A stretch of 64,000 bases of DNA. It comes from Sphingomonas kyeonggiensis. GTDB taxonomy: Bacteria > Pseudomonadota > Alphaproteobacteria > Sphingomonadales > Sphingomonadaceae. Below, piece by piece: positions 1 to 64,000 of the stretch (within the stretch, counting starts at the first letter, position 1; every line of letters starts with the position of its first letter). The notes under the pieces were generated by a model. That model saw only the letters and a list, made by a program, of their open reading frames with translations. It ran no database searches and was not told the DNA's origin. The position numbers and the translations under genes are program-made. The stretch is taken from NCBI RefSeq assembly GCF_014204495.1, contig NZ_JACHLN010000003.1, positions 372,001-436,000 on the forward strand. The letters run 5' to 3'.

Positions 1-1394
1 TTCGCGACGACCATGTCGCCGTCGGTGGAAGCGCCGCCGAAGCTGCCGGTGACAGTACCCGCGACGACGATGCTGCCATCGGGTGCGAGGCTGACCGCGG
101 CGCCGGTCGACGAACCGGTCGCGCCGAGGCTGCGCTGCCAGACGACATTGCCCGATCCGTCCACCTTGGTGAGGAACAGGTTGTTGTCGCCATCCGACAG
201 GTTCGCGCCCAGGTCGCCCTTGGTGGTGCCGACAATGTAGCTGTTGCCCTGCGCGTCGGTAACGACCGAGGCCGCATCGGTATTGGCGTAGACGTTGCTG
301 GTCGACGTCTTGACGGTCTTCACCTTGCCGTCGAGGTCAGTCGTCGTCGAAGTGGTCGTCGTGGTCTTGCCGGCGGCGACGTTCTGCGCGGTCGCCTGGC
401 GATCGAGCGCCTGGATCGTACCCATGGCGGTACGCGTGTTGGCGCCGGTGGGATCATCGAAGCGGAAGAGCTGGGTCGAGCTGGGCGCGTCGAGCGCGGT
501 CTGCCCCGTCGCGACGACGATCGCGTCCTTGGCGTTGGTCTGGTCGAGGGTGACTTGCTCGATGCCGGTGGGATTCGAAAGCGTGAAGCCCCATTTGCCG
601 CTTTCGTTGGTTACCTTGAAGGTAGACTTCCATCGCGGCACGATATTGCCGTTGGCATCCAGCTGCGGCGTGCCATCGGTGTTCAAATTGGGAATTGCCT
701 GGATCGCGGCGTTGAACTGGGCCGCGACCGAGTCCAACGTCGGCGGCTGGGTGCCCTGCGACAGATCGACGGTGACGGTCTGCGCCGAGACGCCGGGCTT
801 GCTCAGCGTGATCGAGAACTGCTCGCTGCCGGTCAGGCCCGGAATGGCCTCGGCACGCGTCTTGACCAGGCCCTTGCCCTCGGTCTCGTACACATTGGTG
901 GAGACGAGCTTGTTCGTCGTGACGCTCGACGACGGCTTGCCAAAGGCGAGCTTCACCAGATCGGACGGCGCGGTGCTGAGATAGGTCTGGAGCTCGTCCA
1001 GCCCCTTCTGGAAGGTCTTCTGGAGGTTGGCGCGCTGGGCGTCCGACGTGGTCTTGGCGCTCGCCGTCTCGGCCAGCACGCGCAGCTTGTCGAGCGCCTG
1101 ATAGGCCGTGAAGCTGGTCTGCACGTCCTTCGGCAGGAACGCACCGCCGGCATCGGTGGTGGACGGCGTGATGATCGAGCGCAGCGCCGTGATCGCCGCA
1201 ACCTGGCTGGCGTTAACCGGAAGCTCGTCGCTGCTCTTCCACGGCGCGATCGTCGCCGCGGTGGTGAACTGCGCCTTGGCAGCGCGCACGGCCTTGCTGT
1301 CATAGGTGATCGCCGACACCGCCGAGGTCATCGTCGAACTCGACCCCGTCAGAATACTTAAGCCGATCAGACTACCAGATAAATTAACCGTCAT
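1..1394 (-). CDS. SBBP/beta-propeller-repeat flagellar-cluster protein, 3' end cut by window edge
   Basis: The frame is open from an ATG at 1394 down to the left edge, with no stop, so at least 464 residues are seen and the C-terminus is missing. The first ~110 residues are Ala/Ser/Thr-rich and helical. A middle part follows (KPGVSAQTVTVDLSQG, FSITL). From about residue 370 there are repeats of the type 'DAQGNSYIVGTTKGDLG...DGDNNLFLTKVDGSGNVVWQRSLG', the pattern of SBBP beta-propeller repeats. It is divergent from fliG across a 96-bp gap holding a shared -10-like element. Position and repeats recall Caulobacter FlaEY, a regulator of flagellin expression; that link is inference from memory of the family, not a search. 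A secreted or surface propeller protein is the alternative. Confidence 0.7.
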   Translation of the reverse strand, partial: MTVNLSGSLIGLSILTGSSSTMTSAVSAITYDSKAVRAAKAQFTTAATIAPWKSSDELPVNASQVAAITALRSIITPSTTDAGGAFLPKDVQTSFTAYQALDKLRVLAETASAKTTSDAQRANLQKTFQKGLDELQTYLSTAPSDLVKLAFGKPSSSVTTNKLVSTNVYETEGKGLVKTRAEAIPGLTGSEQFSITLSKPGVSAQTVTVDLSQGTQPPTLDSVAAQFNAAIQAIPNLNTDGTPQLDANGNIVPRWKSTFKVTNESGKWGFTLSNPTGIEQVTLDQTNAKDAIVVATGQTALDAPSSTQLFRFDDPTGANTRTAMGTIQALDRQATAQNVAAGKTTTTTSTTTDLDGKVKTVKTSTSNVYANTDAASVVTDAQGNSYIVGTTKGDLGANLSDGDNNLFLTKVDGSGNVVWQRSLGATGSSTGAAVSLAPDGSIVVAGTVTGSFGGASTDGDMVVA

Positions 1395-1418
1395 CGCGCT
1401 CCGCCTCGCTTCCTCGAT

Positions 1419-1428
1419 CCTATAATAG
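1419..1428. promoter_or_regulatory. Flagellar -10-like element CCTATAATAG between divergent genes
   Basis: TATAAT lies at 1421-1426 in the gap between the left-edge gene (minus) and fliG (plus). The element reads TATAAT on plus and TATTAT on minus, so it could serve both directions. There is no TTGACA-like -35 at the usual distance. The same core recurs upstream of most flagellar operons in the window. Confidence 0.5.
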
Positions 1429-1490
1429 AGGGAAAGCCGCCCCCACCCGTGTGTACGGGCGCAAATTTTTCGCGAGGGAAACGAAAAATC

Positions 1491-2525
1491 ATGACCGTCA
1501 TGGCGCCGATTGCCGAACCGCCCGAACTCAAGCGTTTCACTGGCCCCCAGCGCGCCGCCGCGCTGATGCTGGCCCTGGGCAAGGATCATGGCGCCCCGAT
1601 CTGGGAACAGCTGACCACCGACGAGGTGAAGGAGCTGTCATCGTGCATCGCCGGGCTGGGCCGGATTCCGGCCCCGGTGGTGGAACACCTGCTCGTCCAG
1701 TTCACCAGCGAGATCGCCTCGATGTCGTCGATGCACGGCAGCTACGAGACGACCGAGCGCCTGCTCGCCGGTATACTGCCTGCCGAGAAGGTGAAGGAGA
1801 TCATGGAGGACATCCGTGGTCCCTCGGGCCGCACGATGTGGGACAAGCTGTCCAACGTTTCGGAAAGCGTCCTCGCCGGTGCGCTCAAGCACGAATATCC
1901 GCAGACCGTGGCAGTGATCCTCTCCAAGCTTCGCCCCGACCATTCGGCGCGCGTGCTGGCCGAGCTGCCGCGCGACTTCTCCGTCGATGTCGTGATGCGC
2001 ATGCTGCGCATGGAGACGGTGCAGAAGGAAGTCATCAACCAGGTCGAGCAGACGCTGAAGAGCGAGTTCATGACCAACCTGTCGCGCTCGCAGAAGCGCG
2101 ATCCGCACGAGGCGATGGCCGAGCTGTTCAACTCGCTCGACCGCTCGACCGAGGAAGCGATGCTCAACGCGCTGGACAACAAGGCGCCGGAAAGCGCCGA
2201 GCGGATCCGCGCGCTCATGTTCACCTTCGAGGACCTGGGCAACCTGCTGCCGCCGGCAATCGCCGCGATCGTCCGCAGCGCCGACAAGCGCCAGATGGCG
2301 CTGGCCCTGAAGGGTGCGCCGGAAAGCCTGAAGACGCTGTTCTTCGGCGCGATGACCGAGCGTGCATCGAAGCTGCTGCGCGAGGACATGGCGGGCATGG
2401 GCCCGGTCCGTGCACGCGATTGCGAGGAAGCACAGTCGGCGCTGGTGCGCCTGGCCAAGGACCTGGCGGACCGCGGCGAGATCCTGCTCGTCGATCCCAA
2501 GTCCGACGACGCGATGATCATCTAA
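1491..2525 (+). CDS. fliG: Flagellar motor switch protein FliG
   Basis: 344 aa from the ATG at 1491, which follows GAGGGAAACG; an ATG three codons on is a weaker alternative. FliG forms the C-ring layer that contacts the MS-ring protein FliF and, through its C-terminal domain, the stator. The sequence has the usual three-domain layout: an N-terminal domain (LKRFTGPQRAAALMLALGKDHG), a middle domain carrying the EHPQ-like segment 'LKHEYPQTVAVILSKL', and a C-terminal domain with MFTFEDLGNLLPPAI and the torque-helix region ending near 'RASKLLREDMAGMGPVRARD'. The length fits the family. fliH follows after 12 bp, so the two are co-transcribed. Confidence 0.95.
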   Translation: MTVMAPIAEPPELKRFTGPQRAAALMLALGKDHGAPIWEQLTTDEVKELSSCIAGLGRIPAPVVEHLLVQFTSEIASMSSMHGSYETTERLLAGILPAEKVKEIMEDIRGPSGRTMWDKLSNVSESVLAGALKHEYPQTVAVILSKLRPDHSARVLAELPRDFSVDVVMRMLRMETVQKEVINQVEQTLKSEFMTNLSRSQKRDPHEAMAELFNSLDRSTEEAMLNALDNKAPESAERIRALMFTFEDLGNLLPPAIAAIVRSADKRQMALALKGAPESLKTLFFGAMTERASKLLREDMAGMGPVRARDCEEAQSALVRLAKDLADRGEILLVDPKSDDAMII

Positions 2526-2537
2526 GGAACCGATACG

Positions 2538-3200
2538 ATGAGCATGCACGCCCATGTGAATGTCGAGCGCTTCGGCTTCGACCGGATCTTCGCGATCCCG
2601 CCGGGCAAGGGCGCGCCGATCGGCCCCGACGCGACGCTGGAAGTGGCGACGCTGCGTGCCGAGCTGGCGCTGCTCCGCTCCGAGCAGGAGTCGGCGCTCG
2701 CGCTGGCCCGGGCGCAGGGCTATGAGGCCGGGCTCGCCCAGGCGCGCAACGAACGCGAAGTGGCGCTGCTGAGCGCCGTCGATGCGCTGCAGGCCGGGAT
2801 CGAGGGCATCGACGCCCGCTTCGGCCAGGTTTCCGAGCGCGTTACCGGCGAAGCCGCCGAAGTGGCGCTCGCCGCCGCCGAACTGATCGCCGGCCGTGCG
2901 CTGGAAGTGGCGCCGGGCGCCGCGATCGACGAGGCGATCGGCCGCGCGCTGGGCCAGGTCGCCCGCGGCACCGAGCTGCAGATCCGCGTCCACCCCGACC
3001 TGCTCGACGATATCGAGGGCCGCATCGCCGACCGCCAGTCGCGCGACCGCCGCAAGCTCAACCTGATCGTGGTGCCCGACGAGACCATCCCGGTGGGCGA
3101 TGCCCGTATCGGCTGGGAAGAAGGCGGGCTGGCGCTCGACGCCACGGCGCGGCGCGCGGCGGTGCTCGGCGAGCTCGAGACGCTGCTGAAGGGGGCCTAG
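2538..3200 (+). CDS. fliH: Flagellar export ATPase regulator FliH
   Basis: 220 aa. FliH is the stalk protein that regulates the export ATPase FliI and docks it to the C-ring. The N-terminus is short and variable, followed by a helical Glu/Ala/Gln-rich stretch (about residues 35-95) and a C-terminal V/A-ATPase E-subunit-like domain with 'IRVHPDLLDDIEGRI', 'LNLIVVPDETIPVGDARIGWEEGGLALD', which is typical of FliH. Start ATG at 2538 is preceded by AAGGAAC. It sits 12 bp after fliG; fliI is 24 kb away in another operon. A repeat-filled gap of 320 bp separates it from fliF. Confidence 0.9.
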   Translation: MSMHAHVNVERFGFDRIFAIPPGKGAPIGPDATLEVATLRAELALLRSEQESALALARAQGYEAGLAQARNEREVALLSAVDALQAGIEGIDARFGQVSERVTGEAAEVALAAAELIAGRALEVAPGAAIDEAIGRALGQVARGTELQIRVHPDLLDDIEGRIADRQSRDRRKLNLIVVPDETIPVGDARIGWEEGGLALDATARRAAVLGELETLLKGA

Positions 3201-3246
3201 GCTTTCTGTTTCAAGACAGGGTTGGGGCCGAACCTCCAACCCTGTC

Positions 3247-3332
3247 GTCACCCTGAACTTGTTTCAGGGTCCAACTCTCCTCAAACGATATCCGTCGCGG
3301 CTCCCTGGATGCTGAAACAAGTTCAGCATGAC
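3247..3332. repeat. Intergenic inverted repeat (REP/BIME-like, CTGAACTTGTTTCAG family)
   Basis: Two arms in inverted orientation, about 3247-3273 (CCTGAACTTGTTTCAGG core) and 3306-3332 (CTGAAACAAGTTCAG core), lie in the 320-bp gap between fliH and fliF. Each arm is itself palindromic. The rest of the gap shows a degenerate repeat-like stretch (about 3353-3400), the regulatory palindromes and the -10 element. This could end the fliG-fliH transcript. Confidence 0.7.
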
Positions 3333-3422
3333 AGGTAGAGCGAAGCGGCGCCCGTCATCCGAGATTCCGGCTTTCGCCTGGACGGCGATTGAGGGCGGAA
3401 AGCCAGCCGGGACAACCGACTA

Positions 3423-3451
3423 GGCAAAAATTTCCCCCGGCAAAAACTGCC
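3423..3451. promoter_or_regulatory. Two tandem GGCAA-N3-TTGCC-like palindromes (candidate FlbD/ftr sites) before fliF
   Basis: GGCAAAAATTTCC (3423-3435) and GGCAAAAACTGCC (3439-3451) sit 16 bp apart, immediately upstream of the TATAAT at 3468. Each has one mismatch from a perfect GGCAA-N3-TTGCC palindrome. Perfect copies occur at 16474 and 26624. They resemble Caulobacter ftr elements bound by FlbD, which is encoded in the downstream operon. Binding is inferred. Confidence 0.55.
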
Positions 3452-3465
3452 GCCTCCCCCACCCC

Positions 3466-3474
3466 TCTATAATG
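3466..3474 (+). promoter_or_regulatory. Flagellar -10-like element CTCTATAATG for the fliF operon
   Basis: TATAAT at 3468-3473 is 48 bp before the fliF start and 16 bp after the second palindrome. No TTGACA-like -35 is present; the palindrome occupies that region, so an activator or alternative sigma factor may be needed. Confidence 0.5.
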
Positions 3475-3520
3475 ATCGCAAGGGGCATCCGCCCCACCAG
3501 TTCTCACCCACGGGGCGACA

Positions 3521-5128
3521 TTGGAAGCGATCAAAAATCTCGTAGGCCAGATCGGGCCCAAGCGGCTGATGCTGATGGGAGGCGTGGCGCTTGCGCTGCT
3601 CGCCGCCCTCGCCTTCGTCGCTACCCGCGGCTCGAACCCGAGCATGGGTTTCCTCTATACCGACCTTGACCCCTCGGCCGCCTCGGCGATCACCGAGAAG
3701 CTCAAGGCGCAGAATGTCGAGTTCCAGCTCTCGGCCGACGGCACCTCGATCATGGCGCCGCAGGACAAGCTGGCCGAGCTCCGCATGAGCCTGGCCGGCG
3801 AGAAGCTGGGCGGCAAGATCGGCTATGAGGTGCTCGACGAAGAGCAGCCCTTCGGCGTTTCCGCCAGCCGCGCCAAGATGAACGAGACGCGTGCGATCGA
3901 AGGCGAGCTCGCCAAATCGATCCAGACGATCCAGAACGTCGCCGGCGCCCGCGTCCATATCGTGATGCCCGAGCGCGCGATGTTCGCCGAGGAAAGCCGC
4001 AAGGCGACCGCGGCGGTCACCGTCAAGACGCGCGGCCGCATCCCCAGCGAGACCGTCGCCTCGATCCGCTACCTCGTCTCCTCCTCGGTCCCCGAGCTTT
4101 CGCCCGACGCCGTCTCGGTCGTCGACCAGACCGGCGCGCTGCTCGCCCGTGCCGGCGATCCCGGCACCGCCAGTGCCGGCGACGCCGACGAGCGCCAGCA
4201 GGCCGTCGAGGCCAAGCTGCGCGACGAGATCGAGGCGCTGCTCGCGCCGATCGTCGGCCAGGGCAAGGTCCGCGCCGAAGTCTCGGCCCAGATCGACCGC
4301 GATCAGTCGCGCGAGGAATCGAACGTCTACGATCCGGACAAGCAGGTCATCTCGCGCCAGGTTAGCGTCGAGACCGGCGAGCAGAACCGCGAGACCGACG
4401 CCGGTCCGCAGACCGCCTCGGTCGGCAACCAGTTGCCCGCCGCCCAGATGGGCGCGGCGAACACCCCGGGCGCCTCGCGCCAGTCGGGCAGCAACCAGAC
4501 TTCGGAAGACACGACCTACGACAACAGCTCGACCAAGACGGTCACCGTCCGCACCCCGGGCAAGGTGACGCGCCTGAGCGTCGCGGTGATGGTCGATGGC
4601 GGCGAGAAGGGCCTGGCCCAGCCGCAGATCGATCGCCTCCAGCGCCTGGTCGAGAATGCCGTAGGCGCCGATACCCAGCGTGGCGACAGCGTCGTCGTCG
4701 AGAGCATGAAGTTCAACACCGACGACACGCCCGCCGACGCGACGAGCAGCTTCCTGTCGTCGCTGCCGATGGACCGGATCTGGAGCCTGCTCCAGCTGGT
4801 GGTGATCGGGGTGGTCGGCCTGGTGGCGCTGCGCATGCTCAAGCCGAAGCCCGCGCCCGCGCTGGAATTCGCCGAGGCAGCACCTGCCCTGCCGACGCAC
4901 TCGCCCGAGATGCTCGCGCTCGCCGAGCGTGCCGCCGACGGCGACACCGAGGCGATGGCCCAGCTCGAAAACATGGCCCAGGCCGATGTACCGCAGCTCG
5001 ATCAGGAGATCGCGCTCGCCCAGGTCGACGGCCGCATCAAGCTCTCCGCGCTCAAGCGCATCGGGGACGCGATCTCCGCCAGCCCGCCCGAAGCGGCCTC
5101 GGTGATCCGTCAGTGGATGAACGCATAG
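3521..5128 (+). CDS. fliF: Flagellar MS-ring protein FliF
   Basis: 535 aa from a TTG start at 3521, with GGGGCGACA directly before it. No ATG lies upstream in frame, and the translated start (MEAIKNLVGQIGPKRL) reads like a normal FliF N-terminus. FliF builds the inner-membrane MS ring. The first TM helix is at about residues 15-33 and is followed by the YscJ/FliF ring-building domains (GFLYTDLDPSAASAITEKL, IGYEVLDEEQPFGVSASRA). A Ser/Thr/Gln-rich disordered segment spans about 270-340, and the second TM is at about 420-440. The cytoplasmic tail ends in 'ALKRIGDAISASPPEAASVIRQWM', the FliG-binding region. It leads the operon fliF-fliN-flbD-flhA-fliK-flgD. Confidence 0.95.
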   Translation: MEAIKNLVGQIGPKRLMLMGGVALALLAALAFVATRGSNPSMGFLYTDLDPSAASAITEKLKAQNVEFQLSADGTSIMAPQDKLAELRMSLAGEKLGGKIGYEVLDEEQPFGVSASRAKMNETRAIEGELAKSIQTIQNVAGARVHIVMPERAMFAEESRKATAAVTVKTRGRIPSETVASIRYLVSSSVPELSPDAVSVVDQTGALLARAGDPGTASAGDADERQQAVEAKLRDEIEALLAPIVGQGKVRAEVSAQIDRDQSREESNVYDPDKQVISRQVSVETGEQNRETDAGPQTASVGNQLPAAQMGAANTPGASRQSGSNQTSEDTTYDNSSTKTVTVRTPGKVTRLSVAVMVDGGEKGLAQPQIDRLQRLVENAVGADTQRGDSVVVESMKFNTDDTPADATSSFLSSLPMDRIWSLLQLVVIGVVGLVALRMLKPKPAPALEFAEAAPALPTHSPEMLALAERAADGDTEAMAQLENMAQADVPQLDQEIALAQVDGRIKLSALKRIGDAISASPPEAASVIRQWMNA

Positions 5129-5132
5129 GATT

Positions 5133-5492
5133 ATGACCATGGACATCGAACCCCACGACATCATCCCCACCGATACCGCGGCTGACCAGCCCGCGCCGGT
5201 GTTCGAAGACTTCGATACCCATGGCGGCACGGACACCCATCAGGGTGGCGTCGAAGGCCTGGAAGCCGTGCACGACGTACCGGTCAAGGTGCAGGCAGTG
5301 CTGGGCCGGGCCCGCATGCCGATCGGCGACCTGCTGCATCTCGGTGCCGGCACCGTGGTCGAACTCGACCGCCGCGTCGGCGAGCCGGTGGACATCTTCG
5401 TCAACGACCGACTGATCGCCCGCGGCGAAGTCGTCCTCATCGACAACGCGCTGGGCGTCACGCTCACCGAGATCGTGCGGGCCGAGAATTGA
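5133..5492 (+). CDS. fliN: Flagellar motor switch protein FliN
   Basis: 119 aa. The first ~45 residues are acidic and variable. The C-terminal SpoA/FliN domain (about 48-119) has the family pattern: 'VPVKVQAVLGRARMPIGDLLHLGAGTVVELDR', then 'GEPVDIFVNDRLIARGEVVLIDNALGVTLTEIV'. FliN makes the lower C-ring with FliM. Start ATG at 5133 is 4 bp after the fliF stop and overlaps a weak AGGA. flbD begins directly at its stop, so translational coupling is likely. Confidence 0.94.
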   Translation: MTMDIEPHDIIPTDTAADQPAPVFEDFDTHGGTDTHQGGVEGLEAVHDVPVKVQAVLGRARMPIGDLLHLGAGTVVELDRRVGEPVDIFVNDRLIARGEVVLIDNALGVTLTEIVRAEN

Positions 5493-5494
5493 GC

Positions 5495-6835
5495 ATGGGC
5501 CCCATCCGGATGTTGTTGATCGGTGCGCCGGGCAGCGAGTTCCGCCGGGCGGCGGAGCTGGCGCAGGGCGCCGGCGCGGAGGTCACCATGGCCGACGCCC
5601 CGGCCCCCGCGCTGGAGACGCTGCGCGAGCAGGGTGCCGATCTCGTCATGATCGACGTGCTGGAAGACGTGGTCGGCTTTCTGGGCGACCTGCGCACCGA
5701 GCGTTTCGTCGTGCCGGTCCTCGCCTGCGGCATCTCGGCCCCGGCCGAGCGTGCGGTGGCGGCGATCCGTGCCGGCGCCCGTGACTATGTTCCCCTGCCC
5801 CCGCAGCGCGAACTGATCGCCGCGGCCATCGCTTCGGTGGTCGAGCGCCAGAGCCAGGTGCGCATCGGCGGCCATCCCGTGCTGGAACGCGCCATGGCGC
5901 TGGCCGGCGCGGTCGCCCCGAGCGGCTCGCCGGTGCTGGTGAGCGGCGGCAAGGGCAGCGGCAAGGAAACGATGGCACGCGAGATCCACCGGCTTTCGGG
6001 CCGTGCCGATCCGATCGTCTCGGTCGAATGCGCCGGCGTTGCCGCCGACGTGCTGGAATCCGAACTGTTCGGGCATGAGGCCGGTGCCTTTCCGGGCGCC
6101 GCCGCGCGCCGTGTCGGTCGCCTCGAGGGTGCTCGCACCGGCACGATCTTCCTGCGCGAAGTCGGCGCGCTTGCCCCGGCCACCCAGGCCCGGCTGCTCG
6201 CCGCGCTGATCGAGAAGCGCTTCCGCCGTCTCGGCGGCGAAGAGGACGTGCCCTTCGAGGCACGGCTGATCGCTTCGACCAGCATGGACCTGGAACTGGC
6301 GGTGGAAGCCGGCAGCTTCCGCGAGGACCTGCTCGTCCGCCTGAGCCTGGCCCGCATCGGGGTGCCGCCGCTCACCGAGCATGGCGATGACATCGCCGGG
6401 CTGGCCGAGCATTTCATGGAAGAGTTCGCCCAGGCGGACGGCCTGCCCGCCCGCCCGCTTTCGCCGCAGGCGATCGCGGTGCTGCGCGCCTATGGCTGGC
6501 CGGGCAACATCCGCGAGCTGCGCGAGTGCATCCACCGTGCCGCGCTGCTGGCCCGTGGCCAGCGGATCGAGGCGGAAGACCTGACCCGCGCCGACGGCTC
6601 GCCGCTGGAAGCGATCGTGTCGCTACCCTCGGTCGCCGATGGCCGCATCGAAGTGAACGGGCTGATCGGCCGCACGGTGGAAGAGGTGGAGCGCGAGCTG
6701 ATCCTCGGCACGCTGGAGCGCTGCCAGGGCAACCGCACCTCGGCCTCGAACATCCTGGGCATCTCGGTGCGCACGATGCGCAACAAGCTGCGCACCTTCA
6801 TCGAGGGCGGCATCGCCGTGCCGCCCGCGGCCTGA
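5495..6835 (+). CDS. flbD: FlbD-type sigma-54-dependent activator with altered AAA+ motifs
   Basis: 446 aa from the ATG at 5495, just past the fliN stop (5490-5492); a TTG at 5489 is possible but less likely. An atypical receiver-like domain (about 1-120) precedes the AAA+ domain. Walker A is GGKGSGKE (151-158). The sigma-54 contact loop, usually GAFTGA, is GAFPGA (197-202). Walker B is GTIFLREVG, with Arg221 where Asp is usual and Glu222 kept. The arginine-finger part 'GSFREDLLVRL' and sensor II 'GWPGNIREL' are intact. A Fis-type HTH ends the protein (about 385-428). In Caulobacter FlbD drives late flagellar promoters through ftr sites. Candidate sites lie at 3423, 16474 and 26624, but I found no clear -24/-12 box near them. 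Confidence 0.88.
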   Translation: MGPIRMLLIGAPGSEFRRAAELAQGAGAEVTMADAPAPALETLREQGADLVMIDVLEDVVGFLGDLRTERFVVPVLACGISAPAERAVAAIRAGARDYVPLPPQRELIAAAIASVVERQSQVRIGGHPVLERAMALAGAVAPSGSPVLVSGGKGSGKETMAREIHRLSGRADPIVSVECAGVAADVLESELFGHEAGAFPGAAARRVGRLEGARTGTIFLREVGALAPATQARLLAALIEKRFRRLGGEEDVPFEARLIASTSMDLELAVEAGSFREDLLVRLSLARIGVPPLTEHGDDIAGLAEHFMEEFAQADGLPARPLSPQAIAVLRAYGWPGNIRELRECIHRAALLARGQRIEAEDLTRADGSPLEAIVSLPSVADGRIEVNGLIGRTVEEVERELILGTLERCQGNRTSASNILGISVRTMRNKLRTFIEGGIAVPPAA

Positions 6836-6872
6836 GCCGTTTCACGCTGACCCCAAATAAAGTGAGAGCAGA

Positions 6873-8954
6873 ATGCCTCCCGTTATCGTGAACTTCATGC
6901 AGAGGATCGGCGCCAACCGCGACATGGCGCTCGCTGTCGGCGTGATCGCCATCATCGCGATGCTGATCCTGCCGATCCCGGGCTGGCTGCTCGACCTGGG
7001 CCTCGCCCTGTCGATCACCGTTTCGGTGATGATCCTGATGACGGCGCTGTTCATCGAGAAGCCGCTGGAGCTCAGCGCCTTCCCGACGATCCTGCTCGTC
7101 GCGACGATGCTGCGGCTCGGCCTCAACCTCGCCTCGACCCGCCTGATCCTGACCCACGGCCATGAAGGCCATGATGCCGCCGGCGGCGTGATCGGAGCGT
7201 TCGGCGAGTTCCTGATGGGCGGCGAGGTCATCATCGGCCTCACCATCTTCATCATCCTGATCGTCATCAACTTCGTCGTCATCACCAAGGGTGCCGGGCG
7301 CATCGCCGAAGTCGCGGCGCGCTTCAGCCTGGACTCGATGCCCGGCAAGCAGATGGCGATCGACGCCGACCTGTCGGCCGGCATGATCAACGAGGACCAG
7401 GCCAAGGCCCGCCGCGCCGAAGTCGAAGCCGAGAGCGGCTTCTACGGCGCGATGGACGGTGCCTCGAAGTTCGTGAAGGGCGACGCGATCGCCGGCCTGC
7501 TGATCACCGCGGTCAACATCGTCGTCGGCCTGACGATCGGCGTCGTCTCGCACGGCGTGCCGATCGGCGAGGCGTTCCACACCTATACCGTGCTGACCGC
7601 CGGCGACGGCCTGGTCAGCCAGATCCCAGCGCTGATCATCTCGATCGCCGCGGGCCTGCTCGTCTCCAAGGGCGGCGTGAAGGGCAAGACCGGCTCGGCG
7701 CTCAGCGAGCAGATGGGCCGCTACCCGAAGGCCTTCGGGATGGTCTCGTTCCTGATGGGCGCGCTGGCGATCATGCCGGGCATGCCCTTCCTGCCCTTCG
7801 CCATCTTCTCGGCCGCCTCGGGCTTCGCCGCGTGGAAGATGAGCAGGAACGCCGCCGCCAAGACCGCGATGGAGAAGCTCGCCGTCGCGCAGGAGCAGGC
7901 CGCCGCCGCCGTGGTCGAGCAGCCGATCTCGCAGACGCTGGCGATCGACGCGGTGCGCATCGAGATCGGCTATGCGCTGCTGCCGATGATCAACGAGGCC
8001 GAGCGCGAGCCGCGCCTCGACGACCAGGTCCGCGCGCTGCGCCGCCAGATGGCGACCGACTTCGGCTTCGTCCTCCCCTCGGTCCGGATCATCGACAATA
8101 TGGGCCTCAAGCCCAACGAATATGTCATCACGATCAAGGAAACCGAGGCCGCGCGCGGCGAGATCCGCATCGACAAGCTGCTGATGATCAACCCGGGCGG
8201 CGGCCCGGCCGGCCTGCCCGGCGAGACGACCACGGAACCGGTGTTCGGCCTCCCCGCGCTCTGGATCGATCGCGAGCTGCGCGACGAGGCGAGCTTCCGC
8301 GGGCTGACCGTGGTCGAATGCGGCACGATCATCACCACCCACCTGACCGAGCTGGTGAAGGACAACATCGCTGATCTGCTTTCCTATTCGGAAACGCAGA
8401 AGCTGCTGACCGAAGTCCACAAGGACTCCGAGAAGCTGGTTGCGGACATCGTGCCCAGCAAGGTCTCGATCTCGAGCGTGCAGCGCATCCTGCAGAACCT
8501 GCTGAGCGAAGGCATCTCGATCCGCGACGTGCCGACGATCCTGGAGGGCATCGCCGAGGCTGCGCCGCTGACCAGCAACCTGACCCAGATGACCGAGCAT
8601 GTCCGCTCGCGCCTGGCACGCCAGATCAGCGCGTCGCAGGTCCGCGGCGAGGCGATCCCCGTCGTCACCCTGTCGCCCGAATGGGACCAGGAATTCGCCG
8701 AGAGCATCCTGGGCCAGGGCGACGACCGCCAGCTGGCGATGGCGCCGAGCTCGCTGCACAAGTTCATCCAGCACGTCCGCGAGACCTATGACCGGTTGGC
8801 GCAGGACGGCGAGATCCCCTGCCTGCTGACCAGCCCGGCGATCCGCCCGTTCGTCCGCTCGATCATCGAGCGCGTCCGTCCGGCCACCGTCGTGCTGTCG
8901 CAGAACGAGATCCATTCCCGCGCCCGCATCCGTGCGCTCGGGACAATTGGATGA
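6873..8954 (+). CDS. flhA: Flagellar export gate protein FlhA
   Basis: 693 aa. FlhA is the proton-driven export gate and the docking platform for substrates and chaperones. The N-terminal half is membrane-embedded (helices from about residue 18 on). The conserved FHIPEP-family segment is 'FPTILLVATMLRLGLNLASTRLIL', followed by the cytoplasmic loop 'RFSLDSMPGKQMAIDADLSAG'. The C-terminal cytoplasmic domain (from about 330) contains 'IRIEIGYALLPMI', 'LGLKPNEYVI' and 'SRARIRALGTIG'-like endings. Start ATG at 6873 follows GTGAGAGCAG. It sits 37 bp after flbD in the fliF operon. Confidence 0.96.
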   Translation: MPPVIVNFMQRIGANRDMALAVGVIAIIAMLILPIPGWLLDLGLALSITVSVMILMTALFIEKPLELSAFPTILLVATMLRLGLNLASTRLILTHGHEGHDAAGGVIGAFGEFLMGGEVIIGLTIFIILIVINFVVITKGAGRIAEVAARFSLDSMPGKQMAIDADLSAGMINEDQAKARRAEVEAESGFYGAMDGASKFVKGDAIAGLLITAVNIVVGLTIGVVSHGVPIGEAFHTYTVLTAGDGLVSQIPALIISIAAGLLVSKGGVKGKTGSALSEQMGRYPKAFGMVSFLMGALAIMPGMPFLPFAIFSAASGFAAWKMSRNAAAKTAMEKLAVAQEQAAAAVVEQPISQTLAIDAVRIEIGYALLPMINEAEREPRLDDQVRALRRQMATDFGFVLPSVRIIDNMGLKPNEYVITIKETEAARGEIRIDKLLMINPGGGPAGLPGETTTEPVFGLPALWIDRELRDEASFRGLTVVECGTIITTHLTELVKDNIADLLSYSETQKLLTEVHKDSEKLVADIVPSKVSISSVQRILQNLLSEGISIRDVPTILEGIAEAAPLTSNLTQMTEHVRSRLARQISASQVRGEAIPVVTLSPEWDQEFAESILGQGDDRQLAMAPSSLHKFIQHVRETYDRLAQDGEIPCLLTSPAIRPFVRSIIERVRPATVVLSQNEIHSRARIRALGTIG

Positions 8955-9029
8955 GGTCCCGACCCTAGTGGCCGAGACCGTTCTATAAGGAATATTGCGG
9001 GCCCAGATGCCCGCCCATGAGGCGCCTGA

Positions 9030-10472
9030 ATGCAGATAAACACGATCGGGTCTCCTACGGGTCTGTTCGGCGCAGGAGGCGCCATTCCCGCAGCCGGTGG
9101 CATCGGCTTCGCGGCGCTGCTCGGCGCGCCGGCGAACCCCGCCGCACAGCCGGCCGCCGGCCTCACGCCGCCGCTCGCCGCGAACGACACGCTTGCGCCC
9201 GCCACGCCGTTGAGCATGGCGCAGCTGCTCACCACTGCCGCGCCGCTGGCGCCAACGGCAGGTGCGGCCGTGGCGATGCCCGAAGCCCCGCTTGACGCTG
9301 CGGTCCCGACCGCAACCGCGCCGGTGGTACAGTTGCCCACCGAGGTGCAGCCGGAAACCGACATGATGCCGGTACCCGTTGCGACGCCGGTAACGGCGGA
9401 GCCCGCGGCCCCGGCTCCGACCGGTGACAAGCCGCCCGCGCCGATCGTCGATGCCAAGCCCGCAGCCGGCTCCAAGCCCGTGCTCGCCGAGCCTGCACCC
9501 GAGACCGTCGTACCCGCCAAGACGCAGGGCGAAGCGGAGGGCGAAGTCCAGGCCGAGCAGCCCGCCGACGCTCCAAAGATTCCGGTCAAGCGCGGCTCGC
9601 GCCAGACCGACGGTGCGGAGAAGCAAGGCGAGATCGATCCCGCCGCAACGCCGGATGCCGCGCCCGTGGCCGGTGACATCGCCGCAGTCGCGATCGTCCA
9701 GGCGCCGGTACGCGGGGAAGTCGCGGTGAAGCCGCAACCCACAGCCACGCGCCAGATCGGCGAAGTCGCGACCGGTGGCCGCAAGGCCGATGCCGCGCAC
9801 GCCGCTGCTTCCGACGCACCCGGCGCCGATACCGCAACCGTGGCCGACAAGGCCTCGAGCGCGGTCTCCGCCATCACGGGCAAGCAGGGCAAGAACGACA
9901 ATGCAGCCGGCAGCGACGAGCGCGGCCAGGCGCCTGCGTTCACGCTGCGCCCGGACGCCGCCCCGTCGCATGCCGCGCCCACACATGCCGCCACCGATCC
10001 TGCTCGCGCCCAGACCGCTCCCGCGGCGGTCGCAGCGGAGCCGGTCGTCGCTGCCCGGCCCGGCCATCTCGGCCAGCAGATGGGTGTAGAGATCGCCCGC
10101 AAGGTCGAGGCCGGCGAGGATACGCTGCGCGTCCGCCTGAGCCCGGACAATCTCGGCAAGGTCGAAGTGACGTTGTCGTTCGACGATGGCGGCAAGCTGC
10201 ACGCCACGGTGCGCGCGGAAAGCGCCCATGCGCTCGATCTGCTCCGCCAGGACATGCCGGACCTCGGCCGCTCGCTCGACCAGGCGGGGATCCGTACCGA
10301 CGCGCAGAGCTTCCGCTTCGAGAGCCGCAGCGAAGGTGGCAACGCCCAATCGCAGCAGCAGCAGGGCCAGAACGCCTCCGGCAACCAGCTTGCCGGCACT
10401 GACGAAACCGACACCAACGACACCGCCTATCGCAGCATCCGCGGCGACGGGCAGGTCGATCTCCTCGCCTAG
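9030..10472 (+). CDS. fliK: Flagellar hook-length control protein FliK
   Basis: 480 aa. FliK measures hook length and switches export specificity. The first ~340 residues are a low-complexity Ala/Pro/Thr-rich ruler region (repeated PVATPVTAEPAAPAPT-like runs). The C-terminal FliK domain (about 345-440) shows 'LRVRLSPDNLGKVEVTLSFDDGGKLHATVRAESAHALDLLRQDMPDLGRSLDQAGI', the classic Flg_hook pattern. A Gln-rich patch (SQQQQGQ) follows. The start ATG at 9030 is 75 bp after flhA. A TATAAG-like stretch near 8984 might be an internal promoter, but that is weak. Confidence 0.92.
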   Translation: MQINTIGSPTGLFGAGGAIPAAGGIGFAALLGAPANPAAQPAAGLTPPLAANDTLAPATPLSMAQLLTTAAPLAPTAGAAVAMPEAPLDAAVPTATAPVVQLPTEVQPETDMMPVPVATPVTAEPAAPAPTGDKPPAPIVDAKPAAGSKPVLAEPAPETVVPAKTQGEAEGEVQAEQPADAPKIPVKRGSRQTDGAEKQGEIDPAATPDAAPVAGDIAAVAIVQAPVRGEVAVKPQPTATRQIGEVATGGRKADAAHAAASDAPGADTATVADKASSAVSAITGKQGKNDNAAGSDERGQAPAFTLRPDAAPSHAAPTHAATDPARAQTAPAAVAAEPVVAARPGHLGQQMGVEIARKVEAGEDTLRVRLSPDNLGKVEVTLSFDDGGKLHATVRAESAHALDLLRQDMPDLGRSLDQAGIRTDAQSFRFESRSEGGNAQSQQQQGQNASGNQLAGTDETDTNDTAYRSIRGDGQVDLLA

Positions 10473-10484
10473 GAGCGCACCAGC

Positions 10485-11198
10485 ATGACTACCGTCACCA
10501 ACACGACCAATACGGCTGCGACCAACAGCACCGCGACCGCGAACAGCACCGGGCTGAACGCCGACTTCACGATGTTCCTGAAGCTGCTGACCACGCAGAT
10601 GCAGAACCAGGATCCGCTGAGCCCGATGGACACCAGCCAGTACACCCAGCAGCTGGTGCAGTACTCGCAGGTCGAGCAATCGATGGCGCAGACCTCGACG
10701 CTCAAGGACATCCTGTCGACGCTCGGCACGCAGAACCTGACCCAGGCTTCGTCGCTGATCGGGCGCGCGGTGGAAGTGGACTCGCCGGTCGCGGGCCTGA
10801 GCGACACCCAGGCCGCGCAGTGGAGCTGGACGACGCCGCGCACCGCCACGTCGGTCGTCGCGACGATCACCGATGCCTCGGGCAAGGTGGTCGACACGCG
10901 CACCGTGGAAGTGAAGGGCGATCAGGGCACCCTCGCCTGGGACGGCCTGACCTCGACCGGAACCGAGATGCCCTCCGGCAAATACTCGCTGTCGATCAAG
11001 GCGCTCGACGCCTCGGGCACCGAGATCACCAACACCACGGTGCACAGCATCGGCGTGGTCAACGACGTCCAGCTCGCCAACGGCTCGGTGCTGGTGACGG
11101 TGAACGGCAACGAAGTGGATTCGAGCAAGCTCATCCGCATCGGCAACGCGCCCGCCACCAATACCGACACCGGCACGGACACGGGCACCGGCGCATAG
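10485..11198 (+). CDS. flgD: Flagellar hook capping protein FlgD
   Basis: 237 aa. FlgD caps the growing hook and is needed for FlgE polymerisation. After a Thr/Asn/Ala-rich N-terminus comes the conserved FlgD_N region 'FLKLLTTQMQNQDPLSPMDTSQYTQQLVQYSQVEQ' (about 30-65). Tudor/Fn3-like domains follow, with 'GTLAWDGLTSTGTEMPSGKYSLSIKA', the typical FlgD Ig-like segment. The C-terminal tail is a short Thr/Asp/Gly repeat (TDTGTDTGTGA). It starts 12 bp after fliK and ends the fliF operon; a structured intergenic region with a terminator follows. Confidence 0.94.
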   Translation: MTTVTNTTNTAATNSTATANSTGLNADFTMFLKLLTTQMQNQDPLSPMDTSQYTQQLVQYSQVEQSMAQTSTLKDILSTLGTQNLTQASSLIGRAVEVDSPVAGLSDTQAAQWSWTTPRTATSVVATITDASGKVVDTRTVEVKGDQGTLAWDGLTSTGTEMPSGKYSLSIKALDASGTEITNTTVHSIGVVNDVQLANGSVLVTVNGNEVDSSKLIRIGNAPATNTDTGTDTGTGA

Positions 11199-11242
11199 GG
11201 GAATTCCTGAGGGGCAGGCGTTTGGGAGGCCCCTTCCCGGCC

Positions 11243-11251
11243 TCTATAATG
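11243..11251 (+). promoter_or_regulatory. Flagellar -10-like element CTCTATAATG with no ORF downstream
   Basis: TATAAT at 11245-11250. TTGGGA at 11222-11227 gives a 17-bp spacer, the best -35-like hexamer among the copies. No coding frame follows; an intrinsic terminator lies ~100 bp on. It therefore seems to drive a short non-coding transcript. Confidence 0.5.
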
Positions 11252-11256
11252 AAAGA

Positions 11257-11385
11257 AGAGAGGCGGGCGGACGTATCAATCCCCTCGCGATCCGTCCGCC
11301 TCTCTGCCGGCGCCTCGGCGCCCTGTTTTCCTTTCGCTTAAAATAGAGCGGCCCGGTTCCTCCTCCACCGGGCCGCTCTTTTTTT
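11257..11385 (+). ncRNA. Candidate small structured RNA between flgD and the next genes
   Basis: Transcription from the -10 element at 11245 would start near 11257, exactly at a long hairpin. Its arms are 11258-11271 and 11291-11304, pairing 14 bp with one G-U. A GGCGCC-rich second fold (about 11308-11322) and an A/U-rich single-stranded stretch follow. The transcript would end at the intrinsic terminator at 11345-11385, giving about 130 nt. No convincing ORF lies inside. The alternative is that these hairpins simply close the flgD operon and the -10 match is coincidental. Confidence 0.4.
11345..11385 (+). terminator. Intrinsic terminator
   Basis: A 13-bp perfect stem (AGAGCGGCCCGGT / ACCGGGCCGCTCT, arms 11345-11357 and 11367-11379) is followed by a T7 run. 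It ends the candidate small RNA and any readthrough from flgD. Confidence 0.85.
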
Positions 11386-11507
11386 GTGCGCGGCGCAGGC
11401 GCCCCGCCTTGCCGATCGGGCGCTCCCGCCCGCTGCCGCCATGCCTTCGGCGCATACGAAAACGGGGCCCCGAAGGACCCCGTCGCCGTTTCACAAGATC
11501 GGAAAGA

Positions 11508-11840
11508 TCAGCCGTGCGCAGCGCGCAGCAGCGGCTGCGTCGGCAGCTGGATGATCTGTGCCGGAGCCAGGCCCATGTCCGGGTCCAGCACCTCATAGCC
11601 GTCCAGCGTGCAGCCGGGCAGCGCCGCCGGCGCCGTCAGCATCGCAATGCAATCCGCAATCGACGGATCTTCGCGCGGCCCGATCGTGTCGAGCACGTCC
11701 GCCAGCGTCATCCCCGGTGCAGCCAGCGCCCGCTCGGCAGCGGCTGCCCACAGCGTGCGGGCGTCCTCCACCGTCAACGAAAGCGTCACCGTGTAGCTGG
11801 CGGAAACCCCTGTACCAAACGCCAATTCACCAACGCCCAT
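11508..11840 (-). CDS. Small unknown protein in flagellar cluster
   Basis: 110 aa, not recognised. Start ATG at 11840 has GGGGTGACAA before it. The protein is neutral to acidic with 'VTLSLTVEDARTLWAAAAERAL' and 'DCIAMLTAPAALPGCTLDGYEVLD', and has no signal peptide or TM helix. It lies 98 bp downstream of another small minus-strand gene and upstream of a flagellar-type terminator region. A short palindrome (TACGGGC-AA-GCCCGTA, 11908-11923) sits in the gap. It resembles a small structural-adaptor-type protein, but no function can be given. Confidence 0.6.
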   Translation of the reverse strand: MGVGELAFGTGVSASYTVTLSLTVEDARTLWAAAAERALAAPGMTLADVLDTIGPREDPSIADCIAMLTAPAALPGCTLDGYEVLDPDMGLAPAQIIQLPTQPLLRAAHG

Positions 11841-11938
11841 TTGTCACCCCTGACCCGTTCGTGTGGAATTTGTACCCTAGATGCCGCAAACGCGGCTCCG
11901 GGCGTAGTACGGGCAAGCCCGTATGTGTTTTTGCGGAA

Positions 11939-12340
11939 TCAATGGACCCGCGCTTCGGCGCGCCGGCCGAGCTCGCGTGCATGCGCCGCGACCAGGCAGA
12001 GCTCGGCATAGAGCCGATCCCAAAAGGGCGCGGGAATATCGAGGGCCGGGCCGCTCGACTGAGTGAGTGCAAGCGCCGCGCAGGGATCCAGGCCGAGGCG
12101 GAAACGCGTGGCGAAGACGCCGTCGATATGCTCGTCGGGCAGCGTGTCCGGTACGGCGAGGCGCGCCGACATGATATAGCCCGAGAGCACGTCCACGCCG
12201 TAGCCGTCGAGCATCACGCGCGGGCGGCCGAGCATGTCGGGCCGCTCGAGTACCACCAGTGCCCCTGAAGGATGCTCCTCGACGCTCACCTGCAGGCGGC
12301 CGCCGAACGCATCCGTGATTTCTCTGATCCTGGGAAACAA
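11939..12340 (-). CDS. Small unknown protein driven by a flagellar-type promoter
   Basis: 133 aa from a TTG start at 12340 with AGGAGAA before it. It begins FPRIREITDAFGGRLQVSVEEHPSGALVVLERPD and ends in an Arg/His/Ala-rich helix (AHARELGRRAEARVH). No signal peptide or TM is seen. A -10-like element (CTCTATAATG, minus) lies 23 bp upstream, so its expression is probably tied to the flagellar genes. It lies downstream of flagellin on the same strand but beyond flagellin's terminator, so it has its own transcript. Function unknown. Confidence 0.65.
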   Translation of the reverse strand: MFPRIREITDAFGGRLQVSVEEHPSGALVVLERPDMLGRPRVMLDGYGVDVLSGYIMSARLAVPDTLPDEHIDGVFATRFRLGLDPCAALALTQSSGPALDIPAPFWDRLYAELCLVAAHARELGRRAEARVH

Positions 12341-12360
12341 GACCTATTCTCCTCTTAGGA

Positions 12361-12370
12361 TCATTATAGA
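12361..12370 (-). promoter_or_regulatory. Flagellar -10-like element (minus) for the 133-aa gene
   Basis: Read on minus: CTCTATAATGA, with TATAAT at 12368-12363. The predicted leader to the TTG start is only ~16 nt and contains AGGAGAA. Confidence 0.5.
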
Positions 12371-12422
12371 GGCGTCAACCACTATAGACGCGCGAACGCG
12401 CCGAAACCGACCCAACAGGCAC

Positions 12423-12457
12423 AAAAAAAGGAGGCCGGGACTTGCGTCCCGGCCTCC
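12423..12457 (-). terminator. Intrinsic terminator of flagellin
   Basis: On minus, a perfect 12-bp stem (GGAGGCCGGGAC, 12457-12446 pairing with 12441-12430) is followed by a T7 run (12429-12423). It lies 37 bp past the flagellin stop. Confidence 0.9.
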
Positions 12458-12493
12458 TCGTCAGGGCCATAGACTCCAGGGAAAAGTCTGGCC

Positions 12494-13351
12494 TTAACGG
12501 AACAGCGACGTGATGGTCGACGGCGCCTGGTTGGCGATCGACAGAGCCTGCACGCCCAGCTGCTGCTTGACCTGCAGAGCCTGCAGCTTCGCAGATTCCT
12601 TGGCCAGGTCGGCGTCGACGAGGTTGCCGATGCCGCCTTCGATCACGTCCGAGAGCTTGCTCGTGAAGGTCGACTGCGCGTCGATCTTGCGCGAGGCAGC
12701 GCCCAGCGTGCTGAGGGTGGTCTTCAGGTTGCTCTGGGTGGTGGTGATCGTGTCGATCATCGCCTGAGCCGAAGCCTGGCTGCTGATGTTGCCGCTGGCC
12801 GCGATCGTCACCGTGGTGCCGCCAAGGTCGAGACCCTGGTTGGCAACGCTGAGCGAATCCGGATCCCAAGTGGTCGAACCGGTGTTCGAGTCCTTGAGCG
12901 ACTGGAGAGCGGTCACGGTGCCGCCACCCGAGGCCTTCAGCAGGTTGGTGCCGTTGAAGTCCGACGAGTTGACGATCGTCGTGATCTGGTCACGCAGAGC
13001 AACGAAGTCAGCGTTGAGCGCGTCGCGGGTCGCCGTGTCGATGCCGGCGTCAGCAGCCTGGTAGGCCTTCGCCTTCATCTGGTTCACGACGTCCGAGATC
13101 TGCTCGGCGCCAGCCACCGCCACGTCGGTCACGCTCTTGGCGCGGCTCAGCGACGAAGACACGGCAGCGAGGCCGCCCATGTCGCCACGCAGGCCCTGAG
13201 CAATGGTGTACGAAGCCGAGTCGTCCTTGGTCGACGCAACCTTCAGGCCGGTGTTGATGCGGCTCTGAACCTGCGACAGGCCCTTGTTGGTCTCGTTGAG
13301 GCTCTGGAGAGCCGCCATCGCACCGACGTTGGTGTTAACCGAAAATGCCAT
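12494..13351 (-). CDS. fliC: Flagellin
   Basis: 285 aa, the filament subunit. The N-terminal D0/D1 region (AFSVNTNVGAMAALQSLNETNKGLS, 'SRINTGLKVASTKDDSASYTIAQGLRGD') and C-terminal D1/D0 region ('AKLQALQVKQQLGVQALSIANQAPSTITSLFR') are both present. The variable D2/D3 part is short (~100 aa), as in other alphaproteobacteria. Start ATG at 13351 has AAGAAGGATAGTACA before it. Expression is probably from the element at 13464, giving a ~100-nt untranslated leader. In Caulobacter FlbT acts on such a flagellin leader, and flbT is in this cluster. Only one flagellin gene is visible here. Confidence 0.95.
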   Translation of the reverse strand: MAFSVNTNVGAMAALQSLNETNKGLSQVQSRINTGLKVASTKDDSASYTIAQGLRGDMGGLAAVSSSLSRAKSVTDVAVAGAEQISDVVNQMKAKAYQAADAGIDTATRDALNADFVALRDQITTIVNSSDFNGTNLLKASGGGTVTALQSLKDSNTGSTTWDPDSLSVANQGLDLGGTTVTIAASGNISSQASAQAMIDTITTTQSNLKTTLSTLGAASRKIDAQSTFTSKLSDVIEGGIGNLVDADLAKESAKLQALQVKQQLGVQALSIANQAPSTITSLFR

Positions 13352-13458
13352 TGTACTATCCTTCTTGGATCGAGGGGCTGCTTCTGCGGCCCGAACCGGA
13401 GACGCCGGCTCGCGACGGAGACATGATCGGTATGTCCCGCATGTTCATTGTGGGAAGA

Positions 13459-13512
13459 ATTATAGGATGACCAAAATTAGTCCGCGAATTTAAATGGTTA
13501 GCGAAAGGTTAA
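13459..13512 (-). promoter_or_regulatory. Flagellin promoter: -10-like element plus a CtrA-like TTAA-N7-CTAA site
   Basis: On minus, CCTATAATTC (TATAAT at 13464-13459) would start a ~100-nt leader. A CtrA-type half-site pair, TTAA-N7-CTAA on minus (TTAG-N7-TTAA on plus, 13498-13512), lies 33 bp upstream, one base off the TTAA-N7-TTAA consensus. The whole 13.35-13.67 kb gap otherwise holds only the flgH terminator and an AT-rich stretch. Confidence 0.45.
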
Positions 13513-13613
13513 TTTGAAACCTTGCCGCAAAGCCTCCCGATTTCAGCGACTTGCGCAGGCCGCGATCGAGGCGAGCCGGTCCTCGGAATGCGACCTGGCG
13601 GGCACCATGGCCC

Positions 13614-13651
13614 AAAAGAAAATCGCCCCGCAGCACGGGCTGCGAGGCGAT
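13614..13651 (-). terminator. Intrinsic terminator of the flgF-flgG-flgA-flgH operon
   Basis: On minus, the stem ATCGCC-CGCAG pairs with CTGCG-GGCGAT around a CCCGTG loop (13651-13622), followed by TTTTCTTTT. It lies 24 bp past the flgH stop. Confidence 0.8.
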
Positions 13652-13674
13652 CCTCGTGTCGATGTGGCGACGGC

Positions 13675-14427
13675 TCAGAAGGGGAAGAGCGCGTCGTAGA
13701 TCTGCTGGCCCCAGCGCGCCTGCTGCGCGTCGGTGAGCTGGCCCTTGCCGCCATAGATCACGCGCGCCTCGGCAATCTGCGAGTGGCTGATCGAATTGTC
13801 GCGGGCGATGTCTTCCGGACGGATGATGCCGGTGACGATCAGCTCGCGCATCTCGAAATTGACGCGCACTTCCTGGCGGCCGCGGATCATCAAATTGCCA
13901 TTCGGCATCACCTGGGTGACGATGGCGGCCATCGTCATGTTGATCGTCTCGGAGCGCGCGGTAGTGCCGCCGCCGGCGTATTTCGAGCCCGAATTGGTCT
14001 CGAGCGCGGCATTGGCATCGGCGCCGAGCAGCTTCTTGACCGGGCTGATGCCGAGCAGGCCGCCCAGGCCGCCGCTCTCGCTGCCGCCGCGGGTGCGCGA
14101 CGTGTTGTTGCCCAGATCCGCCTTGTCGGCGATCTTGATCTTGATCGTCAGGATGTCGCCGGTCTTGTTCGCGCGCTGATCGCGGAACAGCGCGCCGGCG
14201 CCGGTGCGGAACAGCGAGGCGCTACCGCCCTGCTGCTGGGCCACCGCGGCCGGCGTGCCGGTGCGCGTGCGGTCAGCCGGCGCGGCGAGCGACGGCTCGA
14301 TCTCCGGCATGTCGACCGGCTGCATCTCGGAGAGCTTCGGCGCCTTGCCGACGGCCTTCAGCCGACCGACGGCTCCGCAACCCGAAAGCGTGGCGGCCAT
14401 CGCCGCAATCAGAATGATCTTACGCAT
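13675..14427 (-). CDS. flgH: Flagellar L-ring protein FlgH
   Basis: 250 aa outer-membrane lipoprotein. The signal peptide ends in lipobox L-S-G-C (Cys17). The FlgH core has 'SLFRTGAGALFRDQRANKTGDILTIKIKI', then 'NFEMRELIVTGIIRPEDIARDNSISHSQIAEARVIYGGKGQL', which are typical L-ring strings, and ends in 'WGQQIYDALFPF'. It is last in the flgF-flgG-flgA-flgH operon and starts 38 bp after flgA. Its P-ring partner flgI is not in the window. Confidence 0.96.
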   Translation of the reverse strand: MRKIILIAAMAATLSGCGAVGRLKAVGKAPKLSEMQPVDMPEIEPSLAAPADRTRTGTPAAVAQQQGGSASLFRTGAGALFRDQRANKTGDILTIKIKIADKADLGNNTSRTRGGSESGGLGGLLGISPVKKLLGADANAALETNSGSKYAGGGTTARSETINMTMAAIVTQVMPNGNLMIRGRQEVRVNFEMRELIVTGIIRPEDIARDNSISHSQIAEARVIYGGKGQLTDAQQARWGQQIYDALFPF

Positions 14428-14465
14428 GCTACTTTCCCTGTAAGCTGCAAGTGGACCGTTAGAAC

Positions 14466-14894
14466 TTAGGGCGTGACGATCCGCACGGTGCCCGAGGCCT
14501 CGACGACCCCGTCCAGCGTGCGGTTGGTGGCGTTGGCGACGACCCGCACGGCCTCGCCCTTCGAGCCGCCGGCGAGCGCGCGGCCCGCGGCGGTGATGAT
14601 CAGCGGACCGCTGACGATACGGATCGTCACCGGCTCGCCGCGACGAACCATCTGCGGCCGCATCAGGTCTGCCTGACGCACCACCGTGCCGGCGGGCAGG
14701 TTGCGCGCGGCTTCCATGCCGGAAGCCTGATCGATGGTGAGCGCGCCGCGCGCCGAAGCGGCGGGGCGCTGCTCGACCGAGAAGTCGCCCGCCTCGATGC
14801 GGTCGCCCTTCTGCACGGCATGGCCGAGCACGGCGACCGGCACGTCCTCCGGCGAACCGAAGGCGAGCAGGGCGAGGCTGAGGAGGTTCAGCAT
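14466..14894 (-). CDS. flgA: Flagellar P-ring assembly chaperone FlgA
   Basis: 142 aa, periplasmic. A short hydrophobic N-terminus (LNLLSLALLAFG) serves as signal peptide. The SAF-type core follows: 'VPVAVLGHAVQKGDRIEAGDFSVEQRP', 'ARNLPAGTVVRQADLMRPQMVRRGEPVTIRI' and 'GEAVRVVANATNRTLDGVVEASGTVRI', the FlgA C-terminal pattern. It is shorter than enterobacterial FlgA (~220 aa), lacking the extra N-terminal domain, as is common in alphaproteobacteria. Its ATG overlaps the flgG stop (ATGA, 14892-14896). Confidence 0.9.
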   Translation of the reverse strand: MLNLLSLALLAFGSPEDVPVAVLGHAVQKGDRIEAGDFSVEQRPAASARGALTIDQASGMEAARNLPAGTVVRQADLMRPQMVRRGEPVTIRIVSGPLIITAAGRALAGGSKGEAVRVVANATNRTLDGVVEASGTVRIVTP

Positions 14895-15679
14895 CAGCGC
14901 AGCTGGCTGGTGGTGGCCAGCATCTCGTCAGCGGTCTTCACGACGCGGCTGTTCATCTCATAGGCACGCTGCGCGGTGATCAGCGCAGTGATTTCGGCCA
15001 CCGGATTGACGTTCGAGGCTTCGACAAAGCCCTGCATCAGCGTGCCGAAGCCCGGATCGCCCGGCGCACCGGCGATCGGCGCGCCCGAAGCGGCGGTCTC
15101 GAGGAACAGGTTGCCGCCCTTGGCTTCCAGGCCGCCTTCGTTGACGAAGGTGGCGAGCTGGAGCTGGCCGAGCGTCTGCGGGGTGGGATCACCGCCGCCG
15201 AGGACGACATCGACCTGGCCGGTCTTCGAGACGGTGACGCTGACGGCGTTCTGCGGCACGGTGATGCCCGGCTGGACCGGGAAGCCGTCCGAATTCACCA
15301 GTTCGCCCTGGTCCGACACGCCGAACGAGCCGTCACGGGTATAGCCGGTCGAGCCATCGGGCAGGGTGATCTGGAAATAGCCATGGCCCTGGATCGCCAT
15401 GTCATACTGGTTGTCGGTCTGCTGGACCGAGCCCTGCTCGTTGATCCGGTAGATCGCGCCGGTCTTCACGCCCGAGCCGATCTGGATGCCGGTGGGGCTG
15501 CGCGTCTGCGCGCTGGTCGCCGAACCGGGACGCACGACCTGCTCATAGAGAAGGTCCTGGAACTCGGCGCGCTGGCGCTTGAAGCCGGTGGTGTTCATGT
15601 TGGCGATGTTGTTCGAGATCACATCGACATTGGTCTGCTGTGCGAGCATGCCCGTCGCAGCGATGGAAAGCGTACGCAT
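14894..15679 (-). CDS. flgG: Flagellar distal rod protein FlgG
   Basis: 261 aa, the usual length. The N-terminus 'SIAATGMLAQQTNVDVISNNIANMNTTGFKRQRAEFQDLLYEQ' and the C-terminal 'GFVEASNVNPVAEITALITAQRAYEMNSRVVKTADEML' are diagnostic of FlgG. It forms the distal rod. It starts 29 bp after flgF and overlaps flgA by the ATGA arrangement. Confidence 0.97.
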   Translation of the reverse strand: MRTLSIAATGMLAQQTNVDVISNNIANMNTTGFKRQRAEFQDLLYEQVVRPGSATSAQTRSPTGIQIGSGVKTGAIYRINEQGSVQQTDNQYDMAIQGHGYFQITLPDGSTGYTRDGSFGVSDQGELVNSDGFPVQPGITVPQNAVSVTVSKTGQVDVVLGGGDPTPQTLGQLQLATFVNEGGLEAKGGNLFLETAASGAPIAGAPGDPGFGTLMQGFVEASNVNPVAEITALITAQRAYEMNSRVVKTADEMLATTSQLR

Positions 15680-15708
15680 GGTTCAGTTCCTTGTGCTTAG
15701 GGCGCGCG

Positions 15709-16446
15709 TCAGCCGACCCGGCTGAGCTTGTCGATTGCCGACTTGCGCATGTCGTTCATGCTCTGGGAGAGGTTCTGGCTCGTCTGATAGGCACGCAGGA
15801 TCTCCACCATGTCGGTGGTTTCCTGGATCGCGTTGACGTTGGAGCCTTCGATGCCCCCGGCCATCAGGCGCGTCTCGCCCGCAGGCAGTTCGCGGCCGCC
15901 GGTGCCGTTGAACAGGCCGTCGCCGCGCGGATCCACGCCCGCCTCGTCGAACTGCGTCACCGTCAGGCGGCCGAACGGGCCACCCGGACCGTTGATCGTG
16001 CCATCCTTGCCGATCTCGATCTGGTTCGCCGCCTCGGCCGGGACGATAATAGGCTTGCCGCCCTCGCCCAGCACCTTGTTGCCGCTCGAGGTGGCGAGTT
16101 CGCCGCTGGGCAGCATCTTGAGCTGGCCCGCGCGCGTATAGGCAGTCGAGCCGTCAGGCGCCTGGACCGACAGATAGCCCTGCCCTTCGATCATCACGTC
16201 GAGCTGGTTGCCGGTGGGCTGGAAGGCCCCCTGGCTGAAATCATGGACCGCGCCATAATCGAGCACGAACGAAGTCTGCTTCGCGGGCTTCACCGCGCTG
16301 TCGGTCTTCTCCACATATTCGCGGAAGACCGGCTGCTCGCGCTTGAAGCCAACCGTGTTCATGTTGGCGAGATTGTTCGCCGCCACGTCCATGCGACGGC
16401 GGAGCGCCGTTTCCTGGCTGAGCAGCACATAGGAAGAAATGTCCAC
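15709..16446 (-). CDS. flgF: Flagellar proximal rod protein FlgF
   Basis: 245 aa from a GTG start at 16446 with GAGGGAC upstream. The rod/hook N-terminal motif (DVAANNLANMNTVGFKREQPVFREY) and C-terminal 'IEGSNVNAIQETTDMVEILRAYQTSQN' match FlgF. It leads flgF-flgG-flgA-flgH and is divergent from fliL; the 114-bp gap contains a perfect GGCAA-N3-TTGCC palindrome and a symmetric -10 element. Confidence 0.94.
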   Translation of the reverse strand: MDISSYVLLSQETALRRRMDVAANNLANMNTVGFKREQPVFREYVEKTDSAVKPAKQTSFVLDYGAVHDFSQGAFQPTGNQLDVMIEGQGYLSVQAPDGSTAYTRAGQLKMLPSGELATSSGNKVLGEGGKPIIVPAEAANQIEIGKDGTINGPGGPFGRLTVTQFDEAGVDPRGDGLFNGTGGRELPAGETRLMAGGIEGSNVNAIQETTDMVEILRAYQTSQNLSQSMNDMRKSAIDKLSRVG

Positions 16447-16473
16447 CGGACGTCCCTCAAAAAGTTCGCACTA

Positions 16474-16486
16474 GGCAACAATTGCC
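16474..16486. promoter_or_regulatory. Perfect palindrome GGCAACAATTGCC (candidate FlbD/ftr site) between flgF and fliL
   Basis: A perfect 5-3-5 inverted repeat centred between the divergent genes, 12 bp from the TATAAT at 16499. It matches the sites before fliF and flbT. Confidence 0.6.
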
Positions 16487-16496
16487 GGGCGCTCCT

Positions 16497-16506
16497 CCTA
16501 TAATAG
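16497..16506. promoter_or_regulatory. Symmetric -10-like element CCTATAATAG between flgF and fliL
   Basis: TATAAT at 16499-16504 on plus; TATTAT on minus. It fits the fliL start at 16561 (~50-nt leader) and flgF at 16446 (~45-nt leader). Confidence 0.5.
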
Positions 16507-16560
16507 AACGAAATGCACCGACGCGGTGTCGGCGTGCAGATTTCGGAAGGTCACCAGGGA

Positions 16561-17109
16561 ATGTCGTCTCCGGAAATCATCGAGGAGGGCGCGGAGGCTG
16601 CGAAGGCAGCCAAGCCCAAGTCGAAGAAGAAGCTCATCATCATCGGTGCCGCGGCAGGCGTTCTGCTGCTGGGCGGCGGCGGTGGTGCCGCCTTCCTGTT
16701 CTCCGGCTCGAGCGCCAAGGCTGAGGAAGCCAAGAGCGCGCACGGGGAGAAGAAGGAAGAGAAGAGCGCCGAGGGCGGCCACGGCGAAGGCACCGAGAGC
16801 GGCAAGGACGCATTCCTCGACGTGCCCGCGATGATGGTGAACCTGCGTTCGCCCGACGGCCAGGCCCGCTTCCTCAAGCTCCACTTCATGATCGTGCCCG
16901 GCGACGGTGTCGCCCCGGACGACCTGAAGGAGAAGCTGCCGCTGGTGCTCGACAGCTTCCAGCCCTTCCTGCGCGAGTTGCGCCCCGAGGACCTTTCCGG
17001 CTCGGCCGCCGTCTTCCGCATCAAGGAAGAGATGATGGTTCGCGCCACGGCCACGCTGGGCGACGGCCAGGTGAAGGACATTCTGATCCAGGATCTGGTG
17101 CAGCAATGA
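16561..17109 (+). CDS. fliL: Flagellar basal body-associated protein FliL
   Basis: 182 aa from the ATG at 16561, which has CCAGGGA before it. An in-frame ATG at 16513 would sit almost on the predicted transcription start, so it is not chosen. There is a cytoplasmic Lys/Ala-rich N-terminus and one TM helix (about 26-48, with a Gly run GGGGG). A Lys/Glu/His-rich linker follows, then the periplasmic FliL domain 'FLDVPAMMVNLRSPDGQARFLKLHFMIV' to the end. FliL is stator-associated. The last codons overlap the fliM start. Confidence 0.93.
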   Translation: MSSPEIIEEGAEAAKAAKPKSKKKLIIIGAAAGVLLLGGGGGAAFLFSGSSAKAEEAKSAHGEKKEEKSAEGGHGEGTESGKDAFLDVPAMMVNLRSPDGQARFLKLHFMIVPGDGVAPDDLKEKLPLVLDSFQPFLRELRPEDLSGSAAVFRIKEEMMVRATATLGDGQVKDILIQDLVQQ

Positions 17110-18125
17110 TCGATCTCGAGGATTTCGACCTCCCCGATCCCCCCGCCCCTCCGGGCGATATGGGCGGCGGCAGCTTCGACCAGGCCGATATCGACGCGCT
17201 GTTCGGCGATTTCGGGCCCACGGTCGGCAAGAAGGGCCTTCGCGCCGTCATCGAGTCCAAGGTCATCAGCCACGAGCGTCTGCCGATGCTCGAAGTGGTG
17301 TGCGACCGCGTCGTCCGCACCTTTGCGAGCTCGATGCGCAACCTGACCTCGGACGGCGTGGACGTGAGCCTGGAGGAAGTGACTTCCACCCGCTTCGGCG
17401 AGTTCATGAACCGGGTCGCGCTGCCGGCGATGGTGGGCGTGTTCAAGATCGAGGAATGGGAAAGCTACGGTCTCGTCACCGTCGATTCCGGCCTGATCTA
17501 TTCGGTGGTCGACGCGCTGCTCGGCGGTCGCGGCGGCGGTTCGCCGGTGGTCATCGACGGTCGCGCCTTCACCACGATCGAAACCGGTCTGGTATCGCGC
17601 ATGCTCAGCCTGGCGCTTGCCGACTTCTCCGAGGCCTTCGCGCCGATCGAAGAAGTGAACATGAACCTGGAGCGCATCGAGACCAATCCGCGCTTCGCCG
17701 CGATCGCCGGCGTCTCCAACATCTGCGCCACCGCGACCTTCCGGGTCGACATGGACGGGCGCGGCGGACGGTTCACCCTGGTGTTCCCCTACGCGACGCT
17801 CGAACCGGTGCGCGACAAGCTGCTCCAGCGCTTCATGGGCGAGAAGAGCGGCCGCGACAGCATCTGGGAGGCCCATATGGCCGCCGAGGTGCGCAAGACC
17901 AATGTGTCGATGAGCGTGCTGCTCGGCGAGAAAGCCATGTCGATCGCCGACCTGCGCAGCCTCGAGATCGGCCAGACCATCGCGCTCCACAAGAGCCCCG
18001 ACGACGCACTCGATATTGCCTGTGGCGGCGTGAAGCTTGCCCAGGGCCAGATCGGCCAGCGCAGCGGCAAGGTTGCCGTGCGCCTGATCAACGACGTTTC
18101 CTCCGACAAGAAGGTGAAGCAATGA
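17106..18125 (+). CDS. fliM: Flagellar motor switch protein FliM
   Basis: 339 aa. It has the C-ring targeting motif 'FDQADIDALFGDF' (about 23-35), then the CheC-like middle domain ('LPMLEVVCDRVVRTFASSMRNLT', 'DSGLIYSVVDALLGGRGG'), and the C-terminal SpoA domain ('SVLLGEKAMSIADLRSLEIGQTIAL'). In FliM the N-terminal EIDALL-type peptide binds CheY-P. Here a Pro-rich acidic N-terminus comes first and the clearest EIDAL-like segment is DIDALF. It overlaps fliL by 4 bp and the next gene by 4 bp. Confidence 0.95.
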   Translation: MIDLEDFDLPDPPAPPGDMGGGSFDQADIDALFGDFGPTVGKKGLRAVIESKVISHERLPMLEVVCDRVVRTFASSMRNLTSDGVDVSLEEVTSTRFGEFMNRVALPAMVGVFKIEEWESYGLVTVDSGLIYSVVDALLGGRGGGSPVVIDGRAFTTIETGLVSRMLSLALADFSEAFAPIEEVNMNLERIETNPRFAAIAGVSNICATATFRVDMDGRGGRFTLVFPYATLEPVRDKLLQRFMGEKSGRDSIWEAHMAAEVRKTNVSMSVLLGEKAMSIADLRSLEIGQTIALHKSPDDALDIACGGVKLAQGQIGQRSGKVAVRLINDVSSDKKVKQ

Positions 18126-18523
18126 GCATCGCGCTACTCGCCAATGTGCTGACGATCATCCTGTGCATGGCCGTGCTCGTGCAGAGCGTGCGGATGATGA
18201 AGAGCCTGCGCACCGTCAAGGACGGCGCGCTCACCCAGGTCGTCGAAGCTCTGCAGGTCGCCACCGTCCAGGCCCGCGCCGTGCTTTCGGATATGAAGCA
18301 CACGCTCGGCACGGATTGCGCCCGCCACGCCCAGCTGGTCGAGCGCGCCCGCGAACTGCGGGACGAGCTGAGCCTGATGACCGGTCTGGCTGATTCCGCG
18401 GCCGAGCGGATCGTCAGCGCGGTCGGCATGGCCAATGCCCAGCGCCACGCCCGTGAAGACGCCGAGACCGTCGAGACCGACAGCGAAGGCGAGACGGCCG
18501 CTCCCGTGGCGGAAGCCGCGTAA
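18122..18523 (+). CDS. DUF6468-like membrane-anchored protein downstream of fliM
   Basis: 133 aa from the ATG at 18122, overlapping the fliM stop (ATGA). There is one N-terminal TM helix (about 3-22, ALLANVLTIILCMAVLVQSV). A long helical cytoplasmic or periplasmic domain follows (MMKSLRTVKDGALTQVVEALQVATVQARAVLSDMKHTLG) and an acidic tail (ETVETDSEGETAAPVAEAA). Position between fliM and a MotE-like gene is conserved in alphaproteobacteria for proteins annotated DUF6468; I assign that family from order and pattern, not a search. Role in the motor unknown. Confidence 0.8.
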   Translation: MSIALLANVLTIILCMAVLVQSVRMMKSLRTVKDGALTQVVEALQVATVQARAVLSDMKHTLGTDCARHAQLVERARELRDELSLMTGLADSAAERIVSAVGMANAQRHAREDAETVETDSEGETAAPVAEAA

Positions 18524-19122
18524 TGGCCCGCCCCTCCCTCCTCCTCCTCACCGCCGGCGTCGCCGGGATGGCGGTGGTCGCCAATGCGGCGACGATCGCC
18601 ACCGGCCAGCAGGACAGCAGCGCGAACACCACGCGGCTGGGCAATGCGATCACCCAGGACATGAACGACCGCGACGCCGCGGCCGCACGCCGCAAGCGCG
18701 GGCTCGACCTGCGCGAACAGGCGGCCAAGGCCGCCACGGCGCGGCTCGCCGCCGATGCGGAGGCGCGCAAGAAGCAGGATGAAGCGCAGCAGATGGCGGG
18801 CGGCCCGAACGGCGCCCCGGGCGCCGCGCCGAACCCCGCGGACTCGCAGTTCGACGAGCTGGCCCGGATCTACCAGGCGATGAAGCCCAAGGCCGCGGCC
18901 GTGGTCTTCGAGCAGCTCGACATGGAAGTGCAGATGAAGGTCGCGCAGCGCATGCGCGAGCGCTCGACCGCGATGATCATGGCGGCGATGACGCCCAAGG
19001 GCGCCGCTTCGCTGAGCATGGCATTGGCGCGCCGCAATGCCGGTCACGCCCAGGCACAGCCCCAGGCTGTAGCAGCTGCGCCCCGCCAGGCAACCGGCCC
19101 GGCCCAGGCCGCGCGCCGCTGA
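18523..19122 (+). CDS. MotE-like flagellar protein (MgtE-N/FliG-like domain)
   Basis: 199 aa. It has an N-terminal signal or TM segment (SLLLLTAGVAGMAVVANA), then a charged coiled-coil-like stretch (DRDAAAARRKRGLDLREQAAKAATARLAADAEARKK). The MgtE intracellular-type domain is 'ELARIYQAMKPKAAAVVFEQLDMEVQMKVAQRMRERSTAMIMAAMTPKGAASLSMALA' (about 108-165). In rhizobia MotE is a periplasmic chaperone for MotC. Its ATG overlaps the previous stop (TAATG, 18521-18525). A 24-bp perfect stem terminator follows the stop. Confidence 0.82.
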   Translation: MARPSLLLLTAGVAGMAVVANAATIATGQQDSSANTTRLGNAITQDMNDRDAAAARRKRGLDLREQAAKAATARLAADAEARKKQDEAQQMAGGPNGAPGAAPNPADSQFDELARIYQAMKPKAAAVVFEQLDMEVQMKVAQRMRERSTAMIMAAMTPKGAASLSMALARRNAGHAQAQPQAVAAAPRQATGPAQAARR

Positions 19123-19128
19123 GTTGAA

Positions 19129-19181
19129 GCAAAAGAAAAGGGCCACCCCGGCGCCGTGCCGGGGTGGCCCTTTTCTTTTGC
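19129..19181. terminator. Bidirectional terminator with a perfect 24-bp stem
   Basis: Arms 19129-19152 and 19158-19181 are perfectly complementary around a 5-nt loop, with A-rich and T-rich outer ends. It therefore ends the fliL operon on plus and the small exported-protein gene on minus. Confidence 0.93.
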
Positions 19182-19195
19182 GCGCTGTGAACCGG

Positions 19196-19606
19196 TCAGC
19201 CGGTGCGAGCATCGACCTCGACGATCAGCACGCGGACCAGGCCGGGTTCGGCAGCCTTGAGCGCGGCGGTCAGGTCATGATCGAGCTGCTGTGCATCGAC
19301 GGCGCGGAGTGCCGAGGCGTTGAGCCGCGCGAACTCGAGGCCCGCCGCGACCGTCGCGGCGCGCAGAACCGGCATCTCGCCGTTCAGCTTGGTGGCCGTT
19401 TCCGCCGTGCCGGCATCGATGACCAGCTTGAAGCGCAGCACGCCGTTGACCCGGTCCGCATCGATGATCGGCACGGTGACTTCTTCCATCTGCACGAGGT
19501 GCAGCCCCTCGCCCGCGGCGCCACCGCCGGAGGCCAAAGCGCCGCCACCCGGCATCGGCAAAGCCGCAAGCCCAAGCGCTACCAGCGTTTCGCGTCGCAA
19601 AATCAT
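19196..19606 (-). CDS. Small exported protein with Tat-like signal, flagellar cluster
   Basis: 136 aa. The N-terminus MILRRETLVALGLAALPMPGG has a twin-arginine pair followed by a hydrophobic run, so Tat or Sec export is likely. The mature part has 'VPIIDADRVNGVLRFKLVIDAGTAETATKLNGEMPVLRAATVAAGLEFARL', which resembles the periplasmic part of FliL-like proteins ('VPIID..RV.G'); that is a pattern impression only. It is divergent from the 75-aa TM gene and shares the symmetric -10 element at 19652. Confidence 0.65.
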   Translation of the reverse strand: MILRRETLVALGLAALPMPGGGALASGGGAAGEGLHLVQMEEVTVPIIDADRVNGVLRFKLVIDAGTAETATKLNGEMPVLRAATVAAGLEFARLNASALRAVDAQQLDHDLTAALKAAEPGLVRVLIVEVDARTG

Positions 19607-19649
19607 GCCCTCCGATATCGGTACATGGCGCCGCGCGGGCGCCCATCAC

Positions 19650-19659
19650 TCTATAATAG
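19650..19659. promoter_or_regulatory. Symmetric -10-like element CTCTATAATAG between divergent genes
   Basis: TATAAT at 19652-19657 on plus (29 bp before the TTG start at 19686); TATTAT on minus (46 bp before the minus gene at 19606). Confidence 0.5.
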
Positions 19660-19685
19660 AATGAAATCAGTGAGCAGGTGACGAG

Positions 19686-19913
19686 TTGAGCCACGATCAG
19701 CGCCCGGGAAAGATGCGTGTCGTCAGCGATGGGGGGCATCCGAATGTGCGGACCACCATCGAGGGCACCGCGGAAGTCGTCAGGCCACGCCCGGCTCCTG
19801 TCGCGGCACCGGCCAAGCCGGCGCTGCCGATGATGCCAGCCATCCTGTTCCTGCTCGCCTGCATCGGTGGCGGCATCGCCATCGTCGTCATCCGTCCATT
19901 CGGGCTCGGCTGA
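19686..19913 (+). CDS. Small single-TM protein upstream of the TPR-like gene
   Basis: 75 aa from a TTG at 19686 (AGCAGGTGACGAG before it); an ATG at 19713 is an alternative. The first ~45 residues are soluble and Pro/Ala-rich (RPRPAPVAAPAKPALP). A single TM helix lies near the C-terminus (about 50-68, AILFLLACIGGGIAIVVI). Its stop overlaps the next ATG (TGATG), so the pair is translated together. Function unknown; a membrane anchor for the next protein is a guess. Confidence 0.6.
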   Translation: MSHDQRPGKMRVVSDGGHPNVRTTIEGTAEVVRPRPAPVAAPAKPALPMMPAILFLLACIGGGIAIVVIRPFGLG

Positions 19914-21736
19914 TGCGCAGCTTCTTCCTCATCCTCGCCGCCGGCACCACGACGGCGCCCGCCACGACCGCACCGACGGTCCATGGCGGCGATGCCGCGC
20001 ATGCCGCGGCTCCTGCACCCGCGCCCGCGGCCGCAGCCGGCGCCACGCCGCCGGCGACCATCCCGAGCGTCGCCCTGCCCCGCTTCGCCGCCACGCTGGC
20101 ACAGATGCCGATGATCACCGGCGGCGACGGCTGGAGCGGCGTGACCGGCACCCAGGCCTGGCACCAGCTCGCCACCGCGACGCCCGATACCCGCCAGTCG
20201 GTCCGCTGGAACTATGCCAAGGGCCTGATCGCCGCCGAGCGCGGTGCCGAGGCGCTAGGCGTGCTCGAGGCGATGCGTCTCGCCGATACGGACCTGGCGC
20301 TGGTTGCACCCTATCAGCTTGCCCGCGGCGCCGCGCTGACCATGCTCGGCCGCGATGCCGAGGCGGTGGCATCGCTGAGCAGCGCCGAGCTTGTCGGCAA
20401 TCCCGAGGCCTGTGCCTGGCGGATGCGCGCGCTTGCCCATTCGGGTGCTGCCGCGGAAGCCGTCGGCCAGATCGAATGCGCCCGCGTGGCGATCAACGCC
20501 CGCGCCCCGCGCGACCGGGTGGACTTCATGCTGGCCGCCGCCGGCGCCGCGATCGATGTCGGCCAGCCCCAGCCCGCGCTGCAATGGCTCGGCCTGTTCA
20601 GCGACCGGAACCCCGATGCGAACCTGCTGCGCGGCCGTGCGCTGCTCGCGAAAAACGACCTCGCCGGCGCACGGCTGAGATTCGAACGCGCGGCGCTGAC
20701 CGGCTCATCCGAGGTCAAAGCGGGCGCAAAACTGGGGTCGATCCAGGTTTCGATCGACGGCCACTCGATCAGCCCGGCCGACGCGATCAAGCAGCTCGAC
20801 GCACTGCGCTTCGGCTGGCGCGGCGGCCCGGTGGAGCGGCGCGCGCTGACCATCGAATATGGCCTGGCCAAGGACGCCCAGGACCTGCGCACCGAGCTGA
20901 AGAGCGGCGCCACGCTGCTGCGCTATTTCAAGCTCGGCGCCCAGGCCGGCCCGATGCTCGCCGAACTCCAGCAGACCATGATCTCGGTACTGGCGCCGGA
21001 AAGCGGCGTGCCGCTGCCCCAGGCGGCCGGCCTGTACTGGGACTATCGCGAACTGGCCCCGGCGGGCGGCGACGGCGACCTGCTCGCCAACCGGCTCGCC
21101 GACCGGCTGCAGACCGCGGGCCTCTACGCCCGCGCCGCCGAACTCCTCACCTACCAGCTCACCCAGCGCGCGCAGGACGTGGCGCAGGGCCCGCTGTCGG
21201 TGCGCGTCGCGACGCTGCAGATCCTCGCCGGCCGCCCCGACCTGGCGCTCAAGGCGCTGCAGAACAGCGAGCAGCCCAGCTATTCCGACCAGATGCGCTG
21301 GGACCGCAAGCGGATGGAAGCCGTGGCGCTTCACCGGCTCGGCAAGGACGACGCCGCGGCAGCCGCGCTGGACGGCGTGCCGGACGGCGCTGCGGTGCGT
21401 GCCGAGATCCACTGGCGCACCCAGGACTGGGGCAGCTTCGTCACCGAGAGCGAGAAGAGCCTGCCCGCCGCCAAGGGCGCGCTGGGCGCGCCGCAACAGG
21501 CCGCGGTGCTGCGCTATGCCGTCGCGCTGGCGATGACCAATCGCGAGGACAAGCTGCGCGCCCTGCAGGGCCGCTATGCCGCCGCGTTCAAGGGCCTGCC
21601 CAGCGCCGGCGCCTTCGACATGCTGACCGCCAGCATCGACAGGATCGATCCGACCAAGCTGGACGCCGCGATCGCCGCGATCCCCGAGGCGAGCCCGGCC
21701 GGCGCGATCGGCGACCTGCTCGACGCGGGGGGCTGA
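19913..21736 (+). CDS. Exported TPR-like protein in flagellar cluster
   Basis: 607 aa. A signal-like start (RSFFLILAAGTTTAP) precedes a His/Ala/Pro-rich linker. The rest is an all-helical repeat protein of TPR/SEL1 type: 'NYAKGLIAAERGAEALGVLEAMRLADTDLALVAPYQLARGAALTMLGRDAEAVASL', 'ALLAKNDLAGARLRFERAALTG' and 'LQILAGRPDLALKALQNSEQ'. It follows the small TM gene by overlap. Alphaproteobacterial flagellar clusters contain comparable long helical periplasmic proteins, but none that I can equate with this one. A role in motor or stator assembly is inference. Confidence 0.75.
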   Translation: MRSFFLILAAGTTTAPATTAPTVHGGDAAHAAAPAPAPAAAAGATPPATIPSVALPRFAATLAQMPMITGGDGWSGVTGTQAWHQLATATPDTRQSVRWNYAKGLIAAERGAEALGVLEAMRLADTDLALVAPYQLARGAALTMLGRDAEAVASLSSAELVGNPEACAWRMRALAHSGAAAEAVGQIECARVAINARAPRDRVDFMLAAAGAAIDVGQPQPALQWLGLFSDRNPDANLLRGRALLAKNDLAGARLRFERAALTGSSEVKAGAKLGSIQVSIDGHSISPADAIKQLDALRFGWRGGPVERRALTIEYGLAKDAQDLRTELKSGATLLRYFKLGAQAGPMLAELQQTMISVLAPESGVPLPQAAGLYWDYRELAPAGGDGDLLANRLADRLQTAGLYARAAELLTYQLTQRAQDVAQGPLSVRVATLQILAGRPDLALKALQNSEQPSYSDQMRWDRKRMEAVALHRLGKDDAAAAALDGVPDGAAVRAEIHWRTQDWGSFVTESEKSLPAAKGALGAPQQAAVLRYAVALAMTNREDKLRALQGRYAAAFKGLPSAGAFDMLTASIDRIDPTKLDAAIAAIPEASPAGAIGDLLDAGG

Positions 21737-21760
21737 GGGCGCACCGCGATCGTAGCGGAT

Positions 21761-21835
21761 CCCCGGCGAAGGCCGAGGTCGAGAGTCACGAGCGACACTG
21801 CAGAGAAACCCTGGGCCCCGGCTTTCGCCGGGGAA
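21761..21835. repeat. REP-like palindromic repeat (CCCCGGCTTTCGCCGGGG family)
   Basis: A pair of inverted CCCCGGCGAAGGCC / CCCCGGCTTTCGCCGGGG units around a GAGCGACACTGCAGAGAAACCCTGGG spacer. The left unit is degenerate. The same family recurs at 21951, 37309, 39728 and 43307. Confidence 0.8.
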
Positions 21836-21950
21836 CCGCAGGTATCCATGGGCTGCACCCGCCTATTCGACATGAAGAAAGAGCGGCCGGGACTGGATCC
21901 CGGGCGGACCTAGCCAATCATGCGAAATCCTACATTGCAAGGAACTGGTG

Positions 21951-22028
21951 CTCCCCGGCGAAAGCCGGGGCCCAGGGCCACAAGCGACACCGCAGAGAAA
22001 CCCTGGGCCCCGGCTTTCGCCGGGGAAG
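21951..22028. repeat. REP-like palindromic repeat, complete pair
   Basis: A well-preserved inverted pair (CCCCGGCGAAAGCCGGGGCCCAGGG ... CCCTGGGCCCCGGCTTTCGCCGGGG). With the copy at 21761 it fills most of the 386-bp gap between the convergent TPR-like gene and flgL; the remaining ~100 bp shows nothing else except the terminator. Confidence 0.85.
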
Positions 22029-22060
22029 CGAGGGAATGGCGGCGAACCGAGCCCAAACGG

Positions 22061-22089
22061 AAAAGGCCGGGCATCGAGCCCGGCCTTTT
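22061..22089. terminator. Bidirectional terminator after flgL
   Basis: AAAAGGCCGGG / CCCGGCCTTTT stem with a short loop. It has A and T flanks on both sides, 34 bp past the flgL stop. Confidence 0.85.
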
Positions 22090-22122
22090 GCTTGCCAACC
22101 CGTCATCGGGCCGGAATATGAA

Positions 22123-23031
22123 TTACTTCAGATAGTTGGTCAGGTTCAGGCCCGAGAGCTGGGCGAAGACCGAGTAGCTGGCCTCGAGCACGCTCTTCTG
22201 CTGGGCGAGGTCGATCGCGACCTGGCCGAGATCGGCATCCTCATTCTCCTGGATCACGTTCTTCAGCACCAGCCCGCGCTCCTCGCCGCGCGAGGCGAGC
22301 GTGTCGACCTGGTTCTGCTTGCGGCCGTTCTCCGCATTGACGGCACGCAGGTCGCCAAGGCCGGTATCGAGCTGCGACACCGCCTGCTTGATCGCGTCCA
22401 TCTGGGTATCGGTGATCTTGGTGCCGATCGCGCCGGCACCACCGAGCGTGCGGAACGCCTCGTAGAGATTGGCGCCGATCTCGCTGGCGCCAACGCCGTA
22501 CTTGACGTCCACGCCTTCCCCGACACGGGCATTGGCGCGCACCGTGTCGTTGTGGAAGGCAGCGCTGCCCGGCGTGGCCGCCGCATCGGCGAGCGTGTCC
22601 ACCGAGAAGGGCGCCTGGTCGATCTGGCTGCCACCGAACAGCGGCGTGCCGCCTTCCGAGGCGTTGAGCGAAGTGCGGAACTGGTCGAACGCCTGCTGGA
22701 TCGCTTCCTGCAGGCCGGCTGCATCGCCGGTGCCGACCGCGTTCATCAAGCTGGTGCGCAGGTCCGTGGTGGCATCCTCGATACCTTCCATGTTCGCCTG
22801 GTAGAGCGAGAGCGTGGTGCCGACGCGCTTGGAGACGGTCGACTGCGCTTCCTGGCGCGCGAGCAGCGTGTGCGCCGACAGGTTGCGCACGGACTCGGTG
22901 CCGAGATCGGCGAAGGTCGCGGCCTTCTTGCCGGTCGAGAGCTGGGTCTGCGTGTTCGCGAGCTTTTCCTGCGCGCGCATGATCGCGCTGGACATGGTGC
23001 TCTGGAGCGGAATGGTGGCGACGCGGGTCAT
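22123..23031 (-). CDS. flgL: Flagellar hook-filament junction protein FlgL
   Basis: 302 aa. The N-terminus 'RVATIPLQSTMSSAIMRAQEKLANTQTQLSTGKKAATFADLGTES' and C-terminal 'ADLGQVAIDLAQQKSVLEASYSVFAQLSGLNLTNYL' show the flagellin-like coiled-coil ends of FlgL. It is third in flgE-flgK-flgL and starts 23 bp after the flgK stop. Confidence 0.92.
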   Translation of the reverse strand: MTRVATIPLQSTMSSAIMRAQEKLANTQTQLSTGKKAATFADLGTESVRNLSAHTLLARQEAQSTVSKRVGTTLSLYQANMEGIEDATTDLRTSLMNAVGTGDAAGLQEAIQQAFDQFRTSLNASEGGTPLFGGSQIDQAPFSVDTLADAAATPGSAAFHNDTVRANARVGEGVDVKYGVGASEIGANLYEAFRTLGGAGAIGTKITDTQMDAIKQAVSQLDTGLGDLRAVNAENGRKQNQVDTLASRGEERGLVLKNVIQENEDADLGQVAIDLAQQKSVLEASYSVFAQLSGLNLTNYLK

Positions 23032-23054
23032 GGGTCTTCCCTTCTTTCTGGCCC

Positions 23055-25136
23055 TTAGCGGAGCATGCCGAGGAGCGTGTCGTACATGTCGTTGGCGGTG
23101 GTGATCACGCGCGCGGCGGCCGAATAGCTGTTCTGCAGCACCACCATCTGCGAGAGTTCCTCGTCGATGTTGACCCCGGCGAAGCTGTCGCGGCGGTTGA
23201 TCGCATCGGCACTGCGTGCCGAGGCATCGGCGAGCTTGCCCTGCGCCTGGTTCGCATCGAGGCCGATCCGGCCCATCAGGTTGCTGGCAAAGGCATCAAC
23301 CGTGGACTTGCCATCCTTGCCGAGATCGATCGCGCTGCCGAGCTTGTTGACGAAGGCAGTCGCCCCGCGCGTATCGCCCGAGCCGAGCGCCTTGGCGCCG
23401 ACCGCGACGTCCTGCAGCTGGGCAAGCCCGAGCCTGGACGGATCGGCCAGGATCTCCGGCCGCACCTGCGCCATGCCGAGCCCGCTCGATGCACCGGTGA
23501 GGTTCATCATCTGCGAGAAGGAGCGGCCGGTGCCGAAGCGATTGGTCGAGTCCGCCGGGATCGACAGCGTCGCGCCCGCGACGTTCGCCGACGGCTGGAA
23601 GCGCATGCGGCCTGCATCGTCGAGCGAGAAGGTACCGAAATTGGCGAGCGGGCTGGCGTTGAGGTCGTTGACCATGTCGCCGACGCTGCCGCCGGCGGCA
23701 GGCGCCAGCGTATAGCTGGTCAGCGCCCGGCCCGAGCTGTCGCGCAGCACGATCTGGGCGGTCTCGCCAGTGGCGAAACCATGCGGATCGCTGGCGACGA
23801 GGCCCGAGGGGACCAGCGAGCTGGTGTCGCTGCGGACGAGGTCGTTGAGGCCGAAGAACTGCGAGACCCCCTGCCCGGCGCGCGCGCTGGGCTTGGTCGG
23901 ATCCTGGCCGACGGCCACGCCGTTGCCCGCGCCGGCGGCGGTGATGGTCAGCTTGCCGTCGACGAAGCTCGCCGTGCCGGCGCCGCCCAGGCCCGTATTG
24001 ATCGCGTTGACCATGTCGTCGACCGTTGCGGTCGGGCCGAGCGCGTCGAAATCGACCTTGGTGCTGGCGACGAGCGTGCCGTCGGCCTTGGTAACGGCGA
24101 AGGTGGCCGCGCCGGTGAAGCCCAGCCGGTCGGTGCCGACCAGGCCGCTGTTGCGGCCGGTGAGGCTGGCGGGCGGCGGCACGGTGCTGCTGGCGTTCGA
24201 AACCGCATTCAATGCCTGGGACAGGCCGGTGAACAGCGTGCCGAGCTGCTCCTGCACCGCCGGCAGCGCACGATCGCGCAGATCCAGCAGGCCGCCGAGC
24301 TTGCCGCCGATCGCGGCGGAATCGATCTTGTCGCCGGTCGCCGCATCGGGCTGGGCCAGGCGGATCTCGATCGGGGGATAGGTGGCCTGCGAGACCGAGC
24401 CGCTGCTCGGATAGTTGAGCTGGCGCAGGCGCTTGTCGAGCAGGGTCTGGCCATTGCCGGTCTCGATCGAGACGCGGCCGTCCGGCTGCTCGCGGATGGT
24501 GACCTGCATCAGGCCGCTCAGCTCCTCGAGCGCGCTCATCCGCTGATCGGCGGCACCGCCGGCGCTGCGGCCAAGGCCGGTCGCCTGGGCGATGGTGCCG
24601 TTCAGGTCATGGATGCGCTGGAGCAGCGAGTTGATCTTGTCGACCGAATAGCCGACTTCCGACTCCACGTCGGAGCGCAGCTGGGACACGTCCTTGTCCA
24701 TCTGCTGCATCGAAGTGATCGCGTCCTGCACGTCGTTGGTGAACTGGGCCACCGTCTGCGTGGAGGCGAGCGAGCCCGTCATCGCCACGGCCGAGGCCGA
24801 AACGTCGTCGAGGCGCGCGGACAGGCCGGACTTGCTGCCCGGCTGGCCGAGCAGCGCCTGCATGCGATCGAGATAGTTGGAAACGACTTCCGCGCGGCCG
24901 AAATCGCCCGCGCGGCTGTAGACCGTGGCTTCGAGGAACTTGTCAGCGACGCGGGTGGGTTCGCCCACCACCACGCCGCTGACCTGCCCCGCGACGACGC
25001 CCGTGGTGAGGCTGACGCGCTCGCGCGCGTAGCCGGCCACCCCGACATTCGCGATGTTGTTGGAAACCGAGCGAAGTCCGGCCTGAGCAGCTGTCAGGCC
25101 GGAAATCGCGGTACCGAGAATGTCGTTGAGCGCCAT
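23055..25136 (-). CDS. flgK: Flagellar hook-associated protein FlgK
   Basis: 693 aa. The N-terminal 'LNDILGTAISGLTAAQAGLRSVSNNIANVGVAGYARERVSLTTG' is the FlgK signature. The middle is a long variable domain, and the C-terminus 'NIDEELSQMVVLQNSYSAAARVITTANDMYDTLLGML' is the conserved helix. The protein is longer than the enterobacterial one (~550 aa), with extra insertions in the middle, as is usual in alphaproteobacteria. It starts 25 bp after flgE. Confidence 0.95.
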   Translation of the reverse strand: MALNDILGTAISGLTAAQAGLRSVSNNIANVGVAGYARERVSLTTGVVAGQVSGVVVGEPTRVADKFLEATVYSRAGDFGRAEVVSNYLDRMQALLGQPGSKSGLSARLDDVSASAVAMTGSLASTQTVAQFTNDVQDAITSMQQMDKDVSQLRSDVESEVGYSVDKINSLLQRIHDLNGTIAQATGLGRSAGGAADQRMSALEELSGLMQVTIREQPDGRVSIETGNGQTLLDKRLRQLNYPSSGSVSQATYPPIEIRLAQPDAATGDKIDSAAIGGKLGGLLDLRDRALPAVQEQLGTLFTGLSQALNAVSNASSTVPPPASLTGRNSGLVGTDRLGFTGAATFAVTKADGTLVASTKVDFDALGPTATVDDMVNAINTGLGGAGTASFVDGKLTITAAGAGNGVAVGQDPTKPSARAGQGVSQFFGLNDLVRSDTSSLVPSGLVASDPHGFATGETAQIVLRDSSGRALTSYTLAPAAGGSVGDMVNDLNASPLANFGTFSLDDAGRMRFQPSANVAGATLSIPADSTNRFGTGRSFSQMMNLTGASSGLGMAQVRPEILADPSRLGLAQLQDVAVGAKALGSGDTRGATAFVNKLGSAIDLGKDGKSTVDAFASNLMGRIGLDANQAQGKLADASARSADAINRRDSFAGVNIDEELSQMVVLQNSYSAAARVITTANDMYDTLLGMLR

Positions 25137-25161
25137 GATCCCCTGCGTTCAGTCTAGTGTT

Positions 25162-26520
25162 TTAGCGCTTCAGGTCGCTGACTTCGCGCAGCATGTCGTC
25201 GACCGTCGTGATGATCTTCGACGACGCGCTGTACGCGCGCTGGAAGCGGATCATGTTGGTGAACTCGCTGGCGAGATCGACCGTCGAGGCTTCGAGCGAG
25301 TTCGGCGCGATCGCGCCCGCACCGAGTTCACCCGGCTCGTTCAGCGTGAAGCCGCCCGAGGTACGGCTGGCGGTGTAGGCGTTGCCCGACACGCGAGTGA
25401 GGCCATCCGGGTTCTGGAAGGTCGCCAGCGGGAGCTGGAAGACCGCGCGGGTGGTGCCGTCGTCGAATACCGCGTTGACGACGCCGTCCTTGGTGATTTC
25501 GATCTGCGACAGGTTGCCCAGCGTGCCGCCATCGGTGTTGCCCGAGATCAGCGAGCTCGGCTGGCCGAACTGGGTGAGACCGTCGATCTTGCCGTCGCTG
25601 CCCAGTTCGAGCTTGATCGGCACCGAGGACGCCTGGTTGGCATAGGTGATGTTCAGCGCGCTGTTCAGCCAGCTGCCCGACGGGAGGTCGAGGCTGCCGT
25701 CCGGCTTGAAGTTGACATCGCCGCCGGCGATGAAGCCGTTGGTGCTGGCGACGGCCGGGGTCACGCTGGTGTCCATGACGTCGGCGGCCGGGACCGAATA
25801 GACTTCCGCCTTCCACGCGTTCGGGCCGGTCTTGATGAAGGCCATGTTCAGCGTGTGCGAACCGCCCTGCTGGTCATAGACGGTGAACGAGCGCTGGAAC
25901 TGGTTCTCGGTCTTCGGCGTGTAGGTGTTGTCGGCCGCATATTTCGCCAGGTCGCCGGTGGCATAGGTGGCGGCAGCGGGCGAGACCTCGGTCGCGGTGT
26001 TGAGGTTGATGCGCGCCTGGATGCGCGACGTCGCCGCCGCGGTGCCGGTCAGGTCGCTGACGCGGATCGCTTCCAGGTCGTCGATATTGCCGGTGTTGTT
26101 GTACTTGCCCTCAGCATCGAGGCGATAGCCGTACAGGTACAGGCCGGTCGCCGGGTTCTTCAGGAAGCCTTCCTCATCGGCGCGGAACGAGCCGGCGCGG
26201 GTGAAGGCGACTTCGCCCTGGCCGCCCGAGGCGGTGCGGGTGACGAAGAAGCCCTTGCCGTCGATGGCGATGTCGGTGCTGCTGCTCGAAGCCTGCATCA
26301 TGCCCTGCTTCGAGATCATCGCGGTCGGCGCGGCGACGACGCCGCCAGCCGAATAGCTCGAACGGGCACGGCCGTCCGTGACCATCGTCTTGAACTGGGC
26401 TTCGACGCCCTTGTAGCCGATGGTGTTGATGTTGGTGATGTTGTCGGCAACCGCTGCCATCGCGCTGGACTGCGCGTTGAGACCGGAAACGCCGGCATAG
26501 AGAGCGGAATAGAGGCTCAA
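25162..26520 (-). CDS. flgE: Flagellar hook protein FlgE
   Basis: 452 aa from a TTG start at 26520 (GGGAGTATTCGTC upstream). The frame is open further upstream, but that part is not protein-like and the -10-like element at 26570-26577 lies inside it. The sequence begins SLYSALYAGVSGLNAQSSAMAAVADNITNINTIGYKGVEAQF, the conserved FlgE N-terminus. It ends 'EFTNMIRFQRAYSASSKIITTVDDMLREVSDLKR', the conserved C-terminus. FlgE leads flgE-flgK-flgL and is divergent from flbT. Confidence 0.96.
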   Translation of the reverse strand: MSLYSALYAGVSGLNAQSSAMAAVADNITNINTIGYKGVEAQFKTMVTDGRARSSYSAGGVVAAPTAMISKQGMMQASSSSTDIAIDGKGFFVTRTASGGQGEVAFTRAGSFRADEEGFLKNPATGLYLYGYRLDAEGKYNNTGNIDDLEAIRVSDLTGTAAATSRIQARINLNTATEVSPAAATYATGDLAKYAADNTYTPKTENQFQRSFTVYDQQGGSHTLNMAFIKTGPNAWKAEVYSVPAADVMDTSVTPAVASTNGFIAGGDVNFKPDGSLDLPSGSWLNSALNITYANQASSVPIKLELGSDGKIDGLTQFGQPSSLISGNTDGGTLGNLSQIEITKDGVVNAVFDDGTTRAVFQLPLATFQNPDGLTRVSGNAYTASRTSGGFTLNEPGELGAGAIAPNSLEASTVDLASEFTNMIRFQRAYSASSKIITTVDDMLREVSDLKR

Positions 26521-26569
26521 GACGAATACTCCCTCGATGCCCGCGAAACGCGCACGGGCCCACGCCCCA

Positions 26570-26577
26570 ATTGTAGG
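26570..26577 (-). promoter_or_regulatory. Variant -10-like element CCTACAAT (minus) before flgE
   Basis: On minus, CATCCTACAATTG (TACAAT at 26575-26570) lies 50 bp before the flgE TTG. It is one base from the shared TATAAT and keeps the CATCC prefix seen at flagellin, flbT and the 31.2-kb gene. Confidence 0.4.
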
Positions 26578-26623
26578 ATGAGCGCGGCGCGGACCCCAAC
26601 AAAGGCGCAAATAAGATTCGATG

Positions 26624-26636
26624 GGCAAAAATTGCC
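26624..26636. promoter_or_regulatory. Perfect palindrome GGCAAAAATTGCC between flgE and flbT
   Basis: A perfect 5-3-5 inverted repeat between the divergent flgE and flbT operons, 33 bp before the flbT TATAAT and 49 bp behind the flgE -10. Same family as 3423-3451 and 16474. Candidate FlbD/ftr site. Confidence 0.6.
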
Positions 26637-26666
26637 GGGTGCGCGCACGCTGCCCCGCAAACACAT

Positions 26667-26675
26667 CCTATAATG
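26667..26675 (+). promoter_or_regulatory. Flagellar -10-like element CCTATAATG before flbT
   Basis: TATAAT at 26669-26674, 31 bp before the flbT start; CATCC prefix as at flagellin. Confidence 0.5.
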
Positions 26676-26704
26676 CAGCCAAACGAACGAAAGGCTGTTT
26701 CCCA

Positions 26705-27097
26705 ATGCTTCGCATCACGCTTCGCGATGGCGAGAAGGCAATCGTCAACGGCGCGGTGATCCGTGCGGTGGGCCGCACCCAGATCGCCGTGGAGAACAAG
26801 GTGTCCATCCTGCGCGGGCGCGAGATCATGCGCCCCGAGGAAGCGACCACCCCGGCGCGCCAGCTCTATTTCGCCGCCATGCTCGCCTATATCGACCCGG
26901 CCAGCCGCGACAGCCACCACGACGCCGTGGTCGGGCTGGTCGGCGCGCTGATCGCCGTGCTCGGCACGCAGGACGCCAAGTCGGCCTGCATCCGCTTCGC
27001 CAGCGAGATCGCCCAGGGCGAATATTACAAGGCCCTGGCGACCGCGCGCGAAGTGATCGCGTTCGAGGACGCCGTGCTCGCCCAGCAGGCCGCCTGA
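26705..27097 (+). CDS. flbT: Flagellin translation regulator FlbT
   Basis: 130 aa from the ATG at 26705 (AACGAAAGGCTG upstream); the longer open frame includes the promoter. FlbT in Caulobacter binds the flagellin mRNA leader and blocks its translation until the hook is finished. The sequence 'LRITLRDGEKAIVNGAVIRAVGRTQIAVENKVSILRGREIMRPEEATTPARQLYFAAMLAYID' is the full FlbT pattern. Its usual partner FlaF is not recognisable nearby. fliI follows 10 bp later. Confidence 0.92.
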   Translation: MLRITLRDGEKAIVNGAVIRAVGRTQIAVENKVSILRGREIMRPEEATTPARQLYFAAMLAYIDPASRDSHHDAVVGLVGALIAVLGTQDAKSACIRFASEIAQGEYYKALATAREVIAFEDAVLAQQAA

Positions 27098-27106
27098 GGC
27101 TATAAG

Positions 27107-28447
27107 GTGCAGACGCTCGCCAGCGCAGCCCGTGCGATCCGGGACATGATGCCCGATCGCCGCTTCGGCCGCGTCGTCGCGGTTCGCGGCGCGCTGATCG
27201 AAGTGGAAGGGCTCGCCGGCGCCGCGCAGATCGGCAGCCGCATCGAGATCACCTCGCCCAACGGCATCGTCCAGGCGGAAGTGACCGCGCTCGACCGCGA
27301 AGTCGCCTTGTGCCTGCCGTTCGTCGATCCGCAGGGCGTGGGCCTGGGCGCGCGCGCCGAGCTCGGCGCGGGCCAGTTCAGCGTCCGCCCCTCCCAGGCC
27401 TGGCTCGGCCGGATGATCAACGGGCTCGGCCAGCCGGTGGACGGGCTCGGCTCGCTTCCCAATGGCGCCGACCCGCAGCCGATCAAGGCGCCGCCGCCGG
27501 CCGCCGCCAACCGCGCCCGCGTCGCCGAGCGGATCGAGACGGGGGTGCGCACGCTCGACCTGTTCGTGCCGCTGTGCCGCGGCCAGCGCCTCGGCCTGTT
27601 CGCCGGTTCGGGCGTCGGCAAGTCGGTGCTGCTGTCGATGCTGGCGCGCTGGACCCAGTGCGACGTTGCCGTCATCGGCCTGATCGGCGAGCGCGGCCGC
27701 GAAGTGCAGGAATTCATCGAGGACGATCTCGGGCCCGAGGGCATGGCCCGCTCGGTCGTCGTCGTCGCCACCTCCGACGAGCCCGCGCTGATGCGCCGCC
27801 AGGCCGCCTGGACCACCCTCGCCGTCGCCGAGCATTTCCGCGACCAGGGCCTCAACGTGCTGTGCCTGATGGACTCGGTCACCCGCTTCGCCATGGCGCA
27901 GCGCGAGATCGGCCTGGCCAGTGGCGAGCCACCGGCCACCAAGGGCTATACCCCCACCGTCTTCGCCGAGCTGCCCCGCCTGCTCGAGCGCGCCGGCCCC
28001 GGCGAGCCGGGCAAGGGCATGATCACCGGTCTGTTCACCGTCCTCGTCGATGGCGACGACCATAACGAGCCGGTCGCCGACGCCGTGCGTGGTATCCTCG
28101 ACGGCCACGTCGTGATGCGCCGCGCGATCGCCGAGCGCGGCCGCTATCCGGCGATCGACATCCTCAAATCGGTGTCGCGCACGCTGCCGCACTGCATGAA
28201 CGACGCGCAGAACGACATCCGCGTCGGCGCGCGCAAGCTGCTCTCCACCTATACCGACATGGAAGAGATGGTGCGGCTCGGCGCGTACAAGGCCGGCTCC
28301 TCGCCCGAGGTCGACCGCGCCGTCGCGCTGGCGCCCGAGATCGAGAAGATGCTCAACCAGGGCAAGAACGACCAGGGCAATGCCGACGCCGCCTTCGCCG
28401 CGCTCGGCGAGATCGTCGCGCTCAGCATGGAGATGATGGAGCAATGA
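27107..28447 (+). CDS. fliI: Flagellum-specific export ATPase FliI
   Basis: 446 aa from a GTG start at 27107, overlapping a weak AAGG. Walker A 'GLFAGSGVGKSVLL' is at about 164-177. 'GLIGERGREVQEFIEDDL' and the F1-beta-like 'LCLMDSVTRFAMAQREIGLASGEPPATKGYTPTVFAELPRLLERAG' confirm FliI. The C-terminal 'GRYPAIDILKSVSRTLPHCMN' is typical. fliJ overlaps its stop by ATGA. Confidence 0.97.
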   Translation: MQTLASAARAIRDMMPDRRFGRVVAVRGALIEVEGLAGAAQIGSRIEITSPNGIVQAEVTALDREVALCLPFVDPQGVGLGARAELGAGQFSVRPSQAWLGRMINGLGQPVDGLGSLPNGADPQPIKAPPPAAANRARVAERIETGVRTLDLFVPLCRGQRLGLFAGSGVGKSVLLSMLARWTQCDVAVIGLIGERGREVQEFIEDDLGPEGMARSVVVVATSDEPALMRRQAAWTTLAVAEHFRDQGLNVLCLMDSVTRFAMAQREIGLASGEPPATKGYTPTVFAELPRLLERAGPGEPGKGMITGLFTVLVDGDDHNEPVADAVRGILDGHVVMRRAIAERGRYPAIDILKSVSRTLPHCMNDAQNDIRVGARKLLSTYTDMEEMVRLGAYKAGSSPEVDRAVALAPEIEKMLNQGKNDQGNADAAFAALGEIVALSMEMMEQ

Positions 28448-28869
28448 CTCCGTTCGACACCGCCCTGCGCGTCCAGCGCCGCGAGGTCGATGCCGTGAAG
28501 GTGTCGATCAGCGTCGAGATCGAAACGATCACCACGCTCAACAGCCAGGCGCACGCCCATGACCTGCGCATGCGCGAGGAGCGTGCGCTCGCCGCCATCG
28601 TGCCGATCGCCAGCGATGCATGGCGGCTGCGGATGAAGGCCGAGCGCGCCCGCCTCGACCACCAGGCCCAGCTCGCCAATGTGCGGCTGACTTCGCTGCG
28701 CGCCCAGGCCGTCGAGGCCTATGGCACGATGCGCGCGATCGAAGGCGCCGCCGGCCGCTTCAAGGACGAGGCCGAGCGCGTCGCCGCCGGTGCCGAACAA
28801 TCGATGATCGACGATATCGCCGCCGCCAAGCTGGTGATCGCGCGCCGCAATGCGGAGCGCAGCGCATGA
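28444..28869 (+). CDS. fliJ: Flagellar export chaperone/stalk protein FliJ
   Basis: 141 aa, almost entirely alpha-helical and coiled-coil-like (RVQRREVDAVKVSISVEIETITTLNSQAHAHDLRMREE...). FliJ sits in the centre of the FliI ring. The sequence itself is weakly conserved, so the call rests on length, composition and position directly after fliI. Confidence 0.8.
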   Translation: MTPFDTALRVQRREVDAVKVSISVEIETITTLNSQAHAHDLRMREERALAAIVPIASDAWRLRMKAERARLDHQAQLANVRLTSLRAQAVEAYGTMRAIEGAAGRFKDEAERVAAGAEQSMIDDIAAAKLVIARRNAERSA

Positions 28870-29921
28870 TCCCGCGCGCAGACCTTGCCTCGCTGAGCCC
28901 GGCCAACCGCGCCAAGGTGATCTACAGCGAAGCGCAGACCGAGCTTGCCAGCCGGTTGTGGAAGGCCGCGCTCGGCGATGGCGACAAGGACGACCGCAAG
29001 GGCAATGGCATCGGCCAGAACGGCCTTTCCGGCGATTCGCTGCTCGAGCTGCTCGGCAAGCAGAACGGCATCCAGACCGGCGGCGCCCAGGGCTGCCACT
29101 GCGCCTGTGCCTGCTCCTGCCACCAGAAGCCCGCCGCCAGCGCGAGCTTCGCCAATGACTGCGTCGAGGACCTGCGCGGCGCGATCGGCGATGCCGCCGA
29201 GCAGAGCAGCCGCAAGATGGCCGCGATGATGAGCACCGGGGCGACCGTATCGGTTGCCAACGGCGCCGTGGTTTCCGGCCTCGCGCTCGGCGCCAATACC
29301 CGCTTCGCCCCCGCCCTCGCCATGGCCGAGGCGCGCACCGGCATTCCCGCGACCGCGCTTGCCGCGATCGTCGACGCCGAGGCGGCCAAGGGGCATGACG
29401 GCGTCTGGAACACCATGTCGCGCAATCCGCGTTCGAGCGCGGCGGGGCTTGGCCAGTTCCTCAGCGGAACCTGGGAGCAGCTCGCCGAGACTTCGGGCAC
29501 CTGGCTCAACCAGGTCGCATCGCAGAATGGCTGGCTCGACGGGCGCGGCCAGGTGCAGCCCGGCGCGCGCAGCGAGCTGCTGGCGCTGCGCTATGACGGC
29601 CAGGCATCGATCCTGGGCGTCGCGGATCTCGCCAAGATGAACCTCACCCGGCTCGAGCAATCGGGCATCCGCGTGAACACCGATGCCGAGACCCTGGCCA
29701 AGTCGGCCTATCTCTCGCACCATCTCGGGCTGGGCGATGCGAAGAAGTTCCTTGCCGGCGGCATCGAGGCCGGACGCGCCCGCATGCTGCTTGCCGCCCA
29801 GATCGGCGGCGGCGCGGCCGACCAGCGAATCGCCGCGGCAGGCAACGCCACCCAGGCGCACCGCCAATGGCTGCTCGGATTCATCGATCGCAGAATCCGT
29901 CCGGAACAATTCGCCGGCTAA
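28866..29921 (+). CDS. Lytic transglycosylase-like flagellar muramidase with a Cys/His cluster
   Basis: 351 aa from the ATG at 28866, overlapping the fliJ stop. The N-terminal ~115 residues carry a Cys/His-rich cluster, CHCACACSCH (Cys77, 79, 81, 83, 85; His78, 86), unusual for this kind of protein. The catalytic-type region (about 143-205) has 'ARTGIPATALAAIVDAEAAKGHDGVWNTMSRNPRSSAAGLGQFLSGTWEQLAE', the SLT/goose-lysozyme-like pattern with a candidate catalytic Glu in DAEAAK. No clear signal peptide is visible, so it may be exported by the flagellar apparatus, as FlgJ is. The likely role is opening peptidoglycan for the rod. Confidence 0.8.
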   Translation: MIPRADLASLSPANRAKVIYSEAQTELASRLWKAALGDGDKDDRKGNGIGQNGLSGDSLLELLGKQNGIQTGGAQGCHCACACSCHQKPAASASFANDCVEDLRGAIGDAAEQSSRKMAAMMSTGATVSVANGAVVSGLALGANTRFAPALAMAEARTGIPATALAAIVDAEAAKGHDGVWNTMSRNPRSSAAGLGQFLSGTWEQLAETSGTWLNQVASQNGWLDGRGQVQPGARSELLALRYDGQASILGVADLAKMNLTRLEQSGIRVNTDAETLAKSAYLSHHLGLGDAKKFLAGGIEAGRARMLLAAQIGGGAADQRIAAAGNATQAHRQWLLGFIDRRIRPEQFAG

Positions 29922-29931
29922 ATTATTTTAT

Positions 29932-29940
29932 CCTATAATG
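29932..29940 (+). promoter_or_regulatory. Flagellar -10-like element CCTATAATG, ~210 bp before the sigma-factor gene
   Basis: TATAAT at 29934-29939, 13 bp past the muramidase stop. Transcripts from it would have a ~200-nt leader before the sigma gene. The leader has possible hairpins at about 29961-29993 (CGGAAAC / GTTTCCG) and 30008-30036 (ATCGCAC / GTGCGAT). Confidence 0.45.
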
Positions 29941-30087
29941 CTTCTGCCAGCGGTACCCGAAATGACGGAAACCGCCAAAAAACTCGTAGTTTCCGAGTTT
30001 TAACCATATCGCACCTTCCGTAGGGGAATGTGCGATTGGTAGGACTACATATAGGAATTTAAGGGTTCTGTTAAAGGATTAGAAGCC

Positions 30088-30141
30088 ATGTTGCCCCTGT
30101 GAACGGCGGTCGAGACCCGGCTGGCCTGGACAAAACAGGGG
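30088..30141 (+). promoter_or_regulatory. Leader with minigene MLPL and a hairpin that could hide the sigma-gene RBS
   Basis: A 4-codon ORF (ATG TTG CCC CTG TGA, 30088-30102) with AAAGGA 8 bp before it overlaps CCCCTGT (30094-30100). This pairs perfectly with ACAGGGG (30135-30141), the Shine-Dalgarno region of the sigma gene at 30149. GGTC-GA-GACC stacks inside. Translating or stalling on the minigene could change ribosome access downstream. Inferred from sequence only. Confidence 0.35.
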
Positions 30142-30148
30142 ATACGCA

Positions 30149-31210
30149 ATGTCGAAGATCACGATCGCGCTGGAAGCAGCCGTCGCCACCGTCATCGAGA
30201 ATACGCCGCAAGACGGCGCCGCTCGCAGCAACCGCCAGCGCGTCTATGTGGACCGTGCCTTCGCCCAGATCCTCAAGCTGATCGCCCCGCGCATCCGCCA
30301 CTTCGTCCGCCAGTATGGCCTCACCGCGCACTGGGAAGACGCCGAGCAGTGCTGCGCCATCGCCGTGCACCGCGCCATCGAAGCCTATGACCCCGCCAAG
30401 GCGCAGTTCACCACCTTCGTGAACTGGCAGATCCGCGGCGAGCTGCAGAGCCTGCGCTTCCGCCTGATGACCGATCAGCGCCCGTCGGCGAAGAAGGTCG
30501 AGGCCACCACCGTTTCGCTCAGCGCCCTCGCCACCTCGATCGACGGCGACGAGATTTCGCCCGAGGCGATGATCGAGGACGAGGAAGCCGTGTTCCGCAC
30601 CGAAGCCGCCGCTTCCGACTATCTCGCCGAAGGCGCCGTCTCGCAGCTCATCGACGCCTATGTCGACCAGCTCCGCAAGGTGGGTGTCGAGGCGCTCCGC
30701 CGCCGTCCCCGCCCGAAGCGCGCCGAAGCCGCGCTGCGCCGCGCCGAAGGTCCGCGCCTGCGCTCGGCCACCTATGGCATCGACCCGGCCGAGCTGGAGA
30801 AGCTGGAAGCCAAGCTGGCCCGCGACCGCGAGATCGTCGAGCGCCGCGTGTTCCAGACCGCCACCCTCGACGACCTGTCGCTCGAGACCGGCGTGACCAA
30901 GGAGCGCGTCCGCCAGATCACCAAGCGCGCCGCCAAGGCGATCGCCGAGATCGCCGCCAAGGATCCGCGCTTCGCCGTGATGGCCGAATATGGCCAGCCC
31001 GGCACCCCGAAGCGTCGCCCGGCCCCGGCCGCGCGCACCACGCCGCTGCTGCCCGACACCAACCTGCCGCACAACCGCCTGGCGAGCGTTCGCGCCGTCG
31101 ACCCGACGACGCTGTCGCCGGTGCTCAGCACCCCGGCCGTCCAGCAGGTCGAGCGCGCCGAGCCGGCCCAGCTTGCCGCCCCGGCCCCGTCGAGCGCTTC
31201 GCTCCACTGA
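30149..31210 (+). CDS. Sigma-70 family RNA polymerase sigma factor in flagellar cluster
   Basis: 353 aa with CAGGGGATACGCA before the ATG. A sigma region-2-like domain (about 38-110) shows 'ILKLIAPRIRHFVRQYGLTAHWEDAEQCCAIAVHRAIEAYDPAKAQFTTFVNWQIRGELQSLRFRL'. Region 4 (about 230-270) has 'VFQTATLDDLSLETGVTKERVRQITKRAAKAIAEI', with the VxxERVRQI pattern of primary/alternative sigma-70 proteins. A region-3-like part and a Pro/Arg/Ala-rich tail are also present. It is not a textbook FliA. Its place in the cluster and the shared CCTATAATG-type elements suggest it may read those promoters, which is inference. Confidence 0.8.
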   Translation: MSKITIALEAAVATVIENTPQDGAARSNRQRVYVDRAFAQILKLIAPRIRHFVRQYGLTAHWEDAEQCCAIAVHRAIEAYDPAKAQFTTFVNWQIRGELQSLRFRLMTDQRPSAKKVEATTVSLSALATSIDGDEISPEAMIEDEEAVFRTEAAASDYLAEGAVSQLIDAYVDQLRKVGVEALRRRPRPKRAEAALRRAEGPRLRSATYGIDPAELEKLEAKLARDREIVERRVFQTATLDDLSLETGVTKERVRQITKRAAKAIAEIAAKDPRFAVMAEYGQPGTPKRRPAPAARTTPLLPDTNLPHNRLASVRAVDPTTLSPVLSTPAVQQVERAEPAQLAAPAPSSASLH

Positions 31211-31243
31211 TCGCATCGGAACGCCCCGCGCGCACCTAGCCAT

Positions 31244-31252
31244 CCTATAATG
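31244..31252 (+). promoter_or_regulatory. Flagellar -10-like element CCTATAATG before the 171-aa gene
   Basis: TATAAT at 31246-31251 with CATCC prefix, 27 bp before the ATG at 31278. It is the last copy of this element to the right; I see none in the following 32 kb. Confidence 0.5.
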
Positions 31253-31277
31253 CTCACAAGAGGCATGGAGGACCCCG

Positions 31278-31793
31278 ATGCATCGCAATCTCGACTGGAC
31301 CGGCAAGGAGGAGTCGCACGGCTCGCTGCCGCGCCCCAATCGCCGCCTGACCGCGCTCGCCCAGGATGTGGCGCGACTGGCCCAGCCGCTGCTACCCGCC
31401 GGCGGCGACCTGTTCCTAGGCCTGGAGGCCACCGCCGACGGCCAGATCCACCTGGTCTGGTGGCGCCAGCACGACTTCAAGCGCATCGCCACCATCTCGG
31501 CGACTCCGGACGCCTTCTGCCCCGAGGACAGCGACGAGGGCGCGCTGCAGGACGCGGCGGCGGCACTGCTCGACTATCTCGCCGGCCGCTGGCCGACTCC
31601 GCCGGGCGCGCTCGGCGTGATCACCGACGGCGTGGGCGTGGCCTTTGCACCCGACCACCCCTCGCCTTCCGCGGACAGCTGGCTGCTGCGCCACGCCACC
31701 GGGGAAAGCACGCTGGCGATGATCCTGGATCTCGACCCCGCCGGCCCCTGCGGACTGTTGATCGGCGGACAATCCACAGGTTCATTCCACTAA
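31278..31793 (+). CDS. Unknown protein with a flagellar-type promoter
   Basis: 171 aa, start ATG at 31278 with GGAGG before it. Soluble, no signal peptide. The sequence (RPNRRLTALAQDVARLAQPLLPAGGDLFLGLEATADGQIHLVWWRQHDFKRIATIS...) shows no family I recognise. It carries the shared -10-like element just upstream, so it is probably part of the flagellar regulon and marks its right end. Confidence 0.65.
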   Translation: MHRNLDWTGKEESHGSLPRPNRRLTALAQDVARLAQPLLPAGGDLFLGLEATADGQIHLVWWRQHDFKRIATISATPDAFCPEDSDEGALQDAAAALLDYLAGRWPTPPGALGVITDGVGVAFAPDHPSPSADSWLLRHATGESTLAMILDLDPAGPCGLLIGGQSTGSFH

Positions 31794-31835
31794 CGGAATG
31801 GCGTTTACCTTGTATTATCCTTGAATTGCTTCAAG
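31784..31835 (+). promoter_or_regulatory. Inverted repeats and -10-like box before the HTH regulator
   Basis: CATTCC-N7-GGAATG (31784-31802) and CTTGAA-TTGC-TTCAAG (31820-31835) flank TATTAT (about 31812-31817). Either palindrome could be an operator for the regulator that follows (autoregulation). No -35 match is clear. Confidence 0.4.
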
Positions 31836-31862
31836 ATACCTTCAGATTCGAGGGGATCATTG

Positions 31863-32972
31863 ATGGCAGGCGCGAACGGCAAGGGTAAGATGCGGGTGGG
31901 ATCCGCGGGCGAGCCCCTGATCGATTACTATCGTGCAATCGTTTTCCCGAACCGGGTACGTGAGCAACGGCAGCGTCATGGCTTTGCGAAACTCCTGCGC
32001 CTTTCTGCAAATATTCCCGCAATACCCTATATTCGTCTTTCGAAGATCGAACGCGGTGAAGTCGTGGCCCGTCCGGACGAGTTGCGCCGCATCGCCGCCG
32101 CCCTTGACATCGCGCCGACGGAGCTGCTGCTCGATATCGACGCGGCGGATTTCGACATCGCTGCCTGGGCCGCGCCGTTCGGCGACGGGGCCCAGCTCGA
32201 CCTGGAGGAGGAACGGTTCGCGGTGCTGCTCGGCGCGGCGCTGCGCGCCCGTCGCACCCTGGATCCCGCGCTGACCATCGCCGTGATCGAGCGCGATTTC
32301 GCGCTGCCCCCGGTCAACCTCTCGCGCGTGGAGAATGCCCAGAAGCCGTTCGGCCGCTGGAACGCAGCCATCCACAACGCCTTGTTCGCCCTGTTCGGCG
32401 TAACCGACGAAGCAGCCCTGCGCGCGGAAGTCGAGCAGCGCCATGCGATGGGCGGGCTGGATGCCTTCCTGGCCACCATCGCCAATCCCGAGACGCGCAT
32501 CGCCCGCACCCGCGAGCGTATTGCCGAACTGACCATGGCGCTGAACGCGGAACCGCCGGCGGAGCCCGCGCCCGCCGTGGCGCTGCCGCTGGCAGGGCCG
32601 GTCGGCGCCGTCCGGCTGCTGCCCGTCTTCGGCGTGCCGCTGCCCCAGGGGCTGATCGGCGACCAGCCGACCGGCGAGACGGTCGAGGCCCCGCATATCG
32701 CCGGCGTGCGCGCCTTCGGCATCAAGGTATGCCGCGCGACGCTGGGCGGCGGCTTGCCCGCCCAGGCGACCGTGGTCGCCGATCCCGATCGCCTGCCGCT
32801 TCCCGGCGGCCTCGCGGCGCTGCGCGAAGGCGACGGCTGGCGGTTGCTCTCGGTGGCTTCCGGCCGCGACGGGCGGATGATCGGCTACAGCGTCAATCCG
32901 GACATGGAAGTGCCGCTCGACGATTGCGATCCGTCGAGCCTGGCCGCGATCGTCTCCGCCGTCTTCCTCTGA
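31863..32972 (+). CDS. XRE-family HTH transcriptional regulator with C-terminal sensor-like domain
   Basis: 369 aa from the ATG at 31863 (GAGGGGATCATTG before it). An HTH-XRE domain is at about 26-82 (RQRHGFAKLLRLSANIPAIPYIRLSKIERGEVVARPDELRRIAAALDIAPTELL). A second related helical segment is at about 118-180. The C-terminal third (VFGVPLPQGLIGDQPTGETVEAPHIAGVRAFGIKVCRATL...) recalls the S24/LexA-like fold of phage-type repressors but shows no obvious catalytic Ser-Lys pair. Position right after the flagellar cluster suggests a regulator of it or of neighbouring genes; there is no direct evidence. Confidence 0.75.
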   Translation: MAGANGKGKMRVGSAGEPLIDYYRAIVFPNRVREQRQRHGFAKLLRLSANIPAIPYIRLSKIERGEVVARPDELRRIAAALDIAPTELLLDIDAADFDIAAWAAPFGDGAQLDLEEERFAVLLGAALRARRTLDPALTIAVIERDFALPPVNLSRVENAQKPFGRWNAAIHNALFALFGVTDEAALRAEVEQRHAMGGLDAFLATIANPETRIARTRERIAELTMALNAEPPAEPAPAVALPLAGPVGAVRLLPVFGVPLPQGLIGDQPTGETVEAPHIAGVRAFGIKVCRATLGGGLPAQATVVADPDRLPLPGGLAALREGDGWRLLSVASGRDGRMIGYSVNPDMEVPLDDCDPSSLAAIVSAVFL

Positions 32973-32999
32973 CCGCCCCATATTGCTAGGGCGCTGCCC

Positions 33000-33671
33000 A
33001 TGGGGATCATTGTCGCGATCGAAGGCGCCGACGGCGTCGGCAAGAACACCACGTCCAGGCTGCTCTGCGAGACGCTGCAGGCCGCCGGCAAGACCGCGAC
33101 GGTGATCGGCTTCCCGCGCTATGGCGAGACCGTGGCCGGCGTGACGATCGGCCGCTATCTGGCCGGCGACATGCCGGTGCCGGTGAGTCCGCATGCCGCC
33201 GCGACGCTCTATGCACTCGATCGCTTCGAGTGGCGCGACGAGATCCTCAAGGCGGTCGAAGCGCATGATGTGCTGATCTTCGATCGCTATGTCGCCTCGA
33301 ACATGGCCTATCAGGGCGCGCGCGTGCCTGCCGGGGAGAGCCGCGCGCTGATGGAGTGGATCCTGGCGCTGGAGACCGGCCAGTTCGCCCTGCCCGTCCC
33401 CGCGCTATCCATCTATCTCAACACGCCCTGGGACCTTGCGCGTGCGCTGATCCTGCAAAAGGCCGAGCGCAGCTATACCGACAAGAGCTTCGACGCCTAT
33501 GAGGCGGACGTGGCGCTGCAGCAGCGCGTGCGCGCCAATTACGCGTCGATCGTCGAGGCCGGGCTGCTCGGCCCATGGCGCATGGTGCATGCCAGCACCG
33601 ACGGCACGATGCGCCCGCCCGCCGAAATCGTCGGCGAGATCATTTCCCTGCTGGAAGCGGTTCCGGAATAA
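33000..33671 (+). CDS. tmk: Thymidylate kinase (dTMP kinase), actinobacterial-like variant
   Basis: 223 aa. It phosphorylates dTMP to dTDP. The P-loop is GADGVGKNT, with Asn where Ser/Thr usually follows the Lys. 'GFPRYGETVAGVTIGRYLAGD' and 'FDRYVASNMAYQGARV' are the DRY-type nucleotide-monophosphate signature. From memory, the FPRYG...DRYVASNxAY layout and a non-Ser/Thr residue after the Lys resemble the mycobacterial enzyme more than typical proteobacterial Tmk. Other loci may encode the housekeeping tmk. No operon partner; the XRE gene ends 27 bp before. Confidence 0.85.
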   Translation: MGIIVAIEGADGVGKNTTSRLLCETLQAAGKTATVIGFPRYGETVAGVTIGRYLAGDMPVPVSPHAAATLYALDRFEWRDEILKAVEAHDVLIFDRYVASNMAYQGARVPAGESRALMEWILALETGQFALPVPALSIYLNTPWDLARALILQKAERSYTDKSFDAYEADVALQQRVRANYASIVEAGLLGPWRMVHASTDGTMRPPAEIVGEIISLLEAVPE

Positions 33672-33719
33672 GCCCGAAAGCCGCGCGACCGGCTTGACAG
33701 CTCCCCCCGCGGCGCCGCA

Positions 33720-33733
33720 TGGTAGCGCTATCA
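33720..33733 (+). promoter_or_regulatory. LacI-type operator TGGTAGCGCTATCA over the xylX promoter
   Basis: A near-palindrome centred on AGCGCT. TTGACA at 33694-33699 with the operator starting 20 bp on places it over the -10/+1. Sister sites lie at 43176, 44580, 56560 and 56774. Confidence 0.75.
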
Positions 33734-33758
33734 AAAGCAATATCGGGGTGAGAGGATC

Positions 33759-34883
33759 TTGAACGCGTCTCCGGCGGAAATACTGCCTGTCGATCATGCC
33801 CAGGCGATTCTGGTTGGCCGAGTCCTCACCGAGGCCGGCCCCAGCCCCGTGGTTCTGCGCGGCGGGCGGATCTATGACGTCTCGGCCACCGCGGCGACCG
33901 TGGCCGACCTGCTCGACCTGGCCGATCCCGCAAATACCGACGGCACCGACATCGGTTCGGTGCGCACCCTTGGTAGCGATATCGGCCCGACCCTGCTCGC
34001 CCCGATCGACCTGCAATGCGTCAAGGCCTGCGGCGTTACCTTCGCCCTCTCGGCTATCGAGCGGGTGATCGAGGAGCGCGCGCGCGGCGATGCCGACAAG
34101 GCGAACGAGATCCGCGGCGACTTGGAGGCCAAGGTGGGGTCGGGCATCCGCTCGGTCGTCCCCGGCACGCCCGAGGCCGCCAACCTCAAGGCCGCGCTGA
34201 TCGAGGCAGGCATGTGGTCGCAGTACCTCGAGGTCGCGATCGGCCCCGATGCCGAGGTGTTCACCAAGGCGCCGGTGCTTTCCGCGGTCGGCTGGGGCGC
34301 CGATATCGGCGTGCGCTCGGACAGCGACTGGAACAATCCCGAGCCGGAAGTCGTCCTGATCGTCGACAAGACCGGCACGCCGCGCGGCGCGACGCTGGGC
34401 AACGACGTCAACCTGCGCGACTTCGAGGGGCGCAGCGCGCTGCTGCTGGGCAAGGCCAAGGACAATAACGCCTCGACCGCGCTGGGGCCGTTCATCCGCC
34501 TGTTCGACGACAGCTTCACGATGGACGATGTCCGCTCGGCCGAAGTCGATCTCGTCATCGACGGGCCCGAGGGATACCGCCTCCAGGGCACCAACAAGAT
34601 GAGCCAGATCAGCCGCGACCCGACCGAGCTGGTCCGCCAGACGCTGAGCGAGCATCAATATCCGGACGGCTTCGCGCTGTTCCTGGGCACGCTGTTCGCG
34701 CCGATACAGGACCGCGACCATCCGGGCCGCGGCTTCACCCACAAGGACGGCGACGTCGTGCGCATCTCGAGCCCCAAGCTCGGCACGCTGGTCAACCGCG
34801 TGACCACCTCCAAGGCCGCCGCGCCCTGGACCTTCGGCATCCGCGAGCTGATCCGCAACCTGGCGGGCCGCGACCTGCTGTGA
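33759..34883 (+). CDS. xylX: 2-keto-3-deoxyxylonate dehydratase XylX (FAH family)
   Basis: 374 aa from a TTG start (GAGAGGATC before it). It dehydrates 2-keto-3-deoxyxylonate to alpha-ketoglutarate semialdehyde in the Weimberg pathway. It is a fumarylacetoacetate-hydrolase-family protein: 'GWGADIGVRSDSDWNNPEPEVVLIVDKTGTPRGATLGNDVNLRDFEGRSALLLGKAKDNNASTALGPFI' contains the metal-binding ExE (PEPEV) and the family's GNDVNLRDFEGRS segment. The gene is first in xylX-xylB-xylC, 25 bp after a LacI-type operator, and the context supports the xylose assignment over arabinonate homologues. Confidence 0.88.
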   Translation: MNASPAEILPVDHAQAILVGRVLTEAGPSPVVLRGGRIYDVSATAATVADLLDLADPANTDGTDIGSVRTLGSDIGPTLLAPIDLQCVKACGVTFALSAIERVIEERARGDADKANEIRGDLEAKVGSGIRSVVPGTPEAANLKAALIEAGMWSQYLEVAIGPDAEVFTKAPVLSAVGWGADIGVRSDSDWNNPEPEVVLIVDKTGTPRGATLGNDVNLRDFEGRSALLLGKAKDNNASTALGPFIRLFDDSFTMDDVRSAEVDLVIDGPEGYRLQGTNKMSQISRDPTELVRQTLSEHQYPDGFALFLGTLFAPIQDRDHPGRGFTHKDGDVVRISSPKLGTLVNRVTTSKAAAPWTFGIRELIRNLAGRDLL

Positions 34884-34931
34884 GCGCCGCGCGCGGCCCT
34901 AGTCTTTGCATTTCCAAGGTATTCCATTCCC

Positions 34932-35729
34932 ATGTCTGAAGCCGATCCCGCCAACACCGTGCTGACGCGCGACCAGCGCGCCATCTATCCGAGCCTGAAG
35001 GGCAAGCGGGTGCTGATCACCGGCGGCGGATCGGGCATCGGCGCCGGGCTGGTCGAAGGGTTCGTCCGCCAGGGCGCCGACGTGACCTTCTTCGACATCG
35101 CCGATGCGGACTCGCAGGCGCTGGTCGGCAACCTTTCCGGGCTCGGCAAGGCGCCGACCTACGAGAATGTCGACCTGACCGACATCAAGGGCGCCAAGGC
35201 GACCATCGCCCGGCTGATCGAGGAGCATGGCGCCTTCGACGTGCTGATCAACAACGCCGCCAATGACGACCGCCACACCATCGAGGAAGTGACGGAAGAC
35301 TATTGGGAAAACCGGCTCAATGTGAACCTGCGCCACCTGTTCTTCTGCGCCCAGGCGGTGATCCCGGGGATGAAGGCCAAGGGCGGCGGCGTCATCATCA
35401 ACATGGGCTCGATCTCCTGGCACCTCGCGCTGGAGGGGCTGATCCTCTACCAGACCGCCAAGGCCGGCATCGAGGGCCTGACCCGCAGCCTCGCGCGCGA
35501 CCTGGGGCCGGACAATATCCGCTCGGTCTGCATCGTGCCGGGCAATGTGAAGACCCCGCGCCAGATGAAGTGGTACACCCCCGAGGGCGAGGCCGAGATC
35601 GTCAACGCCCAGTGCCTCAAGGGCCGGCTGGTGCCCGACGACATCGCGGCGATGGCGCTGTTCCTCGCCTCGGACGACGCGCGGCTGATCACCAGCCACG
35701 AGTTCTTCGTCGACGCGGGCTGGCGCTGA
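34932..35729 (+). CDS. xylB: D-xylose 1-dehydrogenase (SDR family) XylB
   Basis: 265 aa. It oxidises D-xylose to xylonolactone with NAD. Short-chain dehydrogenase features are the cofactor motif TGGGSGIG (about 31-38), NNA (about 107), catalytic Ser in INMGSISW and Y-x-x-x-K in LYQTAKAGIEG. It resembles the Caulobacter xylose dehydrogenase in length and in 'SLARDLGPDNIRSVCIVPGNVKTPRQMKWYTPEGEAEI'. Start ATG at 34932 is 49 bp after xylX. xylC follows after 3 bp. Confidence 0.88.
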   Translation: MSEADPANTVLTRDQRAIYPSLKGKRVLITGGGSGIGAGLVEGFVRQGADVTFFDIADADSQALVGNLSGLGKAPTYENVDLTDIKGAKATIARLIEEHGAFDVLINNAANDDRHTIEEVTEDYWENRLNVNLRHLFFCAQAVIPGMKAKGGGVIINMGSISWHLALEGLILYQTAKAGIEGLTRSLARDLGPDNIRSVCIVPGNVKTPRQMKWYTPEGEAEIVNAQCLKGRLVPDDIAAMALFLASDDARLITSHEFFVDAGWR

Positions 35730-35732
35730 GCC

Positions 35733-36620
35733 ATGGGCGTGGTGACGTCGGCGCCGCAGAGCGTCTGGTCGCTCGCCGCTCCCCTGCTCGAAGGGCCGGT
35801 CTGGGTGGCGCACGACGCCGCCCTGTGGTTCGTCGACATCAAGGGGCACAAGATCCACCGCTATGACCCGGAGACGGGCGACAAGCGGAGCTGGGATGCC
35901 CCCGACCAGGTCGGCTTCGTGCTACCGGCCGCGCGCGGCGGGTTCGTCGCCGGACTGAAGACCGGGCTTGCCCATTTCGACCCCGAGACCGGCGCCTTCA
36001 CCCAACTGGTTGATCCCGAGCCGGAAAAGCCCGGCAACCGGCTGAACGACGCCACCGTCTGCCCCGATGGCCGGCTGTGGTTCGGCACGATGGACGACGC
36101 CGAGGCGGAGGACAGCGGCGCGGTCTACCGGCTGGCGGCGGACGGCGACTGCGTGGCATCGACGCCCTTCTGCTCGATCACCAACGGGCCGGCGATCAGC
36201 CCGGACGGCAGGACGCTCTACCATATCGACACGCTGGGCGGGCTGATCTTCGCCTGCGACCTGGCGCCGGACGGCAGCCTGAGCAACCGCCGGGAATTTG
36301 CCCGTATTCCCAACGAGCAAGGCTATCCCGACGGGCCGACCGTGGATGCCGAGGGCTGCCTGTGGGTGGGCCTGTACAAGGGATCGGCGGTACGGCGCTA
36401 CTCGCCGGCCGGCGAGCTGCTGGAAACCGTGGAATTTCCGGTGGATGCGATCACCAAGATCGCCTTTGGCGGGCCCGACCTGAAGACCGTGTTCGCGACC
36501 ACCGCCAACAAGCACCTCACGCCCGAGGAGAAGGCCGCGAACCCGACCTCGGGGGATCTTTTCAGCTTCCGGGTCTCGGTGGCCGGGGTGGCAGGGACAC
36601 TGGTCCGCGAAGGCGTCTGA
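35733..36620 (+). CDS. xylC: Xylonolactonase XylC (SMP-30/gluconolactonase family)
   Basis: 295 aa. It hydrolyses xylonolactone to xylonate. SMP-30 beta-propeller features are 'LLEGPVWVAHDAALWFVDIKGHKIHRYDP', 'NRLNDATVCPDGRLWFGTMD' (metal-binding Asn/Asp) and 'YPDGPTVDAEGCLWVGLYKGSAVRRYSP'. It starts 3 bp after xylB in the xylX operon, so co-expression is clear. Confidence 0.9.
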   Translation: MGVVTSAPQSVWSLAAPLLEGPVWVAHDAALWFVDIKGHKIHRYDPETGDKRSWDAPDQVGFVLPAARGGFVAGLKTGLAHFDPETGAFTQLVDPEPEKPGNRLNDATVCPDGRLWFGTMDDAEAEDSGAVYRLAADGDCVASTPFCSITNGPAISPDGRTLYHIDTLGGLIFACDLAPDGSLSNRREFARIPNEQGYPDGPTVDAEGCLWVGLYKGSAVRRYSPAGELLETVEFPVDAITKIAFGGPDLKTVFATTANKHLTPEEKAANPTSGDLFSFRVSVAGVAGTLVREGV

Positions 36621-36674
36621 ACCAGACGCCGAAGGTGGCCAAGGTTACGCGGGTCGGGCTTTGAGGTCGGCCTA

Positions 36675-36695
36675 ATAGTCAATATTATTGACTAT
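36675..36695. promoter_or_regulatory. Perfect 10-1-10 palindrome, likely MarR operator
   Basis: ATAGTCAATA-T-TATTGACTAT, flanked by AT-rich sequence. It lies 128 bp before the MarR gene, between xylC and a repeat. Palindromes of this length and AT content are typical MarR-family operators. Confidence 0.6.
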
Positions 36696-36724
36696 CTATT
36701 TTTTGGACTGTAAATCCCTTTTAC

Positions 36725-36807
36725 CGTCATCCCCGCGAAGGCGGGGATCCAGGACGACTTCGCGTGTCGCCCTGGACTCTGGATCCCCGCCTTCGCGGGG
36801 ATGACGG
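36725..36807. repeat. REP-like inverted pair (GTCATCCCCGCGAAGGCGGGGATCC family)
   Basis: Two near-perfect inverted copies (36725-36751 and 36780-36807) lie between the MarR operator and the MarR start codon. This family differs from the CCCCGGCTTTCGCCGGGG type. Confidence 0.85.
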
Positions 36808-36822
36808 AATTGGAGGTTTGCC

Positions 36823-37290
36823 GTGACCGACGTTACCCCTACCCCTACCCCTACCCCCCTGCTCGAAGTCGCGATGCCGGCGCTGTTGCGGCACGCACGG
36901 CATACCTATGGCGCGGCGATGCGGGCAGCGCTGGCCGCGCGCGGCTATGACGATATTCCGGCCAATGGCCTGTACGTGATCGGCGCGCTGGCGCTGGGCG
37001 AGGCACCACTCGGCCAGATCATCCGCGAGCTGCGCGTCTCCAAGCAGGCGGCCGGGCAGCTGGTCGATGCGCTGGTGCTGCGCGGTTATCTGGAGCGGGA
37101 GGTCGACCCACAGGACCGGCGGCGGCTGACCGTGACGTTGACCGAGCGCGGGCAGGCAGCGGCGGATACCCAGCGCGAAGCGCGCGAGGGGATCGATGGC
37201 GCGCTGCTGGCGTGCATGGGCGAAGAGAAGGTGCTGCATGCGCGCGAGGTGCTAGCGGCGCTGATCGGGATCGGGCGCGAGGGGGAATAG
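36823..37290 (+). CDS. MarR-family transcriptional regulator
   Basis: 155 aa from a GTG start (TTGGAGG before it). A tandem CCCTAC repeat near the start encodes TPTPTPTP. The winged-helix domain (about 28-110) shows 'YVIGALALGEAPLGQIIRELRVSKQAAGQLVDALVLRGYLEREVDPQDRRRLTVTLTERGQAAA', the MarR recognition-helix/wing pattern. The upstream palindrome suggests autoregulation. No target gene is obvious; xylC ends upstream on the same strand. Confidence 0.85.
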   Translation: MTDVTPTPTPTPLLEVAMPALLRHARHTYGAAMRAALAARGYDDIPANGLYVIGALALGEAPLGQIIRELRVSKQAAGQLVDALVLRGYLEREVDPQDRRRLTVTLTERGQAAADTQREAREGIDGALLACMGEEKVLHAREVLAALIGIGREGE

Positions 37291-37308
37291 GGGTCATGCG
37301 CGAGCCGG

Positions 37309-37343
37309 CAGAGAAACCCTGGGCCCCGGCTTTCGCCGGGGAA
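37309..37343 (+). repeat. Single REP-like unit (CCCTGGGCCCCGGCTTTCGCCGGGG family)
   Basis: One unit, in the orientation of the 21.8-kb copy, just after the MarR stop. The rest of the 337-bp gap up to 37627 contains no convincing gene or promoter. Confidence 0.75.
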
Positions 37344-37627
37344 CTATACTCACATGTGGCCGTATCACGTTGCGCTGTGGACGCTTGAGGCGCGGATGTT
37401 CGCACTGGGCCCGGTGGCGCCGTGGTTCCGCAAGCGGGTAGCCGCGCGTGACGCCGGCGGTCGGCCTCTCCGTGCGGAGCGATGAAAGCGGTTTCGGCGC
37501 GGGCGGAAACAGCGCGCGCCAGCTTCGGCGTATGGTGCGGATGTTCCCCTCCACGTCACCGCGGATCAAGGCCGGGGTGACGCGGGCGCCCACAACATGG
37601 CTTACCACCCATTAACCATCCCCTGCC

Positions 37628-39712
37628 ATGCAAGGCGCGCAAACGTTTATGGGGATGGACGTGCAGCAACTATCGGGATTCTGGATCGGCAGCGATCTGG
37701 ACGAGACGGCATTCGGGAATTTTGCCGAGGACATGGTGACGCGCGAGGACCTGGGCAGACTGCCCAATGTCCTGCTGCTCGCCGAACGCCATGCGGGCTT
37801 CTGGGAGACCGAGCGCGGCCAGCTGGTGCTGGTCGGGATGCTCGGCATGCTGGTCGACTCGCTCGAGACGGGGGACGCGAGCGAGGCGCTGGGCGCGATC
37901 AGCGCCTGCCCGCCGCGGCTGGCGCAACAGGCGCTCGACCTGCTGATCGCGGCGCTGCCCGAAGGCGCGCTCGATGCGCCGCAGGAAATGGACGATGCCA
38001 TGCTGTTCTGTACGGCGATCCTCGCGGGCGCCAGCGGCCAGCGGGCGGCGGTGGCGGCATTGCTTGAACAGGGACGGCCGGGGCGCGTGGAAGCGGTCTA
38101 TGGGCCGCCTGCAGCGATGATCGCAGAGGCCTATGCACCCGCGCCGGAAAAGGCCGAGGCGTTCAAGCCGAAGCTGATCATCTGGGACCTGGACGATACG
38201 CTGTGGCACGGCACGCTGGCGGACGGGGACGTGCCGGTGCTGATCGAGAAGCGCGCCGACTTCGTCCGCGCGTTCAACCGGCACGGCGTGGTCTCGGCGA
38301 TCTGCTCCAAGAACGAATTCGACAAGGCCAGGGCGGCGCTGGAGGGCTTCGGGCTGTGGGAGGAGTTCATCTTCCCGCGCATCGCCTTCGTGCCCAAGGG
38401 CGCGGTGATCCGGCGGATGATCGCGGACATGCAGCTGCGGCCCGAGAATGTGCTGTTCGTCGACGACAACCCGCACAATCTCCACGAAGTCGCCGACGCG
38501 GTGCCGGGGATCACGGTGGTGGATGCGACCTCGGGCGCATGCGACGCGCTGCTGGAGGAGCTGCTGGCGGGCCAGGCGCATGTCGCGAAGAGCCGGGTGG
38601 CGGACTATCGCCTGCTCGAGACCAGGGTGGCCGAGCGCGAAGGCGAGCAGCTGAGCGACGAGGAATTCCTGCTGAAGAGCGGGATCTGCGCGACCTTCAC
38701 CGACCGGATGGACAACCTCGAATTCGCCGAGCGGATCGAGGAGCTGATCAATCGCTCCAACCAGCTCAACTATACCCAGAGCCGGATCGAGCCGGGCACG
38801 ATCCGCGACAGGATCCAGGACATCGACCATTACGAAGTGCTCTGCGCCTTCGTCTGGGACAAGTACGGCTATTACGGGCTGGTCGGCGTGGCGGTGTACG
38901 CCTTCCGGACCAGGACGCTTGAGCATTTCGCCTTTTCGTGCCGGATCATGCACATGGGCGTGGAGGACGCGATGATCCGGATGCTCGCCGAGCGCGGCTA
39001 TCCGCTGCAGGCGAGCCCGGCGTTCCGCAAGCCGCTGCCGGCCCAGTCGTCGCGGGCGATCACCACCCTCTCCTATTCGGATGCCGAGGTGCGCGCGCGG
39101 GTGCTGGCCGAGGAAGCGCCGCGCGACTGGAGCAAGGTCGACCTGCGGATCATGGCGGACTGCCAGTCCGGCGCCTTCTACCATTACAGCCGGCACCAGG
39201 CGGTGACCGATTTCGACAACAACCCGCGGCTGTTCAGCCTGCCCCAGATGAAGACCGGGGCGTACCGCGAACAGCATTTCCCGCGTCACCTCGTCTATGC
39301 CGCGGCGAGCGATTACATCGACTGGCGCTGGGAAGCCTATTCACGCGAGATCGATTACGAGCTGTTCCTCGACTGCGCCGACCGCTTCGTCGAGATGGCG
39401 GCGACGGGCGGGCACAAGGTGCTGCTGTTCCTGCCGCCCCAGGGGCTGGGGCTGAAGATGTACGAGCTGCACATGGGCTGCGTGCCCGAGCGCAGCCGGG
39501 TATGGCATCCGGTGCTCAACCATTATTGGCGCGGCGTGGCCGCGCGCCATCCGGGCGTGTTCACGCTGATCGAGCTGGGGGAGGAACTCGCCGCCGATGA
39601 GCTGGTCCATGCGCATCATTATGTGCCGTCGGCGCTGCAGCGGATCAGCGGGATGATCGACGACTGGTATGATGCGGTGAAGGCTGCTGACGTGCTGGAC
39701 GTGGCGGCTTAG
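37628..39712 (+). CDS. FkbH-like HAD-superfamily protein, long multidomain form
   Basis: 694 aa from ATG 37628; ATGs at 37649 and 37655 are possible starts. The central HAD-IIIC/FkbH domain begins with the catalytic DxDxT motif 'IIWDLDDTLWHGTL' (Asp187 and Asp189) and continues with 'FVDDNPHNLHEVADAVPGI'. An acetyltransferase-like part follows: 'ERIEELINRSNQLNYTQSRI', 'LVGVAVYAFRTRTLEHFAFSCRIMHMGVEDAMI'. The C-terminal ~200 residues (DLRIMADCQSGAFYHYSR..., 'WHPVLNHYWRG') look like an added SGNH/GDSL-like domain. FkbH proteins load glyceryl units or act in surface glycan biosynthesis. The gene is isolated between repeats. Confidence 0.75.
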   Translation: MQGAQTFMGMDVQQLSGFWIGSDLDETAFGNFAEDMVTREDLGRLPNVLLLAERHAGFWETERGQLVLVGMLGMLVDSLETGDASEALGAISACPPRLAQQALDLLIAALPEGALDAPQEMDDAMLFCTAILAGASGQRAAVAALLEQGRPGRVEAVYGPPAAMIAEAYAPAPEKAEAFKPKLIIWDLDDTLWHGTLADGDVPVLIEKRADFVRAFNRHGVVSAICSKNEFDKARAALEGFGLWEEFIFPRIAFVPKGAVIRRMIADMQLRPENVLFVDDNPHNLHEVADAVPGITVVDATSGACDALLEELLAGQAHVAKSRVADYRLLETRVAEREGEQLSDEEFLLKSGICATFTDRMDNLEFAERIEELINRSNQLNYTQSRIEPGTIRDRIQDIDHYEVLCAFVWDKYGYYGLVGVAVYAFRTRTLEHFAFSCRIMHMGVEDAMIRMLAERGYPLQASPAFRKPLPAQSSRAITTLSYSDAEVRARVLAEEAPRDWSKVDLRIMADCQSGAFYHYSRHQAVTDFDNNPRLFSLPQMKTGAYREQHFPRHLVYAAASDYIDWRWEAYSREIDYELFLDCADRFVEMAATGGHKVLLFLPPQGLGLKMYELHMGCVPERSRVWHPVLNHYWRGVAARHPGVFTLIELGEELAADELVHAHHYVPSALQRISGMIDDWYDAVKAADVLDVAA

Positions 39713-39727
39713 GCTGGTTCTCTTCTG

Positions 39728-39806
39728 TTCCCCGGCGAAAGCCGGGGCCCAGGGTAACAGAGTGATACGGCAGAGAAACCCTGGGCCCCGGCTTTCGCCG
39801 GGGAGC
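39728..39806. repeat. REP-like inverted pair between convergent genes
   Basis: A complete pair of the CCCCGGCTTTCGCCGGGG family lies between the convergent FkbH-like and xylD genes. Its stem-loops could act as a shared terminator. Confidence 0.85.
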
Positions 39807-39872
39807 AGTTAAATACCGTCACTCCGCTCGCTGCGGGGTGACGAAAGGGAGGAGGCTCCCCCTCCCTTCGCC

Positions 39873-41651
39873 TCAGTGATTGTGCCTCGGCACCTTCTCG
39901 CTCGTGCGGCGGTACTTGAGCGCGAATTCGAGCGCGGCGCCGTCGCCGAGCTGGCCGGTCTTCTCGCGGTAGAGCTCTTCCCAGGGGGTGTTGCTCTCCG
40001 GGATCGGCGGGGCCGGCTCGGTCTTGCGGCGGGCGATCTCTTCCGCATCGACCAGCGCATCGCAGGTGCCGTTGTTGAGATCGACGCGGATAATGTCGCC
40101 CGAACGCAGCCACGATAGCCCGCCGCCCGCCGCGCTTTCCGGCGAGGCGTTGAGGATCGAGGGGCTGTCCGACGTGCCCGACTGGCGGCCGTCGCCGAGC
40201 GTCGGGAGCGACATGATGCCCTTCTGGATCAGGTGATCGGGCGGCTGCATGTTGACGACTTCCGCCGAGCCGGGCCAGCCGAGCGGGCCGGCGCCGCGGA
40301 TGACGAGGATGCAGTTCTCGTCGATGTTCAGCGCCGGATCGTTGATGTTGTGGTGATAATCGTCCGAGCCGTCGAACACGATCGCGCGCCCCTCGAACAC
40401 GCCTTCATGTCCCGGGCGCGAGAGATAGCGGGCACGGAAATCCTCGCCGATCACGCTGGTCTTCATGATCGCGATATCGAAGAGATTGCCCGACAGGACG
40501 AGGAAGCCGGCCTTTTCCTTGAGCGGCTTGTCCCAGTCGAAGATCACTTCGCGGTCCGAGACATGGGCATCGGCGATATTCTCGGCGAGGGTCTTGCCGG
40601 TGCAGGTGAGCACCGAGCCATCGAGCGCGCCATTGGCGAGCATCTCGGTGAGCACGGCGGGGATGCCGCCGGCGCGGTGGAAGCGCTCGGACAGGAACTG
40701 GCCGGCGGGCTGCATGTTGACCACCAGCGGCAGGTCATAGCCCTGGCGCCAGTCGTCCGGGGTGATCTCGATCCCGGCATGCGCGGCCATCGCGACGAGG
40801 TGCGGCTGAGCGTTGGTCGAGCCGCCGATCGCGGTGAGCAGCTTGATCGCGTTGAGGAAGCTTGCCTTGGTGAGGATCTTCGAGGGGCGCAGATCGTCAT
40901 AGGCCATCTCGACGATGCGCTTGCCGGTCTCGTACGCCATCTGGCCGCGCTCGCGGTACGGCGCCGGGATCATCGCGCAGCCGGGGAGCGACATGCCGAG
41001 GCCCTCGGCGATGCTGTTCATCGTCGAGGCGGTGCCCATCGTGTTGCAATGGCCCGACGAGGGGGCGCTTTCCATCGCGCGCTTGAGGAATTCGGCCTCG
41101 TCGATCTCGCCGGCGGCCATCTTGCGGCGCGACCGCCAGATCACGGTGCCCGAGCCGACCAGCTCGCCTTCGTGCCAGCCGTCGAGCATCGGGCCGCCCG
41201 ACAGGACGATCGCCGGGATGTCGACGGTGGAGGCGGCCATCAGCGACGACGGCGTGGTCTTGTCGCAGCCGGTGGTGAGGATGACGGCGTCGATCGGATA
41301 GCCGTTGAGAATCTCGACCAGGCCGAGATAGGCGAGGTTGCGATCGAGCGCCGCGGTGGGCCGGCGGCAATTCTCGAAGATCGGGTGGAGCGGGAACTCC
41401 ATCGGGATGCCCCCGGCGGCGAGAATGCCGGCGCGGGCGCGCTTGACCGTCTCGAGATGGATGCGGTTGCACGGCGCGATGTCGCTGCCGGACTGGGCGA
41501 TGCCGATGATCGGCTTGCCCGAGGTCAGTTCCTCCGGGGTGATGCCGTAGTTCATGAAGCGCTCGAGATAGAGCGCCGCCATGTCGGCGCGGCCGGGCGC
41601 GGCGAACCATTCGCGCGAGCGGAACGGACGGACGGGGGTGCGGGTGGTCAT
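39873..41651 (-). CDS. xylD: D-xylonate dehydratase XylD (IlvD/EDD family)
   Basis: 592 aa. It converts xylonate to 2-keto-3-deoxyxylonate. The IlvD/EDD iron-sulfur cysteines appear as PCNRIH (Cys61), TTGCDKTT (Cys129) and SSGHCNTMGTASTM (Cys202). The family pattern 'AIGGSTNAQPHLVAMAAHAGIEI' and the C-terminal 'LPTLGDGRQSGTSDSPSILNASPE' are intact. Pentonate-dehydratase identity rather than Edd or IlvD rests on the xylX-xylB-xylC genes and the common operator motif. It is 81 bp downstream of the transporter on the same strand, so they are co-transcribed. Confidence 0.92.
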   Translation of the reverse strand: MTTRTPVRPFRSREWFAAPGRADMAALYLERFMNYGITPEELTSGKPIIGIAQSGSDIAPCNRIHLETVKRARAGILAAGGIPMEFPLHPIFENCRRPTAALDRNLAYLGLVEILNGYPIDAVILTTGCDKTTPSSLMAASTVDIPAIVLSGGPMLDGWHEGELVGSGTVIWRSRRKMAAGEIDEAEFLKRAMESAPSSGHCNTMGTASTMNSIAEGLGMSLPGCAMIPAPYRERGQMAYETGKRIVEMAYDDLRPSKILTKASFLNAIKLLTAIGGSTNAQPHLVAMAAHAGIEITPDDWRQGYDLPLVVNMQPAGQFLSERFHRAGGIPAVLTEMLANGALDGSVLTCTGKTLAENIADAHVSDREVIFDWDKPLKEKAGFLVLSGNLFDIAIMKTSVIGEDFRARYLSRPGHEGVFEGRAIVFDGSDDYHHNINDPALNIDENCILVIRGAGPLGWPGSAEVVNMQPPDHLIQKGIMSLPTLGDGRQSGTSDSPSILNASPESAAGGGLSWLRSGDIIRVDLNNGTCDALVDAEEIARRKTEPAPPIPESNTPWEELYREKTGQLGDGAALEFALKYRRTSEKVPRHNH

Positions 41652-41732
41652 AACTTCCTCTTGTGTGCAGAGGGGCGCAAGCCCTGCGGCCCGCGCCCCT
41701 CCCCTGTACTCAATCAGCGTGAAGGGCCGGGA

Positions 41733-43136
41733 TCAGCCCTCCATCGCCTCCAGTTCCTTGCCCTTGGTCTCGTGGATGAACTTCTGGACCAGGAAGAAGC
41801 TGATCACCGCGCAGACGCCGTAGAAGGTGTAGGCGCCGGTGAGGCTCCACTTCGCCATGCTCGGAAAGGTCTGGGCGATGACATAGTTGGCGCCCCACTG
41901 CGCGAAGCCGCAGACCGCCAGCGCCGAGCCGCGGATCTGGTTGGGGAACATCTCGCCGAGCATCACCCACATCACCGGGCCCCAGCTGACGTTGAAGAAG
42001 ATCACATAGAGATTGGCGGCGACGACTGCGACCATGCCCATCTGCGGGGTGAGGACGAGCTTGCCCGCCGGATCGAGCGTGCCCTGGCTGAAGGCATAGA
42101 CCATCACGAACAGCGTGACCGCCATGCCGGCCGAGCCGATCAGCAGCAGCGGCTTGCGGCCGATCTTGTCGATCACCGCGATCGTGACGAAGCAGGCGGC
42201 GATCGAGACCGCGCCCGAGACGATGTTGATCAGCAGCGCGTCATTCTCGGTGAAGCCGGCGAGCTGCCACAGGGTGGCGCCATAGTAGAAGATCACGTTG
42301 ATGCCGACGAGCTGCTGGAACACCGCGAGCAGCAGGCCCGCCCAGACGATCGCGCGAATGCCGAGAAAGCCGTTCGGCGCGAAGATATCGGCCAGGCGCG
42401 GGCGGTGGTCGGTCGAGAAGCTCGCCTGGATCTCGGCGAGCTTGAGCCCGCCCTCGGTCGCGCCGAACAGGCTGGTGAGCACCTTCAGGGCTTCCGGGTT
42501 GCGCTTCTTGGCGACGAGGTAGCGCGGGCTCTCCGGGATAAAGAACAGCGCGACGAGGAAGACGCCGGCCGGGATCGCCTGCATCAGGTACATCCAGCGC
42601 CAGGCCTCGATCCCGCCGAGATGGCCGAGCGAGCTGCCGGCGGCCTGGGCGAGGTAATAGTTGACCACGAAGGCGGCGGTGAGGCCGGTGATGATCATGA
42701 TCTGCTGGACCGTCGTCATCCGGCCGCGGATGTTCGCGGGGGCGACTTCGGAGATGTACGCCGGCGACAGCACCGACGCGGCGCCGACCGCGATGCCGCC
42801 GATGATGCGGGCGATGACGAAGATGGTGTGATCGTGCGCGAAGCCCTGGACGAGCGCGCCGCCGAGGAAGAGGAGCGCGGCGAGGCGCATGACGTTGCGG
42901 CGGCCCATCGCGTCGGCAAGGGTGCCGGCGAAGAAGGCGCCGAACACGCAGCCGATCAGCAGCGAGCCGACAGTGAAGCCGAGACCGGCCTCGTCGAGCG
43001 TGAAGGCGTGCTTGAGGCCTTCCTGCGTGCCATTCACCGCGCCGCTGTCATATCCGAAAAGCAGGCCGCCGATCGTCGCCACCGCGACGATGGCGCCGAT
43101 CAGGCCGATATTGGCCTTCTGCGCCGTATCATTCAT
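41733..43136 (-). CDS. xylE: MFS sugar transporter (sugar porter family), probable xylose/H+ symporter
   Basis: 467 aa with 12 predicted TM helices. Sugar porter features include 'GYDSGAVNGTQEGL' in TM1, 'RPRIG'-like RGRMTTVQQIMI, PESPRYLV, 'QQLVGINVIFYYGATLW' and the PETKG-like HETKGKELE at the C-terminus. The substrate is inferred as D-xylose from the downstream xylD and the LacI-type site at 43176. Confidence 0.85.
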   Translation of the reverse strand: MNDTAQKANIGLIGAIVAVATIGGLLFGYDSGAVNGTQEGLKHAFTLDEAGLGFTVGSLLIGCVFGAFFAGTLADAMGRRNVMRLAALLFLGGALVQGFAHDHTIFVIARIIGGIAVGAASVLSPAYISEVAPANIRGRMTTVQQIMIITGLTAAFVVNYYLAQAAGSSLGHLGGIEAWRWMYLMQAIPAGVFLVALFFIPESPRYLVAKKRNPEALKVLTSLFGATEGGLKLAEIQASFSTDHRPRLADIFAPNGFLGIRAIVWAGLLLAVFQQLVGINVIFYYGATLWQLAGFTENDALLINIVSGAVSIAACFVTIAVIDKIGRKPLLLIGSAGMAVTLFVMVYAFSQGTLDPAGKLVLTPQMGMVAVVAANLYVIFFNVSWGPVMWVMLGEMFPNQIRGSALAVCGFAQWGANYVIAQTFPSMAKWSLTGAYTFYGVCAVISFFLVQKFIHETKGKELEAMEG

Positions 43137-43175
43137 CTGGTTCGTTCCCCTCCATTGCGCCCCGATCGGACGAAT

Positions 43176-43189
43176 TGTTAGCGGTAACG
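43176..43189 (-). promoter_or_regulatory. LacI-type operator TGTTAGCGGTAACG before the transporter
   Basis: A near-palindrome (AGCGGT core, one base off AGCGCT) 40 bp upstream of the transporter ATG. Same motif as at xylX. Confidence 0.6.
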
Positions 43190-43306
43190 GTGGCTCGATC
43201 CGGCGGGAAAAGCAAGGGCGTTCCGCGCGGCCGGGCGACTCCGTCCAGCGTTGTCATGCTGGACCTGTTTGGGGCGGAGGCCAAGCGTTTCCGCTCCCAG
43301 CGCCGC

Positions 43307-43384
43307 TTCCCCGGCGAAAGCCAGGGCCCAGGGTTTCTCTGCCGTGCTGCTCGTGACCCTGGGCCCCGGCTTTCGCCGGGGAAC
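43307..43384. repeat. REP-like inverted pair between the transporter promoter and xylR end
   Basis: CCCCGGCGAAAGCCAGGGCCC ... GGGCCCCGGCTTTCGCCGGGG pair, just past the LacI-family stop (43399). Probably ends that transcript; one arm has a base change. Confidence 0.8.
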
Positions 43385-43398
43385 AGGCTGCTCGAACG

Positions 43399-44487
43399 TC
43401 AGCGCCGCGCCGCCCGGCCCGCAGCCGGCTTGCCCGCGCCCGGGGGCGGGCCGCAGGATTCGCGCTGGATCAGCTCGAAATCGAGGACCTGCTCCTCGAG
43501 CTTGTCGTTGGTGCCGGCGCGGTGGGCGCGCAGGCGGGCGAGGAGCAGGGTCAGCGCGCTCTCGGCCATGGCGGCGATCGGCTGGCGGACCGTGGTGAGT
43601 TCGGGCCACATGGTGGTGGCGAGCGCGGTATCGTCGAAGCCGACGATGCTGATGTCCTGCGGCACGTGCAGCCCGCGGCGATGCGCGACGCCGACGGCGG
43701 CGGCGGCCATGTCGTCGTTCGAGGCGAAGATCGCGGTGGGCGGGTTCTTGCGGTCGAGCAGCCGCTCGGCGGCGACGATACCCGAGCGGAAGGTGAAATA
43801 GCCCTGCTCGACCGGCATCGCCTTGACGTCGAGCCCGGCGGCCTCGATCGCCTCGACAAAGCCGCGATGGCGCTCGGCCGAGGAGGTCTGGTTCGGGTTG
43901 CCGCGAATGAAGCCGATATTGCGGTGGCCCATGTCGAGCAGATGCTTCGTCATCGCGGCCGAGGCGGCGGCATCGTCGATGCGGACATTGAGGCTGCGCT
44001 CGGGCGGCAGGCCCATCGCGACCGACACCCAGGGGATGCCGGCGGTCTCGAGCTCGGCCCGGACGGGCGCGGCCTCGGACAGCGGCGGCGGCAGGATCAC
44101 GCCCTCGACGCTGGTCGCGGCGAACTGGCGCGTGGCCTCGGCCTGCTCGTCCGCGCGCTCGCCTTCACAGGCTTCGAGCACGAGGTGGCAGCCGGCACGG
44201 CGGGCAGCGGCGAGCGCACCGATCAGGAATTGCGAGAGATAGGCCGCGGACGGGTTCGAATAGAGCAGGCCGATCTGGGTCGCCTCGCCCGCCGCCAGGC
44301 TGCGTGCCGCGCTGTTCGGCGAATAGTTCAGCTTGGCGATCGCCTCGAGAACCGCGTGGCGGGTTGTTTCCCTAACATTGGAACCACCATTGACCACACG
44401 CGATACCGTCATCGCGGACACGCCCGCTTCACGCGCGACGTCCTGGACGGTGACCGTGCCACGGCTTCTACGGCTGGGTCTGCTCAT
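43399..44487 (-). CDS. xylR: LacI-family regulator, probable xylose regulator XylR
   Basis: 362 aa from the ATG at 44487 (MSRPSRRSRGTVTVQDVAREAG); the frame is open further upstream, but HTH homology begins here. The HTH is 'TVTVQDVAREAGVSAMTVSRVVNGGSNVRETTRHAVLEAIAKLNYSPNSAARSL' (about 11-65). The ligand-binding domain has 'IGLLYSNPSAAYLSQFLIGA', 'HRNIGFIRGNPNQTSSAERHRGF' and 'IVGFDDTALATTMWPELTTVRQP'. LacI proteins usually bind palindromes centred on a CG step, and the TGNTAGCGCTANCA sites fit. It is divergent from GH3. Confidence 0.88.
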   Translation of the reverse strand: MSRPSRRSRGTVTVQDVAREAGVSAMTVSRVVNGGSNVRETTRHAVLEAIAKLNYSPNSAARSLAAGEATQIGLLYSNPSAAYLSQFLIGALAAARRAGCHLVLEACEGERADEQAEATRQFAATSVEGVILPPPLSEAAPVRAELETAGIPWVSVAMGLPPERSLNVRIDDAAASAAMTKHLLDMGHRNIGFIRGNPNQTSSAERHRGFVEAIEAAGLDVKAMPVEQGYFTFRSGIVAAERLLDRKNPPTAIFASNDDMAAAAVGVAHRRGLHVPQDISIVGFDDTALATTMWPELTTVRQPIAAMAESALTLLLARLRAHRAGTNDKLEEQVLDFELIQRESCGPPPGAGKPAAGRAARR

Positions 44488-44579
44488 CGTTACGGGGATA
44501 TGCTGCGGTTTCCCTAAATGCAATCGGCGTGAAATCGGTTCGAATGCCCCGGTTGACCGTTCCGGATTTACGCTGATAG

Positions 44580-44593
44580 TGATAGCGCTACCA
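44580..44593 (+). promoter_or_regulatory. LacI-type operator TGATAGCGCTACCA before GH3
   Basis: Near-perfect palindrome. TTGACC at 44553-44558 with GATAGT at 44575-44580 gives a 16-bp-spaced weak promoter that the operator overlaps. It also lies in the xylR divergent gap. Confidence 0.75.
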
Positions 44594-44645
44594 TAACGCA
44601 GACAAGACCGGCGCCCGAGCGCCGCATCACAGAGGGAGAGGTTCG

Positions 44646-47048
44646 TTGCGCAATTTCCGCCGCATCGCCGCGCTTGCCATCGCCGCCACGGCATTGACGC
44701 CCGTACTGGCCGCCCCGGCCCAGGCCCAGGCGGCAAAGGCCGACACCAAGGCGGATCGGCCGCTCTACAAGGATGCCAGCCAGACGGTGGAAGCGCGCGT
44801 CGACGACCTGCTCGCGCGGATGACGCTGGAGGAGAAGGTCGCGCAGCTCGTTGCGATCTGGCTCAAGAAGGATGCGATCCAGACCCCCTCGGGCGAGTTC
44901 GATCCCGCCAAGGCAAGCGTGTCCTTCCCCAACGGCCTGGGCATGATCTCGCGCCCGTCCGACCGCAAGGGCGTGGCCGCGGGCACCACCAATGCCGGTG
45001 CCGACGCGACCGCCAACCGCAATGCGGTGGACACCGCGACGTACATCAACGCCGCGCAGAAATGGTCGATGGAGAAGACCCGGCTCGGCATCCCGATGAT
45101 CATGCACGAGGAAGCGCTGCACGGGCTGGTAGCGCCGGGCGCGACGAGCTTCCCGCAGTCGATCGGCCTCGCCTCGACCTGGAATCCGGGGCTGCTCGAG
45201 AAGGTGTTCAGCGTCGCCGCCGCAGAGGCGCGGGCGCGCGGCGCCAACCTGGTGCTGGCCCCGGTGGTCGATGTCGCGCGCGACCCGCGCTGGGGCCGCA
45301 TCGAGGAGACCTATGGCGAGGATCCGTATCTCGTCTCCGAGATGGGGCTGGCGGCGATCCGCGGCTTCCAGGGGACTACCCTGCCCCTCGCCAAGGACAA
45401 GGTGTTCGTCACGCTCAAGCACATGACCGGGCACGGCCAGCCCGAGAGCGGCACCAATATCGGCCCGGCCTCGCTCGGCGAGCGGACGCTGCGCGAGGAC
45501 TTCTTCCCGCCCTTCGAAAAGGCCGTGACCCAGCTGCCGGTGCGCGCGGTGATGGCGAGCTATAACGAGATCGACGGCATCCCGAGCCATGCCAACAAAT
45601 GGCTGCTCAACGACGTGCTGCGCGGCGAATGGGGCTTCAAGGGCGCGGTGGTCAGCGACTATTTCGCGATCCGCGAGCTGGTGACCCGCCACCATATGTA
45701 CAAGGACGTCAAGGACGCCGGCGCGCGCGCGCTCGATGCGGGCGTCGATGTCGAGACGCCGGACGGCGAAGGCTTCAACTTCCTGATCCAGCTGGTCCGC
45801 GAGGGCAAGGTCAGCACGGGCCAGATCGACAATGCGGTGCGCCGCGTGCTCGAGATGAAGTTCGAAGGCGGGCTGTTCGAGAACCCCTATGCCGATGTGA
45901 AGCTGGCGGAGAAGCGGACCAACACGCCCGAGGCGATCGCGCTGGCCCGCCAGGCTGCGCGTGAGAGCGTTGTGCTGCTCAAGAATTCCAACGGGCTGCT
46001 GCCGCTCGACGCCACCGGCATCAAGCGGATGGCGGTGATCGGCACGCACGCCAGGGACACGCCGATCGGCGGCTATTCGGACATCCCCAACCATGTCGTC
46101 TCGCTGCTCGAGGCGATGCAGGCCGAGGGCAAGGGCAAGTTCGCGGTCGACTATTCGGAAGGCGTGCGGCTGACCGAAGGGCGCGTCTGGGCGCAGGACA
46201 AGGTGACGCTGACCGACGCGGCGACCAACGACAAGCTGCGCGCCGATGCGGTGGCGGCGGCGAAGAACGCCGATGTCGTGGTGATGGTGCTGGGCGGCAA
46301 CGAGGCGCTGAGCCGCGAGGCCTGGGCCGACGACCATCTCGGCGACAGCGACAATCTGGAGCTGCCGGGGCCGCAGAACGAACTGGCCAAGGAGATCATC
46401 GCGCTGGGCAAGCCGGTGGTGGTGATCCTGCTCAACGGCCGCCCCTATGCGGTCAACTATCTCGCCGAAAAGGCGCCGGCGCTGATCGAGGGCTGGTATC
46501 TGGGCGAGCAGACCGGAAATGCGCTTGCCGACGTGCTGTTCGGCCGGTTCAACCCGGGCGGCAAGCTGCCCGTGTCGATCGCGCGCAATGTCGGCCAGCT
46601 GCCGAACTACTACAACAAGAAGCCGAGCGCGCGCCGCGGCTATCTGTTCGGCGACACCAGCCCGCTCTATCCGTTCGGCTACGGCCTTTCCTATTCGACC
46701 TTCGAAATGGGCAAGCCGGTGCTGGGATCGGGCACGATCGGGATCGCCGACAATGTGAAGGTGAGCGTCGACGTGACCAACACCGGCAAGCGCGCCGGCG
46801 ACGAAGTGGTCCAGCTCTACGTACGCGATGACGAGGCGAGCGTGACGCGGCCGACGATCGAGCTCAAGCGCTTCCAGCGGGTGACGCTGCAGCCGGGCGA
46901 GAAGAAGACGGTGAGCTTCGAGCTGACCCCGGCGGACCTGTCGCTGTGGAACGTGCAGATGAAGCGGGTTGTCGAGCCGGGGACGTTCACGATCTCGGCC
47001 GGGCCGAATTCGGTGGACCTGAAGAGCACCACGCTGACGGTTCGGTGA
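44646..47048 (+). CDS. GH3 beta-glycosidase, exported (probable beta-xylosidase/glucosidase)
   Basis: 800 aa from a TTG start (GGGAGAGGTTCG before it). It has a signal peptide ending near AAPAQAQAA. The GH3 N-domain has 'GIPMIMHEEALHGL' and 'RDPRWGRIEETYGEDPYL', with catalytic nucleophile Asp338 in 'AVVSDYFAI'. The C-domain has the acid/base-type segment 'GGNEALSREAWADDHLGDSDNLELPGPQ', and a fibronectin-III-like end (GDEVVQLYVRDDEASVTRPTIELKRF). It removes terminal sugar residues from oligosaccharides; xylosidase activity is inferred from context. Confidence 0.88.
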   Translation: MRNFRRIAALAIAATALTPVLAAPAQAQAAKADTKADRPLYKDASQTVEARVDDLLARMTLEEKVAQLVAIWLKKDAIQTPSGEFDPAKASVSFPNGLGMISRPSDRKGVAAGTTNAGADATANRNAVDTATYINAAQKWSMEKTRLGIPMIMHEEALHGLVAPGATSFPQSIGLASTWNPGLLEKVFSVAAAEARARGANLVLAPVVDVARDPRWGRIEETYGEDPYLVSEMGLAAIRGFQGTTLPLAKDKVFVTLKHMTGHGQPESGTNIGPASLGERTLREDFFPPFEKAVTQLPVRAVMASYNEIDGIPSHANKWLLNDVLRGEWGFKGAVVSDYFAIRELVTRHHMYKDVKDAGARALDAGVDVETPDGEGFNFLIQLVREGKVSTGQIDNAVRRVLEMKFEGGLFENPYADVKLAEKRTNTPEAIALARQAARESVVLLKNSNGLLPLDATGIKRMAVIGTHARDTPIGGYSDIPNHVVSLLEAMQAEGKGKFAVDYSEGVRLTEGRVWAQDKVTLTDAATNDKLRADAVAAAKNADVVVMVLGGNEALSREAWADDHLGDSDNLELPGPQNELAKEIIALGKPVVVILLNGRPYAVNYLAEKAPALIEGWYLGEQTGNALADVLFGRFNPGGKLPVSIARNVGQLPNYYNKKPSARRGYLFGDTSPLYPFGYGLSYSTFEMGKPVLGSGTIGIADNVKVSVDVTNTGKRAGDEVVQLYVRDDEASVTRPTIELKRFQRVTLQPGEKKTVSFELTPADLSLWNVQMKRVVEPGTFTISAGPNSVDLKSTTLTVR

Positions 47049-47057
47049 TCTGTTCAA

Positions 47058-47213
47058 CCCTCTCCCGCTTTCGCGGGAGAGGGTGGTCGAGCGTTAGCGA
47101 GACCGGGTGAGGGTCAGTGGGAGCCACGAGCGGTGCGCTTGCCTCTCGCACACACCCTCCCCCTGGCTCGCGTTGCGAGCCGTCCCTCTCCCGCTAAAGC
47201 GGTAGAGGGATTT
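47058..47213. repeat. Inverted repeats (CCCTCTCCCGCTTTCGCGGGAGAGGG) between convergent GH3 and GH9
   Basis: Palindrome 47058-47083 and a related degenerate copy at 47183-47210 with extra stems. It also appears as a single unit at 62045. It probably serves as a terminator. Confidence 0.7.
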
Positions 47214-48998
47214 TCATTCAGCCAGCCACGCCCCCACCCACACCAGCGGGGCGTTCCAGTTGATCGCGACTTCGTTGAGCGCATAGGCGCGGACATCGTC
47301 GCCCCAGCAGGCTTGCGGCGCGCAGTGCCCCTTGAGCTGCAGCGCCACCGGATCGACCATCGCCACCGAATTGGGGCCGCCCGAGAGCACGCCGGGCGGC
47401 GGGCCGGGCAATGTCGGATCGAGCGACGGCGCCCAGAAGCGATGGTGCGGATGCTGCATCGAGGCGCTGCCATAGCCGCTGACATAGGAGACGCGGTTCG
47501 GGTTGCGGCCGAGGATATAGTCGATCGCGTCGATCACCCCTGCCCGGTATTTCGGATCCTTGGTAATGTCCGCGGCGACACCCAGCACCATCGCCCGGTT
47601 GAGCAGCGCGCCGTTCGAGCCCCAGGGATAGTCCTTGGCCAGATAGGGGATGCGGTAGCCATTGCCCGCCTCGTCGGCGAGGAAACGGTCCGCCGTGGTG
47701 GCGAGCGCGGCGCGCAGGCGCTTCACATCCGCTTGCGCCAGCTTCGACGGGCGCGTCGCCAGCGTGATCGTGCCGAGCGTTGCGACCTGGGGCCAGCCGG
47801 GTTCGCCCGGGGCCTCGCGGAAATGCGGCGAGTCGGCCAGCGCCTTCTCATACTCGGCCTTGCCGGTGGTGACGAACAGCTCGGCTGCCGCCCAGTAGAA
47901 TTCATCGGACAGGTCGGTGTCACCATAGCCGCCCGAGCCGGTGAAGCTGTTGGTGGCATAGACTTCCGGGTTGCGCCGGGCGGCGGCGAAGGCGCGCTCG
48001 GCGGTGGCGAGGCAGCGCGCGGCGAAGGCCGGGTCGAGCGTCTTCCAGATCCGCGCGCACTGGGCGGCAGTGGCGGCGAGGTTGAGCGTCGCGCCGGTGG
48101 TCGGCGGATAGAGCAGGCGCTCGCGATCGTCCTTGTGCGGCGGCGTGGGCAGTGCGGTCCACCAGCGATCGGCGACCTTCTGGTGGGCCATGCCGCCCGC
48201 GTCGATCTCGGCGAAGGGCGCCGGGGGCGCTTCCCACACCGGCTTGCCGGGCGATGGCTGCGGCTTGCCGACGGGAACGCGCAGCCGCGTGCCCTGCGGC
48301 ACCTGCATGCGCAACAGGAAGTCCATCTCGTAGCGCGCTTCGTCGAGCAAGCTTGGGGCGCCGTTGGGGCCGGTGGGGAGTGCCTTCGGATTGCGCTCAT
48401 ACGCGTTGAGCAGCGTCCACAACGCGATGCCGCCATTGACGACATATTTGCCGTGGTCGCCGGCATCGTACCAGCCGCCGGTCACGTCGAGGCTGTAGGG
48501 GCAGCCGGTCCATTCGGTGCCGCGCTCGTCCTTGCCGGCGAAGCAGGTGGCGGTCTCGTGCGGATGCCCGGCGGGGCGCGCCCATTTCGCGCCGACGATG
48601 CGCGCCTCGATGGGGATGCCGGCGCGCTGGTGGTAGAAGAAGGCGAGCGCATCGCGGGCGAGCGGGCGGTAGAGGTTCGGGCGGATCTCGAAGCTGCTGC
48701 TCGTGCCAACCACCGTACGGAGCAGATAGGTGCCAGGCGTGCGGAAGCCGGAGAAGTCGATGCGCTGGACCGTCAGGCCCGAGGCCGCGTCCTCGCCATA
48801 AGGCTCGGTCCTGCCGCGCAGAACGACCTGGCCCTTATTGTCCAGCAACTCCCATGCGCTCACCTCTGCCCCGGCACGCAGGATCGCGCGCTTGGTATCA
48901 CCGGGCTCGAAGCCCAGCTGGTTGACGTCGATCGCCAAGGGCGGAGGAACTGTCGCACCGAGCAGCAGCGGTGCCGCAAGGAGCAGCGCCCTGCTCAC
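47214..48998 (-). CDS. GH9 glycoside hydrolase with N-terminal Ig-like domain
   Basis: 594 aa from a GTG start at 48998 that overlaps the GH43 stop (GTGA). The signal-like start is SRALLLAAPLLLGATVPPP. The CelD-type Ig domain (about 22-110, 'VNQLGFEPGDTKRAILRAG') is followed by the GH9 catalytic domain: 'VTGGWYDAGDHGKYVVNGG' (catalytic Asp pair), 'DEFYWAAAELFVTTG', 'VSYVSGYGSASMQHPHHR' and 'ALNEVAINWNAPLVWVGAWL' (catalytic Glu). GH9 enzymes are mostly endoglucanases; here it may act on xyloglucan or a mixed glucan released with xylan. It ends the six-gene operon. Confidence 0.85.
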   Translation of the reverse strand: MSRALLLAAPLLLGATVPPPLAIDVNQLGFEPGDTKRAILRAGAEVSAWELLDNKGQVVLRGRTEPYGEDAASGLTVQRIDFSGFRTPGTYLLRTVVGTSSSFEIRPNLYRPLARDALAFFYHQRAGIPIEARIVGAKWARPAGHPHETATCFAGKDERGTEWTGCPYSLDVTGGWYDAGDHGKYVVNGGIALWTLLNAYERNPKALPTGPNGAPSLLDEARYEMDFLLRMQVPQGTRLRVPVGKPQPSPGKPVWEAPPAPFAEIDAGGMAHQKVADRWWTALPTPPHKDDRERLLYPPTTGATLNLAATAAQCARIWKTLDPAFAARCLATAERAFAAARRNPEVYATNSFTGSGGYGDTDLSDEFYWAAAELFVTTGKAEYEKALADSPHFREAPGEPGWPQVATLGTITLATRPSKLAQADVKRLRAALATTADRFLADEAGNGYRIPYLAKDYPWGSNGALLNRAMVLGVAADITKDPKYRAGVIDAIDYILGRNPNRVSYVSGYGSASMQHPHHRFWAPSLDPTLPGPPPGVLSGGPNSVAMVDPVALQLKGHCAPQACWGDDVRAYALNEVAINWNAPLVWVGAWLAE

Positions 48999-50659
48999 TC
49001 CCCTGCCCCGGCGAACAGCCCGAACACCGAGCCGACGAAACCGCCGGCGACCTTGGTCGTCAGGCTGTCGGTCTCGACCTGGCCGAGATGCTTCCAGGCG
49101 GGCTTCGCGCCGGGAGCGGCATAGCTGAAGGCATAGCTGCGGCCCTGGACGGCGATGCGCAGGCGCAGCGGGCCGGCGGGCGCGGGTACGGTGGCCAGGG
49201 TCTTGCCGAGCTTCGGGCTGTTCGGGCCCTCGCGCTGGTCGAGGGTGAGCACATCCTTGCCGCCGACGCGCTTCACCCCGACGAAGAACCAGTAATCGTC
49301 GTTCTGCAGCACGGCGAGGCCGGCGCGGTCGCCGTCCTTTTCGGGGGCGAACTTCACGGTGGTTTCGGCCACCGCATTGGTGTGCTGCTGGCGGCGGGCG
49401 AGGAACGACGGGTTGGCATTGTCGCCGAGGCCGGCGGCGCGCGCCTTGAGCATCAGGCCGGCGGCGCCGGTGCGGTACCAGTCCTCGCGCGGGTTGCGCA
49501 GCATCATCCAATAGGCGGGCAGCTTGCTGCGGAAATCGTCGCGGATCGTGAAGGCGCCCGAGGTGGGGAGCGGCGCCTTGCCGTGGGGGAGCGCCGGCCT
49601 TGCGTGCGTCCAGGGGATCGGCGTGGCGGCGGGCAGGATCACCGGCCAGCCGTCCTTCCATTCTACCGGCAGCAGGAAGGTCTCGCGGCCGGTGGTGTAG
49701 AAATCGCCCTCGTACGGGCGGACGGCGAGGAAGGTCGCCCACCATTTGCCGTCGGGCGTGGTGACCAGCTGGGCGTGGCCGGCCGAGGTGATCGGCATCG
49801 GCCGATCGCGGGACAGATCGCGCTGGGTGAGGATCGGGTTGCCGCTCCACGCCTCGTACGGGCCGGTGACCGATTTGGAGCGCAGGATCACCTGGCTATG
49901 GCCCTCGGCGGTGCCGCCCTCGGCACAGCTGAGATAATACCAGCCGTCCTTCTTGAAGATGTGCGGGCCCTCGATCCAGACGGGCTTTTTCGAGATGTCG
50001 ATGCCGCCGTCGACGAGGAGGGTGCGTGGGCCGAAGGTCTTGCTGGTCCTGCGGTCGAACTCCTGCACCCAGATCGCGCGGTGCCCCTGGTAGAGCGGCT
50101 GGCCGCGCGTCGGGCCGTTGTTGACCACCCAGGTGCGGCCGTCATCGTCGAAGAACATCGAGGGATCGATGCCGCCCTCGAGATCGGGCAGCCAGATCGG
50201 ATCGGACCACGGGCCCGCCGGGTTCCTTGCCGTCAGCAGGAAATTGCCGCCGCAATCGACGCAGGTGTTGAGCAGGTAGAAGGTCCCGTCCCTGGCCTGG
50301 ATCGAAGGCGCGAAGACGCCGCGCGACAGGCCGAGCTGCTTGAAATCGAGCATGCCCGGCCGATCGATCGCGTTGCCGATCTGGGTCCAGTGGACGAGGT
50401 CGCGGCTGTGGAAGACCGGGATGCCGGGGTACCAGCCGAAGGTGGAGGTGACGAGGTAGAAGTCGTCGCCGACCCGGGTGACGCTCGGGTCCGGATAGAA
50501 GCCCTTGAGGATTGGGTTGCGATACTCGTTCGGCCCGGCGGTGAGCGCGTCGGATGCGTCCCTGCCGCTATAGGTGAAGCTGGAGAAGGTCGCGACCGGC
50601 TGGGCGATGGCGGGCGCGGCGAGGAGCAGCGCGGCGGCGGTGGTCAGGAAGCGGCTCAT
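48995..50659 (-). CDS. GH43 glycoside hydrolase with C-terminal beta-sandwich
   Basis: 554 aa from the ATG at 50659 overlapping the halogenase stop (ATGA). There is a signal peptide (SRFLTTAAALLLAAPAIAQ). The five-bladed GH43 domain has the catalytic base Asp in 'KGFYPDPSVTRVGDDFYLV', the pKa-setting Asp in 'GGIDPSMFFDDDG' and the acid Glu in 'WIEGPHIFKKDGWYYL'. The C-terminal ~190 residues (FTIRDDFRSKLPAYWMMLRNPREDWYRT...) look like the GH43 C2 concanavalin-like domain of beta-xylosidases. Likely removes xylose or arabinose side units. Confidence 0.88.
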   Translation of the reverse strand: MSRFLTTAAALLLAAPAIAQPVATFSSFTYSGRDASDALTAGPNEYRNPILKGFYPDPSVTRVGDDFYLVTSTFGWYPGIPVFHSRDLVHWTQIGNAIDRPGMLDFKQLGLSRGVFAPSIQARDGTFYLLNTCVDCGGNFLLTARNPAGPWSDPIWLPDLEGGIDPSMFFDDDGRTWVVNNGPTRGQPLYQGHRAIWVQEFDRRTSKTFGPRTLLVDGGIDISKKPVWIEGPHIFKKDGWYYLSCAEGGTAEGHSQVILRSKSVTGPYEAWSGNPILTQRDLSRDRPMPITSAGHAQLVTTPDGKWWATFLAVRPYEGDFYTTGRETFLLPVEWKDGWPVILPAATPIPWTHARPALPHGKAPLPTSGAFTIRDDFRSKLPAYWMMLRNPREDWYRTGAAGLMLKARAAGLGDNANPSFLARRQQHTNAVAETTVKFAPEKDGDRAGLAVLQNDDYWFFVGVKRVGGKDVLTLDQREGPNSPKLGKTLATVPAPAGPLRLRIAVQGRSYAFSYAAPGAKPAWKHLGQVETDSLTTKVAGGFVGSVFGLFAGAGE

Positions 50660-52173
50660 GCTGCGCAATTGTCCCGGATGAAGTCGCGGTGCCTGGGCAT
50701 GTAGGCGGCGCTGTTCGCCACCGCCTCGCGGATATGGGCGAGCCGCGAACGGGTCTCTTCCAGGGGCATGACGTCGGCGACCGGATCATGGCCCGCCGGC
50801 TCCATCAGCTGGCCCAGCATCACCGCGAACCAGCTGGTGTCGTTGAACAGTTCCTCATTCTCGCGGAAGGCGCGGCCATGGCTGCGGAAGACGCGCATCT
50901 TCTCGGCCAGCCGCTCGGGAATCTCCATCGTGCGGCAGTAATTCCAGAAGGGGGAATCGGTGCGCTCGGTCGCGTGGTAATGGAGGACGAGGAAATCGCG
51001 GATCTCCTCGTAATCGGTCTGCATGATCCGGTTGTAGCGATCGATGTCCGCCTGGTTGAAGTCGCGGTCGGGGAACATCGTCAGGAAGCGCGACAGGCCC
51101 GACTGGATCAGCCAGATCGACGTGCTCTCCAGCGGCTCGAGGAAGCCGCCGGACAGACCCATGGCGACGCAGTTCTTGACCCACATGCGGTTGCGGTGGC
51201 CGGTCTTGAACGGGACGGTGCGCGGATCGGCGAGCGGGGCGCCGTCGAGATTGCCGAGCAGGATCGATGTCGCCTCGTCGTCGGACATATAGTCGGACGA
51301 GAAGACATGGCCGTTGCCGATCCGGTGCTGGAGCGGGATGCGCCATTGCCAGCCGGCGGTGTGGGCGGTGGAGCGGGTATAGGGCGTCCAGGCATCGACG
51401 CTCTCGCACGGCACGGCGATCGCGCGGTTGCAGGGCAGCCATTGCGACCAGTCGGTATAGCCGGCCTTGAGCGCCTGCTCGATGATCAGGCCGCGGAAAC
51501 CCGAGCAATCGATGAACAGATCGGCTTCCAGTTCGGTGCCGTCCTCCATCTTCACCGACTGGACGAAGCCGTCCTCGCCCCGGAGATTCACGTCGACGAT
51601 CTTGCCCTCGCGGCGGACCACGCCGAGATCCTCGGCATAGCGGCGGAGGAACTTGGCATAGAGGCCGGCGTCGAAATGATAGGCATAGGCGATGTCGGAG
51701 AGCGGCGAGTTGCCCGCATCGATGCCGCGCATGAACTTGTCGTCGCGCGCCGCCATCGCCTGGAGCGACCATTCGTCGACGTCGGGCGCCTCGCCGAGCT
51801 GGCGCATGCGGAGATAATAGGCGTGGAAGGACACGCCCTTCATGTCGAGCCCGTAGCGGCCGAAGGGATGGAAATAGCGGTGGCCGATCCGCCCCCAGTT
51901 CACGAACTGGATGCCGAGCTTGAAGCTGCCCTTGGTCTCGCGGATGAACTGGTCCTCGTCGAGGCCGAGCATGCGGTTGAAGGTGGCCATCTGGGGGATG
52001 GTCGCCTCGCCGACGCCGATGATGCCGATCTCGTCGCTCTCGACCAGCGTGATCTTCGCATAATCGGGGCCGAGGATGCGCGAGAGCGTGGCGGCGGTCA
52101 TCCAGCCGGCGGTGCCGCCGCCGACGATCAGGATGGAGCGGATGTTGCGATCCGTTGGGTCTTTGTCGGTCAT
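50656..52173 (-). CDS. Flavin-dependent tryptophan halogenase-like protein, paralogue 1
   Basis: 505 aa. The FAD motif GGGTAGW is at about 18-24. The halogenase Lys is present in 'KGSFKLGIQFVNWG' (Lys85), as is the WxWxIP-type block 'GWQWRIPL'; 'FLEPLESTSIWLIQSGL' also matches. The family adds chlorine or bromine to indole rings with FADH2; the natural substrate of the carbohydrate-linked branch is unknown. The gene overlaps paralogue 2 and the GH43 gene by ATGA. Confidence 0.88.
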   Translation of the reverse strand: MTDKDPTDRNIRSILIVGGGTAGWMTAATLSRILGPDYAKITLVESDEIGIIGVGEATIPQMATFNRMLGLDEDQFIRETKGSFKLGIQFVNWGRIGHRYFHPFGRYGLDMKGVSFHAYYLRMRQLGEAPDVDEWSLQAMAARDDKFMRGIDAGNSPLSDIAYAYHFDAGLYAKFLRRYAEDLGVVRREGKIVDVNLRGEDGFVQSVKMEDGTELEADLFIDCSGFRGLIIEQALKAGYTDWSQWLPCNRAIAVPCESVDAWTPYTRSTAHTAGWQWRIPLQHRIGNGHVFSSDYMSDDEATSILLGNLDGAPLADPRTVPFKTGHRNRMWVKNCVAMGLSGGFLEPLESTSIWLIQSGLSRFLTMFPDRDFNQADIDRYNRIMQTDYEEIRDFLVLHYHATERTDSPFWNYCRTMEIPERLAEKMRVFRSHGRAFRENEELFNDTSWFAVMLGQLMEPAGHDPVADVMPLEETRSRLAHIREAVANSAAYMPRHRDFIRDNCAA

Positions 52174-53687
52174 GCGTCGTTCCTTGCGGGCGCGTTGCGC
52201 GCGAGCCATTCCTCGTGGCGGGGCATCGCCCGGGCGGCGCGGGCGAACATCTCGTGGATGCGCGACAGGCTGGTGGCGAGCTTGTCCTCGTCGAGCCCGT
52301 CGACCAGCGGATCCCAGCCGGCGGGGATCACCCCCTGCCCCAGCAGCACCGCGATCCAGCTCGATTCGGCGAACAGCTCGTCCTCGTAGCGGAAGAAGCG
52401 GCCGCGACCCCGGAACAGGGCGAGCTTGCGCTCCAGGCTCTCGGGGATCGCCATCTCGCGGACACGGCGCCACAGGTCGCCGTCCCGGCGCTCATTGGCG
52501 TGGTAGTGGAGGATGATGAAGTCGCGAACCTGCTCCATCTGGGTGTCGGTCAGCCGGTTGAACTCGTCACGCTCCACGGGGGAGAAGCCCGTGTCGGGTA
52601 GCAGCGCCATCAGCTTGTGGATGCCCGCCTGGATCATGTGGATGCTGGTCGATTCCAGTGGCTCGAGGAAGCCGCTGGAGAGCCCGAGCGCGATGCAGTT
52701 CTTCTCCCAGGCGCGCTTGCGGCGCCCGGCCTCGAACTTGAGGATGAAGGGATCGCGCAAGGGCGCGCCGTCAAGGTTCGCCAGCAGCGTCTCGCGGGCT
52801 TCGTCGTCCGAGATATCGGCGCTGCAATAGACATGGCCGTTGCCGACGCGGTGCTGGAGCGGGATGCGCCATTGCCAGCCCGCCTTGTGGGCCGTGCTGC
52901 GAGTGAAGGGGGTGATCTCCGGGCCCGGGCTGGCGCTGGTCACCGCGACGGCGCGGTCGCATTGCAGCCAGTGCGACCAGCTTTCCCAGCCGGTGTGGAG
53001 CGCCTGCTCGATCAGCAGCGCGCGGAAGCCGGTGCAATCGACGAACAGCTCGCCTTCGATCCGGCGATCGCCTTCGAGCACCACCGCCTCGATGAAACCG
53101 TCCGTGGCGCGCAGCGGGACATGGGCGACCTTGCCCTCGATGCGGACGACGCCGCGTTCCTCGGCATAGGTGCGCAGGTACCTGGCATAGAGCGAGGCAT
53201 CGAACTGATAGGCATAGGCCATGCGCGAGAGGATCGAGCCCGGATCCTGGACCGGCGGCTGGTAGCGCCCGGCGGTCATCGCGAGCGCGCAGACATTATA
53301 GTCGTCGATCTCGCGAGCGCGCCCCTCTTCATGGAGCTTGCGCCAGATCTGGTGGAACTTCACGCCCTCGATATCGAAGCCGAACTCGCCGAACGGGTGG
53401 ACATAGCGATGGCCCTCGCGCGTCCAGTCCAGGAACTCGATGCCAAGCTTGATCGTGCCCTGGGTCTTCGCGAGGAAGTCATTCTCGTCGAGACCGAGCA
53501 GCGCGTTGAAGTTGCGGATCGGCGGGATCGTCGCCTCGCCGACGCCGACGGTGCTGATCTGCTCCGATTCCACCAAGGTGACGGAGACCCCGGTGGGAAC
53601 AAGGCGCGAGAGCGCAGCGGCGGCCATCCAGCCGGCGGTGCCGCCGCCGACGATGACGATTTGGCGGATCGGCGCGGGGGCGGTCAT
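52170..53687 (-). CDS. Flavin-dependent tryptophan halogenase-like protein, paralogue 2
   Basis: 505 aa. FAD motif GGGTAGW at about 14-20; catalytic Lys80 in 'TQGTIKLGIEFLDWT'; 'GWQWRIPL' present; 'FLEPLESTSIHMIQAG' present. All halogenase signatures are intact. Overlaps paralogue 3 and paralogue 1 by ATGA. Confidence 0.88.
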   Translation of the reverse strand: MTAPAPIRQIVIVGGGTAGWMAAAALSRLVPTGVSVTLVESEQISTVGVGEATIPPIRNFNALLGLDENDFLAKTQGTIKLGIEFLDWTREGHRYVHPFGEFGFDIEGVKFHQIWRKLHEEGRAREIDDYNVCALAMTAGRYQPPVQDPGSILSRMAYAYQFDASLYARYLRTYAEERGVVRIEGKVAHVPLRATDGFIEAVVLEGDRRIEGELFVDCTGFRALLIEQALHTGWESWSHWLQCDRAVAVTSASPGPEITPFTRSTAHKAGWQWRIPLQHRVGNGHVYCSADISDDEARETLLANLDGAPLRDPFILKFEAGRRKRAWEKNCIALGLSSGFLEPLESTSIHMIQAGIHKLMALLPDTGFSPVERDEFNRLTDTQMEQVRDFIILHYHANERRDGDLWRRVREMAIPESLERKLALFRGRGRFFRYEDELFAESSWIAVLLGQGVIPAGWDPLVDGLDEDKLATSLSRIHEMFARAARAMPRHEEWLARNAPARNDA

Positions 53688-55084
53688 GCGATCAGTCCTT
53701 CGGCGCGGAGGGTGGCGCCATGGTGCGGCATCGCGCGGACCGCGTCGAGGATCAGCGAACGGATGCGGCCGAAATGCTGCGCGAGCGCTTCCTCCGGAAT
53801 GGCATCGGCGAGTGCATCGTGGCGGCGCGGGCGGATGCCCTGGCCGTCGAGCACAGCGATCCAGTCCTCGGCTTCGAACAGCTCCCCGTCATAGAGCGGC
53901 ACGCGGCCCCGGCTCGCGTACAGGTCGAGCTTGTGCTGGAGCGTCTCCGGAACCGGCGCGGTGCGGGCGTGATCCCAGAGCGGTTCACCGGCGCGGCCAT
54001 TTGTCTTGTAGTGGAGGATGGCGAAATCACGGACGCGGTCGGCCTCTTCGGCGGTGAGGCGGTTATATTCGGCGGGCTCGGGGCCGCTCGGGGCGGCGGG
54101 AAGCAAGGCGAGCAGTCGGGCGAGCGCATTCTGGAGGAAGGCGAGGTTCCAGCCGTGGAGCGGCTCGACCAGCGCGGCGGCGGCACCCAGGGCGATGACC
54201 TTGCCGGTCCATGCCCGGGGGCGGTGGCCCTGGACGATCGGGATCGCGTTCGGCTGCTCGGGGAGATGCGCCGAACTGTAGAACAGCGCCCCGCTTTGCC
54301 CGCCGACCAGCGGCACGGTGCGCTGCCAGCCGGCCTCGAAGGCGCCGGCATGGCAATAGGGCGGCGGGATGCCCTCGGCCGGGTTCCAGTTCTCGACCAC
54401 GCGGTTGCAGGGTAGCCATTCGGCCCAGCTTTCCCAGCCGCTGTCGCCGGCGAGCAGCGCGGCCGGTCCGGAGCAATCGAGCCATAGGTCGGCGGTCAGG
54501 CGCGAGCCGTCCTGCAGCTCGACTTCATCGTCGGCAAAGGCGCGGAAGCTGCCGAGAGGCCGCAGGCCAGTGGCGGCGCGCAGCGTCTCGGCCAGACCGG
54601 CGCGGTCGAGGTGCAGGCCATAGCCATAGCTCGACAGGATCGAGCGCGGATCCTCGCTCGGCCGGACGAAGCGGCCCGAGGCGGCGGCGATGGCGGCAAG
54701 CGAGAAATCGGCGAGACGGACGGGCTGACCGATCGCGCGCAGGCGGGCGGCGAGCTGGTGGAAGGCCGTGGTGGCAAGCGGGGCGCCGATCGTGCCGAAG
54801 GGCAGGAACCAGTCCACCTCCCCTGCCCAGCCGGAGCACGCCGTACCGAGCGAGAAGCTGCCGTGCGCGGCGTGCAGGAGCTCGCGTTCGTCAACGCCGT
54901 GATCGGCCAACCAATATGGGAAGTCCGGCAGGCTTGCCTCCGCCGGGCCGAAGGGACCGAGGCTATGGTCCGGGCCTTCGGTGGCGATGATGAAGACCTC
55001 GGTGCGGGGCAGCGCGCGGGTGAGCGCCAGCGCCGCCATCCAGCCGGCGACGCCGGTGCCGACAATGCCGATGCGCGCGATCAT
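53684..55084 (-). CDS. Degenerate halogenase paralogue 3, key catalytic residues missing
   Basis: 466 aa, the shortest of the four. The FAD motif is reduced to 'GIVGTGVAGWM'. The Lys position is Ser78 ('HGSFSLGTA'). The WxWxIP block reads 'GWQRTVPL' and the ExS segment reads 'VEPLHGWNLAFL', so Lys, Trp-x-Trp and the LESTS glutamate are all lost. The fold pattern persists ('DFAILHYKTNGR', 'LDLYASRGRVPLYDGELFEAEDWIAVLDGQG'). It is unlikely to halogenate; a structural or substrate-binding partner of the neighbours is possible. No frameshift, so it is not a pseudogene by reading frame. Confidence 0.85.
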   Translation of the reverse strand: MIARIGIVGTGVAGWMAALALTRALPRTEVFIIATEGPDHSLGPFGPAEASLPDFPYWLADHGVDERELLHAAHGSFSLGTACSGWAGEVDWFLPFGTIGAPLATTAFHQLAARLRAIGQPVRLADFSLAAIAAASGRFVRPSEDPRSILSSYGYGLHLDRAGLAETLRAATGLRPLGSFRAFADDEVELQDGSRLTADLWLDCSGPAALLAGDSGWESWAEWLPCNRVVENWNPAEGIPPPYCHAGAFEAGWQRTVPLVGGQSGALFYSSAHLPEQPNAIPIVQGHRPRAWTGKVIALGAAAALVEPLHGWNLAFLQNALARLLALLPAAPSGPEPAEYNRLTAEEADRVRDFAILHYKTNGRAGEPLWDHARTAPVPETLQHKLDLYASRGRVPLYDGELFEAEDWIAVLDGQGIRPRRHDALADAIPEEALAQHFGRIRSLILDAVRAMPHHGATLRAEGLIA

Positions 55085-56532
55085 GCCGCCATTCCCAGCG
55101 CGGCTTCATGGCTTGGCATCGTGGCGGCCAGCGCGGCGATCTCGGCGCGCATCGCCGCCATGGCGCCGGTGACGCCCGCGCCTCCGGCACGCGGGTCCGG
55201 GTGGTTCGGCGTGACGTGCTGGCCGAGATAGACCGCGAGCCAGCTCGGCTCGAGGAAGGTGCCCTCGCGATACTGGACCACCACGCCACGCTCGCGGAAC
55301 AGCTCGAGCTTGTGGGCGAGCGAGTCCGGCACGGTCATCGCCCGGCAATGGCGCCAGAACTTGGAATCGTCGCGCTGCTGGCAGTGATAGTGGAGGATCA
55401 GGAAATCGCGGACGCGCTCATAGTCGAGCGCCATCAGCCGGTTGAATTCCTGGGCGTCGAGTGGATCCCATGCCTGGGTCGGAAACAGATCGAGCAGCCG
55501 GCCGATCGCGACCTGGATCAGGTGGATCGAGGTGGATTCGAGCGGCTCGAGAAAGCCCGAGGCGAGGCCGATCGCGATCGTGTTGCCCACCCATTGGCGC
55601 CTGCGCTTGCCGGTGACGAAGCGGAGGCGGTTGGGCTCGGCGAGCGGGGCGGCGGGGAGTTGGGCGAGCAGGGTTCCCAGCGCGGCATCGTCGCTGGTGA
55701 AGCCGCTCGAATAGACATGGCCGTTGCCGGTGCGGTGCTGGAGCGGAATGCGCCAGATCCAGCCGCTTTCCTGCGCGGTGGCGCGGGTGAGCGGCGGCAG
55801 CGGGCCGGTGTTGGGACAGGGCAGCGCGATGGCGCGGTCGCACGGCAGCCAGTGCGTCCACTCCTCATAGCCGGCCCTCAGCGCCTGCTCGATCAGCAGG
55901 CCACGGAAGCCCGAGCAATCGACGAACAGGTCCGCTTCCAGCGTCTCGCCGCTTTCGAGGGTGATCGCGCGGACATGGCCGCTCTCGCCGTCCAGCGCGA
56001 CATCGACCACCTTGCCTTCGCGCCGGACGACGCCGCGCGCTTCGGAATAGCCGCGGAGGAACCGGGCGTAGAGGCCCGCATCGAACTGATAGGCATAGTT
56101 GTAGGGATCGCCATCCGGGCGGCGGAAGCGGCCCCGGCGAGCGGCCTGGATCGGCAGCGAATATTCCTCGAACGCCCCTGCCCCTTCGCTCGCCAGCCAT
56201 TGGTGGTGGAAGGGCACGCCGTCTATCGGCGCGCCGAACTCGGCGAAGGGATGGATATAGCTGTCGCCCTTGCAGCCCCAGTCGACGAACTCGATGCCGA
56301 GCTTGTAGGTGCCCTTCGTCGCCGCGAGGAACTCCGCCTCGTCGATGCCGAGCGTGGCGTTGAAATGGCGGATATGCGGGATCGTCGCCTCACCGACGCC
56401 GACCGTGCCGATCTCGGCCGATTCGACCAGCGTGATCGCGAGCGGCGTGCCGGCGAATTTATGCGCGAGCGCGGCGGCGGCCATCCACCCCGCAGTGCCC
56501 CCGCCGACCACGAGTACGCGCCCAATCAGCAT
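55081..56532 (-). CDS. Flavin-dependent tryptophan halogenase-like protein, paralogue 4
   Basis: 483 aa from the ATG at 56532 (MLIGRVLVVGGGTAGW); the frame is open upstream but carries the operator. Catalytic Lys77 in 'TKGTYKLGIEFVDWG'; 'GWIWRIPL' present; 'FLEPLESTSIHLIQVA' present. First gene of the operon, 28 bp after a LacI-type half-site palindrome. Confidence 0.88.
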   Translation of the reverse strand: MLIGRVLVVGGGTAGWMAAAALAHKFAGTPLAITLVESAEIGTVGVGEATIPHIRHFNATLGIDEAEFLAATKGTYKLGIEFVDWGCKGDSYIHPFAEFGAPIDGVPFHHQWLASEGAGAFEEYSLPIQAARRGRFRRPDGDPYNYAYQFDAGLYARFLRGYSEARGVVRREGKVVDVALDGESGHVRAITLESGETLEADLFVDCSGFRGLLIEQALRAGYEEWTHWLPCDRAIALPCPNTGPLPPLTRATAQESGWIWRIPLQHRTGNGHVYSSGFTSDDAALGTLLAQLPAAPLAEPNRLRFVTGKRRRQWVGNTIAIGLASGFLEPLESTSIHLIQVAIGRLLDLFPTQAWDPLDAQEFNRLMALDYERVRDFLILHYHCQQRDDSKFWRHCRAMTVPDSLAHKLELFRERGVVVQYREGTFLEPSWLAVYLGQHVTPNHPDPRAGGAGVTGAMAAMRAEIAALAATMPSHEAALGMAA

Positions 56533-56559
56533 TCTTGCGATGCCCCTCTCCAGCCCGAA

Positions 56560-56573
56560 TGTTAGCGCTCCCG
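56560..56573 (-). promoter_or_regulatory. LacI-type operator TGTTAGCGCTCCCG before the halogenase operon
   Basis: One arm matches the motif well (TGTTAGCGCT); the other is degenerate. It is 28 bp upstream of the paralogue-4 start. Confidence 0.5.
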
Positions 56574-56773
56574 CCGCGAAATCGTCAATCGCCCCGACAG
56601 GCGATTCGAGGCCGATCCGGCCCCTTCGCAGTTGCGAAAATCGTGCCGCAACGCAGCGAAACCGTTGCGAAAACGCCACAAATCCAAGGTTTACATGAAA
56701 GCGTAACAAGACGGCTTGATCTTTCCATAACTCCTACATTAGTTTGGACACAAACAAGAAACGCGCTCGGAAA

Positions 56774-56787
56774 TGATAGCGCTAACA
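56774..56787 (+). promoter_or_regulatory. LacI-type operator TGATAGCGCTAACA before the TonB receptor
   Basis: The closest match to the palindromic consensus TGNTAGCGCTANCA, 19 bp before the receptor ATG. A purine-rich GGAGGGGAGA Shine-Dalgarno follows. Confidence 0.8.
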
Positions 56788-56805
56788 GGGAGGGGAGACA
56801 GCTCG

Positions 56806-59800
56806 ATGCGCAAGCACGATTCTATTCATCACATCGACAGGACTGCCAGGTTCCGCACGGGCGCGTTGCGCGCCGGCGTGTCGGCCGCGGCGCTTGCCTG
56901 CCTTTCGGTAGCGGCACCTGCCTGGGCACAGGACAGCCAGGCCACGGGCACGCCCGCGCCGACGACCAGCGAGACCACCCAGGAAGACACGATCGTCGTC
57001 CAGGGCTATCGCCAGTCGCTGCAGAGCGCGCAGAGCCTCAAGAAGAATTCGGACGTGATCGTCGACTCGGTGACGGCCGAGGACATCGGCGCCCTGCCCG
57101 ACCGCTCGGTCACCGAGACGCTGCAGCGCATCCCCGGCGTCTCGATCAACCGCTTCGCCGCCGGCGTCGATCCCGACCACTTCTCGGTCGAAGGCTCGGG
57201 CGTGGTCGTGCGCGGCCTCACCTATGTCCGCTCGGAGTTCAACGGCCGCGAGGCGTTCACTGCCAATAACGGCCGCTCGCTGAGCTTCGCCGACGTGCCT
57301 TCGGAAATGATGGGCGGCGTCGACGTGTTCAAGTCGCCCTCGGCCGACCGCATCGAAGGCGGCATCGCCGGCGTGGTCAACCTGCGCACGCGCAAGCCCT
57401 TCGACAACAAGAAGGGCCTGGTCGTCGCCGGTTCGCTCGAGGGCAATTACGGCGACTTCGAGAAGAAGTGGACGCCGACCGGCTCGATCATGGTCAGCAA
57501 CCGCTGGGACACGGGGATCGGCGAGATCGGCGTGCTCGCCAACTTCTCCTATTCGCAGCTCAAGAGCCAGTCGGACCGCTTCCAGGTCTCGAGCTTCCGT
57601 ATCCGCAATCTCTATTCGGACGGCGACGTCGTCGACAATGGCGGCACGACGATCAGCAAGCAGGTCTATTTCCCGCGCGGCGCGGTGATGGGCCGCCAGG
57701 AGTTCAATCGCGAGCGCTACGGCTATGCCGGGGCGATCCAGTATCGCAGCAATGACGGCTCGGTGGAGGCCGTCGCCCAGTTCCTGCGCTCCGACGCGCG
57801 CCAGGCCTGGAGCGAGCGCACGATCGAGATCGCGACCGACAACGTCTCGGCCAATGGCGACTCGCGCCGGGTGCCGGGCACCACGCTCGACTTCGACAGC
57901 GACGGCATGTTCGTCAGCGGCACGATCACCGGCCCGACCGGCTGGCGCGGCGACCAGAACACCGGCGCGGCCCGCGTGCCGATGCTCGGCCTGCAGTCGA
58001 ACAACATCCGCCGCGACCATCAGGAGAAGCTCGTCACCGACGATTACGGCTTCAACCTGAAGTGGAACGCGACCGACCGGCTGGGCGTGATCTTCGACTA
58101 TCAGCATGTGAAGTCGACCACCAACGTGCTCGACAACACGCTGTGGAACTCGACCTACCAGAACGCGTCGATCAAGCTGAACGGCTCGGACTTCCCGACG
58201 GTGGCGTTCGTCGCGCCGCAGGTCTGCAACGGCCCCGCCGCGAATTCGCAGAACCCGCCGGGCACCGGCTTCGACTGCAACAGCGCCCAGGCGCTGGGCG
58301 GCTCGGCGAACCCGACCTATTTCGGCGCGGGCCACACCAGCTTCGTCGATCCGTACAACAGTTTCCCGCGCGCGGCGATGGACCATATCGAGCAGAGCAG
58401 CGGCAATTCCGACGCCTTCCGCCTCGACCTCGACTATGCTTTGCCCGAGAACGGCTTCCTCAAGTCGATCCAGGGCGGCATCCGCTATGCCGATCGCGAC
58501 CAGGTCTCGCGCTATTCGCGCTACAACTGGGGCGTGCTCTCGGAGCAGTGGGGCAATAACGGCCCGGTCTGGCTGAGCATGCCGGTGAACGGCAACAACG
58601 CCAACCACACCGACGGCACCGCGAACACGTCCAACTCCGCCTATTATTTCAACAACTTCTTCCGCGGCCAGGTGACCAATCCGCTGGGCGGCGACGGGCG
58701 GCTCTACTATTCGGGCAACACCGCGTCCGACTATGCCGCGATGATCGACTATGCCAACGCGATCTCGCGCGAATGGCAGGCGACCGGTACCTGCGCCGAT
58801 GGCCGCGTGGTCAATGGCGGCTGGAACGCGCTGGCCAATCGCTGCGGCGTCATCCAGGGCACGCCGTTCCTGCCGGACGAGATCAACCCGATCCGCGAGC
58901 GCAACTACGCCGCGTACCTGATGGCGAAGATCGACACCCAGCTGGGCGGGCTGCACCTGACCGGCAATGTCGGCGTGCGCTATACCAAGACCAAGCGCGA
59001 CACCGACGGCTATGTCTCGTTCACCAACACGACGGCCTTCCCGACCGACGCGACCTGTGCCGCGCCGGTGGTGCCGCCGGCGACCCCGTCGCCCTTCTGC
59101 TCGTACAGCATCGCGGACCGCAACGCGGCACGCGCCTTCGTCAACGGCGCGCTGACCCCGTCGCACGTCTCGCTCGACTATACCTACTGGCTGCCGAGCG
59201 TGAACCTGAAGCTCGAGGCGGGCGGCGGCCTCCAGTTCCGCGCCGCCTATTTCAAGGGCGTCTCGCCGCCCCAGACCGGCCTGATCCGCAACTATCTACA
59301 GGCAAACCTGTCGGTGGTGCAGAATGTGGACGCCAACGGCAATCTCGTCCCCGGCAGCTTCCGCTTCCAGGGCGTGACCACCGCGGGCAACCCCTATCTG
59401 AAGCCGGTGGAAGCCGATAACTTCGACCTGACCGCCGAGTGGTATTTCTCGCGGGTCGGCTCGCTGACCGTCTCGGCCTTCTACAAGGTGCTGTCGGGTG
59501 TGGTGACCAACGACACCCGCCGCGTCGACCTGACCAACAACGGCCAGACCTATCCGGTGGTCATCACCACCCCGATCAACGCCACCGAGAAGGGCAAGAT
59601 CAAGGGCGTCGAAGTCAGCTACCAGCAGACCTTCGACTTCCTGCCGGGGCCGCTCAAGGGCCTGGGCCTGCAGGCGAACTACACCTATGTCGACAGCTCG
59701 GGCGTGCCCCAGTCGACCCTGTCCGAGACCGATCCGGACGTGGCCGCCGGCCGCGTGACCACGGTCAACACCTCGCTGCTGCCGCTGCAGGGCCTGTCGA

Positions 59801-60132
59801 AGCACCAGGTGAACATCACCCCGTTCTTCGACTATGGCCCGGTCTCGCTGCGCGCCAGCTACTCGTGGCGTTCGGACTTCCTGCTCACCGTGCGTGACGT
59901 GATCACGCCGAACGACCCGATCATCAACAAGGCGACCGGCCAGCTCGACGCATCGATCTTCTTCGCGGTGACCCCGCAGATCAAGATCGGCGTGCAGGGC
60001 TCGAACCTGACCAACGAGGTTACCCGCACCAATGCGGTGATCTCGAAGATCGGGGGCGGCATCATCGAAGTGCCGCGCGGTTGGTACATGAACGACCGCC
60101 GCTTCGCCGCGATCGCACGCTTCAACTTCTGA
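56806..60132 (+). CDS. TonB-dependent outer-membrane receptor (Xanth-Caul type)
   Basis: 1108 aa from the ATG at 56806 (strong RBS GGAGGGGAGA). The longer open frame begins inside the operator. There is a signal peptide to about AWAQ. The plug region is 'EDTIVVQGYRQSLQSAQSLKKNSDVIVDSVTAEDIGALPDRSVTETLQRIPGVSINR', then 'SRIEGGIAGVVNLRTRKPFD'-like. The 22-stranded barrel ends in '...RFAAIARFNF' with a C-terminal Phe. These receptors take up oligosaccharides, here probably xylo-oligosaccharides or glucuronoxylan fragments. Divergent from the halogenase operon; terminator after the stop. Confidence 0.92.
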   Translation: MRKHDSIHHIDRTARFRTGALRAGVSAAALACLSVAAPAWAQDSQATGTPAPTTSETTQEDTIVVQGYRQSLQSAQSLKKNSDVIVDSVTAEDIGALPDRSVTETLQRIPGVSINRFAAGVDPDHFSVEGSGVVVRGLTYVRSEFNGREAFTANNGRSLSFADVPSEMMGGVDVFKSPSADRIEGGIAGVVNLRTRKPFDNKKGLVVAGSLEGNYGDFEKKWTPTGSIMVSNRWDTGIGEIGVLANFSYSQLKSQSDRFQVSSFRIRNLYSDGDVVDNGGTTISKQVYFPRGAVMGRQEFNRERYGYAGAIQYRSNDGSVEAVAQFLRSDARQAWSERTIEIATDNVSANGDSRRVPGTTLDFDSDGMFVSGTITGPTGWRGDQNTGAARVPMLGLQSNNIRRDHQEKLVTDDYGFNLKWNATDRLGVIFDYQHVKSTTNVLDNTLWNSTYQNASIKLNGSDFPTVAFVAPQVCNGPAANSQNPPGTGFDCNSAQALGGSANPTYFGAGHTSFVDPYNSFPRAAMDHIEQSSGNSDAFRLDLDYALPENGFLKSIQGGIRYADRDQVSRYSRYNWGVLSEQWGNNGPVWLSMPVNGNNANHTDGTANTSNSAYYFNNFFRGQVTNPLGGDGRLYYSGNTASDYAAMIDYANAISREWQATGTCADGRVVNGGWNALANRCGVIQGTPFLPDEINPIRERNYAAYLMAKIDTQLGGLHLTGNVGVRYTKTKRDTDGYVSFTNTTAFPTDATCAAPVVPPATPSPFCSYSIADRNAARAFVNGALTPSHVSLDYTYWLPSVNLKLEAGGGLQFRAAYFKGVSPPQTGLIRNYLQANLSVVQNVDANGNLVPGSFRFQGVTTAGNPYLKPVEADNFDLTAEWYFSRVGSLTVSAFYKVLSGVVTNDTRRVDLTNNGQTYPVVITTPINATEKGKIKGVEVSYQQTFDFLPGPLKGLGLQANYTYVDSSGVPQSTLSETDPDVAAGRVTTVNTSLLPLQGLSKHQVNITPFFDYGPVSLRASYSWRSDFLLTVRDVITPNDPIINKATGQLDASIFFAVTPQIKIGVQGSNLTNEVTRTNAVISKIGGGIIEVPRGWYMNDRRFAAIARFNF

Positions 60133-60151
60133 TCCGAGATACACCCTGCCT

Positions 60152-60189
60152 GGCGCTGCCGGTTTCCAACCGGCGGCGCCTATTTTTTT
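60152..60189 (+). terminator. Intrinsic terminator of the TonB receptor gene
   Basis: Stem GGCGCTGCCGGTT / AACCGGCGGCGCC (arms 60152-60164 and 60168-60180) around a TCC loop, then a TATTTTTTT run. Confidence 0.88.
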
Positions 60190-60260
60190 GGGAAAGCGCC
60201 ATTCGGCGCTTTGCGGCGCCGCCTGGAAATGCGCCCTTTCGCGCATTTCCAAACAGACTC

Positions 60261-60971
60261 TCAGGCAGGACGGTAGCTGACGAAGATGTTGGCGGTGAGC
60301 CGGCCCGTGCGCGGATCGCTCGTGCCCGCCCCGGTCACCAGGCCGGAATGGAGCTGGCGGCTGCGATAGACAAGCAGCCGGTCGAACACGGCATCGGCGG
60401 CGGCAACCTGTTCGAACTCGGCCGTGTCGCCGGCGATATAGCCGGGCGCCGCCTCGGGCTCGGTGGCGCGCACCGCTTCATAATGCGGCTGACGTTCGGG
60501 CGTGATCGCCTCGAACCCGGTCGCGCGGTGGCGGTAGAAGGCGGTGCCGCCCTGCTCCGGGCCGCAGAGATAGTGGAGGAAGGCGAATTGCAGCGGATCG
60601 GTGGTGTCGATGTGCGGCACGCGCTGCGACGGCGCGAGATCCCCGGCGCCCAGCGTGACCAGCGAGAAATTGCATTCGGCCCGGCCGAGGCGGACGCCGT
60701 GCAGCCCGAAGGCTTCGCGCAGCACCGGATCGAGCGCGCGGACCACCGCCCCGACATAATCGAGCGGCGCGGGCGCCCGGATGCCGGGATAGCCGCCGGC
60801 CGGGCCATGGACCGGCTCGAACCCGCCCTGCTCCGCAGCATAGTCGACCAGCTGCCCAGCATCGCGCATCAACCCGTCGAGCCGGAGCAGGGGCTCCCCT
60901 TCCCTGCCGATATGCGAGAGCTGCGCCGCGGGGCGTGGATTGAGCGAAAGATCGAACGAGTTCACCGACAT
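60261..60971 (-). CDS. DUF6445-like putative 2-oxoglutarate/Fe(II) oxygenase
   Basis: 236 aa from the ATG at 60971. The sequence has an H-x-D pair at His120/Asp122 (RVPHIDTTDPLQ), a distal His208 (SRQLHSG) and Arg221/Arg224 after it, the metal and 2OG pattern of prolyl-4-hydroxylase-type oxygenases. 'EQGGTAFYRHRATGFEAI' is also typical of that fold. The family name DUF6445 is from gene context in Caulobacter-type halogenase/TonB loci and is inference. It is divergent from the JmjC-like gene. Confidence 0.75.
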   Translation of the reverse strand: MSVNSFDLSLNPRPAAQLSHIGREGEPLLRLDGLMRDAGQLVDYAAEQGGFEPVHGPAGGYPGIRAPAPLDYVGAVVRALDPVLREAFGLHGVRLGRAECNFSLVTLGAGDLAPSQRVPHIDTTDPLQFAFLHYLCGPEQGGTAFYRHRATGFEAITPERQPHYEAVRATEPEAAPGYIAGDTAEFEQVAAADAVFDRLLVYRSRQLHSGLVTGAGTSDPRTGRLTANIFVSYRPA

Positions 60972-61028
60972 GCCCCGGAAACGAACCACCGGGATGTGGC
61001 CGGCGCATTTCCGGGATATTGAAAAGCG

Positions 61029-62036
61029 ATGCCTATGCAACCGATCCGCGAAATCCAGGGCACGCCCGATGCCGAAGCCTTCCGCGCGCTGGTCGCCGGC
61101 TATGCGCCGGTGGTGCTGCGCGGGCTGGTGAAGGACTGGCCGCTGGTAGCCGCCGGCGCCTCGCCACAGGGCGCCTGCGACTATCTGCTGGGCTTCGATG
61201 GCGGTGCGGCCGCGGAAGCCTTTGTCGGGCAACCGGCGATCGAAGGTCGGTTCTTCTATGCGCCGGACCTGCGCGGCTTCAATTTCGAGCGGCGCAAGGG
61301 CAGCTTCGCCGACCTGCTGCGCTACCTGCTGGCGCTCCAGGGGCGAGAAAACGTGCCGGCTGTCTATGCCGGCGCGGTGGAGACCGGACGGGCATTGCCG
61401 GGGCTGACCGAGGCCAATCCGATGCCGCTGCTGGCGGGGCTCGATGCCGAACCGCGGATCTGGATCGGCAACGCCTCGCGGATCAGCACCCATTTCGACG
61501 CATCGGACAATATCGCCTGCGTCGCGGCGGGGCGGCGGCGCTTCACCCTGTTCCCGCCCGAGCAGACGCCCAACCTCTATGTCGGCCCGCTCGATCATAC
61601 GGTGGCGGGGCAGCCGACCAGCATGGTCGATGCCAATGCCCCTGACTTCGACCGTTTCCCCCGCTTCCGGGCAGCGCTGGATGCGGCACTGGTCGCCGAA
61701 CTGGAACCGGGCGACGCGATCTTCATCCCCGCGCTCTGGTGGCACCAGGTGGAGGCGCTGTCGCCGTTCAACGTGCTGGTCAATTTCTGGTGGGCGGACG
61801 CCCCCGAACAGGACATGCGCTTCGATGCGATGATGCACGCGGTGCTGGCACTCGGCCATTTGCCGGCCGAGCGCCGCGCGGCCTGGTCGGCCTTCTTCGA
61901 TACCTTCGTGTTCCGCGAACATGGCGACCCGGCCGCGCACATGCCCGACGGCATGCGCGGCGTGCTGGGCGAACCGACCCCGCAGCTCCGGGGGTATATC
62001 CGGCAATATCTGATGCGCGGATTGCAGAAGGGTTAG
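61029..62036 (+). CDS. JmjC/cupin-8-like putative oxygenase
   Basis: 335 aa. The Fe(II)-binding H-x-D is at His155/Asp157 (RISTHFDASDN) and the distal His239 in 'IFIPALWWHQVEALSPFNVLVNFWW'. 'RRRFTLFPPEQTPNLYVGPLD' is the FIH/tRNA-wybutosine-like cupin-8 pattern. Start ATG at 61029; ATG 61035 is an alternative. It lies downstream of the TonB gene, divergent from the DUF6445-like gene by a 57-bp gap. Such proteins often accompany tryptophan-halogenase and TonB-receptor genes; the substrate is unknown. Confidence 0.82.
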   Translation: MPMQPIREIQGTPDAEAFRALVAGYAPVVLRGLVKDWPLVAAGASPQGACDYLLGFDGGAAAEAFVGQPAIEGRFFYAPDLRGFNFERRKGSFADLLRYLLALQGRENVPAVYAGAVETGRALPGLTEANPMPLLAGLDAEPRIWIGNASRISTHFDASDNIACVAAGRRRFTLFPPEQTPNLYVGPLDHTVAGQPTSMVDANAPDFDRFPRFRAALDAALVAELEPGDAIFIPALWWHQVEALSPFNVLVNFWWADAPEQDMRFDAMMHAVLALGHLPAERRAAWSAFFDTFVFREHGDPAAHMPDGMRGVLGEPTPQLRGYIRQYLMRGLQKG

Positions 62037-62044
62037 GCACTCTT

Positions 62045-62071
62045 CCCTCTCCCGCGAAAGCGGGAGAGGGA
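62045..62071. repeat. Palindromic repeat CCCTCTCCCGCGAAAGCGGGAGAGGG
   Basis: A strong perfect stem-loop between the convergent JmjC-like and GH67 genes. Same family as at 47058. Likely shared terminator. Confidence 0.8.
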
Positions 62072-62083
62072 ATTCGGGAAAGG

Positions 62084-64000
62084 CTACTTCCCCTGCCCCG
62101 GGGCGTAGGGGTTGGAGATCGCCTTGTAATATTCCAGATCATGCGCGGGCGGCTTGTGCCCGGCCGGCAGCGGGCGCTTCGAGATCGACTGGAAATAGGC
62201 GATCGAGGCGTCGCGCCACCAGGTCGCTTCGGCATGCTGGATCGCCAGGAAGTCGCGGACCTCGGCCCAGCGGGTCTCGTCGACCTTGCCGCGCAGGGCG
62301 GCCCAGTCGGCCTGCATCTTGCCGACGACATCGACACCCGCGTCATAGCGGGTGACCAGTTCGTCCCACAGAGTGCGGCCGGATTTGGTGCGATAGTCCC
62401 AGGGCAGGTGGTGGAACCAGAGCAGCAAATTCTCCGGAATGGTCTTCGGGCTGCCCCAGGCCTTCACGACCTCCGGGGCATATTGCGACAGCGCATCGCT
62501 GCCCTTGGCCGTCCGGTCGAAGCCGATCCCGGCCGCATCGGCCTTGTGGTAATAGACCGGGTTCCATTCGGGACGGGCCAGGTCGGACACCCAGGGGCCG
62601 GGGCCATAATGGTGGCCCGTCGCCATCAGGTGCGCGAGGCCGAGCGGGGTCATGTAATCGACCACCGCCTCGCGCGAGCCCATCATCATGCGGACCACAG
62701 GATCGGCGGCTTCCCTGCCCCAGGTCATCGCCGCCCAGTCGCGCGCGATCGCTTCGGCCTTCGCGTCGGGATCCCAAGCGAAGCGGCCGAACGCATACCA
62801 GTTAGCCTGGTCGAACTGCGAGCCCGACCAGTTGCGGTCGCTGCCGATATTGGCGACCCCGGCCATGCCGGTAGCGGCGCCGGCATCGACCGGCGTCTCG
62901 ATCACCTTGGCGACGGTGCTGCCCTTTTTCGGGCGGAAGGTATCGGCCTCGAGCACCTCCTCCCACATCGTGCCGAGATAGGCGAGGTGCGTAGCGAAGC
63001 CGAGATATTCCTTGGTGATCTGGAATTCCATCATCAGCGGCGTTTTCGGCATCGCACCGAACAGCGGATGGAAGGGCTCGCGCGGCTGGAAGTCGATCGC
63101 GCCGTTCTTGACCTGGACCAGCACATTGTCGCGGAACTTGCCGTCGAGCGGCTGGAACTCGGTGTACGCCTGCTTGTGCCGGTCCTCGGCATTCTCGGCG
63201 GCATAGACGAAGGCACGCCACATCAGGATGCCGTGATGCGGGGCAAGCGCATCGGCGAGCATGTTGGCGCCCTCGGCATGGGTGCGCTTGTAATCCGCCG
63301 GGCCGGGCTGGCCCTCCGAATTGGCCTTGACCAGCAGACCGCCGAAATCCGGGATTACCGAGTAGATCTCGTCGATCTTGGCCTTCCACCACGCCTGGAC
63401 CTGCGGGTCGAGCGGATCGGCGGTCTTGAGCTTGCCCAGCTCGATCGGAGCGGAGAAGCGCGCGGTGAGGTAGACCTTGATGCCATAGGGCCGGAAGACC
63501 TCGGCCAGCGCCTTCACCTTCTGCAGGTAATCGGGGCGCAGGATATCGGCATTGGCGTTGACGTTGGTCAGCACCGTGCCGTTGATGCCGATAGAGGCAT
63601 TGGCGCGGGCATAATCGGTGTAGCGCGGGTCCTTGTGCAGCGGCAGCTTCTGCCAATCCCATAGCGACTGCCCGGCATAGCCGCGCTCGACATGGCGATC
63701 GAGATTGTCCCAATGGTTGAGCACGCGGACCTTGAGCTTGGGCGCATCGACGATGTCGAGATTGTCGATCGGCTGGCCGGTCTGGAGCAGCTTCAGGAAG
63801 CGGAACACGCCGTAGAGCGTGCCGACATCACTGTTTCCGGCGATGATCGTCGTACGGTTGCCGGCAATCACCGCAGTGCGGATCAGATAGCCTTCCTCGC
63901 CCAGCTTCGCGAACGGCAGGTCGAGCCCCTTGAGGTTCGGGGAATCGGCCCGGGTGACGAGCACCGCGCCGTTGCCCATCAGTGTCTCGCGCTGGACGAG
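62084..64000 (-). CDS. aguA: GH67 alpha-glucuronidase, N-terminus cut by window edge
   Basis: At least 638 aa; the frame remains open to the right edge with no start, so the N-terminal part and signal peptide lie outside. It releases 4-O-methylglucuronic acid from glucuronoxylan fragments. GH67 strings: 'GTLYGVFRFLKLLQTGQPI', 'VLNHWDNLDRHVERGYAGQSLWDW', 'VKANSEGQPGPADYKRTHAEGANMLA' (catalytic Glu region), 'PLMMEFQITKEYLGFATHLAYLGTMWEEVL', 'NWYAFGRFAWDPDA'. It closes the xylan side of the locus. Confidence 0.95.
   Translation of the reverse strand, partial: LVQRETLMGNGAVLVTRADSPNLKGLDLPFAKLGEEGYLIRTAVIAGNRTTIIAGNSDVGTLYGVFRFLKLLQTGQPIDNLDIVDAPKLKVRVLNHWDNLDRHVERGYAGQSLWDWQKLPLHKDPRYTDYARANASIGINGTVLTNVNANADILRPDYLQKVKALAEVFRPYGIKVYLTARFSAPIELGKLKTADPLDPQVQAWWKAKIDEIYSVIPDFGGLLVKANSEGQPGPADYKRTHAEGANMLADALAPHHGILMWRAFVYAAENAEDRHKQAYTEFQPLDGKFRDNVLVQVKNGAIDFQPREPFHPLFGAMPKTPLMMEFQITKEYLGFATHLAYLGTMWEEVLEADTFRPKKGSTVAKVIETPVDAGAATGMAGVANIGSDRNWSGSQFDQANWYAFGRFAWDPDAKAEAIARDWAAMTWGREAADPVVRMMMGSREAVVDYMTPLGLAHLMATGHHYGPGPWVSDLARPEWNPVYYHKADAAGIGFDRTAKGSDALSQYAPEVVKAWGSPKTIPENLLLWFHHLPWDYRTKSGRTLWDELVTRYDAGVDVVGKMQADWAALRGKVDETRWAEVRDFLAIQHAEATWWRDASIAYFQSISKRPLPAGHKPPAHDLEYYKAISNPYAPGQGK

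Follow-up and report, generated by a model that had tools for sequence, protein, structure and literature searches.

The four flavin-dependent halogenase (FDH)-like genes in the 64-kb stretch of DNA analysed here (the window) belong to an enzyme family that, as sequence comparisons indicate, is tied to TonB-dependent receptors of the TIGR01782 type across many sugar loci. The constant partner across these loci is the receptor; the glycoside hydrolase (GH) families vary. The four genes form a quartet, in which three members appear to be complete halogenases and the second a conserved pseudo-halogenase. The features of the locus are as follows.

35733..36620, plus strand: SMP-30/gluconolactonase family protein (PF08450, 278 bits)
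39873..41651, minus strand: IlvD/Edd-type dehydratase, presumably acting on a sugar acid (PF00920, 322 bits; NF009560 dihydroxy-acid dehydratase, 989 bits)
41733..43136, minus strand: MFS sugar transporter (PF00083, 356 bits)
43176..43189, unstranded: operator motif with two mismatches, 5' of the sugar transporter (motif scan)
43399..44736, minus strand: LacI-family regulator, start uncertain (PF00356, PF13377)
44580..44593, unstranded: operator motif with two mismatches, in the LacI/GH3 gap (motif scan)
44646..47048, plus strand: GH3 (PF00933, 247 bits)
47214..48998, minus strand: GH9 with CelD_N (PF00759, 334 bits; GTGA overlap with GH43)
48995..50659, minus strand: GH43 with a C-terminal ConA-like domain, GH43_C2 (PF04616, 328 bits; PF17851, 128 bits; export-type N-terminus by eye)
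50656..52173, minus strand: FDH4 (slot 4), predicted to be catalytically complete (PF04820, 660 bits; 74% identity to Niveispirillum slot 4)
52170..53687, minus strand: FDH3 (slot 3), predicted to be catalytically complete (PF04820, 646 bits; nearest solved structure BrvH, 6frl)
53684..55084, minus strand: FDH2 (slot 2), putative pseudo-halogenase (PF04820, 292 bits; residue alignment, clade, dN/dS)
55081..56502, minus strand: FDH1 (slot 1), predicted complete BrvH-type flavin-dependent halogenase (PF04820, 614 bits; start possibly upstream, placed at 56532 earlier)
56560..56573, unstranded: weaker second motif with three mismatches, on the FDH1 side (motif scan)
56774..56787, unstranded: LacI-type operator motif with one mismatch to TGTTAGCGCTAACA (motif scan; near matches in relatives)
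56773..60132, plus strand: TonB-dependent receptor, TIGR01782 type (701 bits; PF00593, PF07715)
60261..60971, minus strand: DUF6445, predicted Fe(II)/2-oxoglutarate dioxygenase (PF20043, 242 bits)
61029..62036, plus strand: Cupin_8, JmjC-type hydroxylase family (PF13621, 234 bits)
62084..64000, minus strand: GH67 alpha-glucuronidase, extending beyond the window (gene call up to 64198; PF07488, 504 bits; PF07477, 297 bits)

The genes FDH1-FDH2-FDH3-FDH4-GH43-GH9 lie in this order on the minus strand, divergent from the TIGR01782 receptor, the start of which is probably downstream (56806 or 56866) because its first ATG falls on the operator motif. All five junctions from FDH1 to GH9 are four-base ATGA or GTGA overlaps in the window sequence, bearing out what a sequence-only reading of this DNA had described as an ATGA-coupled operon of four genes, now scored with PF04820, together with GH43 and GH9. 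The adjacent TonB receptor and the two oxygenase-like genes that it had named were likewise recovered, as the TIGR01782 receptor and as Cupin_8 and DUF6445. Its interval (48995-56532) holds the quartet and GH43, but ends short of GH9 (47214-48998) and omits the receptor, DUF6445, Cupin_8 and GH67, all of which are parts of the unit. In related loci, ATGA, GTGA or TTGA overlaps join FDH1 to FDH2 in 11/14 cases, FDH2 to FDH3 in 13/13, FDH3 to FDH4 in 18/22, FDH4 to GH43 in 14/15 and GH43 to GH9 in 9/12.

The motif TGTTAGCGCTAACA, with at most two mismatches, occurs four times in the 64-kb window against 0.01 copies expected, and it is common to the quartet operon and the neighbouring xylan genes. 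In 13 Sphingomonadales relatives and in Alkalicaulis, versions with one mismatch lie between the receptor and FDH1, which fits the earlier suggestion of control like that of xylose genes. The components by which a TonB-receptor utilisation locus is recognised, namely a receptor, GHs, an inner-membrane transporter and a sugar regulator, all lie in the window. By its gene content, the locus serves the utilisation of a glucuronoxylan-type substrate, and it has common operator motifs and a regulator of the LacI family. The CUT loci of Xanthomonas and Caulobacter have a similar architecture, with a TIGR01782 receptor, a LacI-type regulator, exported GHs and an inner-membrane sugar transporter; however, the word "halogenase" is absent from the text of the 2007 paper on such loci.

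Slots 1, 3 and 4 are predicted to encode complete BrvH-type flavin-dependent halogenases. In the alignment of 68 class A proteins, which includes these three, the GxGxxG flavin motif is found in 68/68, the catalytic Lys (BrvH K83, to which the Lys of FDH3 is aligned) and the catalytic Glu (PrnA E346) are invariant in 68/68, and the WxWxIP motif keeps both Trp in 68/68 and the Pro in 67/68. All 65 slot 1, 3 and 4 proteins from related loci are likewise complete, with Lys and Glu kept, and slot 1 forms a clade of its own (19/19 rows of the 154-row tree, SH 96). The closest solved structure for both FDH3 (525 bits) and FDH2 (243 bits) is the indole-brominating BrvH of Brevundimonas BAL3 (PDB 6frl), which has the motifs of complete FDHs common to FDH1, FDH3 and FDH4, and the Xanthomonas campestris FDH Xcc4156 (PDB 6y1w) scores 488 bits to FDH3. 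Thus, the description "four halogenase-like genes" holds for the family membership of all four, but the catalytic residues are present in only three, FDH2 lacking them.

In the cell, these proteins might not be halogenases but flavin-dependent oxidases or hydroxylases, or sensors of halide or oxygen by which uptake is adjusted. They show a weak kinship, far under cut-offs, to LodB-type flavoproteins and to QhpG (FDH3 reaches only 40 bits against the QhpG NCBIfam model, cut-off 240), and an excerpt of the BrvH paper describes a slow turnover of indole (PMC5945002). We consider this unlikely in view of the invariant Lys and Glu; as the available part of the SrpI report states that an active-site Lys-to-Ala substitution abolished halogenation, the residues for halogenation appear to be kept for a reason.

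In FDH2, the catalytic Lys is replaced by Ser and the Glu by His, and the WxWxIP position reads WQRTVP with the second Trp gone, the GxGxxG motif being retained. The slot-2 proteins of related loci lack the Glu and the second Trp in 22/22 cases and the Lys in 14/22; the eight that keep the Lys, from Caulobacter and Alkalicaulis, are still devoid of the Glu and the Trp. Among the ten slot-2 proteins of 40 genomes, Lys, Glu and second Trp are missing in 9/9 alignable ones, the tenth (G019) diverging too far for alignment and lying outside the residue count. The slot-2 proteins form a single clade of 22 rows in the 154-row tree (FDH2 of the window and 21 others, SH 99), and their dN/dS of 0.12-0.30 over six pairs, which leave out L151 (its slot-3 values of 0.51-0.56 are aberrant), points to purifying selection. 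A decaying pseudogene is ruled out by these dN/dS values and by zero internal stops among 103 family proteins. Moreover, an FDH1-type gene lies immediately 5' of slot 2 in 10/10 cases in the 40 genomes, of which eight belong to the slot-1 clade proper and two to an adjoining lineage (SH 89), and in 21/21 related loci with that side visible. Altogether, the comparisons strongly indicate that slot 2 encodes a pseudo-halogenase that is conserved, is under selection and trails slot 1. A literature search for a pseudo-halogenase gave no paper on flavin-dependent halogenases among the matches listed.

Rather than being a pseudoenzyme, slot 2 might catalyse a different flavin reaction on the same client, as the GxGxxG of FDH2 and the Lys of the eight Caulobacter and Alkalicaulis proteins could suggest. 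However, GxGxxG too is gone from several of the slot-2 proteins in the 40 genomes, which argues against a common flavin chemistry and makes this alternative improbable.

A quartet beside a receptor is also found in Sphingomonas, Caulobacter, Alkalicaulis and on a Niveispirillum plasmid. Slots 1-4 are present in 21/22 quartet-type loci, the 22nd being interrupted by a contig end, and the Niveispirillum slots correspond one to one with those of the window. The quartet is ancient.

The link of the wider family to the receptor was seen in 40 genomes of the order, where 91/103 family genes have a TIGR01782 receptor no more than 10 kb away, compared to about five expected from a density calculation (not a shuffle). 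The 103 genes were taken from 119 match rows, leaving out the 16 weakest (<75 bits), a set of distant hits and partial matches, one of the latter being the second half of a slot-2 gene. The other 12 genes have no TIGR01782 receptor inside 10 kb, and one genome (G035) contains the family with the receptor absent at the threshold used. In three genomes outside the order, all seven further family genes are at most 2.2 kb from a receptor. The receptors number at least 130, with up to 17 candidates scored per genome; three matches that had been split were merged, one fragment was left out, and the window's genome is better sampled owing to the addition of its seven receptors, two of them beside FDHs. 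In a tree of 100 of 130 receptors, the home-made gene finder having failed in some genomes, the labels cluster with nine changes versus 31.6 in shuffles. In addition, the enzyme and the receptor of the same locus co-diverge (r 0.73, 34 loci), and 0/2000 within-genome permutations gave a value as high. Co-divergence is also expected for genes merely travelling together.

As seen with Pfam on 40 chosen neighbour proteins out of 1407 predicted genes, the GHs of the FDH-receptor loci comprise starch, beta-glucoside, chitin-type, fucose and xylan enzymes, and this variety rules out a xylan-only role of the whole family. In the 40 genomes, GH67 is found in only 4/56 halogenase-receptor loci, and GH43 is not enriched, with 4/56 loci with an FDH versus 6/69 without (a few of these loci overlapping; nine GH families counted). 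By contrast, the four-gene version is xylan-linked, with GH43, GH67 or GH9 in 20/22 quartet-type loci within the fetched flanks and GH43 twice plus GH9 at the Niveispirillum plasmid locus, so that the extra quartet copies may have a xylan-specific role.

The sequence-only reading had proposed an aromatic attached to xylan as the substrate, which does not follow, since enzymes of the same family adjoin the same receptor family at loci for other sugars. A substrate attached to, or released from, xylan would suit the hydrolases of the quartet loci, and an FDH locus of another kind (L032) has a carboxylesterase adjoining GH3; nevertheless, no feruloyl esterase family was found among the 30 window ORFs scanned. 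Furthermore, slots 1, 3 and 4 begin almost at GxGxxG with no signal peptide apparent by eye, whereas GH43 and GH9, like the receptor, have export-type N-termini by eye, so the enzymes probably reside in a different compartment from the polysaccharide hydrolases. We thus regard an aromatic of xylan as very unlikely.

Another candidate is a free small molecule, such as an indole or phenolic made by the cell or met on plant polymers, the halogenated product of which would serve as a signal or as an antimicrobial guarding the food. In excerpts of the respective papers, BrvH slowly brominates free indole at C3 (PMC5945002), and an increase in tryptophan halogenase transcripts, from Colwellia and phages, is tied to competition (PMC11337851). 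Sugar-linked control would suit production on a food particle, and three complete enzymes could yield several products. However, scanning or annotation of genes in the window and at the Niveispirillum locus revealed none recognisable as serving biosynthesis, export or resistance, the other quartet loci having been searched with window genes alone, and the tie of the family is to the receptor, with locus-specific co-divergence. A free small molecule is therefore doubtful, though a more plausible substrate than an aromatic of xylan.

We tentatively favour a polypeptide client made with the receptor, although with less than even confidence in the explanation as a whole. According to excerpts of their reports, BrvH and Xcc4156 accept indoles but not free Trp, for the backbone of which they lack the binding residues, and the client was proposed to be a peptide (PMC5945002, PMC7336383). 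The parts available of two further papers describe the chlorination by ChlH of Trp within a 1054-residue protein (PMC12518702) and the dihydroxylation of a partner-protein Trp by QhpG, a flavoprotein with an FDH-like fold (PMC7876137). Together with the Cupin_8 protein, the nearest PDB sequences of which are FIH and JMJD5, these activities make a polypeptide client plausible. In the DUF6445 protein, H120, D122, H208 and R224 (HxD...H...R) are invariant in 7/7 aligned members, the first three probably forming a metal triad accompanied by R224; its structure model, with a pLDDT of 57, is too poor to establish the double-stranded beta-helix of such enzymes, and the fold matches, topped by Fe(II)/2-oxoglutarate dioxygenases, are weak, with every E value above 0.001.

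The RiPP halogenases MibH, SrpI and ChlH, of the same superfamily as the window FDHs, act on peptidyl Trp as far as the excerpts on them go. They differ in sitting in peptide biosynthesis clusters. The idea that the receptor/FDH1 gap hides a small RiPP precursor was rejected, as inspection by eye of the short ORFs in 21 such gaps (the window and 20 relatives) revealed none that is conserved. The only exception is an ORF on the strand opposite the FDH1 leader.

The receptor Trp residues were also compared. One alignment column, the Trp of a YNWR motif, is occupied in 27/40 receptors beside FDHs versus 6/60 others, but it was rejected as a receptor signature on independent pairs (median p 0.25). 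Similarly, enzyme number correlates with receptor Trp density in raw data (rho 0.44), and this too was rejected as support for a receptor client on independent contrasts (r 0.15, p 0.14). Near-invariant Trp residues of the receptor (14/16) could simply serve sugar binding, and the receptor structure model (pLDDT 52) is too poor for placing Trp.

In the polypeptide-client explanation, the presence of sugar would release the repressor, and the receptor and the enzymes would be made together. Slots 1, 3 and 4 would work in the cytoplasm with FADH2, O2 and halide, halogenating (or oxidising) aromatic side chains, in the simplest case Trp, of a polypeptide produced alongside the receptor. The likeliest such client would be the receptor itself, still unfolded and not yet exported. 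Slot 2 would bind slot 1 as a putative heteromer and position the client or gate access without catalysis, and the neighbouring JmjC-type Cupin_8 and DUF6445 may act on the same client. We know of no halogenated outer-membrane protein. The fullest version, in which a halogenase/pseudo-halogenase heteromer, two further halogenases and the JmjC-type oxygenases would be a maturation machine halogenating Trp of sugar-importing TonB receptors before export, a new type of outer-membrane protein modification at work across alphaproteobacterial sugar receptors and the native function of BrvH-type halogenases, is improbable in its entirety.

The earlier suspicion of an undescribed system holds up. The literature searched yielded no published description of either the halogenase-receptor link or a pseudo-halogenase. 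Excerpts of the BrvH paper report a second FDH gene adjoining brvH and mention no pseudo-halogenase (PMC5945002). BrvH was reported without a receptor context, and "TonB" is absent from the text of that paper, as it is from that of the paper on Xcc4156 and other X. campestris FDHs (PMC7336383). In the excerpts of both papers, the halogenases of Xanthomonas, like BrvH, are described as active but with a native substrate not established. The present findings narrow this question for BrvH-type halogenases, the common neighbour being a TonB receptor of one family and not a polysaccharide. The quartet, which has a cleanly non-catalytic member and is present in isolates of Sphingomonas and Caulobacter, offers a compact genetic test system. 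If the client is not a protein, the quartet would still define a conserved pseudo-halogenase; if it is, halogenation would be a new step of outer-membrane protein biology and the family a source of protein-halogenating biocatalysts.

On the minus strand of the window (G000:C3:372001-436000 in the 4.96-Mb assembly), four PF04820 flavin-dependent halogenase (FDH)-like genes, FDH1 to FDH4 (slots 1 to 4), are followed by GH43 and GH9 genes, and every start from FDH2 to GH9 overlaps the preceding stop via ATGA or GTGA. The operon of halogenase-like and GH genes described in the sequence-only reading is real, and richer than first stated. A TIGR01782-type TonB receptor (701 bits) diverges from FDH1, with DUF6445, Cupin_8 and GH67 genes on its far side. 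Downstream of the operon lie genes for GH3, a LacI-family regulator, a sugar transporter, an IlvD/Edd-type dehydratase and an SMP-30 lactonase, and a GH10 gene starts just outside the window; this gene content points to a glucuronoxylan/xylose locus. Four copies of the motif TGTTAGCGCTAACA, with no more than two mismatches, stand in the 64 kb, where 0.01 would be expected. One is at the receptor start, one near GH3/LacI, one ahead of the transporter gene and one at 33720. With one mismatch the motif recurs in the receptor/FDH1 gap of Alkalicaulis and 13 Sphingomonadales relatives, whereas this gap in six Caulobacter relatives holds only three-mismatch versions. The fourth sugar-type operator motif (33720-33733) lies 39 bases 5' of a plus-strand 374-residue ORF at 33759, for which Pfam gave nothing at E 1e-10. 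Elsewhere in the window, an ATP synthase-like ATPase with a T3SS EscN-type C-terminal domain (27107-28447) is probably that of flagellar export. The whole assembly gave no 16S rRNA match, although it is rated 100% complete.

Among the 103 family genes of 40 Sphingomonadales genomes, 64 lie within 2 kb, 85 within 5 kb and 91 within 10 kb of a TIGR01782 receptor, compared to 1.8, 3.0 and 5.2 expected by density. In the same genomes, Cupin_8 genes behave like the FDHs (20 of 21 within 10 kb), DUF6445 genes less so (6 of 10 near such a receptor, 9 of 10 near an FDH), and 16 of 37 SapC genes are near one. In a phylum sample of 80 genomes, the family is present at E 1e-40 in five, including that of the window and one congener; the three that fall outside the order have seven family genes, all within 2.2 kb of a TIGR01782 receptor. 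When 100 of the 130 receptors are placed on a tree, 9 changes account for the label "FDH within 8 kb" (carried by 40 rows), compared to 31.6 in shuffles. Moreover, FDH and receptor distances correlate over 34 loci (r = 0.73), a value that none of 2000 within-genome permutations reached. At two loci without a nearby TIGR01782 receptor (L134:3606-9023 and L138), the FDHs adjoin a TonB receptor of another kind, assigned by Pfam for L134 and by the same sequence cluster for L138, and a 686-residue protein without family; the figure of 91 of 103 therefore understates the receptor link.

Caulobacter expression work reportedly includes xylose-induced genes annotated as "tryptophan halogenases", and subscription papers mostly fall outside the literature covered, so specialists may already know part of this adjacency. 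The open-access passages covered contained no account of halogenase genes beside sugar receptors or of a pseudo-halogenase; of three papers in which "tryptophan halogenase" and "TonB-dependent" share a text, two name PrnA in the context of pyrrolnitrin. The third, on a deep-ocean metatranscriptome, offers the nearest printed idea met there, the speculation that a tryptophan halogenase may modulate virus-host receptor interactions (PMC11337851).

The FDH-receptor loci are sugar loci: LacI genes occur in 35 of 56, compared to 7 of 69 receptor loci without FDH, and at least one of nine GH families is present in 42 of 56, compared to 14 of 69. The families vary across the 56 loci (GH3 18, GH13 13, GH97 13, GH20 4, GH43 4, GH67 4, GH29 3, GH9 2, GH42 1), and GH43, GH9, GH20, GH29 and GH42 individually show no significant enrichment over the 69 loci without FDH. 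A Croceicoccus plasmid has the receptor, an FDH and an alpha-L-fucosidase in a row. Given this variety, the earlier proposal of an aromatic attached to xylan as substrate fails for the family, for which a single such compound is not supported; the four-gene version is xylan-linked. The four GH20 loci with class B FDHs (350-500 bits; L022, L044, L055, L062) all have two of them in a row with SapC, adjoining the receptor, and represent a second recurring multi-FDH set. In class B, Gly replaces Pro of WxWxIP in 12 of 25 proteins.

Searching one genome per species (genome_contigs, 84,980 species) with the two proteins closest to FDH2 yielded 24 loci, titled Sphingomonas, Sphingomonadales, Caulobacter, Alkalicaulis and two gammaproteobacterial MAGs. 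Slots 1 to 4 together adjoin the receptor in 21 (L149-L161, L163-L170), with slot 3 relocated behind GH9 in L161; L162, cut by a contig edge, has slots 2 to 4, and slot 2 was not recognised in the MAG loci L171 and L172. The nearest relatives are titled Sphingomonas, with receptors at most 89% identical to the window's. GH43, GH67 or GH9 accompanies 20 of the 22 quartet-type loci. On a Niveispirillum cyanobacteriorum plasmid, four tryptophan halogenases annotated in a row have the same order and match the window slots one-to-one (65.6, 43.7, 63.9 and 74.3% identity; 63.6% for the receptor). Two GH43 genes and a GH9 gene come after them, separated from the quartet by a prevent-host-death/VapC-type toxin-antitoxin pair (L173:18644-19308). 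In a 154-protein tree, slot 2 (22 rows, SH 99) and slot 1 (19 rows, SH 96) are each a single clade. The quartet is ancient.

In an alignment of all 103 family proteins kept from the 40 genomes, the 68 class A proteins (at least 500 bits; including FDH1, FDH3 and FDH4) retain, without exception, GxGxxG, both Trp of WxWxIP, the catalytic Lys and Glu (the latter named by PrnA numbering) and the Ser beside that Glu. FDH2 belongs to ten low-scoring proteins (<350 bits) forming a single clade (SH 99). In nine of these, Lys, Glu and the second Trp are missing; the tenth (from G019) is too divergent for alignment at these residues. An FDH1-type gene directly precedes all ten; eight of these preceding genes belong to the slot-1 clade proper, the other two to an adjoining lineage (SH 89). 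The Lys position was checked against BrvH in a PDB alignment. In the related FDH SrpI, changing Lys to Ala abolishes activity (PMC10858898). Across the 22 quartet-type loci, all 65 proteins of slots 1, 3 and 4 have Lys, Trp and Glu, and none of the 22 slot-2 proteins has the Glu or the second Trp; 14 of these 22 also lack the Lys. Caulobacter and Alkalicaulis supply the eight that retain it, a pattern suggesting that Lys was the last of the three to go. A decaying slot 2 is ruled out by its dN/dS of 0.12-0.30 in six pairs, somewhat higher than the 0.08-0.23 of slots 1, 3 and 4, a range that sets aside two aberrant L151 values.

Gene set, residues, conservation and linkage are seen in the sequences, and enzyme function is predicted. 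The complete FDHs would act in the cytoplasm, because by eye they start near GxGxxG without a signal peptide, while the N-termini of GH43, GH9 and the receptor are of export type. Their client may be a polypeptide, and slots 1 and 2 may form a complex. Precedents for such a client are BrvH and Xcc4156, which accept indoles but not free Trp and for which a peptide client was proposed (PMC5945002, PMC7336383), ChlH, which chlorinates Trp within a 1054-residue protein (PMC12518702), and QhpG, of FDH-like fold, which dihydroxylates a protein Trp (PMC7876137). The nearest solved relatives of Cupin_8 are the protein hydroxylases FIH and JMJD5, and DUF6445 keeps an HxD...H...R pattern. Counting against the polypeptide-client mechanism, no receptor Trp feature tracks the FDHs after correction for relatedness. 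In the quartet receptor (window 56866-60132) and 21 relatives 52-89% identical to it, 14 of 16 Trp are shared by 21 or more of the 22 proteins, the highest conserved fraction of any residue type. Elsewhere in the window's genome (L014:5843-15984, contig C4), a row of receptor, SapC, Cupin_8 and FDH genes precedes two others, one for an 828-residue protein that matches nothing in Pfam (E 1e-10) or NCBIfam and one for a MauG-type di-haem peroxidase. MauG proper is another modifier of protein Trp (PMC7876137), an intriguing but unproven parallel. Altogether, the new element is a conserved halogenase/pseudo-halogenase pair within an ancient, receptor-bound quartet.
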